Below are positions 1-64,000 of a stretch of DNA of 64,000 nt, piece after piece. The stretch covers positions 37,338,333 to 37,402,332 of the forward strand of contig OX419756.1 in NCBI GenBank assembly GCA_948567375.1, written 5' to 3'. Numbering within the stretch: the first letter of the stretch is position 1; each line of letters starts with the position of its first letter. The DNA comes from Lunularia cruciata (Eukaryota; Streptophyta; Marchantiopsida; Lunulariales; Lunulariaceae). Position numbers and translations under genes: made by a program. A model generated the notes under the pieces. That model did not search any database and was not told the origin of the DNA. It was given only the letters and a program-made list of their open reading frames with translations.

Positions 1-439
1 TGAGGTGCCTTGACTTTTGAGCGTTGGTGCTCTGGTGTGCTCTCAATCGTGAGGCTGGAGTGATGACCAGTCAGACTACCTTTGTTTCTCTCCGATGAGG
101 CAAGAAGTGATGACCTGTAGACCGTGAGAGTGCATGTTATGATGGCAGGTTACAGGTTGCACTTTCCCCTAGTGTAGTTATCTCGGTTAGAGTTACATTA
201 GTGGGTGGTGCTTAGTTGGTGTTGGCATGTGGTGGTGTTGGCACTTGGTGGGGTACTTGTGGTTGTGACTTGTGGTTGCAGTTGGTGGTTCGGGTTTGTT
301 GTTGCGGTTACTTTGTCACGACGGAGTTCTTTGGAGATTTCAGAGGAGTTAGCCCTATAGTACGTAGTGGGTTTACTTAGAGTGGTGCTCGGTATCAGCC
401 TGTATCTTAGGTCGCATTGAGGAGGAGATTGACTCTGAG
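1..439. other. E1 leader or gag-side sequence without a recognisable gene
   Basis: This stretch is G/T-rich on the + strand with short GGTGTTGG-like runs at about 205-255. No PBS, LTR terminus or gag motif was recognised. It probably belongs to the 5' part of E1. The antisense frame here is low-complexity (Thr/Gln/Pro-rich) and is treated as non-coding. Confidence 0.4.
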
Positions 440-1564
440 TTGGAGTTTGATATAGGAGCTGAATCACTTGAGAGTGAGTCTAGCATGATGTTGGGGGCGG
501 CTCAGCTGATTATGCGGTGTCCTTTGTTTTTGGCTAGTGATATGTTTACATTGGGAGTTGACCCAGCCCCAATATTCAGGTTGGTTGCCACATTGTGTGA
601 GAGTACGGATGGTGCAGTTCCTACTACTAGAGCAAAGGTGGTTGGTAGTGGAGCTTACTTGGTTGAGGAGCATGAGATCCGTTCAACGACCAGTGGTTTA
701 TGGCAGGCAGTAGCGGCTAGATTGGAGGAGTTGCCAACTAGACCGGCCTTTGAGAGAGCATGGTTTACACCTGGTGTTGTCCTATTGGATAACCAGAGGG
801 GGATTTTTTGTTTGGTGGGACCTTTATGGAAGGTCTATACACCACAGAGAGTCTTGTTAGACTCTGGTGCGCAACCCCTTATGTTGGGGAAGACTGCAGT
901 TGTTGGTCTGGAGTTACGAAAGACCAATGTGGAGAGGTGTCTATTTCAGATCCAAACATCTCTAGGTTGTGGTTCGACATAGTACATCACATGTAGAGAG
1001 CTTGTTGTCCAGGTTCAGCCTGGTCATCCGACTGATAGCTCGATGGTGAGAGCTCAGGCTATTGCGACAATAGCTGAGTCATATGATGTGCTAGTTGAGG
1101 GAGCAATGTTATACCCCATGGGATTTAGCATTGACTATTGGGAGGAGACAACCTCTTATAGACCTGGTTGGCAGTCTGGTGAGGGACGGGTATGTCGCAT
1201 ACCAGTATGCTTCAATAGTGGCAGTCTTGGCTCACTACAGTCCAAGACCATGGCAACATCAATTTTAGCTTTCAGTGGTGCATTTACTTGGCCTGGTGAC
1301 TTGTTGGAGGAGATCGCCCATGCAGAGGATACTCCAGTACCAGAGGAGATCACTTGGCTTTGGAGTACAAGTGGGATTGTTCCATCTACTTTGGATGTTC
1401 CATTGTGGAGTTCAGATGAGGCATTGCAGTAGCATGCAGATCAGTTGGTGCAGCATGCTTGGAGTGGAGCCTTCGTACCATCAGGAGATGAGTGTGAGGA
1501 TGAGCCTCCAGAGGCAATTGCTTTGACACCTCTGGATACCACACTCATTGCTTGGCAATATCCA
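440..1564 (+). pseudogene. E1 polyprotein: gag end, aspartic protease and linker to the methyltransferase
   Basis: The frame starting at 440 stays in phase through the following methyltransferase and RT regions. The retroviral-type aspartic protease signature VLLDSGAQPLMLG lies at about 851-889, with the catalytic Asp codon at 860. The E2 copy keeps LDSGPQPLMVG at the matching place. Upstream residues 1-135 are probably the gag-pol junction and resemble nothing I can name. In-frame stops lie at 980 (TAG) and 1430 (TAG); E2 has Lys and Gln codons there. The 1043-1430 stretch is a conserved linker of unknown role. The protease would release gag, methyltransferase and pol products from the polyprotein. 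Broken by stops, so not translatable as one product here. Confidence 0.7.
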
Positions 1565-2530
1565 GTAGAGGGGATATGCCTATTGGAGTTGTTTGGTAGG
1601 ATCAGCACCGGACTAGCTGCGGTGTTACAGGCGGGTATACGTGTACAAAGGTACTTGTATGTAGAGAGAGATGAGACTGCTAGACAAGTCTCTCTACATC
1701 ATGTGGGACACTTGGCCTATCGATATCCGGAATAATTATAGATATCAGCAGTTAGAGGTTACCACAAGGCCCTACCAAGAGATATTTCCTTACTGGGGGC
1801 GTATGACCTAGAAAGACATGGGCCTATTCACTTGGTGATTTTAGGATGGCCATGTCAGGGACATACACGTGCTGGTAGAGGATTGGGTCTTCAGGATCCT
1901 TGTTCTGGTGTGTTTTGGGAGATGTTACAGATACTACGACATCTCTAGGTTCATCAATCTGTTTCTCCAGCTTACCTTTTGGAGAATGTTCCTTTGATGG
2001 ATGATTCTTGCACTGGAGTAGTGGCAAGTACACATCAGGTCCATTCTTGGATGGGACTTGCTGTATTGTTAGATGCAGCCAGAGTGGGATCACGGGCTCA
2101 TTGTCTTTGTCTTTGGTGGACAAACCTCTTACCCAGAGAGGTTCTACAACATGCTTATGATGGGATTCAGCGACTTGACCACATCCTTGTTGATGATATC
2201 TTGGATGTTGGGCATCAGTCTTAGATAGTGGTAGTGGTAGTGGCTGATAGGTCACCTATGGCAGTGGTGAACCTAGTTGGACAGCCTAGAGCTGCATTTC
2301 CCACACTCATGAGTTTCCCAGGCTCTCATGCTTTTTGAGAGGGAGGACCTGGACTTGTTTGGGACTCACAGTTACAGCAGTTGGTGGAGCCCAATGCTGA
2401 TTAGAGAGAGTGGGAGATGGGTTTTTGCACTGGTATTACCGCTATTCCAGTACTGTCAGAGGCATCTAGGCATTAGGTGTTAGGTCAAGCTATGGACCTG
2501 AATTGTTTGACCTAGATTGTGAGCCTTGGC
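1565..2530 (+). pseudogene. E1 C5-cytosine DNA methyltransferase domain (DNMT3-like motif order)
   Basis: C5-MTases transfer a methyl group from S-adenosylmethionine to cytosine. Motifs appear in canonical order in one reading frame. Motif I (AdoMet binding) is LELFGRISTGLAAV at 1583-1624, followed by the acidic VERDE. Motif IV GWPCQGHTRAG follows, with the catalytic Cys codon at 1853-1855. Motif VI LLENVPL lies near 1976-1996. A motif VIII-like SRAHCLCLWWTNLLP lies near 2092-2136, and IX/X-like EMGFCTGIT and VLGQAMDLN at about 2414-2503. This order is unpermuted, unlike plant DRM enzymes, and the RAR..WW.NLP pattern is closest to DNMT3. In-frame stops interrupt it at 1733, 1739, 1946, 2222, 2336, 2402, 2474 and 2513, with no frameshift. 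It sits between protease and RT, so it was part of the retroelement polyprotein. It is dead in this copy, although the key catalytic residues survive. Confidence 0.87.
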
Positions 2531-3286
2531 TTGGTAGAGCAGCGTAGGATGCGCTTGATAGGCATCACCACTCGGACACTTGTGAGCCATGTGCCTATCG
2601 AGACAATTCAAGCACATGCTAGGGGCAATGGACCGAGTAGACATGGTATTCTAGGGACACATCCAGTAGCTACTAGGGAGAGTGGTCTACTTGGAGTCCA
2701 TCTAGGTGAGCGTGGGCTACTTGGATTACACTCTTGGTCCACATGGGATGCAGCTAGAGGACGTGAGGAGCGTGCAGCCAGAGTGGAGGGAGTTTTTCAC
2801 ACAAAGGTTAGGACCTCTAGTGGTCGGGAGCATAATGCTATTGCTCCCAAGGGCCATGTGTAGCAGCTAGTCTGTACATCTTCCACTCCTACTATAGTTA
2901 CAAAGGATACTTGGGAGCCAGATCTTGGACCCAAGATTACTAGAGAGGAAAGATGGAGAGTTTGGAGGTTCTTGAGGAGTCACACGAGCTTTTTTGCCTT
3001 TAGTATGAAGGATTTGGGTGCTCTAAAGGGACCTGGTATACGGATTAAGCTGACTAGCGACACACCAATTTTCTGACGTCCTTATCGATATAGTGATATG
3101 GAGAGGACATTGATTCAGAGCCGGAGTAGTGACCTTTTTGAGGCTGGTTTGGTGGAGATTTCACATGGAGAGTATGCATCAGTGACAGTGATGCCAACCA
3201 AGAAGGATATGCATGGCAAATATATAGATAGGCAGATGTGTGGAGATTACCGTCTTATCAACCGATAGACCAGGGCTGATCGGTAT
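2531..3286 (+). pseudogene. E1 linker and N-terminal half of reverse transcriptase
   Basis: After the methyltransferase, a conserved linker (2531-2860) contains near-repeats ESGLLGVHLGERGLLGLH. It is shared with E2 and has no recognised domain. RT starts around 2880. It shows the fingers motif PYRYSDMER, then ISHGEYAS and MCGDYRLIN, typical of Ty3/gypsy RT. In-frame stops lie at 2861 (TAG), 3074 (TGA) and 3266 (TAG), while the frame from 440 is still kept. The domain is cut at 3286 by a solo LTR whose TSD, GGTAT, lies at 3282-3286 and 5164-5168. RT resumes after it with YAMPTPKEIFD. Confidence 0.82.
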
Positions 3287-5163
3287 TGTGACAACCCGGC
3301 AAATATCACTTTTGCAGTAATCGGGTAAGTAAAGTTTGTTCCCGTAGAGATACGAGTCAAAAATGTCCAAATACGAAGTCAAAGTAACAATTTAGTTCTT
3401 CTTGGTTGTGTCTTCAATCTCTCAGGTAGAAACCACACCCAGAAGAGAGTAACAAGCACAGATTTGCAGTCTTGTCACAAATTAACACTCCTTAATCACA
3501 ACTCCATCAAATCTTTCCAAACAATCTTGATTGTGATGATTGAGGCTCTCCCAAAAACGGCACTACACTACAAAACAACTTCGCCTTAGAATTATGTTCC
3601 ACCCCTCCACTGAAGGCACAACTTCCTCGATCAAAATTGCTTCACATCAACTTTGCACTGCACTCACAAATGCAGAATACTACCAATACTACAATTCCTC
3701 TCAGATCTATCAAGGCATTGCTTTGATTACACTTCACTCAGGATCAAACACACAAAATGAAGATCAAGGTTGTGGAATCCAACATCCAACAAGCACTCTA
3801 ACTTGCACTTCGAATTTCTCCAAACACTCACAAACACAAGTACAACATTGATACTCGGAATCACGCTCAAGCGACGAGCACTACTTCACAGCACTTTGCT
3901 TTATCTATTCTCAAGAATTATGAGCACTAAACAACATGATATTGCAAATGTCACTCTTAAATAGTGAAGCAATAGACAGTTCTAACAACTATACCATTCT
4001 ACAACAACTCTTCTAAACTGCAGATCCCATATGACAATGCAACCTTTCATATCTATCTCTTCAAATCTCAAATCGGTTTCTACTCCGATCTAATGTCAAA
4101 CCCAAACCCAAAGTAACTTTACTTCCTTATACTCTAACCTCGAGTTTCACAACTCCTAATTCCTCCACTAATTCTAACATTTTTACTTTTTGATATGAAA
4201 TTCCTATCATAGTTAAGCCTTCTAAATCTCTATCTCCCGACCCACTCTTCTCTAAAGTGTCAAATGTCAAATCCGAAGACACCTGCACTCCTATCTCTCT
4301 TACCTCGGGTTTAACTACTATCGATTCCTTTACTAATTTTACAGTGTCATCATCAAGAATTGTAATTGAAAGCATGGGTACACTATCTACACCTTCAATT
4401 TGTAACCCATTTTCCCCTAATCACTCATGTTACTAACCCGAAGACACTTACTGTCTGATCTTGCACTTCGGGTTTATTCACTACTGCTACTTCTCCTTCA
4501 ATTCATGTTCCATCTTCAATTAGAACTGAAATTGAAGTCATGGGTATCATAACTATCTTCTTTCCCTACTCTAACTTCCTCTGATGCTTCCCGCAAGATT
4601 CCCAAAGTCACCTTCACTGCACTCCAAGGTCCGACTTCCTCGGATTTAGTCGCTCATCTTAGTCTTGAGGCAAAGTCTTTAGACCCGAAGTCTGAAGTAC
4701 GAAGTCCGAAGTCACATTGACCAGAAGACACTTTGACCCGAAGTACATCTACTCTAGAAACTTCAAATACTTGTAACTTCTTTTACAGAACTCCAAACTT
4801 TGCGATTTTGGTGGCAATGGAAAGCCCTGAATGAGACGTTTCCAACAAGATATAGCAGACTTGATTTTGACTTGTGGTCACTGAGATATGATCCCCGCAA
4901 GAATCCTGACCTGCAACTTCTATTTCTCCTTTGGGTTTGCCCTCCTTAACGTCTGATCCGAGTTTTTCACTCCTCTGACACGAAGTAAGCTTCTTCAAGT
5001 CTGATCCAAACCGAGCCTTTCTTCCTCTTACACAAAATTGACTTCCTTGTGTCTGATCAAAACACAAGTTTGCACTCATGTCTTCTCTATTTGCTTTCAA
5101 TTTGGTTTCAACAAGCCATTTCTTCTTCTAAACTCGTCCAAAATGAAAAATATGGGTACCACA
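3287..5163 (-). mobile_element. Short family-A solo LTR in E1 RT
   Basis: It runs from TGTGACAACCC (rc of the LTR 3' end) to GGGTACCACA (rc of the LTR 5' end) and is flanked by the 5-bp TSD GGTAT. Length is 1877 bp, against about 3.8 kb for full family-A LTRs. The 3' half matches the long LTRs. It includes the C-terminal segment of the LTR-encoded frame (minus, about 4127-4375, with LEKSGSGDRDLEG). The 5' half (about 4440-5163) differs from the long LTRs and is shared with 26072-28043 and 58829-60752. A minus frame at 4783-5100 is alignable with 60374-60718 (shared GHIS.TTS.NQVCYI). No internal element sequence is attached, so this is a solo LTR. Confidence 0.85.
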
Positions 5164-5838
5164 GGTATGCCATGCCTACACCAAAGGAGATTTTTGATGC
5201 AATTGGGCATGCAAAAATCTTTAGTACTTTGGATCTTTGAGCGAGATATCATCTGTTGCAAATCAGGGAGGAGGATAAGTCCAAGACATCATTTTGGGCT
5301 ATTGATCCTCACGGCCAGGATGTGTTATATCAGTGGAGGTTCTTACCATTTGGGTTAAAGAACGCTCTTACTGAGTTCCAAAGAGTCATGGATAGGATCT
5401 TAGCTGGATTGGATTTTGCTTGATACTATATTGATGACATTTTGCTTTATAGCACTATTGTGGAGGAGCATGAGAGACAGTTGTTGGAGGTTGAGATCTC
5501 ATGGACTCAAATTACATCCTAGGAAGTGTAGGTTCTTCCACAAGCAGGTTGAGTATTTGGGTCACACTATCTACCCCGGAGGACTTGGTGTTTAGCAGAC
5601 CAAGGCTATTGCATGTATTCCTCGGCCTACGGATGTGAGCAGAGTGCGAGCATTCCTTGGGTTGGCAAACTTCTATCGCCACTATGTTAGAGGATTTAGT
5701 GCCATTGCCAAGGCCTTGACAAAGCTGACCAAGCTTACACAAGAGTGGTGTTGGGGAGATGAGCAGGAGAGAGCTTTTGTAGAGCTCAAGGAGAGGTTGA
5801 CATCTGCTCCTATTTTGAGGAGACCGATCAAGGGATGA
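5164..5838 (+). pseudogene. E1 reverse transcriptase, palm and connection
   Basis: Coding resumes after the LTR insertion with YAMPTPKEIFDAIGHAK, FSTLDL and LPFGLKNA. The catalytic YIDD box lies at 5427-5438 (YYIDDILLYS), so the metal-binding Asp pair is intact. Stops occur at 5238 (TGA) and about 5421 (TGA). Near 5490, E1 lacks about 11 bp that E2 has (…GCTTGAGAG…), giving a frameshift. Downstream, VEYLGHTIYPGGLGV and the open stretch 5635-5838 (VRAFLGLANFYRHYVRGF, LTSAPILRRPI) form the RT thumb/connection leading into RNase H. RT would copy element RNA into cDNA in virus-like particles. Confidence 0.85.
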
Positions 5839-6447
5839 CCATTTTAGGTTCACACTGATTGGAGTATGTTGGGGCTTGGAGCGGTGCTCACCCAGCATGA
5901 TGATGAGGAGAAAGAGTTTGTGGTGGCCTATGCTAGTTGTTCCAACAATTCAGCGGAGGCAAAGTATAGTTTCATATGAGGGAGAGTGCTTGGCAGCAGT
6001 TTAAGCAGTAGCACATTTCCGATGTTACCTATTTGGTAACCCCTTCACTCTCATCACTAATCATCAGCCACTGAAGTGGTTGATGGAGCCCGACAAGCTT
6101 TCAGGGAAGCTTGCACGATGGGCTCTGATTTTATAAGAGTATGATTTCACGGTTGTTCACAGACCTGGAGTGGTGAACCGTGATGCAGATGGGTTGAGTA
6201 GAAACCCATGTCCCAGCCAACAAAATCAAACCGGAGCACCTTGGCATGGCGAGAGAGATGAGGAGATGGTGCTAGGTTGGCATGCATCGGCCTTTCTGTG
6301 TATATTTGTAGAGGCTTTGGTGGTATCTCTCTCAGCGCATACAAGAGGAGTTATTGAGGTCACAGATCCAGAGAGTGAAGATATTGGTACAGTTCAGCGA
6401 GACATTCATGATGATGTCTTAGTGATGGACATCTTTGCATTGGTGTT
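5839..6447 (+). pseudogene. E1 RNase H and integrase-side linker
   Basis: RNase H begins with VHTDWSMLGLGAVLTQ (first catalytic Asp in HTD), then AYAS, a GECLAAV-like helix and TNHQPLKWLM, and ends with LARWALIL, EYDFTVVHRPGVVNRDADG and LSRNPCPSQ. The TDHQPL motif has Asp changed to Asn (TNHQPL). Frame changes near 5975 and stops make it non-functional. The 6170-6562 frame continues with WHGERDEEMVLGWHASAF, a linker also typical of this element group. RNase H would degrade the RNA strand during reverse transcription. Confidence 0.75.
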
Positions 6448-7314
6448 GTGGGTGGCACAATTGGGGCCAAGGAGAGAGACCGTGTTCTTCAACGAGCCAG
6501 ACGGTTCAGATTGGAGGGTAGACACCTTTTGCATGTATGGGAGGATGGTAGAGTGCGAGTAGTACCCCTTCCATCTCAGAGACCACAGTTGGTCAGTCAT
6601 GCTCATGAGGAGCTAGGACATTTTGGAGTAAAGCGTACGTATAGCTTACTCTAGAGTCATTATTGGTGGCACGGTATGCAAACCGAGGTACAGCAATTTG
6701 TTGCCAGATGTGTGGTTTGTGACCAAGTTAGAGCATCATTCAATGCTCCTACGCCACAGTTACACCCATTACCTATCATGGGATTGGATTACCATTGGAG
6801 TTTGGACTTTGCCGGACCTTTACCGCTGACTGTGAGACATCATCTGTATGTTTTGGTGATGGTGGAGCACTTCTCCAAATGGATTGAGTTGTTGGCACTT
6901 CGTGACAAGTCTAGTGAAGGGAAAACTTACTCATTCCTAGATCAAGTTCTCAGTCATTTTGGTGCACCAACTGAGGTTTTGACTGATCAAGGTACAGAGT
7001 TCTTGGGGGAGTTTCAGGTCTTGTGTGACAAGGCTATGATTGATCATCATACTACATCTCAAGATCACCCTAAGGTTGATGGCTTAGCAAAGAGAGTGGT
7101 TCAAATGGTGAAGAGAGGATTGCAAAAGTATGGTTTGCAGAGAGGCCACTTGGGAGATTGGGATCTCCAATTACCTTGGTTGGCCATGGGCTATCGGTTC
7201 AGCCGGCAAGCCTCCTTAGCATCCTTCTCTCCATACTTTCTACTCTATGGATGAGATCCAAATTTACTTGCAGCCATTTGTCAAGATGCAACTATAGTTT
7301 TGGACTTGGATGAC
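6448..7314 (+). pseudogene. E1 integrase zinc-binding and catalytic core
   Basis: The HHCC zinc domain is visible as HAHEELGHFG plus CVVC, with a TAG at about 6652 between them. The catalytic core has the first Asp in LDFAGP (codon 6805), the second in LTDQGTEF (codon 6985), and at the D-x34 position a Lys (codon 7090, GLAKRVVQ) where the catalytic Glu is expected. The D-D-35-E triad is therefore broken by one change. The frame ends at 7254 (FSPYFLLYG) and resumes in the C-terminal part at 11117 after the solo LTR. Integrase would join element cDNA to host DNA and make the 5-bp duplication. Confidence 0.85.
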
Positions 7315-10300
7315 TATGACAACCCAGCAAATATCACTTTTGCGGTAATCGGGTAAGGAAAGTTTGTTCCCGTAGAGATACTAGTCAGAAATGTCCAAAT
7401 ACAAAGTCAAAGTAACAATGTAGTTCTTCTTGGTTGCATCTTTAATCTCTTAGGTAGAAACCATACCCAGAAGAGAGTAACAAGCACTGATTGGCAGTGT
7501 TGTCACAAATTAACACTCCTTAATCACAACTCCATCAATTCTTTCCAAACAATCTTGATTGTGATGATTCAGGCTCTCCCAAAAATGGCACTTCAATGCA
7601 AAACGACTTTGCCTCAAAATTGTGTTCCACCCCTCCACTTAAGGCACAACTTCCTTGATCAAAATTGCTTCACATCAACTTTGCACTGCACTCACAAATG
7701 TAGAATACTAACAAAACTACAATTCCTCTCAAATCTGTCAAGGCATTGCTCCGATTGCAGTTCAATCAGGATTAAACACACAAAATGAAGATCAAGGTTG
7801 TGGAATCCAACATCCAACAAGCACACTGACTTGCACTTCAAATTTCTCCAAACACTCACAAACACAATTGCAAAGTTGATACTTGGAATCAAGCTCAATC
7901 AACGAGCACTGCTTCACAACACTTTGCTTTCTAGATTCTCAGAATTATGAGCACTGAACAACATAATACTATGAATGTCACTCTTAATTAATGAAGCAAT
8001 TGATAGTTCTAACAACTATACCGTTCTACAACAACTCTTCTAACTTGTAGATCCAAAATTACAATGCACCTCTTCATATCTTCCTATACAAATCTCAAAT
8101 TGGTTACTAATCTGATCCAATGTCTACGTCTTCCTCGGCTTTCAAACCCGAACCCAAAGTAATTTTACTTCCTACTACTTTGTCCTCGGGTTTCATAACT
8201 CCTACATCCTCTACCTGATCTAACAATTCTCTTTCCTGATCGGAATTTCACTAGTGGGTAATCTATCTAACTCCTTATCTGCTGACCCATTCTTCTCTAA
8301 TGTCTCCATCGCTAACTCCAAAGTCATCTGTACTCCTACATCGTCTACTTTGGGTTTGGCTCTGACATCATTCCGAAGTTTCTCTATCTCTAATTTCACT
8401 AAATCTAATCTAATTGCTATATTATCTTACACTTCTAATATCTTCCTATCTACCCAAGTTCTTAGATTGATCAACAAGGCATTCAAATCTATGTCTTTTG
8501 CCTGTCTTCTCCTAGTCTCCTGCACCAACAACTTCAACTTGTGCAGCCTCGTCTCTTCAATCCGAATGTTGGCCTTTGTACTTAACATCACGTTCATTCT
8601 GAGGACAATCTCCTTTAGTGGCTCCAATCGCATCTTCCTTTCTCGTTCCTAATCTGCAAGCCAATCCTCCCTATACATTGCCAACTCCACTTCAAACTAG
8701 GCTTTCACCGTTTCTTTCTCCTTCTCCTTCTGCTCAATCTTCTCCTCCTAATCAAAGTAACTCTCGTAAGTAACTCTCAAAGTAACTCTCGTAATCTCTC
8801 CTCTTCTCTATATTGCACTGCCAACTCCCTTTGCTAGAGTTGCTTCTTCTCCTCTACACTCTCCATCACTCTATCAAGCTCTTGTTCCTTCGCTGCTACC
8901 CTTGCCATAGCATGGATAATTTCTAATCTTGAATCAGCAAACTACTGCTTCAAGATCTCATACTCTGCTACTTGTCTTTCCCTCGCTATGTCACTCTTCT
9001 TAACAAGATCTTCTTGATACATTACCTCTCTCTTCAAGTCTTCAATTACTTGATTCTTCACTATTGACTCCCCTTGCAATACTTCCCTTTCCTCCTCACC
9101 TTGGGTTATAATTGCCTTCAACTCCGAGTTCTCTTCTTCTAATCTTGACAACACCTGCAGAATAGTCTTCACCTCTAGACATGTTGACTGCATCTCCTTC
9201 TTCCTGTGCTCCAACTTCACCAGCAATGGAGACAATCTCCCGCAATTACTCCACTCCATTACTCACAACTACTTCCTCCTGCGTAGCAATCTCCCTTCTC
9301 ACTTCTTGAACTCCCGATACTCACCTTCATCTTTGCAGTCTTTGTATCGGAATCGATGCCTCACTTCCCGAGCTAGAATTCACTTCTTCCTTCACCTTAC
9401 TTGGACCTGCTTCCCACTTCACCTTGCATCTTGAACGAACTCTCCTCTGAATTGTGATCTTCTTCTCTTCGGGCTCAGGTATCTCATCCTCCAACTTTGT
9501 ATTGTCTTGTGGCTCAAGCTCCACCTGAACTTCTTCTTCTTCCTCCACAGCAGCTGGTACCGACATCATTTCTCCACCTTCATTGTTGTCGCTACTTGTA
9601 TCCCCACTTTGCAGCGTTAGCTTTGGTTCCTCCTTGTGTTTTGAGTCTTTGGACTTGCACTCGGCTTCACCTTCCAAGTCTTTGTCTTCTGATGCGATCA
9701 CCACCTCTCCTTGGGTTGCCTCTCCTGGTCTTCTGAGGTCTTGTCTTGTCTTCGGCTTTGCCCTACCAACTTTGCTTCTTTGTCTTCGGAGTACTCACTT
9801 CTTTTTCCATGCTCTTCCTTGTTTCACATAGTACTTGTCTGTGCTCCGGATTTGAAGGATATACTGTTGCTCCTCTACGTCGACTTCTCTTCTCTAGTCA
9901 GGATGGAAGTGCGATACCATTTGATTTTGCTCCGCCAAGTTGAGTAAATTCAACCCAAGGTAAAAATGTGTTGCAAACGGCATGATGTAATGTGGAGGCA
10001 ACTTATCCCGCAAATTCCACACCATTTGCCGCATCCTCCCATGGAAGCACCTCGCCCAATTGATTGGTTCTCCTGCAAATAGCTTATGGAAGAACACCGC
10101 TTGGTGTTTCATCGCATAAGTTGTTCTCTTCTGCTTCAGGATTGCCATAAGAGCACTCACAATCCCTCTCTTCACTGGATCCTTGTAACTCTCAACCTTG
10201 TATCCGTTCTTCGTTCTCTTCAAAGAGAACGCGTCTCTCACTTCTTGAGTTTCTTCTGCTACTTCTCCCTTACCCAAGAAGGTGGCACCTTGCTCCATGG

Positions 10301-11111
10301 CTGCTTCTCTCCCGAGCACTAATCTCCAATCCGACTCTGTCCAGCGAGTTGGATTTCCTCTCTTCCACTCTTCCTCGGGGCCATCAAGACACTTGCTCTC
10401 AATTATCTTGGTCATGAAACCTGGAAAACTTACATTCCAATTCCATGCCAAGAATGTGATCCAAAGTCGGCTCAAGACTTCAATTCTTGCAATCACGTCT
10501 AACCTCCGAATTGCATGATTCCTCACTTCGAATTTGGAGTTCTTCTTTCCTCCTCCCATCTCTCCTACTTCCTCACTGTCTCTCGGTTTCACTCTCTCGA
10601 CTTCTTTCTTACACACTAGCGCGTCTTCAACTTTATTTCCCTTCCCACGATCACCTACAAGATGACTTCTCAACGGCAAAGGAAAATTCCTTGACATTGC
10701 TTTGTCGTTAGCCTGATTTTTATAGAGTCACGCTTTCTTTGTCTCTCTTCAATTCGAGTTTCTACCAAGAAATCGCACCTCTTGCATGCACCTGTCACTT
10801 TCAATTGTACTTCACGCGTATGGGCCGCCGGTTTTGAACAGTCCCTTCTTGAATTTCTCGCCCCGAAAAAAGGTTGTTAGACTGTCTTTACCTCGGGTTG
10901 AGCTCCCTCCGATACGAAGACTCCTTACTTAGGGTTGTATGCTGATAGGGCATTTCGGAGTACTTTGCCTTATGACCTGAAGTCACTTTACTTTGGGTTT
11001 CATCCCGAAGACTCTTTTCTTTGCCTTCTTTGGCCATACAGGCACAATTTGACTTCTCTATACACTTCTTCTCCTTTATTTTGAACAAAAACAAAAAATG
11101 TGGGCACCACA
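7315..11111 (-). mobile_element. Family-A full-length solo LTR (3797 bp)
   Basis: Its ends are TATGACAACCC (7315) and GGGCACCACA (11111). The TSD ATGAC lies at 7310-7314 and 11112-11116, and excising the element restores LDLDDPDVWMS in E1. There is no second LTR or internal region, so this is one LTR. It carries the long coiled-coil frame on the minus strand (8107-10697) and a TATA box upstream. The sense terminus here reads TG...TA, not TG...CA. Sequence at 7315-8106 is the non-coding 3' part of the LTR, and 10725-11111 is its U3-like 5' part. Confidence 0.9.
8107..10697 (-). pseudogene. LTR-encoded coiled-coil protein frame (family A)
   Basis: The ATG at 10697 opens MSRNFPLPLRSH and stays open for 267 codons. 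This N-terminal block has conserved patches VRNHAIRRLDVIARIEVL, ITFLAWNWNVSFPGF, WTESDWRLVLGREA, GATFLGKGEV and AGEPINWARCFHGRM. A stop follows at about 9894. The next blocks are an acidic/Ser linker (9327-9704), a charged coiled coil (8942-9259; LEEENSELKAIITQ, EREVLQGESIV) and a C-terminal coiled coil (8427-8633; MRLEPLKEIVLRMNVML). It ends near 8107 with an IGSD-stop motif found in all copies. Size is about 860 codons with a handful of stops and frameshifts. Function is unknown. The N-terminal block vaguely resembles plant retroelement gag-like or 'putative plant transposon' domains, which I could not test. Confidence 0.7.
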
Positions 11112-11116
11112 ATGAC

Positions 11117-11493
11117 CCCGATGTATGGATGAGCGCATGTTCTCTACGGGTAGAGATCTTTCGGAGAGTGATGCCGAGAACTTGGCGATTGCTCAGCATA
11201 GAGATACTTTACGCTATGCTACCATTCAAGGAGGAGGTTATAGACCCTCGATCCGTCGATTTCATCCAGGCGACTATGTATATCTACAGTAGACAGCACC
11301 GACAACACTTGATGTTTCTATAGGCAGCACTATCTTGAGAGTGCGTGAGGTTTTGCCATCTGGAGTCCTTCTGTTAGAAGGACATGATGGTGTTGTTTGG
11401 AAGGATCATGTGCGCAATTGTGCGCCATGCCACCTTCCAAAGATTGATGGTACTATGGACCCAAGCTTGGCACTTGTACGTGCAGGCTTGAGG
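11117..11493 (+). pseudogene. E1 integrase C-terminal region
   Basis: This continues the integrase after the 7315-11111 LTR: DPDVWMSACSL, then an arginine-rich stretch, then FKEEVIDPRSVDFIQ. After a stop and frame change near 11321, the frame at 11335 reads RVREVLPSGVLLLEGHDG, a beta-rich stretch in the place of the SH3-like integrase tail. It leads directly and in frame into the PHD finger. There is no chromodomain. Confidence 0.65.
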
Positions 11494-11628
11494 TGTATGT
11501 TATGTGGCTATTCTGGTAGAGTTGCTACTATGTTAGTGTGTGATAGCTGTTCAAGAGGATGGCATATGGTATGTATGACTCCTCCCCTCACGGTGGTTCC
11601 TCAAGGATAGTGGTTATGTCCTAGATGT
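11494..11628 (+). pseudogene. E1 PHD finger at the C-terminus of the integrase
   Basis: A full C4HC3 zinc-ligand set is present with PHD spacing: CMLC, an 11-residue loop, CDSC, four residues, HMVC, fourteen residues, then CPRC. A Trp lies two residues before the last pair (WLCPRC), the usual PHD signature. Ligand codons start at 11494, 11503, 11539, 11548, 11563, 11572, 11617 and 11626. The only damage is a TAG at 11608 just before the Trp. PHD fingers bind histone H3 tails, often by K4 methylation state. At an integrase C-terminus it would take the place that a chromodomain holds in chromoviruses, so steering integration is a reasonable inference. Confidence 0.87.
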
Positions 11629-11804
11629 ACTTGACCTATAACTAGTTCATTCTTTATATGGTATAGATTGCAGACAGGCGACTAACGATGGGGCTCCATA
11701 GCACCCGGCCTCGTGATCTTTGCCCATTAGAGGGTATACCATATACTTAGAGTAGATGGCTATCTAGAGTTAGAGGGACCTAACCGCCAGCTAGGGAGGG
11801 CAAT
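11629..11804 (+). promoter_or_regulatory. E1 3' end of pol and polypurine tract
   Basis: No further domain is seen after the PHD finger. The purine-rich AGGGAGGGCAAT at 11793-11804 lies directly before TGTGGCACTTTAG and fits a polypurine tract priming plus-strand cDNA next to the 3' LTR. Confidence 0.6.
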
Positions 11805-12361
11805 TGTGGCACTTTAGAGTCTATGTATGACTTATGTGTGAGTTGTGCTTCTATAGTGTATGATGTTGACAGCGATGTATGTTGTGTAGCAATGTATATA
11901 CGCACAACAACTATCACGCCATTTGTAGTGCTGCATCTAGATGCTCGAACACTGGAGTTCCAGTGATAGTAGTTAGAGTTATTTCAGCAGTTTCTTAGAG
12001 ACTACTTTCTGACGATTAGATTTTGTGTTGGGGGTACTGACTTCACGGTGGAGCCCACCGTCACTTTGCATTGTTTGCACCATCAAGTGTGCCATCAGCG
12101 GGACCGTTAGGGTTTCAGAGCTAGCTCAAGTCCAATGGGTATAGTTTTGAAGTGAGCTCCAGAGAGCTCACTTCTCTGATGTTGAGCCTTTGAGTTCTTG
12201 GCTATGGTGGACAAAGGCCTGCGAGCGTCACTTGGATTCTCTATGCTTGAGTGGGTGTGGCTTGACTGTAATCAGTGCCCAGTTGTTGGCAGTTTATAGA
12301 GTGACAGATCAAGTACTGATCTGAGTTGAGTTGAGTTGAGAGTGGTAAGCAATCTGATTAT
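11805..12361 (+). repeat. Probable 3' LTR of E1, beginning with a 103-bp direct repeat
   Basis: It starts TGTGGCACTTTAGAG after the PPT. The first 103 bp (11805-11907) recur at 12362-12465 with only a few differences (both end in TATATACGCAC followed by AAC/GAC). The body has a short (TTGAG)n run near 12321-12340. The right edge does not end in CA, so the exact LTR end is unproven. No gene is seen. Confidence 0.5.
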
Positions 12362-12465
12362 TGTGGCACTTTAGAGTCTATCTATAACTCATGTGTGAGT
12401 TGTGCTTCTATAGTGTATGATGTTGACAACGATGTATGTTGTGTAGCGATGTATATACGCACGAC
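12362..12465 (+). repeat. Second copy of the 103-bp LTR-start repeat
   Basis: It matches 11805-11907 from TGTGGCACTTTAG to TATATACGCAC. It directly precedes the start of E2 coding remnants, so it is best read as the truncated 5' LTR of E2. Confidence 0.55.
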
Positions 12466-13847
12466 ATAGATTTGGTCACACTAATGACCAATGCTTTGAC
12501 CTACACCTAGAGTTACGGAGTAATAGAGCTACTATGGAAGGTGGCAAAGGAGCTCCAAGTCATAGAGGATGAGGTGGTTGAGGTGATGGTAGAGGATCCA
12601 CACCAAGTAGAGGTGCAATACCTACCATTACTTTTGATACAATCATGGCTACTCGGATTGAGCAATTGGAGTAAAGATTAGCTAGCATGGCCATAGCTCA
12701 AAGGAGTCTTACTTGACTCTGGTCCCCAACCCCTTATGGTGGGGAAGGCTAGAATTTTCGGTTTACAGAGGTGTCCATTTTAGATCTAAACATCTCTAGA
12801 TGGTGGTTCTACAAAATACATCACATGTAGAGAGCTTGTTGTTTAGATTCAGCCCAATCATCCAATTGATAGCTCTGTGGTGAGAGCTCAAGCCATTTCC
12901 AGCGTAGTTGAGTCATATGATATGCAAGTTGGGAGACATGTTATACCTCACGGGTTTTAATATTGACTATTAGGAGGAGATAACCTCTTATAGACCAAGT
13001 TGGTAGTCAGGTGAGGGATGAGTTTGTTGCCTACCAATATACTTTAGCAGTGGTAGTCTTGGCTCACTACAGTCCTAGACCATAGCAGCATAAGTTTCAA
13101 CTTTCAGTTGTTTTGTTACTTGGCCTTGTGATTTATTAGAGAGGAACACACATGCAGAGGATATTTTAATACCAAAGGAGATCACTTGGATTTGGATTAT
13201 GAGTGAAATCATTCCATCTACCTTGGATGTTCCTTTGTGGCATTTAAAGGAGGCATTGCAGCAACATGTAGATCAGTTGGTGCACCAGGCTTGGAGTGGA
13301 GCCTTTGTACCACTAGGAGACCAATGTGAGGGTGAGACTCCAAAGTCAATTACCTTAACACCTCTAGATACCATACTCATTGCTTGGCAATATCCAATAG
13401 AGGGAATATGTCTATTAGAGTTGTTTGGTGGGATTAACATTGGACTAGTTGTAGTCCTACAAGCAAGTATATGAGTACAAAGGTACTTGTATGTGGAGAG
13501 AGATGAGACTGTTAGGAAAGTCTCTCTACATCATGTGGCACACTTGGCCTATTTTTATCCTTAGTTATTACCAATGTTGGTAGTTGGGGGTTACTAGAAG
13601 ACCCTACTAGTAGATATTTTCTTTTTGGAGGTGTAGGATATGGAGAGACATGGTCTTGTTTATTTGGTGATTTTTGGATGGCCATGTTAGAAACATACAC
13701 ATGCTGGCCAAGGTCTAGGTCTTTAGGATCCCTATCTTGTGTGTTTTGGGAAATGTATGTATACTACAACATCTCCAAGTTCATCAGTCCATTTTTCTAG
13801 GTTACATTTTGGAGCATGTCCCTTTGATGGGTGAATCTTGCACCTAT
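12466..13847 (+). pseudogene. E2 gag remnant, protease and N-terminal methyltransferase
   Basis: A Gly/Arg-rich stretch at about 12535-12620 looks like the basic part of gag. Protease reads LDSGPQPLMVG near 12714-12746. The linker parallels E1 at 1043-1430, and an open stretch at 13199-13474 ends in LELFGGINIGLVVVLQA (motif I, with the double Gly that E1 lost). The acidic VERDE and motif IV GWPC follow; the catalytic Cys codon is 13685-13687, and the next codon, Gln in E1, is a TAG. Motif VI reads ILEHVPL (Asn changed to His). Homology stops near 13847 at an insertion. Stops replace Trp, Gln, Lys and Arg codons relative to E1, so TAG is not a sense codon here. Confidence 0.78.
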
Positions 13848-16083
13848 TGTTGTGTTGTGGTTTGTGTAGTCCATGAAAAAGTAAATTGGTGTGGTTTATT
13901 TCCATAAACATGGAGTAGGTTGTATGATGGATCACACAGTAAGCTATTGTTATGTAAGCAATCTATCTACATGTAAAAAATTGGCCACATGGATTATGGT
14001 CTTGTCTTCTTTGAGAGCTCTTATGTATATAGGTGATGGAGAGTTGAAAGGAAGGTGTGTTTTAGTTTGAGGAGTCTTGAGCTGGAGGAGGATATTGAGA
14101 GTGAGAGTTGTAGCAGAGTGTGGAGGTTGGGCATTAGAGAGAGCAATTGAGAAGGATATATCTTATGCTCCCATTCTGCCACTCCCAAAAGTTTTTCTCT
14201 TCAGGCTTCAAATGCTATACTGTGATGGCTTACGGGATTGGATGGTGGTATGTTTTGGGGCGGTATTCATAGAGTTGATGATGGAAAACCCAGATCCTAT
14301 TGTCCTTCCGGTACTTACTTACAAGAAAGTTTGGGACTTGACAATCAATGTGATCTTGTAGTTGAAGAATGACTCAATTTTCTCATGAGCTTCAAGGTGG
14401 AATTGTGGGATCTACTTGTCAAAAAGTGAAGAGGCTAATTGACAAAATTGCAAGCAATTAGGTTCCAAGGAAAAGTCTGGAGTTTTTTGACCATCAAGGG
14501 AGTTTGGAGAATGCATTTGAAGAGAGAAGACTACGGTTAGAGAGAGGAGTTGATAGGCTATAATTTGGTGACTAGAATAAAGTGATTTAAGTCAATTTTC
14601 TATGAGATATGATTGATTGAATTGAGGGTAAAATTCATACCCATGAGCACAAAATAGGTGATTCACAGAGTTTCATGAGACATCTTCATGATCTGTAAGT
14701 TGGGTTAGAGAGTTAACAAAGTGCTTGTATGCTAAGCTCAAGAAATTTTAGGGTTTGATGAATCTTAAATCAGATCTGGCCAATTGAATTTAGAGCTTTG
14801 GAAAGTGAGGAGTTGGAGATGAGATGTTGATTAGGTTTGAGGATTTGGTCACTCTTGAAGTTGTGGTTAAATCACTTTGTGAAAATTTGCAGCATTGTTG
14901 ATGGCTAGGTTTGCACTTTTGTGAAAATGTTTCATGTGAATTCCTCAAATAGACAATTTAGGGTCTTGGATGAAGCATACATGGGTCTAAAGAGCTCATA
15001 AGTTAACCCAACTCAGGAACTGATCCATAACTAGGGCTTGGGGTTGGATAAGGATACTTAACTTATAGAGCTTTAGAAAGTGCATGACCAGCTACTGTGA
15101 AAATTTTGGATGACTGTTGGAGCCATGAAGTGTGAGAGCTGATGCAACAAGCTCTACTAAAAATACTTGTCATAAGCTTGATAGAGCATTTCTATCTTTC
15201 ATAATGATGAGTGTCAATTCTTCTATTTGTGTGTCTGTGACTGAGGATTTAAGGTCTTTGAAGTTTTTTTGAGGATTGGGTGCACCTCTAATCCAGAAAT
15301 CTAGGGAAAGTTCCCCAAAACCAGGAGCGTACACTAAATTAGTGATTTCAAAATTAGGGTAAAAATTATAGAAAATTGGCCAAGTTTGAGAGCTTGTCGG
15401 GAGAACTATAGTGATTATATTATGGCTTATGATATCTGATCACTACAATACTCTGGTTTATATCCTACAGCCCTCTACTGTAGTATATCAACCAAATTTA
15501 AGAATAAAAATAGGAGCTTTACAAGAAAGAATAACTTCTACAAAAGAAAGGTCTATTACTTCAATTCAAGTTGTTTACATGCATGATGATGATTAAATAG
15601 ATCCAGCACCTTCAACAAATTTTAAATCATTGGAAAGCTTATCTCACAAGCTTTCCATTGAATTCTAGAACACTAAAATACAAGTCACATAGAGAAAGTT
15701 ATGCCCATCTGGGTCATATACAATTTTCCTCATCAAATTGGAAAAAAAATTGGTTGAAGGCTGAAGTAAATATTGGAAGAAGCTTGGAGTAAAGGTTGAG
15801 ATTAGCTTGATGACAGAGCAAGAGGACTCTAAAGCTCAATTTTGACAGAAAGTATAGAGGGTTGTTGCTAAACTCGTGTGATTGGATCCTCTTTGTGCTT
15901 GCATGCCTGTTTGTATGCCTAGTTGGTTTGGATTGGTGTGTATGCATTGTGCTTAGGTTCTTTCCTTCCAAGAGTGTTGTGTATTTCTCCTTGGTAATGC
16001 TAGAGATGATGATTAGCAAACCAGGAGTGCGTGTTATGATGATAAGTTAGGTTGCCCGTCACTATCGTACTCGCTTACGATTA
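13848..16083 (+). mobile_element. Unidentified 2.2-kb insertion in the E2 methyltransferase
   Basis: E1/E2 homology stops after TTGCAC near 13847 and resumes at ATGAGTTTCCCA near 16084. The E1 segment in between (about 2030-2310) is missing from E2, so this is a replacement or an insertion with deletion. The insert has a TATA-like TATGTATATAGG near 14023, then a short frame (14077-14361, listed separately). From 14362 to 16083 it is AT-rich with no gene that I recognise. The layout resembles an LTR-retrotransposon leader, but no PBS, PPT or LTR pair is seen. Confidence 0.45.
14077..14361 (+). CDS. Short frame with the leader-peptide motif also found in elements B and C
   Basis: This 94-codon frame ends with the pattern FRLQMLYCDGLRDWM ... 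MMENPDPIVLPV ... VWDLTINVIL. The same spacing of aromatic, NP-D/N-P and W/F-DLTI-like residues occurs in minus-strand frames at 45378-45611 (element B) and 53346-53567 (element C). Both of those lie between PBS and gag. No known domain is recognised. It could be a retroelement leader peptide, or the 5' end of a gag-like protein whose remainder has decayed. Confidence 0.4.
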   Translation: MSWRRILRVRVVAECGGWALERAIEKDISYAPILPLPKVFLFRLQMLYCDGLRDWMVVCFGAVFIELMMENPDPIVLPVLTYKKVWDLTINVIL

Positions 16084-16699
16084 TGAGTTTCCCAAGCTCC
16101 CATGCTTTTTGTGAGGGAGGTCTTGGACTGGTTTGGAACTCACAATTACAACAATTGGTGGAGCCCAACACCGATGAGAGAGAGCAAGACTATGGGTTTT
16201 CACACCGGTATTATTGTTGTTCCAGTAGTGTCAAAGGCATCCAAGCATCATGTGTTAGGTCAGGCTATGGACTTGAATTCTCTAGCTAGGATTGTGAGCA
16301 GTGGCTTGGCAGAGCAATGTAGGATGTGCTTGATATGCATCACCACTTAGACACATATGAGCCATGTGCCTATCAAGATGATTCAAACACATGTTGGGGG
16401 TAATGGACTGAGTAGCCAAGGTATTTCTGGGACACAACCAGTGGCTACTAGGGGGAGTGGTCTACTTGGAGTCCATCAAGGTGAGCATGGTCTACTTGGA
16501 TTACACTCTTGGTCTACTTGGGATGCAGCTAGAAGACCTATAGAGCTTGCAGCTAGATTGGAAGGAGTTTTTCACACTAAGGTTGGGACCTCTAGTGGTT
16601 GAAGGCATGACACTAATACTTCCAACGGCCTAGTGTAGTAGCTAGTTAGTACGTTTTCCACTCCTATGATAGTTACAAAGGATACTTAGGTGTCAGATC
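16084..16699 (+). pseudogene. E2 methyltransferase C-terminus and linker
   Basis: It aligns with E1 2306-2930. Motif IX/X-like TMGFHTGIIVV and HHVLGQAMDLNSL are better preserved than in E1. The linker follows with GSGLLGVHQGEHGLLGLH and ends near ValThrLysAsp at 16670-16690. A frame change occurs near 16110 and stops at about 16350 and 16601. The segment is cut at 16699 by a solo LTR with TSD GATC. Confidence 0.72.
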
Positions 16700-17378
16700 T
16701 GTGAGCCGGCCTGTCTCTCACTTAGGATGAACCTCTGATGGCTATTATGGTAGCGCACCATGGACTAAGAAGGCAAGGAACCCCAACTCCATCATACTCC
16801 TCCAAGGCTAACACTCCAAGACTCAAGACATTGCTCACTAGAGAACTCAATGAGAGAGAGATAGTTGCAAATGAAAGGATGATGAGTACCTCCTCACTCC
16901 TTGTTTATATACTTGTGAAATAGTTACGTACCAAAGTTACTAATTACCGTAGTAACTCAAGTTACTAGACTAAAAGTCAAGTAAAGTCAAAAAGTAGAAA
17001 GGAATATCCATTCACATGGGCATATTCCCCTTATCTTGACCCAACCACTAAAGCAAGGATTCCTTCACATGGGCTATCCTTGGACTAAAGAAGAATCCAA
17101 AACAAAAAGGCTTGCGGGCCCAAGAGTTCTCAACTCTTTCCCCAAAGCCAAACACCTAGGAATAATACCAAGTCAACACACTAAAATCCAAAATAGTGGT
17201 GCTCATCTTTTCTACTTCCTCTAAAGTAAGGTCCCATCTATCTTAGCTATGACTAACTTTAGCTAACCATGACTAATATAGAACCATCCTTTATCTCTAT
17301 ATAAATAATATCTCTTAAGTACTTGTAATACCAAGCTAAATATCACAATACCACACACATGCACAAATGGGTGTTACA
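16700..17378 (-). mobile_element. Family-B solo LTR (679 bp)
   Basis: Its + strand ends are TGTGAGCCGGCC and GGGTGTTACA. The 4-bp TSD GATC lies at 16696-16699 and 17379-17382. It is nearly identical to the LTRs of element B at 45590-46277. In the sense of element B, this LTR is on the minus strand. It holds no gene; the 61- and 62-codon frames in it are antisense artefacts repeated in every copy. Confidence 0.88.
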
Positions 17379-18574
17379 GATCCAGGACCCAAGCCAAGAG
17401 AGGAAAGACAGAGAGTTTGGAGGTTCTTGAGGAGCCACATGAGTTATTTTGGCTTCAATCTAAAGGATTTGGGCGCTATGAAGGGAAATGGAATACTGAT
17501 TGAGCTGACTAGTGATACACCAATTTTTTGATGTCCTTGTCAATATAGTGAAATGAAGAGAGCATTGATTCATAGCTGGAGTAGAGACCTTTTTGAGGTT
17601 GGTTTGGTGGAGATTTCACATGGAGAGTATGCATCAACTACAATGATGCAAACCAAGAAGGATATGCATGGCAACTACAAAAATAGGCAGATGTGTGGAG
17701 GTTACCATCCTATGAACTAACAAACTAGGGCTAATCAATATGCCATGTTTACACTGAGGAGATCTTTGATGTGATAGGGTATGCAAAGGTCTTCAGTACT
17801 TTAGATCGTCAAGCATGATATCATTAATTACCAATCACGGAGGAGGATAAGTCCAAGACAACATTATGGGCTAGTGATCCTCACAACAAGGATGTGTTAT
17901 ATTAGTGGAATTTCTTACCATTTGGGTAAAAGACACTCGTGTCGAGTTCCAAAGTGTCATGGATAAGATCCTTGGTGCTGTATTGATGACATTTGGTCTA
18001 TTGCACTACTATGGAGGAGCATGAGAGACATTTTTTGGAGGTGCTTGAGAGGTTGAGATCTCATGGACTCAAATTACATTGGGAGAAGTGTACGTTCTTC
18101 CATAAGCAGGTTGAGTATTTGGGTCACACTATCTACCCTAGAGGACATGGTGTTTAGTAGACCAAGCTAGAGGCTATTGATGGTCGTCCTCGGCCTATGG
18201 ATGTGAGTAGAGTGCAAGCATTCCTTAGGTTGGCAAACTTCTATCACTACTATGTTAGAGGATTTAATGCCATTGCGAAGGCCTTGACAAAGCTGACCAA
18301 GCTTACATAGGAGTGGTGTTGGGGAGATGAGCAAGAGAGAGCTATTGTAGAGCTCAAGGAGAGTTTGACATCGGCTCCAATTTTGAGGAGACCAATTAGA
18401 GAGTGACCATTTCAGGTTCACACTAATTAGAGTGTGTTGGGGCTTGGAGCAATGCTCACCCAACATGATGATGAGGGGAAGGAGTTCATGGTGGCCTATG
18501 TTAGTTACTCCAACAATTAACTAGAAGGAAAGTATAGAGGGAGAGTTATTGGTAGCAATATGGGTAGTAGCATA
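17379..18574 (+). pseudogene. E2 reverse transcriptase and start of RNase H
   Basis: It parallels E1 RT: ISHGEYAS-type text (17610-17640), FSTLD near 17799, EEDKSKT, then HGLKLHWEKC, VEYLGHTIYP, VSRVQAFLRLANFY and LTSAPILRRPI, and the RNase H start VHTN (Asp lost) near 18417. The YIDD region (about 17960-17990) is deleted down to a short remnant, so RT is inactive. Many stops and indels. The frame is cut at 18574 by a family-A LTR. Confidence 0.75.
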
Positions 18575-21500
18575 TGTGGTACCCACATTTTTTGTTTTTT
18601 GAGTTTTTGTGCAATTTTAAAGAAGAAGTGTATAGACAAAGTTGAAATGAACCCAAATGGCATTTGAAGAAGAAGGGTGACTTTGGGTTAAAACCCAAAG
18701 TAATGTGACTTTGAGTCCAAAGTGAAGTACTCAAGTCAAAACCGGCCAAAAGAAAGACCCAAAGTAAGGGGACTTTGCCTTGGGATGATCAACCCAATGC
18801 AAAGAAAGCATAATAAATTCTCTTTGTAGGGGCAAATCAATAAAGTACAGGCAAAGAAATGGTGGATAAGGCACAAACCACTAAACCTGTATAACACCAT
18901 GAGGAAGTTATGCAAAAAGAGTGTGTTTCAATGACAAGCAATGGAAGAATAGCTGATCAACAAGGAACTATAAAATTAGGACTTTGTTGAGAGGATTTTG
19001 AAATGTCCCACAAGTATCCTGCACCATTGAGTTGTTGACCCAAAGGAGTACCTGTAGAGAAGCTGGTTGAGTGTTTGATGTTTAGCAAGGCTGAAGGAGT
19101 GAGGATCTCAAGACCAAGGGACGGTAGAATTATTTTTCAATTACCATGCACTAGAGATTGCACAATGCCTAAGAAGTGTGAGAAGATGAGTCCTTCACTT
19201 GCATTAAGAAATCTAATGATTGAAAAATTAGATATGATAGCTTGGATTGACATCCTAGGTAGACCTCAAATCACTTTTCTGGCATGGAATTGGAATTTGA
19301 GCTTTCTAGGGTTCATGGGCAAAGTAGCATTGAGTGAGTTTGAGGAGGGATCTGAGGAGGAGGGAAAGAGAGGCAATCCAACCCGATGGACAAAGGAAGA
19401 TTGGAGATTGGTGTTGGGGAGAGAGGCTAGTGAGGAAACTAGGGCCACATTTCTTGGGAAAGAAGAGTCTACAAAAAAGACGGATGAGATCTAAAATTCT
19501 TGTAAACTGCCACACACAAAGAACAGATATAAGGTGGATACTTATTGATACCCAATCAGGCGAAGCATGGTTGGGGCAATGATGGTACTTGTCAAGCCCG
19601 ATTGCACAAATTATGTAATGAAATATCAAGTGGTCTTCTTCCATCAGATGTTTGCAAGAGCGCTAGTAAATTGGGCAAGGTGTTTTCAACAAACAACATG
19701 CCAGATGATGTGGTGTTGGAGAAAGCAAGATGTGCCTCACTATTTGGTGCCGTTTGCTGCCCATTTCTACTTCAGATTGAACTTGATGAAGGAGTCTGAG
19801 CAAAGAAAGATGGTGTCCCATTTCCATCCCAACTTATGGAAGACTGCAGATGGCAAGGAACAACAATACATTTGATAGATCCAAAGTAGTGATGAGCGCT
19901 ATGCGCACATAGGGAAATATCTACGAGTAGTAGTGGCAATCCTAAAGACAAGGAAGCAAAGCCATCCAAAGGAGAGTGTGTCACCAATAAAGCCAAAGAA
20001 GGTGAGGAAGGTGAACCCAAGAAAAGAAGTCATAGTGCTTTATGAGTCGTGTGGAGCAAAAGAGTAGGAGGGTGAAGCCAAGTACAAGACAAAAGACTCA
20101 GAAGATGACAAAGAACCAGAGTTGATTCTACAAAGTGAGGAGTCAAGTAGTGGAAGCAAAGGTGAGATAGAAGTTCAGCAAAGAGGATGAGACTATGTTG
20201 ATAAAGAAGAACAGGAGTTCCATGCAGCGATTGATCTAATGGAAGGAGGAAGAAAGCTGTGTCGCAAATTACCCACAGTGGAAATAGAAGAAACTTTGGA
20301 GGTTGGACCAAAGGTGGAAGTTTAGCAAAGCAGAAGAGGGAGAAGAACTGTTCCTACTATGGTGGCAAAAGTTATTAATGTAGGTTTGGTAGAAGAAGAA
20401 GGGGCCAGTTCAGATGAAGAACCTCTAAGAGTTAGAAGATTAAGACTTTGGAGTAAAGTTCTAGTAGAGGTAAGAAGCAAAGAGCTGAAGCAAGTGGAGA
20501 TGTCCAAATTCTTTGATGGGGTAGAGTACTTGTCAAGAGTAGTTTGTCCTTTGCTAGTACAGTTATAGAAGAAGAGAGACAAATTGAAGCAAGATCACTT
20601 AGGAGTGAAGGATGAATTGGCAGTAGTACAATATATAAGTGTTGAAAATGTGGAGTTGAGTCGGGGAGAGCGTGAGTTAGTAGAGCTTTGGACTGACATA
20701 GAGATATGGAGAAAGGAGATTGAGAGTTTAACAAAAGACTTTACAAAGAGAGGCAAAGCCATGGCAAAGCAAGAATAAGATCAGAAGTGCAAGATACACG
20801 CGTAGAAGTGATACATCTAAAGGCAATGGTGTTATTATGGGTCAAGAGTTGGAAAGTTTGAAGGCCTGTGCAGCAAAAAAAGATTGGGCTTGGCAACAAG
20901 AGTTGGCCACTTGTGATATAGAAGAAGAACAATTGCATGGGTTGGTTAGAGGAATGGAAGAACAACTTAGGCAGAGTGTGAAGGAGAAAGAAGTGTTGAA
21001 GGCCAAGTTGGAAGATGAGGTAAAGATGTATCATGAAGAGCTATTAGTGGAGAGAGAGAAGCTGTAGATGCCAAGAAGAGGGGCAAGCAAAGACGTCATT
21101 ATAAGAATGAAGGCAATGTTAGGAATTATGTATGATGTTTAGTTGGAGGAAGCAAGATTGCACAAATTAAAGTTGTTAGTGCAAAGAATTAGGAAGAAGA
21201 AAGCAAAGGGCATTGAATTGAACAAGTTGTTGATTTGCTTGAGAGATCAAGTAGATAGGAAGATATTAGAAGCAGAAGACAATGTGTGTCTTAGGTTGGA
21301 CTTAGTACATTCAAAATTGGAGAGACTTTGGAGTTCCATGAAGTTAGAGACAAAGTCCAAAGTGGCAGAAGTAGGAGTGGAGGTGTCTTCGTGTGAGTTC
21401 CCTAAGACATTAGAGAAGAGTGGGTTGAGAGATAACGATTTAGATAAGTTACCCACCAGGACAATTGTATTTTAGAGTAAAGAAGTAGTAGAAATAGCAA

Positions 21501-21909
21501 AGGAATTAGTAGAAATACTTGGAGGATCATTGGGTTTGGAAGCTGCACTCAAAGTAGACATCGGATTGGATTAGGATAATTTTGGGATAGGAAGATGCAG
21601 ATTTGAAAAGTGCATTGTCATTTTGGATCTGTAGGTTGGTAAAGTTGTTAAGATTGGTTTAGGAAGTTAGATAACTATCAAGAGCTCTGCTTATTTAAAG
21701 GAGGCCTTCACAGTAAAATGTTGTTCAATATTCCAAATTTCTAAAGATAGATAAAGCAAAGTGTTGATTTTAGTGCTCGTTGCTTGAGCTAAATTCAGAG
21801 TATCAATTTTGTGTGTGTGCTTGTGAGTGTTGAGAGAAATTTGAAGTGCAAGTCAATGTGCTTGGTGGATGTTTGATTCCACAGCCTTGATCTTCATTCT
21901 GTGCATTTG
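18575..21909 (+). mobile_element. A2: family-A LTR, 5' part, cut by element A1
   Basis: It begins TGTGGTACCCACATTTTTTG inside E2 RNase H. It has a TATAAAA at 18969-18975, the coiled-coil frame (19003-21574) and the start of the conserved 3' tail (21575-21909, non-coding). It is interrupted at 21910 by A1 in the same orientation, with presumed TSD ATTTG at 21905-21909. Its remaining few hundred bases should lie beyond 64000. It is a divergent subfamily compared with A4 and A6. Whether it is solo or part of a full element cannot be told from this window. Confidence 0.75.
19003..21574 (+). pseudogene. LTR-encoded coiled-coil protein frame in A2 (divergent copy)
   Basis: The N-terminal block is recognisable: ITFLAWNWNLSFLGF, NPTRWTKEDWRLVLGREA, ATFLGKEES, MKYQVVFFHQMFARALVNWA, and then FAAHFYFRLNLM and MVSHFHPNL. 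An acidic linker (19880-20340) and coiled coils follow at about 20584-20778, 20837-21064 and 21143-21472. The last contains LHKLKLLVQRIRKKKAKG and VDRKILEAEDNVCLRLDL. It ends at a TAG near 21572 after a DIG-Leu-Asp version of the usual C-terminus. Several frameshifts and stops. Same architecture as the other family-A LTR copies; function unknown. Confidence 0.62.
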
Positions 21910-24846
21910 TGTGGTACCCAAATTTATTTTTTTTCTTATTTCTAAAGAAGAAGTGCACAAAAGCAGTCAGATTGCACCTCTATGGCAGAAGAAGGTGAAG
22001 AAAAGTGTCCTCGGGGTGTAACTTGAGGTAAAGTGACTTTGTGTCAGAAGGCAAGGTACTCGGAATTGCCTTGTCAGCATGTAACCTAAAGTAAGGAGAC
22101 CTTGTCTCGGGGGCGCTCAACCTAAGGCAAGGACAATATAACAACTTTCCTTTGGGGTGAGACGTTCAGAACGGTTGTGACAACCCGAAAAATATCACTT
22201 TTGCGGTAATTGGGTAAGTAAAGTTCGTTCCCGCAAAGATACAATTGAAAAATGTCCAAATATGAAGTCAAAAGTCACAATTGTAGTTCTTGGTTTCTTC
22301 TTTAATCTCTCGGGTAAAAACTACACCCAAAAGAGGGGAACAAGCTCACAATCTTGACAACTTGTCACGAATACACACACACATAATCACAACATAGCAA
22401 ATTCTGTCCAAACAACTCTTGATTGTGATGATTCAAATTCTCCCGAAGACAGTACTTCACTGTGAAGAACAATTTTGCCTCAGAATTGTGTTCCACCCTT
22501 CCACTGAAGGCACAACTTCCTCAATCAAAATTGCTTCACATCAACTCCATGCTGCACTCACAAATCCAGAATACTACCAACACTACAATTCTTCTCAGAT
22601 CTGTCAAGGCATTGCTCTGATGCACTTCACTTAGGATCAAACACACAGAATGAAGATCAAGGCTGCAGAATCCAACATCCATAGACACACTAACTTGCTC
22701 TTTGGAATTCTCCACACACTCAGAAACACAAACACGGAATTGACAATCGGAATTAAGCTCAAGCGATGAGCACTAAGAACAACACTTTGCTTTATCTATC
22801 TTCAGAAATTTGAATACTGAACAACATAGTACTACAAATGCTCCCCTTAAATACTGAAGCAAATGGCAGTTCTTCCTACCTATGCACCGCTTCCTAACAT
22901 CTTTTCCTACCTATAGATCCCAATTGACAATCTATCTCTTCATATTTGCCTCTTCCTATCTCAAAATTAGTACTTACACCGATCCGATGTCTACTTCATC
23001 ATCGGCTTCCAAACCCGATGATCTTCTTACTATTTCTCCTTCTTTGGGTATAGCTAATTCTACTAATTCCTTCACTAATTCTACTACTTCTACACTAGGA
23101 ACTAAAATTGAGCTTAGGGTTACTCCATCTACTTCTTATCTCCTGACCCACTCTTCTGTAATGTGTCAATTACCAAGTCCGATGATACTTGAGTTCCTAC
23201 TTCTGCAACATTGGGTTTCTTCTCCACTGTCACACTATTCTGAATCTTCTCTAACTCCGAATCAACTAAATCTAATCTAAGACTAACATTGTTTTCTACT
23301 TCTAACATCTTCCGATCTACACGCTCTCTCAATCAAATCAACAACATGTTCATGTCCACCTCCTTGGCTTTTCTCTTCCGAGTTTCCTACACAAGCAACT
23401 TCAACTCATGTAGGCGGGCTTCTTCCAATCTCCCTTCAGCCTCCGTACTTAGAATTGCTCTCAACTTCCTTGCAACTTCTCCCATTGATTCCGATGCATA
23501 TCCTCAAGAGCGTTCTACCTTCAATTCTTCACAATACATCTTCAACTCGTCTTCGTACTCCGCAACAAGCATTTTCTTCTCTTCTGCATACTGCGTGCTC
23601 TACAATTCTGCACTTTTGACAAGCTCTCGTAATTGTTGTTCTTCTTCCTTCTTGGCTGCTAACTCCCTCTGCCATGCTTGATCCTTCTCCACTGCACTCT
23701 TATTCAAGCTATCCAACTCCTGCTCCATTACGGTGGTCATCGCCTTCAAATGAACATTCTCAATGCGCACATCACTCACTTCCTCTTTCATCTTGCTCAA
23801 CCACATTGCTTGTTCTATTAATTCTCCAGCTTGCCTCTGCAGTTCTTTTTCTTTAACCTCGCAGCTTTCTTGTAACATTGTGAGAGTCTTCTTCTTCAAG
23901 ACTTCCTCCCTCCGAAGTTCTTCCATTTCTTCACTTCTTTGGACTTGTTGCTCCTGCAACCCCTTCACTTCACTCAGCAAATGCATTACCACCTGCAACT
24001 CATTCATTCCCTTTCTATGATCTTGGGGAATTACTTTTTGATGCTCCTTCAGTAGTCCCAGCAATGGGGTGACCACTTTTGTCAAATACGATATCCCACC
24101 AAAGTTTCTTCATCTTCATTTCCGTCTTCATCTTGAGTTTTCATCGGCTTCTTCATCCAAAGTTGCAATCTTCATATCTTCAGAGACATTGTTTTTGTAG
24201 TTTCTTTGTCTTTGCCTATTGAACTTGGCCCTGCTGGATACTCCTCCTTCTCCTCTGGTCTCGGCTTGTTCACCACCATCACCTGACAAGCTTTACTGAC
24301 TGCCATCGATTGCTGAACTTCTGGCTCCCCCTTGCTATTGCTTCCGGATTCCTCACTTTTTAAGGTGAGCTCCTCTTCTTTGGATTCCTCCTCTTGCAAC
24401 TTGGTCTCTTCCTCAGACTCTGATCTCGATGATTGTGGTGCCCACATTTTTAATTTTATTTTAAATAGAGAAGAAGAAGTGTATAGAGAAGTCGGATTGC
24501 GCCTGTATGGCCAAAGAAGGCAAAGAAAAGAGTCTTTGGGATGAAACCCAAAGTAAAGTGACTTTGGGTCATAAGGCAAAGGACTCAGAAATACCCTGTT
24601 AGCGTACAACCCAAAGTAAGGAGTCTTCCTATCGGGAGGAGCTCAACCCGAGGTGAAGTCTGTCTAGCAACCTTTCACCGGGGCGAGAAATTCAAGAAGG
24701 GACCATTCAAAACTAATGGCCCATACGCGCAAAGTATGATTGACAGTGATAGGTGCATGCAGGAGGTGTGATTTCTCAGTAGAAACTTGAATTGAAGAGA
24801 GACAAAGAAAGCACAACTCTATAAAAATTGAGCTCACGATGAAGCA

Positions 24847-27800
24847 ATGTTGAGCAATTTTCCTTTGCCGTTGAGAAGTCGTCCTACAGGTGATCGTGGG
24901 AAGGGAAATAGAGTGGAAGACGCGCTAGTGTGTAAGGGAGAAGTCGCAAGAGTGAAACCAAGAGATAGTGAGAAAGCAAGAGAGATGGAAGGAGGAAAGA
25001 AGAACTCCAAATTTGCAGTGAGGAATCATGCAATTTGGAGGTTAGATGTAATCGCAAGAATTGAAGTCTTGAGCCGACTTTGGATTACATTCTTGGCATG
25101 GAATTGGAATGTTAGTTTTCTAGGTTTTGTGACTAAGATTATCAAGAGCAAGTGTCTCGATGGACCCAAGGAAGAAGGGAAGAGAGGAAATCCGGCTTGT
25201 TGGACAGAGTCAGATTGGAGATTAGTACTCAAGAAGGAAGCTGGCATGGAGTAGGGTGCCACGTTCTTGGGGAAGGGAGAGATAGCCAAAGAAACCCAAG
25301 AAGTGAGTGATGCATTCTCGTCAAAGTGGACGAAGAATAGATACAAAGTCAAGAGCTATAAAGATCCTGTCAAGAGGGGGATTGTGAGTGCTTTGATGGC
25401 CATCTTGAAGCCGGAGAGAACAACTTATGTGATGAAACACCAAGCGGTGTTCTTTCACAAATTGTTTGCAGGAGAACCAATCAATTGGGCGAGGTGTTTC
25501 CATGGGAGAACGTGATAAATGGTGTGGAATCTGGGGGATAAATTGCCTCCACATTACATTGTGCAATTTGCAGCCCATTTCTACTTTGGGTTAGATTTGC
25601 TGAACTTGGCGGAGCACAGTAGAATGGTGTCGCATTTCCATCCCGATTTAAGAAGAGAAGTCGATGTAGAGGAGCAGCTGTATATCTTACAATCAGAAGC
25701 ACAGATAAGTACTACAAGAAGACGGGGAAGAATGTGGAGATAGAAGCAAGTACTCCAAAATCAAAGAAGGGAAGTCGGCAAGGCGAAGCCAAAGACAAGA
25801 CAAAACCTCGGAAGACCAAGAGAGGAAACCTGAGGCAAGGAATGGTGGTAATCGAGTCAGAAGATGAAGACTCAAAAGGTGAAGCTAAGTGAAAGTCCAA
25901 AGATTTGGAATGCGAGGAGGAGCCCGAGCTAACTCTACAAAGTGGAGATATAAGTAGTGACAGCGATGAAGGTGGAGAAATGACGTCGGTGCCAGTTGCT
26001 GCAAAGGAGGAAGAAGAAGTGCAGGCGAAGATCAAGGTTGAGGACAAAATGAAGTTGGAGGATGAGATACCTATGACAACCCGGCAAATATCACTTTTGC
26101 GGTAATCGGGTAAGTAAAGTTTGTTCCCGTAGAGATACGATCCAGAAGTGGTCAAATACGAAGTCAAAAGTCACAATTGCAGTTCTTCTTGATTGCTTCT
26201 TTAATCTCTCAGGTAGAAACTACACCCAGAAGAGAGTAACAAGCTCACAATCTTGACAACTTGTCACGAATACATACACATAATCACAACATAGTCAATT
26301 CTGTCCAAACAACTCTTGATTGTGATGATTCAGATTCTCCCAAAGACGGCACTTCACTGCGAAGACCAATTTCACCTTAGAATTGTGTTCCACCCTTCCA
26401 CTGAAGGCACAACTTCCTCGATCAAAATCGCTTCACATCAACTTCGTGCTACACTCACAAATGCAGAATACTAACAACACTACAATTCCTCTCAGATCTG
26501 TCAAGGCATTGCTCCAATGCACTTCACTCAGGATCAAACACACTGAATGAAGATCAAGGCTGCAGATTCCAACATCCACAAGCACATTGACTTGCTCTTC
26601 AGAATTCTCCACACACTCACAAACACAAACAAAAAATTGACAATCGGAATAAAGCTTAAGCCACAAGTACTGAAACCAACACTTCGCTTTATCTATCTTC
26701 AGAAATGTGAATAATGAATAACATCGTATTGCGAATGCTTCACTTAAATACTGAAGCAAACGGCAGATTTGCCTACCTAGGCACCGCTTCCTAACATCCT
26801 TTCCTACCTACAGATCCCAAGGGACAATCTATCTCTTCAGATTTGCCCTTTCCTATCTTAGAATTGACTTCTACTCTGATCCAATGTCGACCTCATCATC
26901 GGCTTCCAAACTCGATGATCTTCTTACTATTTCACCTTCTTCGGGTATGACTGATTCTACTAATTTCTTCACTAATTCTACAACTTCTTCACTACAATCT
27001 TCAATTGAGCTCCGGTTTACTCCATCTACTGCTTTATCTTCTGACCCACTCTTCTCTAAAGCGTCAATTATCAAGTCCGATGACACCTGTACTCGTACTT
27101 CTGCAACATCGGGTCTAATTACAATCAATTCCTTTGCTAATTCTACTATATCCCCATCACAAATTGTAATTGAAAGCATGGGTACACTATCTACGCCTTC
27201 AATTTGTAACACACTTTCCCCTAATCACTCATGTTATTGACCCAAAGACACTTACAACCTGATCTTGCACTTTGGGTTTATTCACTACTGTTACTTCTCC
27301 TTCAATTCTTGTTCCATCTTCAATCGGAGCTAAAATTGATGTCATGGGTATCCTAGCTATCTATTCTTTCTTTATCCTAAATCTCTCTAATGCCTCTGGC
27401 AAGATTCCCAAATTCATCTTCATTGCACTCCAAGGTCCAACTATCTCAGATATAGTCGTCTTTGTCTTGAGTCGAAGAAGCTTCTAACTCAAAGTTGTGT
27501 AAACCCGAGGTCCAACATCCGAAGACCAAAGTCTGAAGTCAGAAGTCCGAAGATCAAAGTCTGAAGTCTGAATTCCAAAGTCCAAAGATCCACCTCAAAA
27601 TCCAAAGATGCCAATCCGAAGTCCAAAGATCCAACCCGAAGATTGAAGATCCAACCCGAGGATACTAAACTACTTTGTACAGTTACTTCCAAAACTTTAA
27701 ATACTTGTAATTTCTTCTAGAGACCTCCAAACTTTGCAATTTTGGTATCAACAGAAAGCCCTGAACGAGACGCTTCCAATGAGATATAGTACATTTGATT

Positions 27801-29398
27801 TGGATTTGTGAACATTGAGATATAGCCCCCGCAAGAATCTCGACCTATAACTTCCATTCCTCCTTCGGGTCTGCTCTCTTTCAATCTTGGCTGAGTCCGT
27901 CTTCATTTGACATAAAGTCTACTTCTTTGGGCTTGATCAAAATACAAATTTCCTCTCATTTCTTCTCCATTTGATTTCAATTTGGTTTTAGCAAGGCACT
28001 TCTTCTTCAAAACTTGTCCAAAATGAAAAATGTGGGTACCACAATACCCGAGGCCAAAGAAAAGGCAATTGCAATTCAAAGGGGAGTCCGCTCAAGATGC
28101 AAGGCGAAGTGTGATGCAGGTCCAAGTAAAGTAAAAGAAGAAATGAACAAAAGCTCGGGAAGCGAGGCGTCAATTCCGATATGAACACGGTAGAGACAAA
28201 GGCGAGTATTGGATGAACACGAAGTGAGAAGGGAGATTGCTACGCAAGAGGAGGTAGTAGCGAGCAATGGAGTAGAGTACCGGTAGGAGGTTGTGTGTCC
28301 ACTACTGATGAAATTGGAGCACAAGAAGAAGGAAATGCAGTCAACTTGTCCAGAAGTGAAGACTGTGTTGCAGGTCTTAGCGCGATTAGAAGAAGAGAAC
28401 TCGGAGTTGAAGAAAATCATAACCCAAGGTGAGGAGGAAAGTGAAGTACTGCAAGCGGAGGCAGTCGTGAAGACTCATGTAATTAAAGACTTGAAGAGAG
28501 AAGTGAGATATTGAGAAGAGCTTGTTAAGAAGAGTGACATATCAAGGGAAAGGCAAGTAGCAAAATATGAGATTTTGAAGCAGCAGTTTGCTGATTCACG
28601 AGTAGAACTTATCCATGCTATGGCAAGGGTAGCGGCAAAGGACCAAAAGCTCAATAGGGTGATGGAGAGTGTAGAAGAGAAGAAGCAGCTCTGGCAAAGA
28701 GAGTTAGCAGCACGATATAGGGAAGAAGAGAGATTACAAGAGTTACTTTGTAATCAGGAAGAAAAGATTATACAGAAGGAGAAGGAGAAGGAAACGGTGA
28801 AAGCCGAGTTCAAAGCAGAGTTGGCAATGTATAGGGAGGATTGGCTTGCAGATCAAGAGCGAGAAAGAAAAATGCAATTGGAGCCATTGAAGGAGATTGT
28901 CCTCACAATGAACGCGATGTTGAGTATAGAGGCCAATGTTCGAATTGAAAGACAAGGCTGCACGAGTTGAAATTGTTGGTGCAGGAGACGAAGCAAAGAC
29001 ATGTGAAAGATACCGATTTGAATGCGCTGCTGATAAGTCTCAGGACTCGTGTAGATAGGAAGATATTAGAGGTAGAAGATAATATCGCAATTAGATTAGA
29101 CTTAGTAAAGTTGGAAATAGATAAAATTTGGAAGGATGTTCAAGCCAAACCTGAAGTAGATGAAGTAGGAGTGCAGATGTCTTTGGAGTTACCATCGGAG
29201 ACATTGGAGAAGAGTGGGTCAAGAGATGAAGGTTTAGAAGGGTTACCCACTAGTGGAATTTCAGATCAGGAAATAGAATTGCTGGATCTGGTAGAAGAAG
29301 TAGAAGATGTGAAACCCGAGGATAGAGTAGTAGGAAGTAAAGTTACTTTGGGTTTGGGTTTGAAAGCCAATGATGAAGTAGACATTGGATCGGATTAG
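24847..29398 (+). pseudogene. LTR-encoded coiled-coil frame in A4, split by A5
   Basis: The ATG at 24847 (MLSNFPLPLRSR) lies 27 nt after the TATA box. N-terminal block 24847-25743 has stops at 25252 (TAG) and 25513 (TGA). It includes WITFLAWNWNVSFLGF, FHKLFAGEPINWARCFHG and MVSHFHPDLRREVDVEEQ. The acidic linker (25905-26071) stops at insertion A5 and resumes at 28049 with SGSEASIPI. The coiled coil is 28293-28960 (LVKKSDISRERQVAKYEIL, HAMARVAAKDQKLNRVMESV). A frameshift near 28962 leads to the C-terminal frame 28967-29398, ending VDIGSD then TAG-TAA. Function unknown; the heptad-rich tail suggests an oligomeric structural protein. Confidence 0.68.
26072..28043 (-). mobile_element. A5: short family-A solo LTR (1972 bp) inside the A4 frame
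   Basis: The ends are TATGACAACCC (26072) and GGGTACCACA (28043), with TSD ATACC at 26067-26071 and 28044-28048. Removing it restores the acidic linker (DEIP then EAK). The 3' half keeps the C-terminal piece of the LTR frame (minus, 26871-27212). The 5' half contains repeated GAAGTCCAAAGATC-like units at about 27500-27665. It belongs to the short subfamily with 3287-5163 and 58829-60752. Confidence 0.88.
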
Positions 29399-31743
29399 TA
29401 ACAGTTTTGAGATTTGAAGAGGCAGATATGTAGAGGTGCATTGTCATTTCAGATCTACAGGTTAGAAGATTTGTTGTAGAACGGTATAGTTGTTAGAATT
29501 GTCGATTGCTTCACTACTTAAGAGTGGCATTCACAGAGAAATGTTGTTCAGTGCTCATAATTTTTGAGAATAGATAAAGCAAAGTATTGTGAAGCAGTGC
29601 TCGTCGCTTGAGCTTGATATCAAGTATCAACTTTATGTTTGTGTTTGTGAGTGTTTGGAGAAATTTGAAGTGCAAGTCAGTGTGCTTGTTGGATGTTGGA
29701 TTCCGCAGCCTTGATCTTCACTCTGTGTGTTTGATCTTGAGTGAAGTGCAATCAAAGCAATGCATTGACAGATCTGAGAGGAATTGTAGTGTTGGTAGTA
29801 TTTTGCATTTGTGAGTGCAACGCGAAGTTGACGTGAAGCAATTTCAATCGAGTAAGTTGTGCCTTCAATGGAAGGGTGGAACACAATTCTGAGGCAAAGT
29901 CATTTTGCAGTGAAGTGCCATTTTTGGGAGAGCCTGAATCATCACAATCAAGATTGTTTGGAAAGATTTGATGGAGTTGTGATTATGGACTGTGAATTCA
30001 TGACAAGACTACAAATCAGTGCTTTTTACTCTCTTCTGGGTGTGGTTTCTACTTGAGAGACTAAAGAAGAACTCAAGAAGAACTGAAATTGTTACTTTGA
30101 CTTTGTATTTGACCAATTTTGACTCATATCTCTGCGGGAACAAACTTTACTTACCCGATTACCGCAAAAATGATATTTGCCGGGTTGTCACAATGATGCT
30201 TCTCTCACCATCTTCGTATTCTTCATAATCAGTCTTTGAGTCTTCCTTTGAGTGGGAGATGACTTTGCTTCTTCGGGTTTGCCGCGTTTCTTCATCTTTG
30301 GACTGGTGACTTCTTTGACCTTCCACTGTCCGGTCTTCAAGAAATACTCATCATTGGCTCACAAATGTAGCATATATTGTCGCTCTTCCTTGTCCGCTTC
30401 TCGTCGTAAGTCAAGATGAAGATGAGACATCATGCGATGACACTTCTCTACTATCAGCAGGTTCAACTTGAAGTAGAAGTGTGCTGCAAATGGTGCAAAA
30501 TAATGCGGCGGAGAAGATGTTTGCCAATTCATCACCATTTGCCTTGTTTGGTGGTGAAAGCACTTTGCCCAATTCACCAAAACTCCTACAAACATTTGGT
30601 GGAAGAAGACGGCTTGTTGCATGTTCACATATGTGGTTTGTTCTAGCTTGAACATGGCCATCATTGCTCCCATGATGCTTCTCCAAATCGGGTCCCGATA
30701 GGACTCCACCTTGTATCCATTTGTAGTTCTTGGAGCAAAAAAATGAATTGCAAATTTCCGCCGTCTCTTTTGCAGCATCACATTTCCGATAGAAGGTGAT
30801 CCCCATTGGCTCTCTTTCTTCTCTCTCCAATACAAACCTCTAATCCAACTCAATCCATCGAGCCGGATTCCCTCTCTTCCCTTCCACCTTGGGACCCTCC
30901 TCACAATTACTAGCAGCTATCTGTGTCATCACCCCCGTGAAACTGAAATTCGAGTTCCATGCTAAGAAAGTAATACGAAGTCTAGTCAAGACTTTGATTC
31001 TAGCTATGACATCTAATCTTTGAATTGCAAAAGTTCACACCGCCAATGCATTGGCCACCTTCTTTGTCATAATCTATTCTCTTGTTCTACGATGCTGAAA
31101 GATGATACCCTCTCCTAGACAAGACACTCTAACTCCTAGGGATTGCAGAAAATTTCACACTTGATGGGCTTCCGGACATGCATTACTGTAGGACGACTAC
31201 TCAAAGGGATTGGAAATTTACTTGGCAGATTCAAGTTGTCCTTGCGTAGTTGCAATCTTATATTACCCCAAATTGCAATCATTCTTCAGTCAATTTCAAA
31301 TTCGACCTTCTCTCTTTTGCGTGCAAATCCTAGTCACTATCAAGACATGCTTCTTTTGCCTCCACCGTTTCTTGAAATGTACTTTCTTGCCACGTACCAA
31401 GGTTGTTAAATGGTCTTCGTATCTTATGTGCCTTTTGCCCCAAAGACGGTGCTCTTTGGACTTTTTCCGTCGTACTCTTTTTCCAAGTACCTCCATCATC
31501 AGATCCAATGTCATCTTCTTCGGATGTCCTCTGAAGTTACTTCCGTCCATTCTTCGTTTGCAATTCGACTTCCAGTGCTTACTTCTTCTCTTAAACACTA
31601 ATAAACACAGAAAAAAAAATTGGTACCTTTCACAAAAATAGCGATCATACACGAGAAGGACACTTGACAATGACAAGAGCATGCAAGAGGTGTGATTTCT
31701 TGGTAGAAACTCAAAGTGAAGAAAGATAGAGGAGGTGTGTCAC

Positions 31744-31750
31744 TATAAAA
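31744..31750 (+). promoter_or_regulatory. TATA box of the A1 5' LTR
   Basis: TATAAAA lies 27 nt before the ATG at 31771. The same spacing holds in A4 (24820/24847), A6 (47403/47430) and the minus-strand LTR at 7315-11111. The matching TATAAAA of the A1 3' LTR lies just before the window end. Confidence 0.65.
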
Positions 31751-34047
31751 TTTGGGCTAAAGACAAAGCAATGACAATGAATTTTCCATCTTTGTTAAGA
31801 AGTCATCCTGCAGGAGATCATGGGAAGGAAAGTATAGTCAAAGACGTGCTGGTGTGTCAAGAGGAAGTCAAGAGAGTTAATCAGGGAATCACTAGGAAGA
31901 ATAGTCCCCAACCTAGAGTGGAGGAGAGAAAGATGGGAGGTGGGAAGAAGAACTCCAAATTTTTAGTGAGAAATCATGCAATTTGGAGGTTAGATGTGAT
32001 CACAAGAATTGAGGTCCTAAGCAAGCTTTAGATCACATTCTTGGCATGGAATTGGAATCTTAGTTTTCTAGGTTTCATGATTGAGATCATCAAGAGTAAG
32101 TGTCTTGATGGCCTTGAAGAAGAAGGAAAGAGAGGAAATCTGGCTCAATGGACAGAGTCGGATTGGAGATTAGTACTCGGGAGAGGAGCAAGCATCGAGC
32201 ATGGTGCCACGTTCTTGGGGAAGGGAGAAGTAGCCAAAGGAACCCAAGAAGTGAGAGATGCTTTCTCTTTGAAGCGCACAAAGAATGGCATAAAAATGGA
32301 GAACTATAAGGATCCTATCAAGAGTGAGATTGTGAGTGCTCTAATGGCAATCTTGAAGCCAGAGAGAAAAACTTATGTGATGAAGCACCAAGCGATGTTC
32401 TTCCATAAGATGTTTGTAGGAGAGCCAATTAATTGGGCAAAGTGTCTTCATCAAAGGATGAGACAGATGGTGTGAAATTTGCGAGACAAGTTGCCGCTAC
32501 ATAACATTATGCCATTTGCAGCCCACTTCTATCTGGGGCTGAACTTAATGCGGCAGAGAGACACAAGGTGGTGGCTCATTTCTACCCCAACTTGCAAAGA
32601 AATGTTGATACGGGGGAGTAGCAGTACATCTTGCAAATCAGGAGTAGCAATGAGTAATATGAGCAGACGGGGCAGAGTGTGCAATTGAAGGAGAGTACTC
32701 CAAAGTTGAAGAAGGGGAGTTGACACAAAGAAGAAGAAGAAGTAGAGAAGGCATGACCTTGGAAAGCTAAAAAGGTGAACCCAAGGAGAGAACAGGTGGT
32801 AATTGTGTCATCGGACAAAGTGTCGGAAGGAGAGGCTGAGTGCAAGTCCGAAGACTTGGAGAAGGAGGAAGAACTTGAGTTCACGCTTCAAAGTGGGGAC
32901 ACTAATAGTGCCAATGATGACGGAGTAGAGATGTAATCAGTACCCAAAGAGGAGGAAGTGGAGATGGAGACGGAGGAGAAAGGTAACTCAAAACTGGAAG
33001 ACAAAGTGCCAGAGTAGGAGGAAAAGAGAGTTACAATTCAGAGGGGAGTCAGTTCTAGACATAGGTGAAGCATGAAGTGGGGCTGATTAATGTAAGAGAG
33101 GTGGACAGTGGAAGTTCAAGGAGCAAAGAATCCATTCCTATAAGGCAATTGCGGCTAAGAAGGCAAGTGTCAAGTGAAGAAGAGGCAAAGAAGGAGATAA
33201 GTCCGCAAGCCAAGGTAACTCCGAGTGAAGGAGTTGAGTATTTGAGGAAGATTGTGTGCCCATTGTTAGTGAAGTTAGAGCACAAGAAGAAGGAGATGAA
33301 GTCAAAGTGTCCGGAGGTGAAGACTATATTGCAAGTCTTAGCTCGACTAGAAGAAGGGAACTTGGAATTGAAGAAGAATAAAATCCGAGGTGAGAAGGAA
33401 ACAGAAGTGCTACGAGTAGATGCCATAGTGCATAACCAAGTAATTGAGAACTTGAAGAGAGAAGTTGGGAGTAGAGAGAAAACCATAGAGCAGAATGACA
33501 TAGCAAGGGAAAGACAAGTAGCTGAGTATGAAATCTTGAAACAACAGTTTGCTGATTTGAGATTAGAGATTATCCATGCTATGGCAAGGGAAGAGAAGAA
33601 GGAGCAAGAGCTTGATAGACTGATGAAGAGTGTAGAAGAGAAGAAGTAGCTCTGCAAAGAGAGTTGACAATGAGATATAGGGAGGAAGAGAGATTAAGAG
33701 AGTTACTTTGCAATCTGGAGGAGACGATTGTGCAGAAGGAGAAGGAGAAGGAGAAGGAGACATCAAAAGCCAAGTTCAAAGCGGAATTAGCAATGTATAG
33801 AGAAGATTGGCTAGCAAATTGAGAACGGGGGAGAAAGATGAGGCTAGAGCCATTGAAGGAGATAGTAACAAAGATGAATGTGATGTTGAGTACAGAGGCC
33901 AACATACAAATTGAAGAGACAAGGCTACACGAGTTGAAGTTGTTAGTACAAGAGATGAGGAGGAGAAATTCAAAGGATAAAGACTTGAATGCTTTACTTA
34001 TTAGTCTCAGATCTCGTGTAGATAGGAAGATATTGGAAGCAGAAGAC

Positions 34048-34781
34048 TGTAATACTCTGAGGATAGGAGAAGAGAGAAAACACAGACTTCACACTCAAAC
34101 ATTCAATGCCCCAAAGGAGCACCTTCTCTTTATAGACAAAGAGGATCTCCTCCAAGGAAGCTCCACCATAGGATTAGGTACACAGATAGGTGGCATGTCA
34201 GCAAGCTCCATCCTTGGATTACTTACTTGGATGGGTGACATGTTGGTCTAGGTCCTATCTAGCTGGTCAAACAAGCTTTGACCAAAGGGAATCTTTTAGG
34301 GAATCTTCTTGTAGGAGTCTTAGAATCACGTGAGTATTGTTGGAAAGCTCTTGATGAGACAAACCAGGGGGGAGGGAAGGCCAACCTTTCTTCCATTGGG
34401 AGGGAGGAGGAATCTTCACATTTTTGAGGTCTAATTCATCCGTTTAGGCCTCCAAAATTGCCTTCAAACATTTCAGGCATTTTTTGGTTCCTACTCTATT
34501 AGTAGAAGTCCCCTTTTGGTGATACCTCTTTCTGATATGTTTAGTCCATCATGTGTAACATCCTTCCAGATGTTACCAAACCAATTCTCACCTTTAAATC
34601 ATATGTCTAGCTATTGGTTCTAAGGTTCTCAAGTCCATTTTGGTTTTTGCACTATTTGTAGAAGTACTCTTTTGGTGATACTTCTATCTAATCTATTTTA
34701 ACCATCATGTTTAACATCATTCTAGATGTTATCAAACCAATTTTTCACATCTAGATCATATGGCTAGCTCTTGGTAGTACA
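34048..34781 (-). repeat. 3' LTR of element C
   Basis: It pairs with 53708-54471 over its full length, with many substitutions and a shorter purine tract (GGGAGGGAGGAGG near 34378) where the partner has a 28-G run. No gene is seen. Confidence 0.88.
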
Positions 34782-34794
34782 GACCTCCCTCATT
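34782..34794 (-). promoter_or_regulatory. Polypurine tract of element C
   Basis: In sense it reads AATGAGGGAGGTC, between the pol stop codon and the 3' LTR. It is the expected plus-strand primer site. Confidence 0.7.
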
Positions 34795-35710
34795 TTAAGA
34801 CGCAATGTCCTCGTTGTGTAATTGTTGCTCAAATGCTTGCACCAACACCAGTGTGTGGGTCACATTGGCAGCGAGCTCATAGGTTACTTCATAGAGGGGG
34901 TAACCTTTCCACTGTACTAGATAGTCCTATAACACCCATTTGTGCATGTGTGTGGTATTGTGATATTTAGCTTGGTATTACAAGTACTTGAGAGATATTA
35001 TTTATATAGAGATAAAAAATGGTTCTACATTAGTCATGATTAGCTAAATTTAGTCATAGCTAAGATAGAAGAGACCTTACTTTAGAGAAAGTAGAAAAGA
35101 TGAGCACCACTATTTTGGATTTTAGTGTGTTGACTTGGTATTATTCCTAGGTGTTTTGCTTTGAGGAAAGAGTTGAGAACTCTTGGGACCTCAAGCCTTT
35201 TTGTTTTGGATTCTTCTCTAGTCCAAGGATAGCCCATGTGAAGGAATCCTTGACTTAGTGGTTGGGTCAAGATAAGACCACATGCTTAGGGGAATATGCC
35301 CATGTGAATGGATATTCCTTTCTACTTTTTGACTTTACTTGACTTTTAGTCTAGTAACTTGAGTTACTACAGTAATTAGTAACTTTAGTGCGTAACTATT
35401 TCACAAGTATATAAACAAGGGGCAAAGAAGTACTCATCATCCTTTCATTTTCAACTATCTCTCTCTCATTGAGTTCTCTAGTGAGCAATGTCTTGAGTCT
35501 TGGAGTGTTAGTCTTGGAGGAGAGTATGATGGAGTTGGGGTTCCTTGCCTTCTTAGTCCATGGTGTGCTACCATAACAGCCATCAAAGGTTCATCTTGAG
35601 TGAGAGATAGGCCGACTCACAATCCATTTGCAGATTGCGAGTACCACGCATGCATTTGTGGAGAATACGCTCCACTTCATATTCTTTTGCGCCATCAATG
35701 AGTGTCAGAC
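34795..35710 (-). pseudogene. Element C chromodomain, split by a solo LTR
   Basis: In sense, after the integrase tail comes the chromodomain: DYLVQWKGYPLYEVTYELAA followed by an acidic/aromatic helix containing LVQAFEQQL. It ends at a TAA at 34795-34797. The YLVxWKGYP core with the downstream W/Y-E pattern is the classic chromovirus targeting module, which binds methylated histone H3K9 in related elements. The solo LTR at 34928-35621 separates the core (34795-34927) from its first strand (35622-35700). Confidence 0.8.
34928..35621 (+). mobile_element. Family-B solo LTR (694 bp) in the element C chromodomain
   Basis: The ends are TATAACACCC and GACTCACA, with a 4-bp flanking repeat GTCC/ATCC (one change). 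It is in sense orientation for family B. A TATATAAA box is at 35408-35415. No gene is seen. Confidence 0.85.
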
Positions 35711-36876
35711 AATGTCAAATGTCTTGTGTGGAATGCCCTGATTGGGGAGCATATCTGCATAGTAGAGAAACATAGAACACTAGATGGATCTTCATGTGTG
35801 GTGGTAGCTCAAGGTGATAGGCCACAACGCCAACTCGACGAAGAATTGAGAAAGGCCCAATAAAACAAGGTCTGAGCTTATGAGGTCCAACTAATGTGAG
35901 GTTGGTCATCAATAGCCACACTTGATCCCCAACATTGAACTCCATGTGCCTGCGATATGCATTAGCATACTGCTTCTGTTGATTTTGTGCAATCTGTTAG
36001 TTGTGCTTGGCACTCTCCACACGTTGTTGGATTCTAGAAACAAATGTGTTGACTGCATCAACCTTGGTAGCCACTAGATGGATCTTCATCAAGCTAGATG
36101 GTGTGAAGGGATGCTCACCATACTTGAGGAAGAATAGAGTGACCTGGGTTGATGCATTCATTGAATTGTTGTAAGAAAATTCCACCAACGGGAGTAGGGT
36201 GTCCCACCTCTCTTGCTCTTCTAAGGTGAAGCTCTTCAATCGTGCAACTAGCCTGCTCTGTTTGGCCATCTGTTTGTGGGTGGTAAGTTGTGGACATGGC
36301 CAACTTGGTTTTGAAGAAACCAAAGAGTGTTTGCTAAAACAAACTGGTGAATTGAGTGCCTCTATCGATGATAAGTACTCTAGACAAGCCATGGTGAGAG
36401 AAGACTACATCTAAGTATAATTGAGCTAGTTGTGGAGTGGTCACCTCCTTGGTGGTAGGGTGTACATGAATCATTTTGCTGAGCCGGTCCACAAAGACCA
36501 TGATGGAATCAAACCTTGAGGTGGTCTTGGGTAATTCACAAACGAGATCTATACTCACTTGTTCCCAACATTGGATAGGAGTGGGGAGAGGTTGAAGGAG
36601 CCCTGCAAAAGCTTGATTAGAAGCTTTTTTCTGTTGACAAAGTAGGCAGCTGCGCACGTAGTCCATCACATCTTTGCTCATCTTAGGCCAATAGTAATGG
36701 CACTAGACTGCATCCAAGGTCTTGTCCACTCTAACATGACCTGCAATGGCCAAATCATGACATTCCACTAGAATGGTGGTGCATAATTCTGGGACATTTG
36801 GGATCCATATTTTACCATCATGAAAGGTGAGTCCTTGTGTGTTGATGACCCCTTTGGATGATTGCGCTTCTACAAT
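35711..36876 (-). pseudogene. Element C integrase
   Basis: In sense it starts with the zinc-domain Cys pair CLLCQQKKAS and runs into the core. First Asp: VSIDLVCELP. Second Asp: IIDRGTQFTSLF (usual Ser-Asp-Arg-Gly has Ile). Glu: TDGQTEQAS. All three catalytic residues are still present. A frame break lies near 36330-36345, between the second Asp and the Glu. The tail has FNVGDQVWLL and GPFSILRRVG, the GPY/F module. It then leads to the chromodomain. Confidence 0.82.
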
Positions 36877-38440
36877 CTATGGATTAGTTTTTGTAGCAGC
36901 CAGAATCTCTAGCCAGAATTCAAGGTTAATCTTAACCACTGCCACCAAGTTGTTTGCCATTGGCATGCGAGTGAATGCATTTGCAAGTTGCTTCTTACCT
37001 TCCACATAGGTGATTGTCATGTTGAAGCGTTGTTGCCACTCTGCCCACCAAATCTGGTGACAAGATAGATCCTTTTGTGTCTCGAGGTAGACTAGAGGTT
37101 TGTAGTCTATCTCTACTACAAATGCCTTCTCGCCCAAATAGTGCTTCCAATGCTTGGTTGCCAGAATGATGGCTAGCTCTTCTCATTCTATAGTGTGGTA
37201 GTTGCTTATAACAACTTTCAAGAGAAATATGCAATTGGATGCCATCCGTCATGCCACTCTTGTTGTAGGACTGCTCCTATTGCTATGCTTGTTGCATCTC
37301 TAGCCAACTTGATTGGACGTTTTGGGTCATATCACTTCAAGATTGGTGCATGAAGCAAGGAGGATTTCAATTTTTGAAACGCCAACTCTTGTGCGGTTCC
37401 CCATGTCCACTTCTTCCCCTTGCTTAGTAGTGTTGTTAAAGGCTGTGCCACCTTGGAGAAGTCCTTGAAAAATGTATGATAGAATCCCATCAACCCCAAG
37501 AAGCTCTTGAGTTAAGTCTGATTTTTTGGGGCACTCCATTTTTGAGTGACCTCTATTTTATTGGTCAATACTTGAATGCCCTCTGCACTTACTCTATGCC
37601 CCAAGTAGTCTACTTCAGACTTGCCAAACTTGCACTTTGAGATTTTGGCGTACAATCAATTCTGTCTTAGAATCTAGAGGACCTCTTGTAGATGTTGTTT
37701 GTGTTTTGTCATCGTGCAATTGTATACTTAGATATTGTCCAAGAAGACGATAATAGACTTATCCAAGTATGGACAAAATATATCATTCATTAGACTTATG
37801 AAAGTGGCAGGTGCATTGGTGAGGCCAAAAGGCATCACAAGATACTCAAAGTGAACATACTTGGTTCAAAAGGTAGTTTTGTACACATCCTCCTCTACAA
37901 TTCAGATTTGATTGTAACCACTCTGCAAGTCCAATTTGGTGAAGTATCCCATTCCATGGAGTTGATCAAACAAGTCATCCATGCTAGGTAAGGGGTATTT
38001 GTTCTTCATTGTTTGTCAATTTGTTGATTGTTGATTGATTTGTTGAGACCTTGATAGTCAATGCACATGCGCATTGTACCATCCTTCTTCACAAACAAGA
38101 CAAGAGCCCCATATGGTGATACGCTAGGTTGGATGAACCCCTTTTGCAGCATCTCCTCAATTCAAGTCTTACACTCCTCCAACTCATGAGGTGATAGGCC
38201 ATATAGGGCCTTACAAGGAGGTGTCTTCCTCAAGAGTGTCTCAATTTTATGATCTACTCTCCTTTTTGGTAGTAAGCCTGAGGGCAAATCATTGGGAAAG
38301 ACATCTTGAAATTCATCTACCACAACCTTCAATTTCTCAAGAATTTGTCCATCAAGTTGTGCACTCTAGACTTCTCTTATGAGACTCATGAAACATCTAT
38401 TGGTCTTATAGACAATTGCCGTCCCTATGACATATAGAGA
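36877..38440 (-). pseudogene. Element C reverse transcriptase and RNase H
   Basis: In sense, RT runs from about 38440 to 37300. The catalytic box reads FLDN at 37731-37745, so the second metal-binding Asp has become Asn; a stop follows at once. The thumb/connection frame is 37327-37539 (LGVDGILSYIFQGL). RNase H is 37252-36877 (VEIDYKPLVYLETQKDLS, WWAEWQQRFNMTITYVEG). Several frameshifts and stops. The enzyme is inactive in this copy. Confidence 0.75.
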
Positions 38441-38446
38441 TAGTTC

Positions 38447-38818
38447 CTACTTGTGTGATTTTTCTTTAACCCCAATGATTGACCATTGGTGGGTTCTTGC
38501 TACTTTCTTCCTCCAATCTACCATAGGGTTGTAATGCTCCATCCACGACATGCCTAGGATTGCATCATAACAAGCTAATTGTATCACTCGCCACTCAATT
38601 GCTTCTTGATATTCTCCTACAAAGAGCATTACTCGTCTAGGTAATGATTCAATCCTCTCTATTTGCCCGTTAAGCAACTCTACTTCTTCACTCCCATCTC
38701 TCTTTAGATCCATTCCCAATCTTATTGCAACAAAGCAAGATAAGAAATTCTTTGTTGCTCCCGGATCAATTAATACTCTCACTTGATTGCCTTCTAGGAC
38801 TCTGTTCACAACAATCAA
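38447..38818 (-). pseudogene. Element C aspartic protease
   Basis: The frame of 123 codons is open. The active site reads VLIDPGATKNFLS; chromoviruses normally have Asp-Ser-Gly-Ala, so Ser has become Pro. The flap and C-terminal signature DAILGMSWMEHYNPMVDW is intact. It lies between the gag zinc knuckle and RT, as expected. Confidence 0.8.
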
Positions 38819-38939
38819 TTGTGAGGTTTCCTTTTGGGATCTTTGCGCATTAGTCTTCTTCCTTCACTTGCTTCTCTACTTCCTTATTGAGCCAGTAAGG
38901 CCGCAAGGTACATTTACTGGTGATCTCCATTTCATAAAG

Positions 38940-39735
38940 TGATTTCCACCTCCTCCTCTTCAATGTGCCTCTCCGTGTTGTTCAAAGATCGCTTGTAAGA
39001 AGGCTGAGGGCCTCTAGGGAAACGAGTGCAACAATTGGTAGACATGTACCCAATACGGCCACAATTGAAGCAACGGTGTTGTTCCCCTTGAGTTCCTTCT
39101 CCTCATGAAACTCCATCTCTTTGTTCTTCTACTCGTCCATGCTCCTATTGAAGCGGTTGTGCTCCTTGATCTCAAAATCAAAGGTTGCCCAATTCTATTG
39201 GTATTGGTCCACCCATGTGTGGCATTTCTGCTTGATAATGTTGAGGCGGAACTACTTTTTCACCCCCACCTACTGCTCTGCTATTCTTTGTGCACAAGCA
39301 ATGGCTTCAAATACTATGCAAGGATTTTGCATCATGACTTCTTGGCAAATCTGCTCCTTTAACCCTTGTTTGAAATTGTCAAGAGCCTTTGCTTGACTCA
39401 TGTTGGTTATCATGACTTGTAGATCTAGAAATGCCTCCACATACTCTTGTATGTTGTTCTTCTGTCTCAATCCCCATAGTCGAGTTAGAGCCATTTGCAC
39501 AGAATCCACCGATTGGAAATTCTTCAACAATCCTTCTTGCATTGCCGTCCATGTGACCTCCCTTCTCTTGGCCAACATGGATAGTTCCCAAGCATCATAC
39601 TATGTGAGGGCTTTATTGGTCAAGTACCCACATGCAAACACACCTGCATCATGCTCCGTGATCTCTGTTGAGAACAATTGGAAATATTGATTCATTCTCA
39701 AGATCCAGTTTTCCACTACTCCTATCATACGTTGT
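38940..39735 (-). pseudogene. Element C gag, C-terminal two thirds
   Basis: In sense, from 39735: WILRMNQYFQLFSTE, ALTYYDAWE-like text (with one stop), RREVTWTAMQEGLLKNFQS and LRQKNNIQEYVEAFLDLQ. This is the usual Ty3/gypsy capsid layout with the Q-x-SV-Y-F helix. The zinc knuckle near 39045-39090 reads CFNCGRIGYMSTNC, where the conserved His is Tyr. The N-terminal part is displaced to 52866-53105 by insertion D. Confidence 0.75.
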
Positions 39736-40355
39736 TGCGGTGATCAGTTGGTCTCGGGAGTGCACCAAGCACATGACTACTTGCGCTCAGACTGCTAGGC
39801 TTGTCAACTATTCAAAGCCCTTTGTAATCAGACGCTCTCTCTACTTGCCCGGCTGGCAGTCCTTGCTAGAGCAGCAGCTTGCTATTGATCTTTCTAAATG
39901 TAGGCTCAGGGTTAATGGCTTCATTGGCGCAATTGTATTCTTCAAGCTTCATTGCCAATGTTAAAGTTTTGTCCATGTTTAGTTGTGTTCAATGGGCTGT
40001 GATGTAATTCCTCTAAAGAATCACAGTCTATGGCCAGGTTCAGATAATCATGATCAGGTCAGTGACAGGTCTTGGAAATGCAGCTCGACTAAGACTAAGA
40101 GCTCCAAGATTGGAGTCCTCTCACTTTTACTATTCATGGACTAAGGATTCACATTCATCAAGGAAGTATATATTTATCGTAATCCCAAGCCTTGCAATTA
40201 TAAATTTTTGAGGGAAACCTAAGCAGCTTCAAACAATACAATAACCGACTAAAATCTTCAACGGCAAAGCATGTACATGGAGGAGGAGAACTAAGCAAGT
40301 TTTACATCCTAACCCTTATAATTCTTAGCCCTCCATTTCTCCTGAAACTCCTTTT
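39736..40355. other. Left flank of segment D, no gene recognised
   Basis: Unique-looking sequence. A + frame (39668-39964) crosses the junction and is not convincing. No repeat, RT or transposase motif was seen. Confidence 0.35.
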
Positions 40356-40359
40356 GTCC

Positions 40360-40675
40360 TGTGAGCCGGCCTGTCTCTCACTCAAGATGAACCTCTGATG
40401 GCTATTATAGTAGCGCACCATGGACTAAGAAGGCAAGGAACCCCAACTCCATCATACTCCTCCAAGGCTAACACTCCAAGACTCAAGACATTGATCACTA
40501 GAGAACTCAATGAGAGAGAGATAGTTGCAAATGAAAGGATGATGAGTACCTCCTCACCCCTTGTTTATATACTTGTGAAATAGTTACGTACCAAAGTTAC
40601 TAATTACCGTAGTAACTCAAGTTACTAGACTACACAATATCACAATACCACACACATGAACAAATGGGTGTTACA
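40360..40675 (-). repeat. 3' LTR of element B, shortened
   Basis: It matches 45590-46277 at both ends. The middle is missing after GTTACTAGACTA, where it jumps to ATATCACAATACC. The sense PPT would be the weak purine run CCAGGGGTAAA just to its right on the + strand (40676-40686). Confidence 0.85.
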
Positions 40676-40986
40676 TTTACCCCTGGACTAGGTTTTCACT
40701 TTGTCCTCAAAGTGAAGGTCTCTCTACCTTCTATGGTACATCTTCAACTTATCATGGTTAATCCTATCAAAGTGTCTTCCTCCCAACTCCTTGAGATCAT
40801 AGGTGTAATTTCCCCACACCTTCTCCACATTGAAAGGTCCAAAGTACTTAGGCAAAAACTTCTTTTGCACTCTCTTGAATCAAATGGAATTAAACAACAT
40901 CACCCAATCACCTTCTTTGAAAGTCTCCACCTTCTTCTTGCCTTGCCTCTTGTCATAGCTCTCCTTTTGTTTCCTTTGGGCTCCAC

Positions 40987-42807
40987 TCAAACCATAGCAA
41001 CTGCTCTTGCCTCTTCCAACTCCATGAGTTGATCCTTCCTTGACTTCTCTGCATCACCTCCTTGTGCTTTCTTCAATCTCCTATGAATGCTTTGGAAGGT
41101 AGGAAGATCAAAGTGAATAGGTAAGGTAGACTCAATACCATACACCAATTGAAATGGAGAATATCCGGTGGAAGTCTTCATGGTTGTCCTATACTCCCAC
41201 AAAACTGCATGAATCCTCTTGTCCCAATGATGTTTAGCCCCCTCCATTTCTGCATCTTTGGCCAACATCATGCACAAGGTTTGATTGGTTCTCTCTGCCA
41301 AGCCATTGGAATTTGGCTTATAGGATGTAGTTACTCTATGTGTGATAGAGAAATGTTGTAGTATGGCTGTAGTAATGCTTCCTGTAAACTCTCCTCCTCT
41401 ATCAGAAACTAACTCCAAAGGGCATCCAAACCTAGTGATAATGCGTTCATAAAGAAATCTACCCACTTCATCTTCATTCTTGTCCCTCAATGGTCTAGCC
41501 TCAACCCACTTGGTAAGGTAATCAGTAACTACCACAATGTACCGATTGTTCCTTGGGGTTCTATTGAGAGGACCTACAAAATCAATTCCCCACTTCTCAA
41601 AAGGTCCTAGCAATGGAATTGATCTAAGTGGTGGAGTGGATGTAGACTTTCTAGCAAAAGCTTGACAAACATGACAAGTCTTGCAATAATCAAGACAATC
41701 CTTGAAAATCCCTCTCCAATGGTAACCTGCATCTAGAATCTTGAAAGCAGTCACCTTTCCTGCAAAGTGTCCTCCACATACTAAACCTTCATGAAACTCC
41801 TTTATGAGTAGGATAGACTCTTCCTTACCCACTGCTCTTTGAAGTAGACCATCTGCTCCTTGGTGAAAAAGAATATCCTCCACCATTGTGTAAGGTCTAG
41901 ATCTTGCTGCAAGGGCCTTCCTCTCCCTAGCATGCATCCCTTCTGGATAGTTACCTCTTGTCACAAAGTCCACAATCTCCTTGTACTCCATTGGAACCTC
42001 TTGAGTGACTGAGATTGTCATGAGCTCCTCATCCGGGAAGGAATCATCCACTAGCTCATCTCCATCATGATCATAGGCTCTAGATAACAAATCAACATTT
42101 GCATGTTTCTTTCCTGGCCTATCCTCAATGGTGTAGTCATACTCAAACAAGAGTATCATCCATCTTGCTAGTCTCCCTTCAACATTAGGCTTGTTGAAGA
42201 TGTACTTCAAAGCCTTGTGATCCATGACAATGGTGGCTTTCCCTGCAATCAAGTAGTGTCTAAACTTCTTGAGACCAAAGATCACTGCCAACCCTTCTCT
42301 CTCCGTGACAGAGTAGTTCTTCTCTGCTGAAACCATCTGCCTACTAGCATAAGCTATTGGATGATCATGCCCATCTTGGTCTAATTGACTAAGAGTGCAT
42401 CCTATAGCTAAATTAGAAGCATCAGTGTAGAGGATGAAAGGCTTACTCCAATCAGGTTTAGCAAGAATTGGAGCTACAACAAGGGATTGCTTGAGCTCCT
42501 CAAAAGCTTTGAGAGCCTCCTTGTCTTCCAAAATCACCATGTAATCTACACCCTTCTTCATGTAGATGGTCAATGCATAAGCCTTGTTGGAAAATGAGAA
42601 GATGAACCTCCTATAGTACCCAACCATCCCCAAGAATTGACGTAACTTTGTCAAGCTTGAAGGGAATGGAAGGTCTGAGATTTTCCTCACCTTCTCAACT
42701 GCTATTCCATCCTTGGAGATGATGTGCCCCAAAAGTAGACCTTCTTCACATCCAAAAATGCACTTCTCTGGGTTGAGTGATGCATTTGCCTCATCCAAGC
42801 ATTGCAA
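40987..42807 (-). CDS. Element B pol: end of RT, RNase H and integrase
   Basis: An uninterrupted 606-codon frame. It opens just downstream of the RT box FIDDFCVYGSK (42856-42870, another frame-open stretch), with LNPEKCIFGCEEGLLLGH and LRQFLGMVGYYRRFI (RT thumb). RNase H: FILYTDASNLAIGCTLSQ, YSVTEREGLAVIFGLKKFRH, VMDHKALKYIF. Integrase: HHCC zinc domain (GGHFAG, CKTCHVCQ), then Asp in WGIDFVGPL, Asp in LVSDRGGEFTG and Glu in NGLAERTNQTL, so the triad is intact. The annotated ATG is only the first Met of the frame; in the parent this would be part of gag-pol. It could supply RNase H and integrase domains, but not polymerase activity. Confidence 0.88.
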   Translation of the reverse strand: MQCLDEANASLNPEKCIFGCEEGLLLGHIISKDGIAVEKVRKISDLPFPSSLTKLRQFLGMVGYYRRFIFSFSNKAYALTIYMKKGVDYMVILEDKEALKAFEELKQSLVVAPILAKPDWSKPFILYTDASNLAIGCTLSQLDQDGHDHPIAYASRQMVSAEKNYSVTEREGLAVIFGLKKFRHYLIAGKATIVMDHKALKYIFNKPNVEGRLARWMILLFEYDYTIEDRPGKKHANVDLLSRAYDHDGDELVDDSFPDEELMTISVTQEVPMEYKEIVDFVTRGNYPEGMHARERKALAARSRPYTMVEDILFHQGADGLLQRAVGKEESILLIKEFHEGLVCGGHFAGKVTAFKILDAGYHWRGIFKDCLDYCKTCHVCQAFARKSTSTPPLRSIPLLGPFEKWGIDFVGPLNRTPRNNRYIVVVTDYLTKWVEARPLRDKNEDEVGRFLYERIITRFGCPLELVSDRGGEFTGSITTAILQHFSITHRVTTSYKPNSNGLAERTNQTLCMMLAKDAEMEGAKHHWDKRIHAVLWEYRTTMKTSTGYSPFQLVYGIESTLPIHFDLPTFQSIHRRLKKAQGGDAEKSRKDQLMELEEARAVAMV

Positions 42808-42815
42808 GACTTTGA

Positions 42816-44045
42816 TTAGGTGCTCAAAGTGCTCCTCCTTGCTCCCATAGACACAAAAGTCATCAATGAAGTATCCTTGCTTGAAGTAAATCTTGTAGGA
42901 GTATCCTTGCTTGAAGTAAATCCTTGAGAAGAGTGAACATCCTCTGCAAAACGAGCTCTCTTCTTCTCTTGTGCCAAAAGCTCCAAATTAAGACCCTTGG
43001 AGTTTGAGCACTCTCCCTTCTCATACTTGCTCTCAACCACATCTATGGATGCTATCCCCTTACCTTTGTTGGGATTAGGAGCCACTTGGGTTTCACTACC
43101 TCCCTCTTTCCCTCTATTGGCTCCCTCATAACCTCTTCCTCCATGGTAAGTGGAATTTGGGCAATTCCTTTGGATATGGCCTCTTCCTCCACAACCAAAA
43201 CAATTTCTATCATTGAAATTGTTGGCTGGTTGGCCTCCTCTATATGGATAGTTTCCATAACTCCTAGGCCCTCTCCCTGCATTCTGATCCACCTCTCTCT
43301 TCTCCCATAGTTGCACCACATTGATCTTGAGATCGGCAAGTTGTTCTGTGATGGGTTGGAGTGGATCTTTTGGTGGAGGTGCAAGAATTGGAGCAACTAC
43401 TACTTGTGGTGCAACCCTTGTCACCAAAGTATCAGAAGTTCCACCATACTTGTAGCCTTGAGGAGGATGCACAACGTCCTTCACCACCAAATCACTCTCA
43501 TCCACTTCCAAACTCTCCTCCATACGAATTGCAATCTTGATAGCTTCAACCTTGGAAGAAGGTTTCTCATATCTCATCTTACTTCTAATTTGTGGTCTCA
43601 ACCCTCCCACAAAATTCTTGGTGAGCATGGCCCCTATGCCAATCATTGTAGTCTCCACATCATCCCTACCCTTCCTCAACACTATGTGAAATCTGGACTC
43701 CAACTTTTCCACTCTTTCCACATAGACTCTCACTTTCTCTCCGTCTCCTTGCTTGAGAAATGTAACCTCACTCATCAATCTCTCATAACTCTCATCAGGA
43801 AGAAAGTTCTCAATGAGTGCTGATGTCAAAGTCTCCCAAGACTCCTCTTCCCCATCTCTCCTCTCTCTTGTTTGGTATTCTGACTCATACCATGTAAGTG
43901 CTACATCCTCAAAGAATTTTGGTAATAATGAGACCCACTCATTCTTCCTCCTCTCATTGTTTCCTATGCATGCTCTTTTGAAGTCTCTCACAAAGGCCTC
44001 CACATCTTCTCCATCCTTGCCAAAGAAAACCGGAAGTTTCCCCAT
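42816..44045 (-). CDS. Element B gag
   Basis: An intact 409-codon frame starting MGKLPVFFGKDGEDVEAFV. Capsid features include ALTWYESEYQ, SWETLTSALIENFLPDE, LKQGDGEKVRVYVERVEKLE and TKNFVGGLRPQI, standard for Ty3/gypsy gag. A Pro-rich linker and Arg/Gly-rich stretch lead to the CCHC zinc knuckle CFGCGGRGHIQRNC at about residues 280-295. The end, after RARFAEDVHS, runs through a duplicated 23-bp unit into RT sequence in another phase and stops at 42816; this is the deletion junction. Gag would form the particle and bind element RNA. Confidence 0.9.
   Translation of the reverse strand: MGKLPVFFGKDGEDVEAFVRDFKRACIGNNERRKNEWVSLLPKFFEDVALTWYESEYQTRERRDGEEESWETLTSALIENFLPDESYERLMSEVTFLKQGDGEKVRVYVERVEKLESRFHIVLRKGRDDVETTMIGIGAMLTKNFVGGLRPQIRSKMRYEKPSSKVEAIKIAIRMEESLEVDESDLVVKDVVHPPQGYKYGGTSDTLVTRVAPQVVVAPILAPPPKDPLQPITEQLADLKINVVQLWEKREVDQNAGRGPRSYGNYPYRGGQPANNFNDRNCFGCGGRGHIQRNCPNSTYHGGRGYEGANRGKEGGSETQVAPNPNKGKGIASIDVVESKYEKGECSNSKGLNLELLAQEKKRARFAEDVHSSQGFTSSKDTPTRFTSSKDTSLMTFVSMGARRSTLST
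42875..42935 (-). repeat. Tandem 23-bp repeat at the element B gag/RT deletion junction
   Basis: The unit GATTTACTTCAAGCAAGGATACT occurs twice with a few bases between copies, exactly where gag coding changes to RT palm coding. Protease and the RT fingers are missing at this point. Confidence 0.7.
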
Positions 44046-44256
44046 CTTAACCTCTCACTATCTTTCTTTCTCTCAAATGTTTTTTTTCTCTTTTCTTTTC
44101 TCTCACTCTATTACTAATAGAGTATATACATGACTAACACCATCTGAGAATTATCCACTCTAGGGAACACAAAAGGTTCAGGTTGCTCCAAGATTTCTAT
44201 AGCAACATCAAATCCTAGAGTGCATATTAATCTAAGTTGAAAGATTATCTCCATCA

Positions 44257-44730
44257 CTAATCTTGAGAACTAGCTGATGAAGGTGGTAGTATTTCTGTAG
44301 CTGTACTAAGACTCTCTCCAAGATTCTTCACCAAAGTTTCCAAAAGTGCTTTTACTCCACTACACTCATGTCCTTTTGGAAGTCCTTCAACTCCACAAAC
44401 CTCACACAACTCCTTGGTCTTAGATCTTCTCCCTCCCAATCTTGGTGAAGAAGGTCCAACATGCAAACCCAAGACAAGTAAGCCTCTCCTTTCCCTCAAT
44501 CTCTTGCTCTCAAAGGTCAATGGACATGAACTTGCCTTATGTCCCTTCTCTCCACATAGAAAGCACTTAGACTCACTCTTTCCTCCAAGTGGTGTAGGTT
44601 TTTGGATCCTCTCAATACTCTCTTCAAATTCTATTGTAAACTCTCTTTTCCTCAAATCCACCCCTACAATCACCTCAAACCCTTGGGGAACCTTGCATAA
44701 TCTCAATTTCCACTCTTGATGATCCTCCAT
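44257..44730 (-). CDS. Element B extra ORF with zinc knuckle, upstream of gag
   Basis: An intact 157-codon frame in the leader, between PBS and gag, on the same strand. Residues about 56-69 are a CCHC knuckle (CFLCGEKGHKASSC). A second Cys/His cluster follows (CEVCGVEGLPKGHEC, about 108-122). The N-terminus (EWKLRLCKVPQGFEVIVGV) has no recognised fold. It ends in a Ser/Thr-rich tail. Gag has its own knuckle 1.2 kb downstream, so this is a separate putative nucleic-acid-binding protein. It could be an independent accessory gene or a gag-like remnant. The function is not known to me. Confidence 0.65.
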   Translation of the reverse strand: MEDHQEWKLRLCKVPQGFEVIVGVDLRKREFTIEFEESIERIQKPTPLGGKSESKCFLCGEKGHKASSCPLTFESKRLRERRGLLVLGLHVGPSSPRLGGRRSKTKELCEVCGVEGLPKGHECSGVKALLETLVKNLGESLSTATEILPPSSASSQD

Positions 44731-45377
44731 GTTCCCAAGATGAATCTAAACACTCAAACATGCTTTTTGTTGATCTCAAACTCCTCATGCATGAGATCTC
44801 CACTCTGCAGAATTGACCCTTCCTCACAATGTCACTCAAATCTCCCAACCACTATGTCACAGTCCTCTGAAATTTTTCACACTTGATCACAACTCTAGGG
44901 TGTCCCTCCTTGCAAAATTTCAGATCTTTTCATTGAGCCATTTGGCCTAGAAACCTTTCTATTCAGCACCCATATTTCAGATTTGGTCTAAAAACCACCC
45001 CCTTCAATTCAAAAACTCATTTCTCCTTGAGAAAGAATGATCTTTCTCTTATTTTTGTGGCAGCAGGTAGGATACAATGCACTTAATTTTCTTGGAAATT
45101 TTCAGTACAATTCACTAAAAATTGAAGAAATGGAAGACTCTGTACAATTTTCCAGAGAGCAGGCAGTTGCGGGAGCACTTTACCCTATCAACTTTCAAAC
45201 ATTCTAGCCCAGTGCGCATAAAAGCTCTCACAATAATTTCAAGTGTGCTAACTGAAAGATAACCTAAGCTATCATGTGTAGAAATCTCAAGTCCAGATCT
45301 CAAACTTGAGATTTTGCCCAAAATCACCTTAATCTCCAAAATCTGCAATCCACCTCACACAATCTCTCCAATTCCTC
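44731..45377 (-). other. Element B leader, no gene recognised
   Basis: AT-rich, with several 10-20 bp pyrimidine tracts on the + strand and no conserved frame. It may be a packaging or untranslated leader. A 77-codon frame at 45115-45348 has no support. Confidence 0.4.
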
Positions 45378-45611
45378 TCATGTGTACAAGATGTACAAAA
45401 TCACCTCAAAGACATCATAATGAACTACAGGGTATAAAAATGGATCTTGATTCTCTAACATAAATTCAGCCCTCTCCTCTCCTAATGTTCTCTCCAAGTG
45501 AGCTCTCATAGCCTCCTTCTGCCTAATGTAGAATTGAACGCGGAACATTATCTTGCCTTCTAGAGAGGTCCCGGCAACGGAACCAAAAATGTGAGCCGGC
45601 CTGTCTCTCAC
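45378..45611 (-). CDS. Element B leader peptide frame next to the PBS
   Basis: The frame passes from the 5' LTR edge through the PBS. The convincing part starts at an internal Met (MFRVQFYIRQKEAMRAHLER, about 45545) and ends with ENQDPFLYPVVHYDVFEVIL and a stop at 45378. It matches in pattern the leader frames of element C (53346-53567) and of the insertion at 14077-14361. The start is unknown. It may be a conserved upstream ORF controlling gag translation. Confidence 0.45.
   Translation of the reverse strand: MRDRPAHIFGSVAGTSLEGKIMFRVQFYIRQKEAMRAHLERTLGEERAEFMLENQDPFLYPVVHYDVFEVILYILYT
45568..45585 (-). promoter_or_regulatory. Element B primer-binding site, tRNA-Glu type
   Basis: In sense, TGGTTCCGTTGCCGGGAC begins four bases after the 5' LTR end. 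It is complementary to the 3' end of a plant tRNA-Glu (…CCCGGCAACGGAACCA). Confidence 0.75.
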
Positions 45612-46277
45612 TCAAGATGAACCTCTGATGGCTATTATAGTAGCGCACCATGGACTAAGAAGGCAAGGAACCCCAACTCCATCATACTCCTCCAAGGCTA
45701 ACACTCCAAGACTCAAGACATTGATCACTAGAGAACTCAATGAGAGAGAGATAGTTGCAAATGAAAGGATGATGAGTACCTCCTCACCCCTTGTTTATAA
45801 ACTTGTGAAATAGTTACGTACCAAAGTTACTAATTACCGTAGTAACACAAGTTACTAGACTAAAAGTCAAGTAAAGTCAAAAAGTAGAAAGGAATATCCA
45901 TTCACATGGGCATATTCCCCTAAGCATGTGGTCCTATCTTGACCCAACCACTAAGTCAAGGATTCCTTCACATGGGCTATCCTTGGACTAAAGAAGAATC
46001 CAAAACAAAAAGGCTTGCGGGCCCAAGAGTTCTCAACTCTTTCCTCAAAGCCAAACACCTAGGAATAATACCCAGTCAACACACTAAAATCCAAAATAGT
46101 GGTGCTCATCTTTTCTACTTCCTCTAAAGTAAGGTCCCCTCTATCTTAGCTATGACTAACTTTAGCTAACCATGACTAATATAGAACCATCCTTTATCTC
46201 TAAATAATATCTCTTAAGTACTTGTAATACCGAGCTAAATATCACAATACCACACACATGCACAAATGGGTGTTACA
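45590..46277 (-). repeat. 5' LTR of element B
   Basis: 688 bp, + strand TGTGAGCCGGCC to GGGTGTTACA. It is full length and matches the solo LTRs at 16700-17378 and 34928-35621. Confidence 0.9.
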
Positions 46278-47015
46278 GTCCACCCATCAACTCCTGGAAA
46301 ACATTGCTGCTTTGAAAAAGAACTCTTTGTTACTTCACAAAATTCCACTGTCAGCCCTTCATCTTTCTCTCAAAACTCCTCCTGTCATTTCCCATCAACT
46401 CCTAGAAAACATGCTGCTTCAAAAAGAACTCTTTGTTACTTCACAAAATTCCACTGTCAGCCCTCTGTTCCTCTCAAAACTCATACAACTTCTCCTTTGA
46501 AAACTCCTCTGTCCTTTTCCCAAAAACCCTATTATCAGCCCTTTATCTTTCTCTTGAAATTCCTCCTGTCATTTCTCATCAACTTCATGGAAAAACATTG
46601 CTCTTCAAAAAAAAGGAACTCTTTCTTACTTCACGAAATTCCACTGTCAGCCCTTTGTTCCTCTTGAAACTCCTGCAACTTCTCCTTTGAAAATTCCTCT
46701 GTCCTTTTCTCAAAAATGCTATAGTCAGCCCTTCATCTTTCTCTCAAAACATCTCCTATCATTTCCCCTCAACTTCATGAAAAACATTGCTGCCTCAAAA
46801 CTCTCTTGTCACTTCCCAAAACCCCATTGTCAGCCCTTTGTTTCTCTCGAAAACTCTTTCTGTCCACCCATCAACTCCTGGAAAACATTGCTGCTTCTAA
46901 AAACCTCTTGTCACTTCCCAAAATCCCAATGTCAGCCCTTTGTTTTCTCTCAAAACTCCTGCAAACTTCTCCTTCCAAAACTCCTTTGTCATTTCCCAAA
47001 AAGCCCTACTGTCAA
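46278..47015. repeat. Minisatellite array in segment D, left part
   Basis: Pyrimidine-rich tandem units built around AACTCCTGGAAAACATTGCTGC, CTGTCAGCCCTTCATCTTTC and CTCCTCTGTCATTTCCC recur here at least five times with variation. The array continues at 50796 after LTR A6. Long + frames in it reflect unit structure, not a gene. Confidence 0.8.
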
Positions 47016-47402
47016 TGTGGTGCCCACATTTTTTGTTTTTTTCAAAATAAAGGAGAAGAAGTGCATAGAGAAGTCGGATTGCACCTATATGACCAAAGAA
47101 AGCAAAGAAAGGAGTCTTCGGGAGGAAACCCGAAGTAAAGTGACTTCAAGTCATAAGGCGAATTACTCAAAAATGCCATGTCAGCATACAACCCAAAGTA
47201 AATTGTCTTTGGATCGGGGGGGAGCTCAACCCGAGGCGAAGACGGTCTTACAACCTTTCATCGGGGCAAGAAATTCAAGAAGGGGCCGTTTCAAAACTGG
47301 TGGCTCATACGCGCAAAGGTTGATTGACAGTGACAGGTGCATGTTGGAGGTGTGATTTCTTGGTAGGAACTCAAAGTGACGGAAGACAAAGAAGCGCAAC
47401 TC

Positions 47403-47409
47403 TATAAAA
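47403..47409 (+). promoter_or_regulatory. TATA box of A6
   Basis: TATAAAA, 27 nt upstream of the ATG at 47430. The upstream U3 is conserved across copies, with GGTGTGATTTCTTGGTAG-like sequence near 47350. Confidence 0.65.
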
Positions 47410-47429
47410 ATCGAAACTGCAACGACGAA

Positions 47430-50002
47430 ATGTCGAGCAATTTTCCTTTGCCGTTGAGGAGTCATCTTGCAGGTGATCGGAGAAAGGGAAATAGAGTTGG
47501 ACTTGTGTTAGTGCGCAAGGAGGAAGTTGCGAGAGTGAAATCAAGAGAAAGTGAGAAAGTAGAAGAGATGGGAGGAGGGAAGAAGAACTCCAAATTTGCA
47601 GTGAGAAATCATGCAATTCGGAGATTAGATGTGATAGCAAGGATCAAAGTCTTGAGCCAACTTCGGATCACCTTTCTGGCATGGAACTGGAGCGTGAGTT
47701 TTCCAGGATTCATGACAGAATTCATCGAGAGTAAGTGTCTTGATGGACCTGAGGAAGAAGGAAAGAGAGGAAATCCGGCTCGCTGGACAGAGTCGGATTG
47801 GAGACTTGTACTCGAGAAGGAGGCAGGCTCGGAGCAGGGAGCCACGTTCTTGGGGAAAGGAGAGATAGCCCAAGAAACGCAGGAGGTGAGAGATGCCTTC
47901 TTGTCAAAAAGAACAAAGAATGGGTATAAGGTTGAGAGCTACAAAGATCCTATCAAGAGGGGAATTCTGAGTGCTCTCATGGCAATCTTGAAGCCAAAGA
48001 GAACGACTTATGTGATGAAACACCAAGCGGTGTTCTTCCATAAGTTTTTTGCAGGAGAACCTATCAATTAGGCGAGGTGTTTTCATGGGAGAACAAGGTA
48101 GATGTGTGGAATTTGCGGGATAAGTTTCCTCCACATTACATTGTGCCGTTTGCAGCACACTTCTACCTTGGGCTCAATCTATTGACCTTGGCGGAGCGGA
48201 ATCGGATGGTGTCGCACTTCCATTTGGATGTGCGAAAGGAGGTGGATGTCGAGGAGCAGCAATATATTCTCCAAATCCGGAGCACGGACGACTACTACAC
48301 GAAGACAGGAAAGAACGTGGAGGTCATAGTAAGTACCCTGACAAAGAAGAGGAGTCGGCAAGGAGAAGCCAAAGAAAGCAAGAAGCCTCGGAAGATGCAG
48401 AGAAGTAACCCGAGGTGAAGTATGGTGGTGATTGTGTCGGAAGATGAAGACTTAGAAGGCAAGGCAGAGCTCTGGACGGAGGACTCGGAACATGAGGAGG
48501 AACCTGAACTGACATTGTAGAGTGGAGATACGAGCAGTGACAATTAAGAAGGAGGAGAGATGACATCGGCGCCAGCGGCTAATGAGGCAGATGAAGAAGT
48601 GCAAGTCGAGGTGGAAGCCAAAGATAACTCGCCGTTGGAAGACAAAGTTCCGGTGGCCGAGGAAAAGAAGATTGCAGTGCAGCAAGGAGTTCGCTCCCAA
48701 CGTAAGGCAAAGTGTGAAGTAGGGCCGAGTAGAGGGAAGGAAGAGGTAGAAGAAAGCTCGGGTAGTGAGGCATCAATCCCAATACAAAGACTCCAGAAAA
48801 GAAGGCGAGTATCAGGAGCACACGAGGAGAAAAGAGAGACCACTCCACGGGAGGAAGTAGTTGCTAGTGATGGAGTCGATTACCTGCGAGAGGTAGTGTG
48901 CCCATTGTTGGTGAAGTTGGAGCACAAGAAGAAGGAGATGCAGTCAACTTGTCCAGAGGTGAAGACTGTTTTGCAAGTCCTATTGAGATTAGAGGAAGAG
49001 AACTCGGAGTTGAAGAGAGGTATAACTCGAGGTGAGGAGGAGAGAGAAGTACTACGAGCAAAGGCAGTAGAGCGAAGTCAGGTAATTGAAGACCTGAAGA
49101 GAGAAGTAAATTATCGAGAGGATCTTGTGAGGAAGAGTGACATAGCAAGGGAAAGACAGGTAGCTCAATTTGAAATCTTGAAGCAGCAGTTTGCTGATTC
49201 AAGAGTAGAACTTATCCATGCTATGGCGAGGGTAGCAGCGAAGGATCAAGAGCTCGATAGAGTGATGGAGAGTATGGAGGAGAAGAAGCAACTCTGGCAA
49301 AGAGAGTTGTCTGCGCGGTATAAAGAAGAAGACCAATTACGAGAATTACTTCGTAATCAGGAAGAGAAAGTTGTACAGAAGGAGAAGGAGAAGGAGATGG
49401 TGGAGGCCGAATTCAAGGTAGAGTTGGAGATGTACCAAGAGGAATAGCTTGCAGATCGGGAACGAGAACGGAAGACAAGGCTGGAGCCATTGAAGGAGAT
49501 AGTCCTCAAGGTGAATGCGATGTTAAGTACAGAAGCCAGCGTTCAAATTGAAGAACCACAACTGCACGAGTTTAAACTGTTGGTGCAGGAGACGAGGCGA
49601 AGACAAGCGAAAGACACCGAGATGAATGCCTTGTTAATAAAACTAAGAACTCGTGTAGACAGAAAGGTGTTAGAGGAAGAGGATAACATTTCAATTAGAT
49701 TAGACTTAGTGAAAATAGAGTTAGAAAAACTTTGGAAGGATGTTAGAGCAAAACCCAAAGTAGATAACATAGGAGTCCAAATGTCTTTGGAGTTACCATC
49801 AGAGACATTAGAGAAGAGTGGGTCGGGAGATAAGGAGTTAGATAGATTACCCCCTAGTGAAATTTCAGATCAGGAAAGAGAATTGCTGGATCTGGTAGGA
49901 GAAGTAGGAGATCTGAAACCCGAGGAAAAAGTGATAGGAAGTAAGATTACTTTGGGTTTGGGTTTGAAAGCCGATGACAAAGTAGACATCGGATCGGATT
50001 AG
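47430..50002 (+). pseudogene. LTR-encoded coiled-coil protein frame, best-preserved copy (A6)
   Basis: About 857 codons from MSSNFPLPLRSHLAGD to a terminal VDIGSD-stop. Residues 1-270 are the conserved block: KKNSKFAVRNHAIRRLDVIA, FLAWNWSVSFPGF, ARWTESDWRLVLEKEA, GATFLGKGEI, SALMAILKPKRTTYVMKHQA. Residues about 300-440 are an acidic linker with a basic patch and SGSEASIPIQRLQKRRRV. Residues about 460-670 are a long coiled coil (LVKLEHKKKEMQSTCPEVK, EEENSELKRGITRGEEERE, RKSDIARERQVAQFEILK). The rest is a second coiled coil with an acidic tail. Defects: TAG at 48069 in a Trp codon, one frameshift near 48072, then TGA 48416, TAG 48520, TAA 48545 and TAG 49445. No gag, zinc-knuckle, enzyme or membrane motif is seen. 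A structural or nucleic-acid-associated role is a guess. Confidence 0.75.
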
Positions 50003-50795
50003 TAACATATTTGAGATTTGAAGAGGTAGATATGAAGAGGTGCATTGTTAATTTGGATATGCAGGTTAGAACAGTTTAGGTAGAACGGTATAGTTGTTAG
50101 AACTGTCGATTGCTTCACTATTTAAGAATGGCATTTGTAGGAAAATGTTGTTCAGTGCTCATTATTTCTGAGAATAGATAAAGCAAAGTGATGTGAAGCA
50201 GTGCTCCTTGCTTGAGCTTGATTCTGAGTATCAACTTCGTGTCTATGTTTGTGAGTGTTTAGAGAAATTCAAAGTGCAAGTCAGAGTGCTTGTTGGATGT
50301 TGGATTCCGCAGCCTTGATCTTCATTTTGTGTGTTTGATCCTGAGTGAAGTGCAATCAAAGCAATGCCTTGACAGATCTGAGAGGAATTGTAGTGTTGGT
50401 AGTATTCTGCATTTGTGAGTGTAGTGCGAAGTTGATGTGAAGCAATTTTGATTGAGGAAGTTGTGCCTTCAGTGGAGGGGTGGAACACAATTCTGAGGCG
50501 AAGTCGTTTTGTAGTGAAGTGTTGTTTTCAGGAGAGCCTGAATCATCACAATCAAGATTGTTTGGAAAGATTTGATGGAGTTGTGATTAAGGAGTGTGAA
50601 TTTGAGACAAGACCACGAGTCTGTGCTTGTTACTCTCTTTTGGGTGTGGTTTCTACCTGAGAGATTAAAGACGCAACCAAGAAGAACTGAAATTGTTACT
50701 TTGCTTTGTATTTGACCAATTCTGACTTGTATCTTTGCGGGAACAAACTTTACTTACCTGATTACCGCAAAAGTGATATTTGCCGGGTTGTCATA

Positions 50796-52560
50796 GTCAA
50801 CCCTTCATCTTTCTCTCAAAACTCCTGCAAACTTCTCCTTCAAAAAACTCCTTTGTCATTTCCCAAAAAGCCCTACTGTCAGCCCTTCATCTTTCTCTCA
50901 TAACTCTTGCAAACTTTTCCTTTGAAAACTCCTCTGTCATTTCCCAAAAAGCCCTACTATCAGCCCTTCATCTTTCTCTCAAAACTCTTGCAAACTTCTC
51001 CTTCAAAAAACTCCTCCATCATTTCCCGAAAGAACCCTACTATCATTTCCCGAAAGCCCTTTGTTTCTCTCAAAGACTCCTGCAAACTTCTCCTTTGAAA
51101 ACCTCCTCTGTCATTTCTCCTCAACTCCTAGAAAACATTGTTGCTTCAAAGAACCTCTTGTCACTTCCCAAAATCCCACTATCAGCCCTTTGTTTCTCTA
51201 CAAAACTCCTTCTGTCCACCCATCAACTCTTGGAAAACATTGATGCTTTGAAAAACCTCTTGTCACTTCCCAAAATCCCACTGTCAGCCCTCTGTTTTCT
51301 CTCAAAAATCCTGCAAACTTCTCCTTCCAAAACTCCTCTGTCATTTCCCAAAAGAACCCTACTGTCATTTCCCAAAAAGCCCAACTGTCAGCCCTTCATC
51401 TTTCTCTCAAAACTCCTGCAAACTTCTCCTTTGACAAACTCCTCTGTCATTTCCCAAAATAACCCTTTTGTCATTTCCTGAAAGCCCTTTGTTTCTCTTG
51501 AAAACTCTTGCAAACTTCTCCTTTGAAAAACTCCTCTGTCATTTCCCCTCAACTCCTGGAAAACATTGCTGCTTCAAAGAACCTCTTGTCACTTCCCAAA
51601 ATCCCACTATCATCCCTTTGTTTCTCTTGAAAACTCCTTCTGTCCATCCATCAACTCTTAGAAAACATTGCTGCTTTGAAAAACCTCTTGTCACTTCCCA
51701 AAATCCCACTGTCAGCCCTCTATTTTCTCTTAAAACTCTTGCAAACTTCTCCTTCCAAAACTCCTCTGTCATTTCCCGAAAGAACCCTATTGTCATTTCC
51801 CAAAAGCCCTCTGTTTCTCTCAAAAACTCCTGCAAACTTCTCCTACTAAAAACTCCTTTGTCATTTCCCCTCAACTCCTGGAAAACATTGTTGCTTCAAA
51901 AAACCTCTTGTTACTTCCCGAAATCCCATTGTCAGCCCTCTGTTTCTCTCAAAAACTCCTTCTGTCCACCCATCAACTCCTAAAAAGCATTGCTGCTTCA
52001 AAAAACCTCTTGTCACTTCCCAAAATCCCACTGTCAGCCCTCTGTTTTCTCTCAAAACTCCTGCAAACTTCTCCTTTCAAAACTCCTCTGTCATTTCCCG
52101 AAAGAACCCTACTGTCATTTCCCTAAAAGCCCATTGTCATCCCTTCATCTTTCTCTCAAAACTCTTGCAAACTTCTCCTTTGAAAAACTCCTCGGTCATT
52201 TCCCGAAAGAACTCTATTGTCATTACAGAAAGCCCTCTGTTTCTCTCAAAAACTCATGCAAACTTCTCCATCAAAAAACTCCTTTTTCATTTCCACTCAA
52301 CTCCTAGAAAACATTGCTGCTTCAAAAAACCTCTTGTCACTTCCCTAAATCCCACAATCATCCCTCTATTTCTCTTGAAAACTCCTTCTGTCCATCCATC
52401 AACTCTTAGAAAACATTGCTGCTTTGAAAAACCTCTTGTCACTTCCCCAAATCCCACTGTCAGCCCTCTGTTTTCTCTCAAAACTCCTGCAAACTTCTCC
52501 TTTGAAAAAAACCTCTGTCCTTTTCTGAAAGAACCCTCTTCTCAAAAATTTCCTACTCAG
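50796..52560. repeat. Minisatellite array in segment D, right part (81/82-bp and about 103-bp units in higher-order repeats)
   Basis: CATCTTTCTCTC recurs at 50806, 50888 and 50969 (82 and 81 bp apart). The GAAAACATTG motif recurs in pairs about 103 bp apart, and the pairs recur every 324-428 bp (about 51128, 51556, 51880, 52308). Units differ by a few percent and by indels. Both strands contain open frames across several units. Confidence 0.82.
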
Positions 52561-52865
52561 TTCTTTTGCTCTTCCCCAAATTCTTGAGACCTCCCATAAC
52601 ATAGTAATACTCCAATAGTTAAGTGACAAGCCAGATACCGTGAGCTTATGTAACATTAAAAAAAATCCACCACTCAATTTCCTCTCTTCCTTAACAGAAG
52701 AGAAAATCCTTGAGCTTATAGGAACACAAAGCAACTACCGGTTTCACCATAACATAAACCCTTGAGTTCACTAACATGAAAACTTTCACCAAACGGCACC
52801 AATACTATGTGTAAATTATTTTCCCAATGACAACGCTGCACCTTGTAAGACTTGATGTTGCAGGT
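52561..52865. other. Right flank of segment D, no gene recognised
   Basis: Non-repetitive AT-rich sequence from the end of the array to where element C gag homology resumes. No motif recognised. Confidence 0.35.
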
Positions 52866-53105
52866 CTACTTCATCCGGAGTAGCAATGTGGCTTCATCGT
52901 TGATAGGGTTTGTAGGCACTAGTGCCTCTCCAAGTACTTCAGTTGTAAGTATTGGGTTTGAGACGGCTTTTCTTCTTGCATGGCTTGATCGTTCTTGAGG
53001 ATCTGCACTTGACTTTGTAATGCCTCCATGGTCATCTTAATCTCTCAAAATTCATTCAACATCCCTTGCATTCCTTGCACCAGCTCTTGCAATTGTGGAT
53101 CCATG
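52866..53105 (-). pseudogene. Element C gag N-terminus
   Basis: In sense it starts at an ATG near 53103 with MDPQLQELVQGMQGMLNEF, a helical gag start typical of chromoviruses, and continues with MTMEALQSQVQILKNDQAMQ. One stop lies after the first block. Gag continues at 39735 beyond insertion D. Confidence 0.65.
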
Positions 53106-53345
53106 GTTCTTACAACACTCAATTGCTAATGTCTACTTCAATACAGAGTCAATATGGTCACTCTGGAAGGCATAAAAACTATTGGAACTACCATTGGGAC
53201 CTCAAAAGCTATCACTCATTGATAATACTCCTTGCCAAAATTCTTAACCACAAAATCTCTAAACATCACTTTTGGTCTCACTACATAACGGATTTCTACC
53301 TAAGTGTTGAAAGGGAGAAGATTTTGGACATTCACATCCATATCA

Positions 53346-53567
53346 TCATAATAGAATGTAGATTGTCAAATCCCATTCTCTGTCATATATCACCACAATT
53401 AGAATCACCGGATTTGGTGAGTTTATCACCCTGTCCAAGAATTCTGCACCAAAGTGATGAACTAGCAATACCCTCATTTGCTCACGCTGAATGTACATAA
53501 CCTTGATGTGGAATGGATTTGGGAATGGAAAGCTAGGTGTGGGAAATTGTCCTCCTGGTGTATCCAT
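53346..53567 (-). CDS. Element C leader peptide frame
   Basis: 73 codons in sense, 140 bp after the PBS and upstream of gag. The core is FHIKVMYIQREQMRVLL, FGAEFLDRVINSPNPVI and DREWDLTIYILL. It is alignable by pattern to frames in element B and in the 13848-16083 insertion. No known domain. Low confidence as a translated gene, higher as a conserved feature. Confidence 0.42.
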   Translation of the reverse strand: MDTPGGQFPTPSFPFPNPFHIKVMYIQREQMRVLLVHHFGAEFLDRVINSPNPVILIVVIYDREWDLTIYILL

Positions 53568-53694
53568 CCCATCTGCTCTTTAAAGTCCTTCTTAAGTCTC
53601 GCAATTACTGTATGTTCTCCACCTCAAATTACTTAATTTTAGTAGTTTGTGCTCTTCCAAGAGGGGTGATCCACTCTCTTGGACTGAGATACTT

Positions 53695-53706
53695 GCTCTG
53701 ATACCA
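53695..53706 (-). promoter_or_regulatory. Element C primer-binding site, initiator tRNA-Met
   Basis: In sense it reads TGGTATCAGAGC, starting one base after the 5' LTR. This is the standard plant initiator-Met PBS of chromoviruses and many Copia elements. Confidence 0.9.
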
Positions 53707-53707
53707 T

Positions 53708-54106
53708 TGTAATACTCCAAGGACAGGAGAAGAGAGAAAACACAGACTTCACACTCAAACATTCGATGCTCCAAAGGAGCACCTTCTCTTTATTATATAG
53801 ACAAAGAGGATCTCTTCCAAGGAAGCTCTACCATAGGATTAGATACATAGATATGTGACATGTCAGCAAGCTCTACCCTTGGATTACTTACTTGGATGGG
53901 TGGCATGTTAGTCTAGGTCCTATCTAGCTAGTCAAACAAGCTTTGACTGGAGGGAATCTTTTAGGGAATCTTTTAGAGAATCTTCATGTAGGAGTCTCAG
54001 AATCATGTAAGGTACCATTGGAAAGCTCTCAACAAGACAACCTAGGGGGAAGGGAGGGAAAATGTATAGATTCCTCCCCCCAACGGAGGAGAGGCCAGCC
54101 TTTCCT

Positions 54107-54139
<33 letters not shown>

Positions 54140-54471
54140 TAATCTACACATTTTTAGGCCTCCAAAATTGCCTTCAAAGATTTCAAGCATTTTTTGGTTC
54201 CTATGTTATTAGTAGAAATCCCCTTTTGGTGATACCTCTTTCTGATCTGTTTAGTCCATCATGTGTTACATACTTCTAGATGTTACCAAACCATATGTCT
54301 ATCTATTGGTTCTAAAGTTCTCAAGTCCATTTTGGTTTCTGCCCTATTAGTAGAAGTACTCTTTCGTGATACTTCTATCTGATCTATTTCAACCATCATG
54401 TATAACATCATTCTAGATGTTACCAAACCAAATTTCACATCTAGATCATATGGCTAGCTCTTGGTATTACA
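53708..54471 (-). repeat. 5' LTR of element C
   Basis: 764 bp, TGTAATACTCC to GGTATTACA on the + strand, paired with 34048-34781. It contains the 28-G homopolymer at 54112-54139. Confidence 0.88.
54112..54139 (+). repeat. 28-bp poly-G tract
   Basis: An uninterrupted run of 28 G. The partner LTR has GGGAGGGAGGAGG here, so the run is an expansion in one LTR or an assembly artefact. Confidence 0.9.
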
Positions 54472-55582
54472 AAGATAATATCACAATTTGATTACACTTA
54501 GTGAAATTAGAAATAGATAAACTTTAGAAGGATGTAAGAGTGAAGCCCAAAGTAAATGACAAAGGAGTACAAATATCTTTGGAGGTACCATCGTAGATAT
54601 TAGAGAAGAGTGGGTAGAGAGATAACAAGTTAGATAGATTACTTGCTAGTGGAATTGTAGATCAGGATGAAGAAGTAATAGAATTGGTAGAGGAATTATG
54701 AGTTATGGAACCCAAAGACAGTAGTAGTAAGGTTACTTTGGGATTGGGATTGAAAGCCTAGGAAGAAGTAGACATTGGATCAGAGTAGTAAAAGTTTTGA
54801 GATCTGAAGAGGCAGATATGAAGAGGTGCATTTTCATTTTGGATCTTTACGTTAGAAGGGTTGTTAGGAAACGGTATAGTTGTTAGTAATTGTCATTTGC
54901 TTCACTATTTAAAGGTGGCATTTGCAGTCATATGTTGTTCAGTGCTCAAAATTTCTAAGAATAGATAAAGCAAAGTGTTGTGAAGTAGTGCTCGTTGTTT
55001 GAGCTTAATTCCAAGGGTCAACTTTGTGTGTGTTTGTGAGTTTGTGGAGAAATTCAAGTTCAAATCAATGTGTTTGTTGGATGTTCGATTCCACAGCCTT
55101 GATCTTCATTTTGTGTGTTTGATCCTGAGTGAAGTGCAATTGAAGCAATGCCTTGATAGATCTAAGAGGAATTGTAGTGTTGGTAGTATTTTGCATTTGT
55201 GAGTGCAGCGTAGACTTGATGTGAAGCAATTTCAATCAAGGAAGTTGTGCCTTTAGTGGAGGGGTGGAACACAATTCTGAGTCAAAGTCATTGTAGTGAA
55301 GTGTTGTTTTTGGGAGAGCCTAAATCATCACAATCAAGATTGTTTGAAAATATTTGATAGAGTTGTGGTTAAGAAGTGTTAATTCATGACAAGATTGTGA
55401 ATTGGTGCTTGTACTCTCTTCTATGTGTGGTTTCTACTTGCAAGACTAAAGACGCAACCAAGAAGAAATAAATTGTTACTTTGCTTCATATTTGACCAAT
55501 TTTGAATCGTATCTCTATGGGAACTAACTTTACTTCCTTGATTACCACAAAAGTGATATTTGTCGGGTTGTCATATGATTTT

Positions 55583-55600
55583 TGGTGCTGTTGCCGGGGA
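55583..55600 (+). promoter_or_regulatory. A1 primer-binding site, tRNA-Asp type
   Basis: TGGTGCTGTTGCCGGGGA lies seven bases after the 5' LTR end. It matches the complement of plant tRNA-Asp 3' sequence (…TCCCCGGCAACGGCGCCA) except for two C-to-T changes. Athila-type elements use this primer. Confidence 0.85.
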
Positions 55601-57495
55601 TACAAATCTCGGAAGTGGAAGAATACAAAGCCAATTTCAAACTAGGCTATTAAACCAATATGAATGTCCGCATTAAGAGAACAATAGGAAGAGAGAGTTC
55701 AAAGACAAACATTGCAACATGAAGAAGAAGAGCGTCTGAAGCTCCAATCTACTCTTGATTAAACCAAGCGCAAGGCATTGAACTTTCAACTTCTTCATGA
55801 AGTGTAAGAAGTCTTGCGAGAAACTTGACTAAAAGAAAAGGCAAAGGCGGTTGGCAAGGCTACTTTGCATCCCCATCTTCCAAGAAGAAGAAAGATTCAA
55901 GTGGGCAGACATATTCTCTACGACCTAGTACATTGACTTCCTGTAAAGTTCTAAAGGAAGTTGCATTTCTAAAGAACTTTGTTCAAGAAAAGACAACATG
56001 AACATTAATGAAAGAAGAATGTCAACACCTTCTACATATGATTTCTTAGTTGTCTCAAAGGAATCTTGAAGATCACTCCAAAGGTGTTGAGCTTGATTCT
56101 CTCATTCCGGTTGAAATTGACACACTCAGAGAAGAAATTGTTGAGAAAGACTCTACTACAAACTTGACTAATTGGAACCCTTGGGCCAACAACACGGTGT
56201 CGATACCAATCAACCCTTTGGCTTTGTAAAGTTCAAACTTACCCCAGCCGATTCCACCAAGTCAAACGATGACTTTATTGCCTATCACCTGACACGCCCA
56301 TCAAAAATGTAAAGGGACAAAACAAGACAAAGACCTTGATGAATTCATCAAAGAATTCAAAGTCATCTCTATTGCCAACAAGGAACATGACTTGGCAGAT
56401 TGTTTGCAAATTCTCCCAAGTTTGCTCTAAAAGAAAGCTCAAAGCTGGTACACCCATATCACTTAGAAGGGGTTTGTACTGGCAGACTGGGCAGACTTGA
56501 GAAAAAATGTCATGGAACGCTTCCGAGAAGTTGATTACAACACGAGTGTCTTTGCAGCACTCAATGATTTGGATAGAGGTAAGAAGGAGAAGTTGAGAGA
56601 CTACTCTGAGCGGTTCATGGCGCTCTTGAATCGAGTCCCAAAGCAATCGGGGGTGGTGGGTTACTCTGATGCCCAAGCCATCACCTGGTTCCTAGGAGGA
56701 CTCTCACTAAAGATTCAGATCTATGAGGCGGCTCACTCTCACTCTGCCGGCAATCAAAGAAACCGGGAGAAGAAAGGCAAGAAGCCCAGAAGGAGAGCTT
56801 CTTGCAGTACATCCCCTTCTTTGGAGGAATCCTCCACGTCTTCAAGCTCTTCTTTGGAATCCAAAGAAGAATCAAAGCCAAGACAAGTACAAAGACGTGG
56901 GGGTAAGAAACCAGTGACACCCTCAGCAAAGAGTGTACATAAGGCTGATACCAAGCTTGATGCTCTTATAAAAGAGTTTTTGGATTTTAAGATCCAGATG
57001 ATTGGGGCAAAGGATAGAAGGAAGCCTCCATCATTTGGCAGATCCAATGTATGGTGCACCGCGTGTGGCAAATCAGGCCATGCAAACACGTAATGCAATA
57101 CTCAGAATGCATTCTCGATGCAGCAGAATGATTGGGTTCCAAGATGGAATCAGGAAGAGGAAGAGGAGGCGGTGTACCAAACACAAGAGGTACCACCTCA
57201 GGCAAGCACATCGTATAAAGGTCCAAGGTACGGACCAAGGGAGTATAACCCCAATGCTCCTCCATGAAGACCACCAATGAGCAACCAGAATCAACCTCAG
57301 AATATTGCACCTGGAGCATGTTACAATTGTGGCTCGATGGAACTTTGGTCTCCAAACTATCCAGAGCCAAGAAGGCAAATTGTGTACATTCCTTTGCGTG
57401 GAAATTGCAAAGGATCGGGTCATATAGGCAACCAATGCCCTCATCCACCAAACCCAAAGCTGCCCTATAAAGTATGTACAGACCCTGGTTGAGCG
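55601..57495 (+). pseudogene. A1 gag with zinc knuckles
   Basis: The N-terminal third (55601-56490) is badly decayed, with many stops. The capsid C-terminal part is open at 56497-57093: VMERFREVDYNTSVFAAL, LRDYSERFMALLNRVPKQ and ITWFLGGLSLKIQ, then a Lys/Ser-rich linker and a first knuckle CTACGKSGHANTxC. A second cluster at 57277-57492 reads CYNCGSMELWSPNYP, followed by CKGSGHIGNQC, which lacks one standard Cys position. Gag would form the particle. Confidence 0.75.
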
Positions 57496-58147
57496 TGTAG
57501 CGCTTGAGGCGAAGGGTGATACAGCTATAAATTGTATAACACTAAAGGAGGAAAGACCTCAAGAAGGAAGCCCGGCCTTAGAAGGAGAATGGCCAGACCT
57601 TGAAATTTTGAAGGTTGAGACATTAGTAAGAAGTAAGAACACAAGTAAGAAGAAGCATAATCTTGAAGAACTAAGTACAACCTTGTTGTTTTCAAGGAAG
57701 GCAAAGAGGCTGTGCCCAAAGGAATCCCTTTTGCTAAGGAGGAAAAGATCCTAGCAAAAGCCAAAGCTAAAGCCTTGCAAAAAGAACTCAAGGAAGCAAT
57801 ACTCAGGACCCGAGACTTGAGTTTGGAGGAGGAGACAAAGACAAAGATGAAGCCTCCAGTTTTTCCGGCGGACATCCTATCCAAAGTGAAAGGTCTGATC
57901 CAAGCCAAGGTGGGCCAACCTGAGGAACCTTGGGTTAAGACCACTAGTACTCCCATCACAATCATGAAGCATCTCGAAGTCAAATTTGGACATGGAGAGA
58001 CTTTGAACCCAAAGCCAAAGGCAAAGACGGTGAAATTGGGAGAGGGTACCCTAATACGATATTGTAGTGGATTTAGTAGCCACAAATGCAAATATCATAT
58101 TTAAGCAATTGTGGGAAGACAATAAGCTATTGAAAAGGTAGCTGAAT
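57496..58147 (+). pseudogene. A1 charged gag-protease linker
   Basis: Lys/Glu-rich coding remnant. The longest piece is 57712-58104 (KEEKILAKAKAKALQKEL, VFPADILSKVKGLIQAKV). No domain recognised. Frame changes on both sides. Confidence 0.5.
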
Positions 58148-58828
58148 TTGGCACTCAAGAAAGTAAGAGTGATGTCTAAGAAAGACCTGGCCGCTGTATA
58201 TTTTATTGAACAAGAAGATCTTGGATCTCCCGAGGTTGATGCGGAGATTGCAGGGTGCATGATCACATTGATATCCATTGATTCAAGTTCCAGTATGAAT
58301 GTCATGACCAAGGATACTGCAAATCGACTTGGGTGTCATACGTTTGAGCCAACGCCCCGAGTCTTGAAATTTGCAAACCAAACCAGGAGACCACCATTGG
58401 GCATGCTGTCAAAAATTACCATGATTATTGGAGGGTGCCCTTCCAATTAAACTGCATTGTGTTACAACCAGTGACCAAAATTGGTTACCCATTGTTGATC
58501 GGAAGACCCAAGTTGTATAGTGCTCAAGTTGTGGTGGATTGGCACCAGCTGAAGCTAAGGTTCAAGGACTATGAGTTGGATGAAGATTCCACATCTCCGG
58601 GAAACAAGTTCATCAAAAGACGAGGATGAATCCAAAGACTCATCATCTTTGTCCTCAGAAGACTCTGACAACAAAGTCCAAGTTAATTACTTGGAATGCT
58701 ATGAGGTGGATGTAGAAGACAAAGACCCATATGACCTCACCTCAGATGAACCTAACTTGGAGGAAGGGGGTTTGATGGTAGCTCAACTCAAATTAAGCCG
58801 AGTAAGCCACGTTGAAGGAGTCATCAAC
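58148..58828 (+). pseudogene. A1 aspartic protease and acidic spacer
   Basis: The active-site region reads ISIDSSSSMNVM, where retroelement proteases have Asp-Ser/Thr-Gly, so the Gly is Ser. The C-terminal signature YPLLIGRPKLYSAQVVVDW follows in another frame (58435-58629). The spacer at 58571-58823 is acidic (YEVDVEDKDPYDLTSDEPN). It is cut at 58828 by A7 with TSD TCAAC. Confidence 0.75.
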
Positions 58829-60752
58829 TGTGACAACCCGACAAATATCACTTTTGCAATAATTGGGTAAGTAAAGTTTGTTCCCACAGAGATATGAGTC
58901 AAAAATGTCCAAAAACAAAGTCAAACAGTAACAATGTAGTTCTTCTTGGTTGTGTCTTTAATCTCTCAAGTAGAAACCACACCCAGAAGAGAGTAACAAG
59001 CACTGATTTGCAATCTTGTCACAAATTCACACTCCTTCATCACAATACCTTCAATTCTTTCCAAACAATCTTGATTGTGATGATTCAAGCTCTCCCAAAA
59101 ACAACATTTCATTGCAAAATGACTTCACCTCAGAATTTTGTTCCACCCCTCCACTGAAGGCACAACTTCCTCGATCAAAATTGCTTTACATCAACTTTGC
59201 ACTGCACTCACAAATGCAGAATATTACCAACACTACAATTCCTCTCAGATCTGTCAAGGCATTGCTTTGATTGCACTTCACTCGGGATCAAACACACAGA
59301 ATGAAGATCAAGGCTGCGGAATCCAACATCCAACAAGCACATTGACTTGCACTTCGAATTTCTCCACACACTCACAATTACAAACACAAAGTTAATACTC
59401 AGAATCAAGCTCAAGCAACGAGCACTGCTTCAAATCACTTTGCTTTATCTATTCTCAAAAATAATGAGCACTCAACAACATAATACTGCAAATGCCACTT
59501 TTAAATAGTGAAGCAATCGACAATTATCTTCCCAATGTACCTCTTCCTAACAACTCTACAAACTTGCAGAACCTAAATGACAATGCACCTCTTCATATAT
59601 GCCTATTCACATCTCAAATTTGTTACTAATCCGCTCCGATGTCTACTTCTTCTTCGGCTTTCAAACTCAAACCCAAAGTAACTTCACTTCCTACTTCTCT
59701 ATCCTCAGGTTTCACAACTCTTATTTCCTCTACCAATTCTACTGATTCTCCACTCTGATCTACAATTCCTATCACAAGTAAACCTTCTAAATCTCTATCT
59801 CTCGACCTACTCTTCTCTAAAATGTCAAATGTCAAATCCAAAGACACTTGCACTATTACTTCTGCAACTTTGGGTCTAGCTACTATCAATTCCTTTACTA
59901 ATTCTATTGTGTCCTCATCAAGAATTGTAATTGAAAGCATGGGTACACTATCTACGTCTTCAATTTGCAACCCACTTTCTCCTAATAACTCATGTAACTG
60001 ACCCGAAGACACTTACAGACTGATCTTGCACTTTGGGTTTATTCACTACAGCTACTTCTCCTTCAATTCATGTTCCATCTTCAATCAAAAATGATATTGA
60101 AGTCATGGGTATCCTAACTATCTTCTTTCCCTACTCTAACTTCCTTTGATCCCTCTAGCAAAACTCCCAAAGTCACCTTCATTGCACTCCAAGGTCCGAC
60201 TTCCTTGGGTTGAATCATATTTGTCTTGAGATAAAGTCTTTAGACTTGAAGTCATGTAAACCCAAAGTTCAAAGTACGAAGTCCGAAGTACGAAGTCCAA
60301 AGTCACATTGACCCAAAGACACCAAACTACTTTGTACATCTACTCCCAAAACTTCAAATGCTTGTTTCTTCTTCTATAGACCTCCAAACTTTGCCATTTT
60401 GGTGGCAATGGAAAGTTCTAAACGAGATGCTTCCAACGAGATATAACACACTTGATTTAAACTTGTGGTCATTGAGATATGGCCCCCGCAATATTCCTGA
60501 CTTGTAACATTCATTTCGATGCAAAGAAACCCTCCTTCGGCGTCGGGTCCAAGTTTTTCCCTCCTCTGACACAAAGTAAGCTTCTTCGGGTTTGATCTGG
60601 TCCGAGTCCTTCTTCCTCTAACACAAAGTCTACTCCCTTGAGCTTGATCAAAACACACGTTTCCACTCGTTTCTTCTCCATTTGGTTTCAATTTGGTTTC
60701 AGCAAGGCACTTTTTCAAAACTCGTCCAAAATGAAAAATGTGGGTACTACAT
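58829..60752 (-). mobile_element. A7: short family-A solo LTR (1924 bp) in A1 pol
   Basis: The ends are TGTGACAACCC (58829) and GGGTACTACA (60752), with TSD TCAAC at 58824-58828 and 60753-60757. It contains the C-terminal LTR-frame piece (minus, 59626-60012; VAEVIVQVSLDLTFDILEKS) and the subfamily-specific 5' half with the minus frame 60374-60718. It inserted after A1, so the short subfamily was active later than this A1 copy. Confidence 0.9.
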
Positions 60753-60757
60753 CAACC

Positions 60758-61780
60758 CCGATGACTGTCAAGATGTTGTATTGACTGAAAGAAGAATTTT
60801 GAAAATTTTGAAGATAGACACTTTGGAGGAGTAGGCAAGATACACTACCCTGTTTATAAAATTCTGGGATGTATTTGCATGGTCTATTGATCAAATGCCG
60901 GGTATTCCATGAGAATTTGGAGAACACCGGATTGATCTTGTGGAAGGCACAATTCCGGTTTGGCAGACACAATACCACCTGAACCGAAAGTACTCACTCT
61001 TGGTGAAAGATGAAATCAACAAGGACTTTGGGGCCGGAATAATCTTTCCTGTCTTTAGCAGTGAGTGCGTCTCCTCCATTGTCATTATCCCAAAGAAGAA
61101 AACGGGGAAGATCCAAGTGTGCTAAGTTTTCCGCAAGTTAAATGCAGTCACAAGGAAGGATCATCATCCCTTGCCTTTTACCGATACAATTTTGGACCAA
61201 ATAGTTGGTCATCCTTGTTATAGTTTTCTCAATGGATTTTTAGGATACAATCAAGTGTCCATCCAAGAAGAAGACAAGGATAAGACCATATTCACAACCA
61301 ATTAGAGCACTTCTGCTTACAATCAAATGCCCTTTGGGTTGTATAATGCTCCTGCTACTTGCTAGCGGATGATGAATTTGATCTTCAAGGATTTCCTGCT
61401 CAAATTTGTGGAAGTCTTTATTGATGATTTTTGTGTGTTTGGGCAAAGAGATGTACATTTGGATTACCTTTGCCAAACTTTTGAAAGGTGTTGTTTTGCC
61501 GGTTTGTCATTACACTTGGAGAAATGCTTCTTCACAATGAAGGAGGGAATTTTTCTGGGGCATCAGGTGTCAAGCCAAGCTATTGAAGTCAATGTCAAGA
61601 AGGTCAAAGTAATCTCAGCTTTGGAACCTCCAAAGAACATCCAAGAGTTGAGAGCCTTCTTGGGACATGTTGGATACTACAAAGATTTCATTTCAAACTA
61701 TATGGTGCTTGTTGTACCTCTTACAGAGCTTCTGAAGAAATCCAAAGACTACCTATGGGAAGCAAATCAAGAAGAAGCTT
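60758..61780 (+). pseudogene. A1 reverse transcriptase
   Basis: It starts after A7 with the conserved pre-RT text. The fingers read FPVFSSECVSSIVIIPKKKTG and RKLNAVTRKDHHPLPF. Palm: QMPFGLYNAPATC and the catalytic box FIDDFCVFG (FIDD at 61417-61428). Thumb: HLEKCFFTMKEGIFLGHQV and ELRAFLGHVGYYKDFI. Stops at about 60829, 60910, 61122, 61302 and 61363. The FIDDF box and GHQVSSQAIEV are Athila-like. Confidence 0.85.
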
Positions 61781-62231
61781 TCAGGTATTGAAGAAGAAAC
61801 TGGTTGAAGCACCAATCATGAGGACCTCGAATTGGGGCATCCCTTTTCATGTATATGTGGATACTTTGTCCATGGCAATTGGAGTAGCCTTGAGTCAGAA
61901 GGACAACAAGAAGAAAGATAACCCCATCTATTATGCCAACCGACAACTTTCAGTTTCAGAAAAGAACTATTTGACTACTGAAAGAGAAGCACTCGGAATG
62001 GTGTATGCCTGCAAGAAATTTCATCACCACCTACTGGGATACAAGTTTGTCTACTATGTTGACCATTATGCATTGCAACATTTGGTCAAGAAGGCAGATT
62101 TGTCCGGGCAAATTGCACGATGTATCTTGTTGTTACAAGAATTCACATATATTGTACAAGTAAGGAAGGGAGCTTTGCATTCAAATACGGACTTCCTGTC
62201 CAGGTTAGAAACTCAAGACCAGGAATGGTAG
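61781..62231 (+). pseudogene. A1 RNase H
   Basis: Open from 61755 to 62231 after a frame change: FHVYVDTLSMAIGVALSQ (catalytic Asp in VDT), YANRQLSVSEKNYLTTEREA (Glu), FVYYVDHYALQHLV (Asp) and a final AlaLeuHisSerAsn-like segment with SerAsnThrAsp for the last acidic residue. One of the better preserved domains of A1. Confidence 0.8.
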
Positions 62232-63199
62232 ATTGACAATTGGTTCCCTGATGAAGAGTTATATCAATTAATAACAATGCAAAGTATGAGGTATGTAACT
62301 AAATATCATTATCTGCATACTCTCCACTGTCTTGAAGGGCTGGACCCTGAGCAGAGGGCAGTCTTTCTCAAGAAAATGGGGCCGTATTAGCTTAAACACA
62401 ACATTTTATTCAAGATGTGCAAAGATGAAGTACTTTGGTGATGCTTGGAGTCATACAAAGTTGAGGGCATAATTGAGTCTTTACACTCCGAAGCATCAAG
62501 GGGACACTATGCTTTGAAGAATACTATAAAGAAGATTCTTTCTTCAAGGTATTGGTGGCCTATAATGTACAAAGACACGCTCATATTTGAAGCTGTGATG
62601 CTTGTCTAAGAACGGGAAAACTGACGGCTACTTCCTAGTGGCCTTTGAGACCAATTTTACCCTTGGCACCATTTGAGAAATGGGGAATTGATTTTGTGGG
62701 ACCAATACAACCAATAACCCGAGTCATGAGGAAATGCTACATTTTGGTTTGCACTGACTATGCTACCAAGATGATCAAAGCTGAAGCAACTTGTAGAGAT
62801 GATGCAAGAATAGTGGCGGATTTTTTCTTTTGAAACATCATCTCCCAATATGGATGTCCTCTAGAATTAGTTAGTGAAAAAGGAACACATTTCTTGAACT
62901 CTGTGATAGAGGCGTTAACAAAATACTTTCAGATTAAACATCAAAAGATGACTCCTTATAACTCAAAAGCAAATGGCTTAACGGAAAAGGTTAACGGGTT
63001 ACTTTGCAAAATTCTGAATAAGGTGACAGCCAATTATGCTTATGACTGGGATACAAAATTACCAGCCGCATTGTGGGCATATAAAATGACAGAAAAGATC
63101 ACAACCAAGCAAACTCTATACTTCTTGACAAATGGCTTGCACCCCATACTACTTGTTGAATTTGAAGTCCCAACATATCGGATTCTTTGTGAAGAATGA
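62232..63199 (+). pseudogene. A1 integrase
   Basis: The zinc domain (62470-62620) is eroded; SEASRGHYA and a Cys pair remain in different frames. Core: PFEKWGIDFVGPI (first Asp), then LVSEKGTHFLNS, where Asp of the usual SDxGxxF is Glu, and NGLTEKVNGLLCKIL (Glu kept). Breaks near 62620, 62833 and 62880. The catalytic set is therefore damaged as well as frameshifted. Confidence 0.78.
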
Positions 63200-63202
63200 T
63201 AG

Positions 63203-63603
63203 TTGGAGGAAGAAAGTCAAGAGCTTCAAATCCATCAATTGATGTGGTTAGAAGAGAAAAGAGATGATGCAATGCAAACCATGAAAGAAGTACAAGAACA
63301 AAGGAAAGTCAGGCACGATAAGTACATCAAGCTTGTGACTGTTTGCAAAGGAGATTTGGTTTTTTTATGCAACAATCACCGCATATTTTTTCCAAGCAAA
63401 CAACATTTGAGATGGATGAGGTCTTATTGCATTCTTCATCTTTATGACAATGGGTCCATTCAACTTGCAGACTTGGAAGTGCAACCATTTGCCACTTGAG
63501 TGAACGGGTGGAGAGTTTGGAGATATTGGACCATAGACTCGGAAGTCTCTAAGACACCCAAGGTCTATATTCATGAGGATGCTCACATTTGAGGGAGGGG
63601 GTA
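63203..63603 (+). pseudogene. A1 integrase C-terminus, GPY/F-like module and PPT
   Basis: The frame 63203-63499 reads VCKGDLVFLCNNH, LRWMRSYCILHLYDNGSIQL and ADLEVQPFAT, then VNGWRVWRYW after the stop. This is the usual C-terminal end of Athila/Tat pol. The polypurine tract GAGGGAGGGGG is at 63591-63601, two bases before the 3' LTR. Confidence 0.78.
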
Positions 63604-64000
63604 TGTGGTACCCAAATTTTTGTTTTTTTTCTTATTTCTAAAGAAGAAGTGTACAAAAAAAGTCGAATGGCACCTATATGGCAATTGAAGGCAAAGAAAA
63701 GTGTCCTTGGGATGTAACCTGAGGTAAATTGACTTTGTGTCAAAAGGCAAGGTACTTGGAATTGCCATGGCAACATGTAACCCAAAGTTAGGAGACTTCA
63801 TCTTAGGGGTGCCAACCCAAGGCGAGGACAATATTATAACTTTCCTTTGGGGCGAGACGTTCAAGAAGGTACCATTCACAAAAATGGCGGTCATACACAG
63901 GAGAGACACTTGACATTGACAAGAGCATGCAGGAGGTGTGATTTCTTGGTAGAAACTCAAAGTGAAGAAAGATGGAGGAGGCACGTCACTATAAAATTCA
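63604..64000 (+). repeat. 3' LTR of A1, first 397 bp
   Basis: TGTGGTACCCAAATTTTTG onward aligns with 21910-22175 and then 31628-31755, including GGTGTGATTTCTTGGTAGA and the CACTATAAAATT TATA region at the very end of the window. The LTR frame and tail lie beyond. Confidence 0.9.

Follow-up and report, generated by a model that had tools for sequence, protein, structure and literature searches.

The window, a 64,000-nucleotide stretch of Lunularia cruciata DNA, contains a solo long terminal repeat (LTR) of 3780 bp, recognized from its sequence and its genome copies, which is flanked by a perfect 5-bp target-site duplication (TSD) and is one among many in the genome. A sequence-only reading had proposed at this place a giant LTR of ~3.8 kb with a frame of its own, bounded by a perfect TSD; GTCAA is found at both ends, and the TSD, the junctions with the primer binding site (PBS) and polypurine tract (PPT), and codon constraint confirm the proposal. 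The LTR and its contents are as follows.

47011–47015, unstranded: left TSD GTCAA, seen in the sequence, directly adjoining the LTR end
47016–50795, plus strand: solo LTR, 3780 bp, ends TGTGGTGCCC...TTGTCATA
47403–47410, plus strand: TATA box 1 (CTCTATAAAAATC), putative promoter of the U3 gene, from conservation
47568–50002, plus strand: gene of 811 codons, ATG to TAG(TAA), from codon constraint; putatively U3-borne, and broken in this copy
47568–48290, plus strand: N-terminal block of ~240 aa, approximate bounds, conserved across subfamilies
48700–49660, plus strand: charged coiled-coil-like region, approximate bounds, from composition and heptad period
50119–50126, plus strand: TATA box 2 (TATTTAAG), putative genomic-RNA promoter, from conservation
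50173–50183, plus strand: poly(A)-signal-like AATAGATAAAG, just 3′ of TATA box 2, of putative function
50796–50800, unstranded: right TSD GTCAA, seen in the sequence, directly adjoining the LTR end

Eighteen LTR copies, 3733–3809 bp long, were scored with both ends in view. Eleven stand alone between perfect 5-bp TSDs (those of L018 and L023 being counted as perfect after a 2-bp shift at a mutated LTR start), the TSD of L028 matches at 4/5 positions, no clean TSD was found at L009 or L021, and a PBS or PPT adjoins the LTR in four. The canonical ends in other genome copies are TGTGG...GTTGTCACA; the family thus has TG...CA ends together with the 5-bp TSD and the adjoining PBS and PPT. In five full elements the LTR directly adjoins the PBS or PPT, and the internal end, PPT and LTR start are contiguous in 40/40 scored matches (5,915 candidates), which together place the frame in the LTR. 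Element E1 (L011 and L029) is flanked on either side by the TSD ACATC. The ORF region lies in its 5′ LTR of 3767 bp, with the PBS immediately after this LTR, and the 3′ LTR has the same sequence in damaged form. Row L029a being misaligned beside an insertion, the E1 LTR–LTR distance of 0.23 was discarded. The LTRs of E2 (L031 and L014) form their own clade with a support of 100/99, the bootstrap being not quite settled. Both LTRs are undamaged in none of the five full elements.

The window holds further members of the family, one of them with an internal region.

7315–11111, minus strand: second complete ORF-bearing solo LTR, 3797 bp, TSD GTCAT, 81% identical
24434–30190, plus strand: ORF-bearing LTR in two parts (24434–26023 and 28052–30190), split by a nested minus-strand short LTR
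31645–34046, plus strand: truncated ORF-bearing LTR, aligning to LTR positions 290–2668
54472–55575, plus strand: 5′ LTR remnant of the element with the internal region below
55576–63603, plus strand: internal region with gag (56467–57093) and RT-RNase H (in 61587–62231), and a nested short LTR on the minus strand (58831–60751)
55583–55600, plus strand: PBS TGGTGCTGTTGCCGGGGA
63591–63601, plus strand: PPT GAGGGAGGGGG
63604–64000, plus strand: start of the 3′ LTR of the same element, continuing past the window

Five further copies had been credited with the same architecture. The minus-strand copy at 7315–11111 is indeed complete, but the other four are incomplete: at 24434 the nested short LTR divides a single ORF-bearing LTR, and the copies at 18575, 22176 and 31771 either are fragmentary or belong to other subfamilies. 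An element named A1 in the sequence-only reading, presumably that at 55576–63603, had been described as having this sequence as both LTRs with the PBS and PPT directly adjacent; the PBS and PPT do adjoin, but its LTRs are not both whole ORF-bearing copies, the 5′ LTR being reduced to a 1.1-kb remnant that lacks most of the ORF and the 3′ LTR being interrupted by a nested LTR of another subfamily. This element alone would not prove that the frame belongs to the LTR; elements elsewhere in the genome do. Its PBS presumably resembles the complement of tRNA-Asp, and a tRNA-Asp PBS is a trait listed for the Tat/Athila lineage. Retrotrans_gag, zf-CCHC, RVT_1, RT_RNaseH and Integrase_H2C2 were found above the Pfam cut-offs in pieces of E2 and E4, and aspartyl protease below the cut-off only; the ORF-bearing LTR family is Ty3/gypsy with an internal part of ~6.2 kb, and its nearest named reverse transcriptases are liverwort proteins. 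An integrase core (rve) was found only at 6655–7254 of the window and is not tied to this family. An Rfam search of the whole window gave no matches.

Codon constraint begins at the ATG at LTR position 552 (window 47568) and extends over 811 codons. The frame of ~860 codons proposed earlier is therefore real but overestimated, since there is no codon constraint before about LTR 552, and the part of the open frame that precedes the ATG is leader; an ATG stands at the corresponding place in the F2 subfamily. Between subfamilies, dN/dS of the ORF is 0.13–0.21 at a dS of 0.52–0.93; four of the five other frames give 0.90–1.66, the fifth, the mirror frame, gives 0.27–0.29, and codon-style ratios in short non-coding parts of the LTR are scattered from 0.38 to 1.38. 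For the N-terminal block, amino acid identity is 61–62% between F1 and F2 (ratio 0.10–0.12, with synonymous sites near saturation) and 54–57% between F1 and F3 (ratio 0.18). As yardsticks between two elements, the capsid part of gag gives 0.09 (85 codons) and RT-RNase H gives 0.20 (152 codons); these trimmed comparisons replace earlier ones (pol 0.44, gag 0.20), discarded because parts of the window frames were out of register. The 811-codon ORF in the LTR is under purifying selection, about as strong as that on gag or RT, across deep divergence.

The individual copies, by contrast with this constraint between subfamilies, are decayed, and neutral evolution of the frame, the refutation envisaged by the sequence-only reading, describes this single-copy decay only. 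Relative to L009, the copy at 47016–50795 has six in-frame stops and one frameshift. The 20 aligned rows covering at least 750 codons include no intact copy and contain 1–11 in-frame stops per row (L029a, insertion-bearing and with 14 stops, being omitted from this range); no stop-free row exceeds 583 aa among the matches listed from 140 scored protein matches, and the longest stop-free stretch in the retrieved copies is 735 codons. The ORF-bearing copies examined are old, no intact frame was seen in young copies and no very young LTR pair was found. Within the young group (23 of 30 rows, excluding W11111m, W24434a, W28052b, L021b, L026b, L029a and L032), variants common to at least four copies are more synonymous (p 0.0024) and poorer in stops (p 0.008) than singletons, whereas codon position alone does not set shared variants apart from singletons (p 0.47). 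The former two tests do not include the variants found in two or three copies (93 synonymous, 117 nonsynonymous and 19 stops), whose share of stops (19/229) is as large as that among singletons (31/514).

The encoded protein consists of the ~240-aa block, an acidic linker and the coiled-coil-like region, in keeping with the earlier description of a conserved N-terminal block followed by long coiled coils: the block, with the motifs FLAWNW, KRGNP.WTESDWRLVLG, QAVFFH and PPHY..PFAAHFY, is 54–62% identical to the distant subfamilies F2 and F3, and the downstream region has coiled-coil-like composition and heptads, the period of 3.5 being strongest at about aa 421–546 (L009). Against the protein database, a single-sequence search gave no match at E ≤ 0.001 among 1,986 candidates and an alignment search no homolog among 7,999 candidates scored, both searches being word-based and reaching proteins with common 5-residue words within a length band. 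Pieces of the ORF had only below-cut-off matches in Pfam (E up to 1 and up to 10), and the PDB had no match to the protein at E up to 1. The weakest step of our interpretation concerns function: we think it likeliest that the protein serves the retroelement in trans, as an accessory factor that assembles with itself.

Two TATA boxes bracket the gene. At TATA box 1, ~165 bp upstream of the ATG where codon constraint is absent, 27 of the 30 alignment rows have sequence and 26 of these retain CTATAAA, the sole exception, L029a, being misaligned beside an insertion. TATA box 2 is present with small changes in 12/12 aligned stretches of long and short LTRs, and the poly(A)-like AATAGATAAAG, likewise with small changes, in 11/12, W11111m departing. 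These assignments are putative, drawn from conservation. Given the position of TATA box 2, the gene would lie in U3 rather than in R, and the U3 of the ~3.78-kb LTR probably contains an entire accessory gene, in sense orientation and with its own transcription unit, which would explain why the LTR is so long. In the predicted mechanism, transcription from a promoter at TATA box 1 (LTR ~387) would yield an mRNA that begins with a ~130-nt leader, includes the whole ORF, continues beyond TATA box 2, which belongs to the element itself, and is terminated at the poly(A)-like signal that the unit has in common with R. Genomic RNA would start at TATA box 2 and would therefore carry U3 and the gene at its 3′ end only; reverse transcription would then copy the gene into both LTRs, and LTR–LTR recombination would yield solo LTRs retaining gene, promoter and terminator. 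Because the gene is inside the LTR, each insertion, even a solo LTR, would leave a copy of it.

Mouse mammary tumour virus (MMTV) is a mouse betaretrovirus, and sag is its superantigen gene. Passages of one source place most of this protein gene in the U3 of the LTR, preserved in solo LTRs, and include among its promoters one within U3 (PMC4667437). The liverwort gene resembles sag in lying in the LTR, and in U3 if TATA box 2 is correctly assigned; it differs in its frame of 811 codons, its coiled-coil-like product and its plant host, and no envelope or infection is known for the liverwort family. The comparison with sag made by the sequence-only reading is thus apt for position, but the database searches (protein database, Pfam above cut-off and PDB) detected no sequence relation. 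Among plants, the rice Ty3/gypsy elements Retrosat2, RIRE3, RIRE8 and FRetro3 are described with LTRs of ~3 kb and an extra ORF0 of unclear function upstream of the gag-pol ORF (PMC3485330), between the 5′ LTR and the retrotransposase (PMC4093653). They share with the liverwort family the Ty3/gypsy class, unusually long LTRs and an extra ORF, but ORF0 is internal. In common bean, passages describe an ORF2 of unknown role in 15 Ty3/gypsy families, at least 939 aa at its longest among the rows listed, some of the proteins matching an SMC domain; it is placed in opposite orientation, after the retrotransposase ORF and before the 3′ LTR, with LTRs of ~0.46–1.24 kb among the rows listed (PMC4093653). 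The liverwort element likewise has an extra protein, but its frame is in the LTR and in sense orientation. The env-like ORFs of the plant retroelements Athila4, Calypso, Cyclops2 and SIRE1 lie 3′ of pol and have membrane features. These ORFs, named in PMC4093653, are also extra frames, but internal. The internal location typical of ORF0, ORF2 and env-like proteins is therefore not that of the liverwort frame.

Alternative arrangements can be weighed against this evidence. The gene might be expressed only from the 3′ LTR through spliced genomic RNA, in the manner of retroviral accessory or env-like genes, TATA box 1 then being no promoter; a genomic RNA from TATA box 2 would contain a single U3, at the 3′ end, and sag transcripts are described from U3/R of the 5′ LTR, from env and from inside U3 (PMC4667437). 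However, the retention of TATA box 1 in 26/27 rows, in a part without codon constraint, renders this unlikely. Alternatively, TATA box 1, conserved as it is, might start the genomic RNA, with R from about LTR 420 and the gene as first cistron, comparable to the ORF0 of Retrosat2 except for its location within R/U5; in rice, Retrosat2 and FRetro3 are described as having additional ORFs ahead of gag-pol, and RIRE3 and RIRE8 likewise have an ORF0 (PMC3485330). Since R would then exceed 2.7 kb, and TATA box 2 and the poly(A)-like signal, kept in long and short LTRs, are what is expected of the core genomic promoter, we consider this arrangement quite improbable.

That the frame is a chance or passenger one, captured DNA hitchhiking without function in the LTR, would agree with the breakage of all closely examined copies, but the constraint is limited to one frame, starts from the ATG, equals gag and RT in strength and spans deep divergence; this frame-specific dN/dS contradicts the idea, leaving it very little credence. 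Least credible of all is an internal frame with short true LTRs, the 3.8-kb unit being a separate element. The window does contain ~1.9-kb LTR variants without most of the ORF, but they match the long LTR over its last 1 kb at the 3′ side, where TATA box 2 and the C-terminal end of the ORF lie, and two of the three also resemble it in their first stretch; PBS/PPT junctions and TSDs define the long unit as the LTR, and short LTRs with an internal frame, which the sequence-only reading had held up against itself, are refuted by E1 and the 40/40 internal end–PPT–LTR stretches.

LTRs are usually regarded as regulatory sequence that does not code for protein. In this family, selection preserved a large protein gene within the LTR during the active period of the element, and no plant case of an LTR-borne gene was found in the literature searched (titles, beginnings of abstracts and passages); it would be an independent instance of the arrangement known from MMTV sag. 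Returning to the accessory gene transcribed from within U3, we tentatively suggest, as a conceivable though not the favored extension, that the LTR may be a self-contained mobile gene (promoter, 811-codon frame and terminator) and the thousands of solo LTRs a dispersed gene family, whose product serves the retroelement in trans or has been adopted by the host. If so, plants would have an equivalent of the retroviral gene carried in an LTR, of independent origin and with a protein without a relative found so far, and each solo LTR, commonly taken for a relic, would amount to a copy of the gene equipped with a promoter of its own. For annotators of liverwort genomes, it is also a warning that ‘unknown’ genes present in many copies may prove to be LTRs.

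The frame belongs to the LTR, as the sequence-only reading had proposed against an internal location. A junction query (the last 400 bp of the internal part joined to the first 500 bp of the LTR) gave 5,915 candidates in the genome, and in all 40 of those scored, the query's own place being one, the junction is unbroken within one stretch; the frame therefore sits in the LTR. The solo LTR at 47016–50795 is bounded by GTCAA on each side, as read from the sequence, which bears out the perfect target-site duplication (TSD) claimed for it, and its terminus, CATA, differs from the canonical LTR termini TGTGG...GTTGTCACA. Its insertion target is a tandem array at 46283–52544 (units of ~102, 322 and 428 bp among others). 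In the assembly searched (565.8 Mb, 74 contigs), the first 985 bp of this LTR gave 6,496 first-look candidates, of which the 40 scored are 91–100% identical, the window's own copy counted in; 20 of these 40 places were fetched with flanks, together with further stretches. The 18 copies with both ends visible measure 3733–3809 bp, and comprise 11 lone LTRs whose 5-bp TSDs match exactly, one whose TSD agrees at 4 of 5 positions, four adjoined by a primer-binding site (PBS) or polypurine tract (PPT), and two with no clean TSD.

Five full elements were assigned among the fetched stretches (E1, L011+L029; E2, L031+L014; E3, L032+L017; E4, L015+L033+L020; E5, L019+L030). Directly 3′ of the LTR lies the PBS, TGATTTTTGG..CC..TGC..GGGA.ACAAATC, which we take to resemble the 3′ end of tRNA-Asp, and the PPT GAGGGAGGGGGTA immediately precedes the 3′ LTR in E2, E3 and E4. 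The internal part, ~6.2 kb in E2 and E3 and altered in E1 by one insertion and one loss of ~0.7 kb each, has matches exceeding the cut-off for gag, CCHC, RT, RNase H and integrase zinc-binding domains, and a protease match below it. E1 carries the TSD ACATC at both outer ends. None of E1–E5 has two undamaged LTRs: the 3′ LTR of E1 carries insertions and a deletion, the 5′ LTR lacks ~0.37 kb in E2 and most of the ORF in E4 and is matched over 1.3 kb only in E3, and the 3′ LTR of E5 was not found within the fetched stretch. LTR–LTR distances are 0.0675 (E2), 0.067 (E4) and 0.129 (E3, measured over 1.3 kb only), and the two LTRs of E2 form their own clade with support of 100/99 in a tree whose bootstrap is not settled.

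The gene starts at an ATG at LTR 552 (window 47568), matched in place by an ATG in a nested LTR of subfamily F2, and terminates at tandem stops at 50000–50005; it thus has 811 codons, short of the about 860 first read. The frame at 47016–50795 is itself broken: it contains 6 in-frame stops and, compared with L009, a copy from elsewhere in the genome, one frameshift. When the minus-strand copy at 7315–11111 and the first part of the split copy at 24434–30190 are compared with the young group, LTR 396–539 has no third-position pattern, the stretch holding the ATG (540–587) has few changes at any codon position, and an excess of third-position changes appears only from the stretch at LTR 588 onward. 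When the young group, the 7315–11111 copy, L021b and both parts of the split copy are compared in pairs, dN/dS is 0.13–0.21 (dS 0.52–0.93, up to 851 codons), whereas the other five frames give 0.90–1.66 in four pairs, save the mirror frame (0.27–0.29), and short non-coding LTR parts give a codon-style ratio of 0.38–1.38. The dN/dS check suggested earlier thus holds between subfamilies and is weaker inside the young group (0.35–0.42, four pairs), as expected because decayed copies are being compared. As yardsticks, a comparison of two elements gives 0.09 for the gag capsid part (85 codons) and 0.20 for RT-RNase H (152 codons). In the N-terminal block, F2 (in L035) and F1 share 61–62% protein identity at a ratio of 0.10–0.12, where synonymous sites are nearly saturated; for F3 (window 19039–19875) the identity is 54–57% and the ratio 0.18. 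Among 23 young-group rows, synonymous, nonsynonymous and stop variants number 107, 130 and 4 where common to at least four copies, 93, 117 and 19 in two or three copies, and 161, 322 and 31 as singletons; the first and last classes differ in synonymous/nonsynonymous counts (Fisher p 0.0024) and in stops (Fisher p 0.008), but not by codon position alone (p 0.47, 23 rows).

In-frame stops number 1–11 per row in the 20 rows covering at least 750 codons, excluding L029a, which has 14, and the longest stop-free stretch in any fetched copy is 735 codons. A genome protein search with a 277-aa query gave 23,187 candidates; the 140 scored are 81–100% identical to the query, 45 of them, by hand count and with the query's own place included, are stop-free in the matched stretch, and none has a stop-free match longer than 583 aa. 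No intact gene copy was seen among the fetched copies and these 140; as scoring covered just the 140, taken by likeness to one old copy, intact copies may still exist. Terminal branches of 0.036–0.058 inside the young group (bootstrap not settled) point to an old, star-like burst.

On the simplest reading, the LTR would be a transcription unit with one TATA box for the gene and another for the genomic RNA. The first, CTCTATAAAAATC at LTR ~387, is present in 26 of the 27 rows with letters there, the lone exception, L029a, being misaligned beside an insertion; it lies ~165 bp upstream of the ATG, and the intervening stretch is without codon constraint. The second, TATTTAAG, lies ~115 bp downstream of the stop codon and is retained with small changes in all 12 aligned LTR stretches, long and short, followed ~50 bp downstream by AATAGATAAAG, retained in 11 of the 12. 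Genomic RNA would begin at the second box, and its short R would contain the poly(A) signal; the first would serve as the promoter of the gene, whose transcript may share that signal. Three short LTRs, two of them with a similar first stretch, are probably derivatives after gene loss.

Short LTRs in the window (each ~1.9 kb; last ORF part, second TATA box and U5 present, remaining ORF absent)
3289–5163, minus strand, short LTR
26072–28043, minus strand, short LTR
58831–60751, minus strand, short LTR

With the 7315–11111 copy and L021b set against the young group, the two LTR ends (270 bp at the start, 700 bp at the finish) differ between subfamilies by ~5–15%, and third codon positions of the gene mostly by 20–50%, in a patchy manner; likewise, non-coding LTR 1–551 and 2986–3780 are much more alike than third positions of 552–2985. 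Either strong constraint on the LTR ends or recurrent homogenising recombination around diverging gene blocks may account for this similarity. As L035 and window 63604–64000 show, the window's last element has a solo F2 LTR (TSD ATAGC), bearing its own version of the gene, inserted within its 3′ LTR. An LTR-like repeat starting TGTAATACTC (34048–34781 and 53708–54471, the second copy ending GTATTACA) occupies the same point within the gene of two ORF-bearing LTRs, reflecting either a single ancestral insertion or a common target. A separate Ty3/gypsy-like element at 40360–46282 (minus strand; frames of 412 and 666 aa), with flanking repeats 99.3% identical over 273 bp, is the youngest-looking one noticed in the window.

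By composition and heptad period of L009, with stops read as X, the protein combines an aromatic-rich block of ~240 aa with an acidic linker and a region resembling a coiled coil. Neither PDB nor word-based searches of 5.8 billion proteins returned a match, and the Pfam comparison proposed at the outset yielded nothing above the cut-off. Its motif line, QAVFFH..FAGEPINWARCFH...PPHY..PFAAHFY, may resemble the plant transposon domain PF20167, for which hmmscan of ORF pieces gave no match. We think that the protein is an accessory factor serving the element and self-assembling via the coiled coil. The family's RT-RNase H protein P0002 (from L033) has its best match at 75% over 99%; among organism-labelled proteins, liverworts are closest, with 73% identity across 91% of the query for Riccia sorocarpa, 75% across 64% for Marchantia polymorpha and 54–55% for Calypogeia fissa.

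The consulted part of one source describes bursts of Ty3/Gypsy elements in L. cruciata and a 580-Mb assembly (PMC9985172). Retrosat2 ORF0, bean ORF2 and env-like ORFs are, in the parts of the literature consulted, internal, unlike the LTR-borne gene here, and literature searches aimed at this question turned up no plant LTR-borne gene, going mostly by titles and the openings of abstracts, so that absence is unproven. The sag gene of MMTV survives in solo LTRs and has several promoters, one within U3, according to the consulted part of its source (PMC4667437). The comparison with sag drawn in the sequence-only reading stands for position within the LTR and preservation in solo LTRs, but not for host or biology, and the database searches showed no relation in sequence. 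We rate the liverwort gene as a variant of the LTR-borne gene arrangement already known from MMTV sag.
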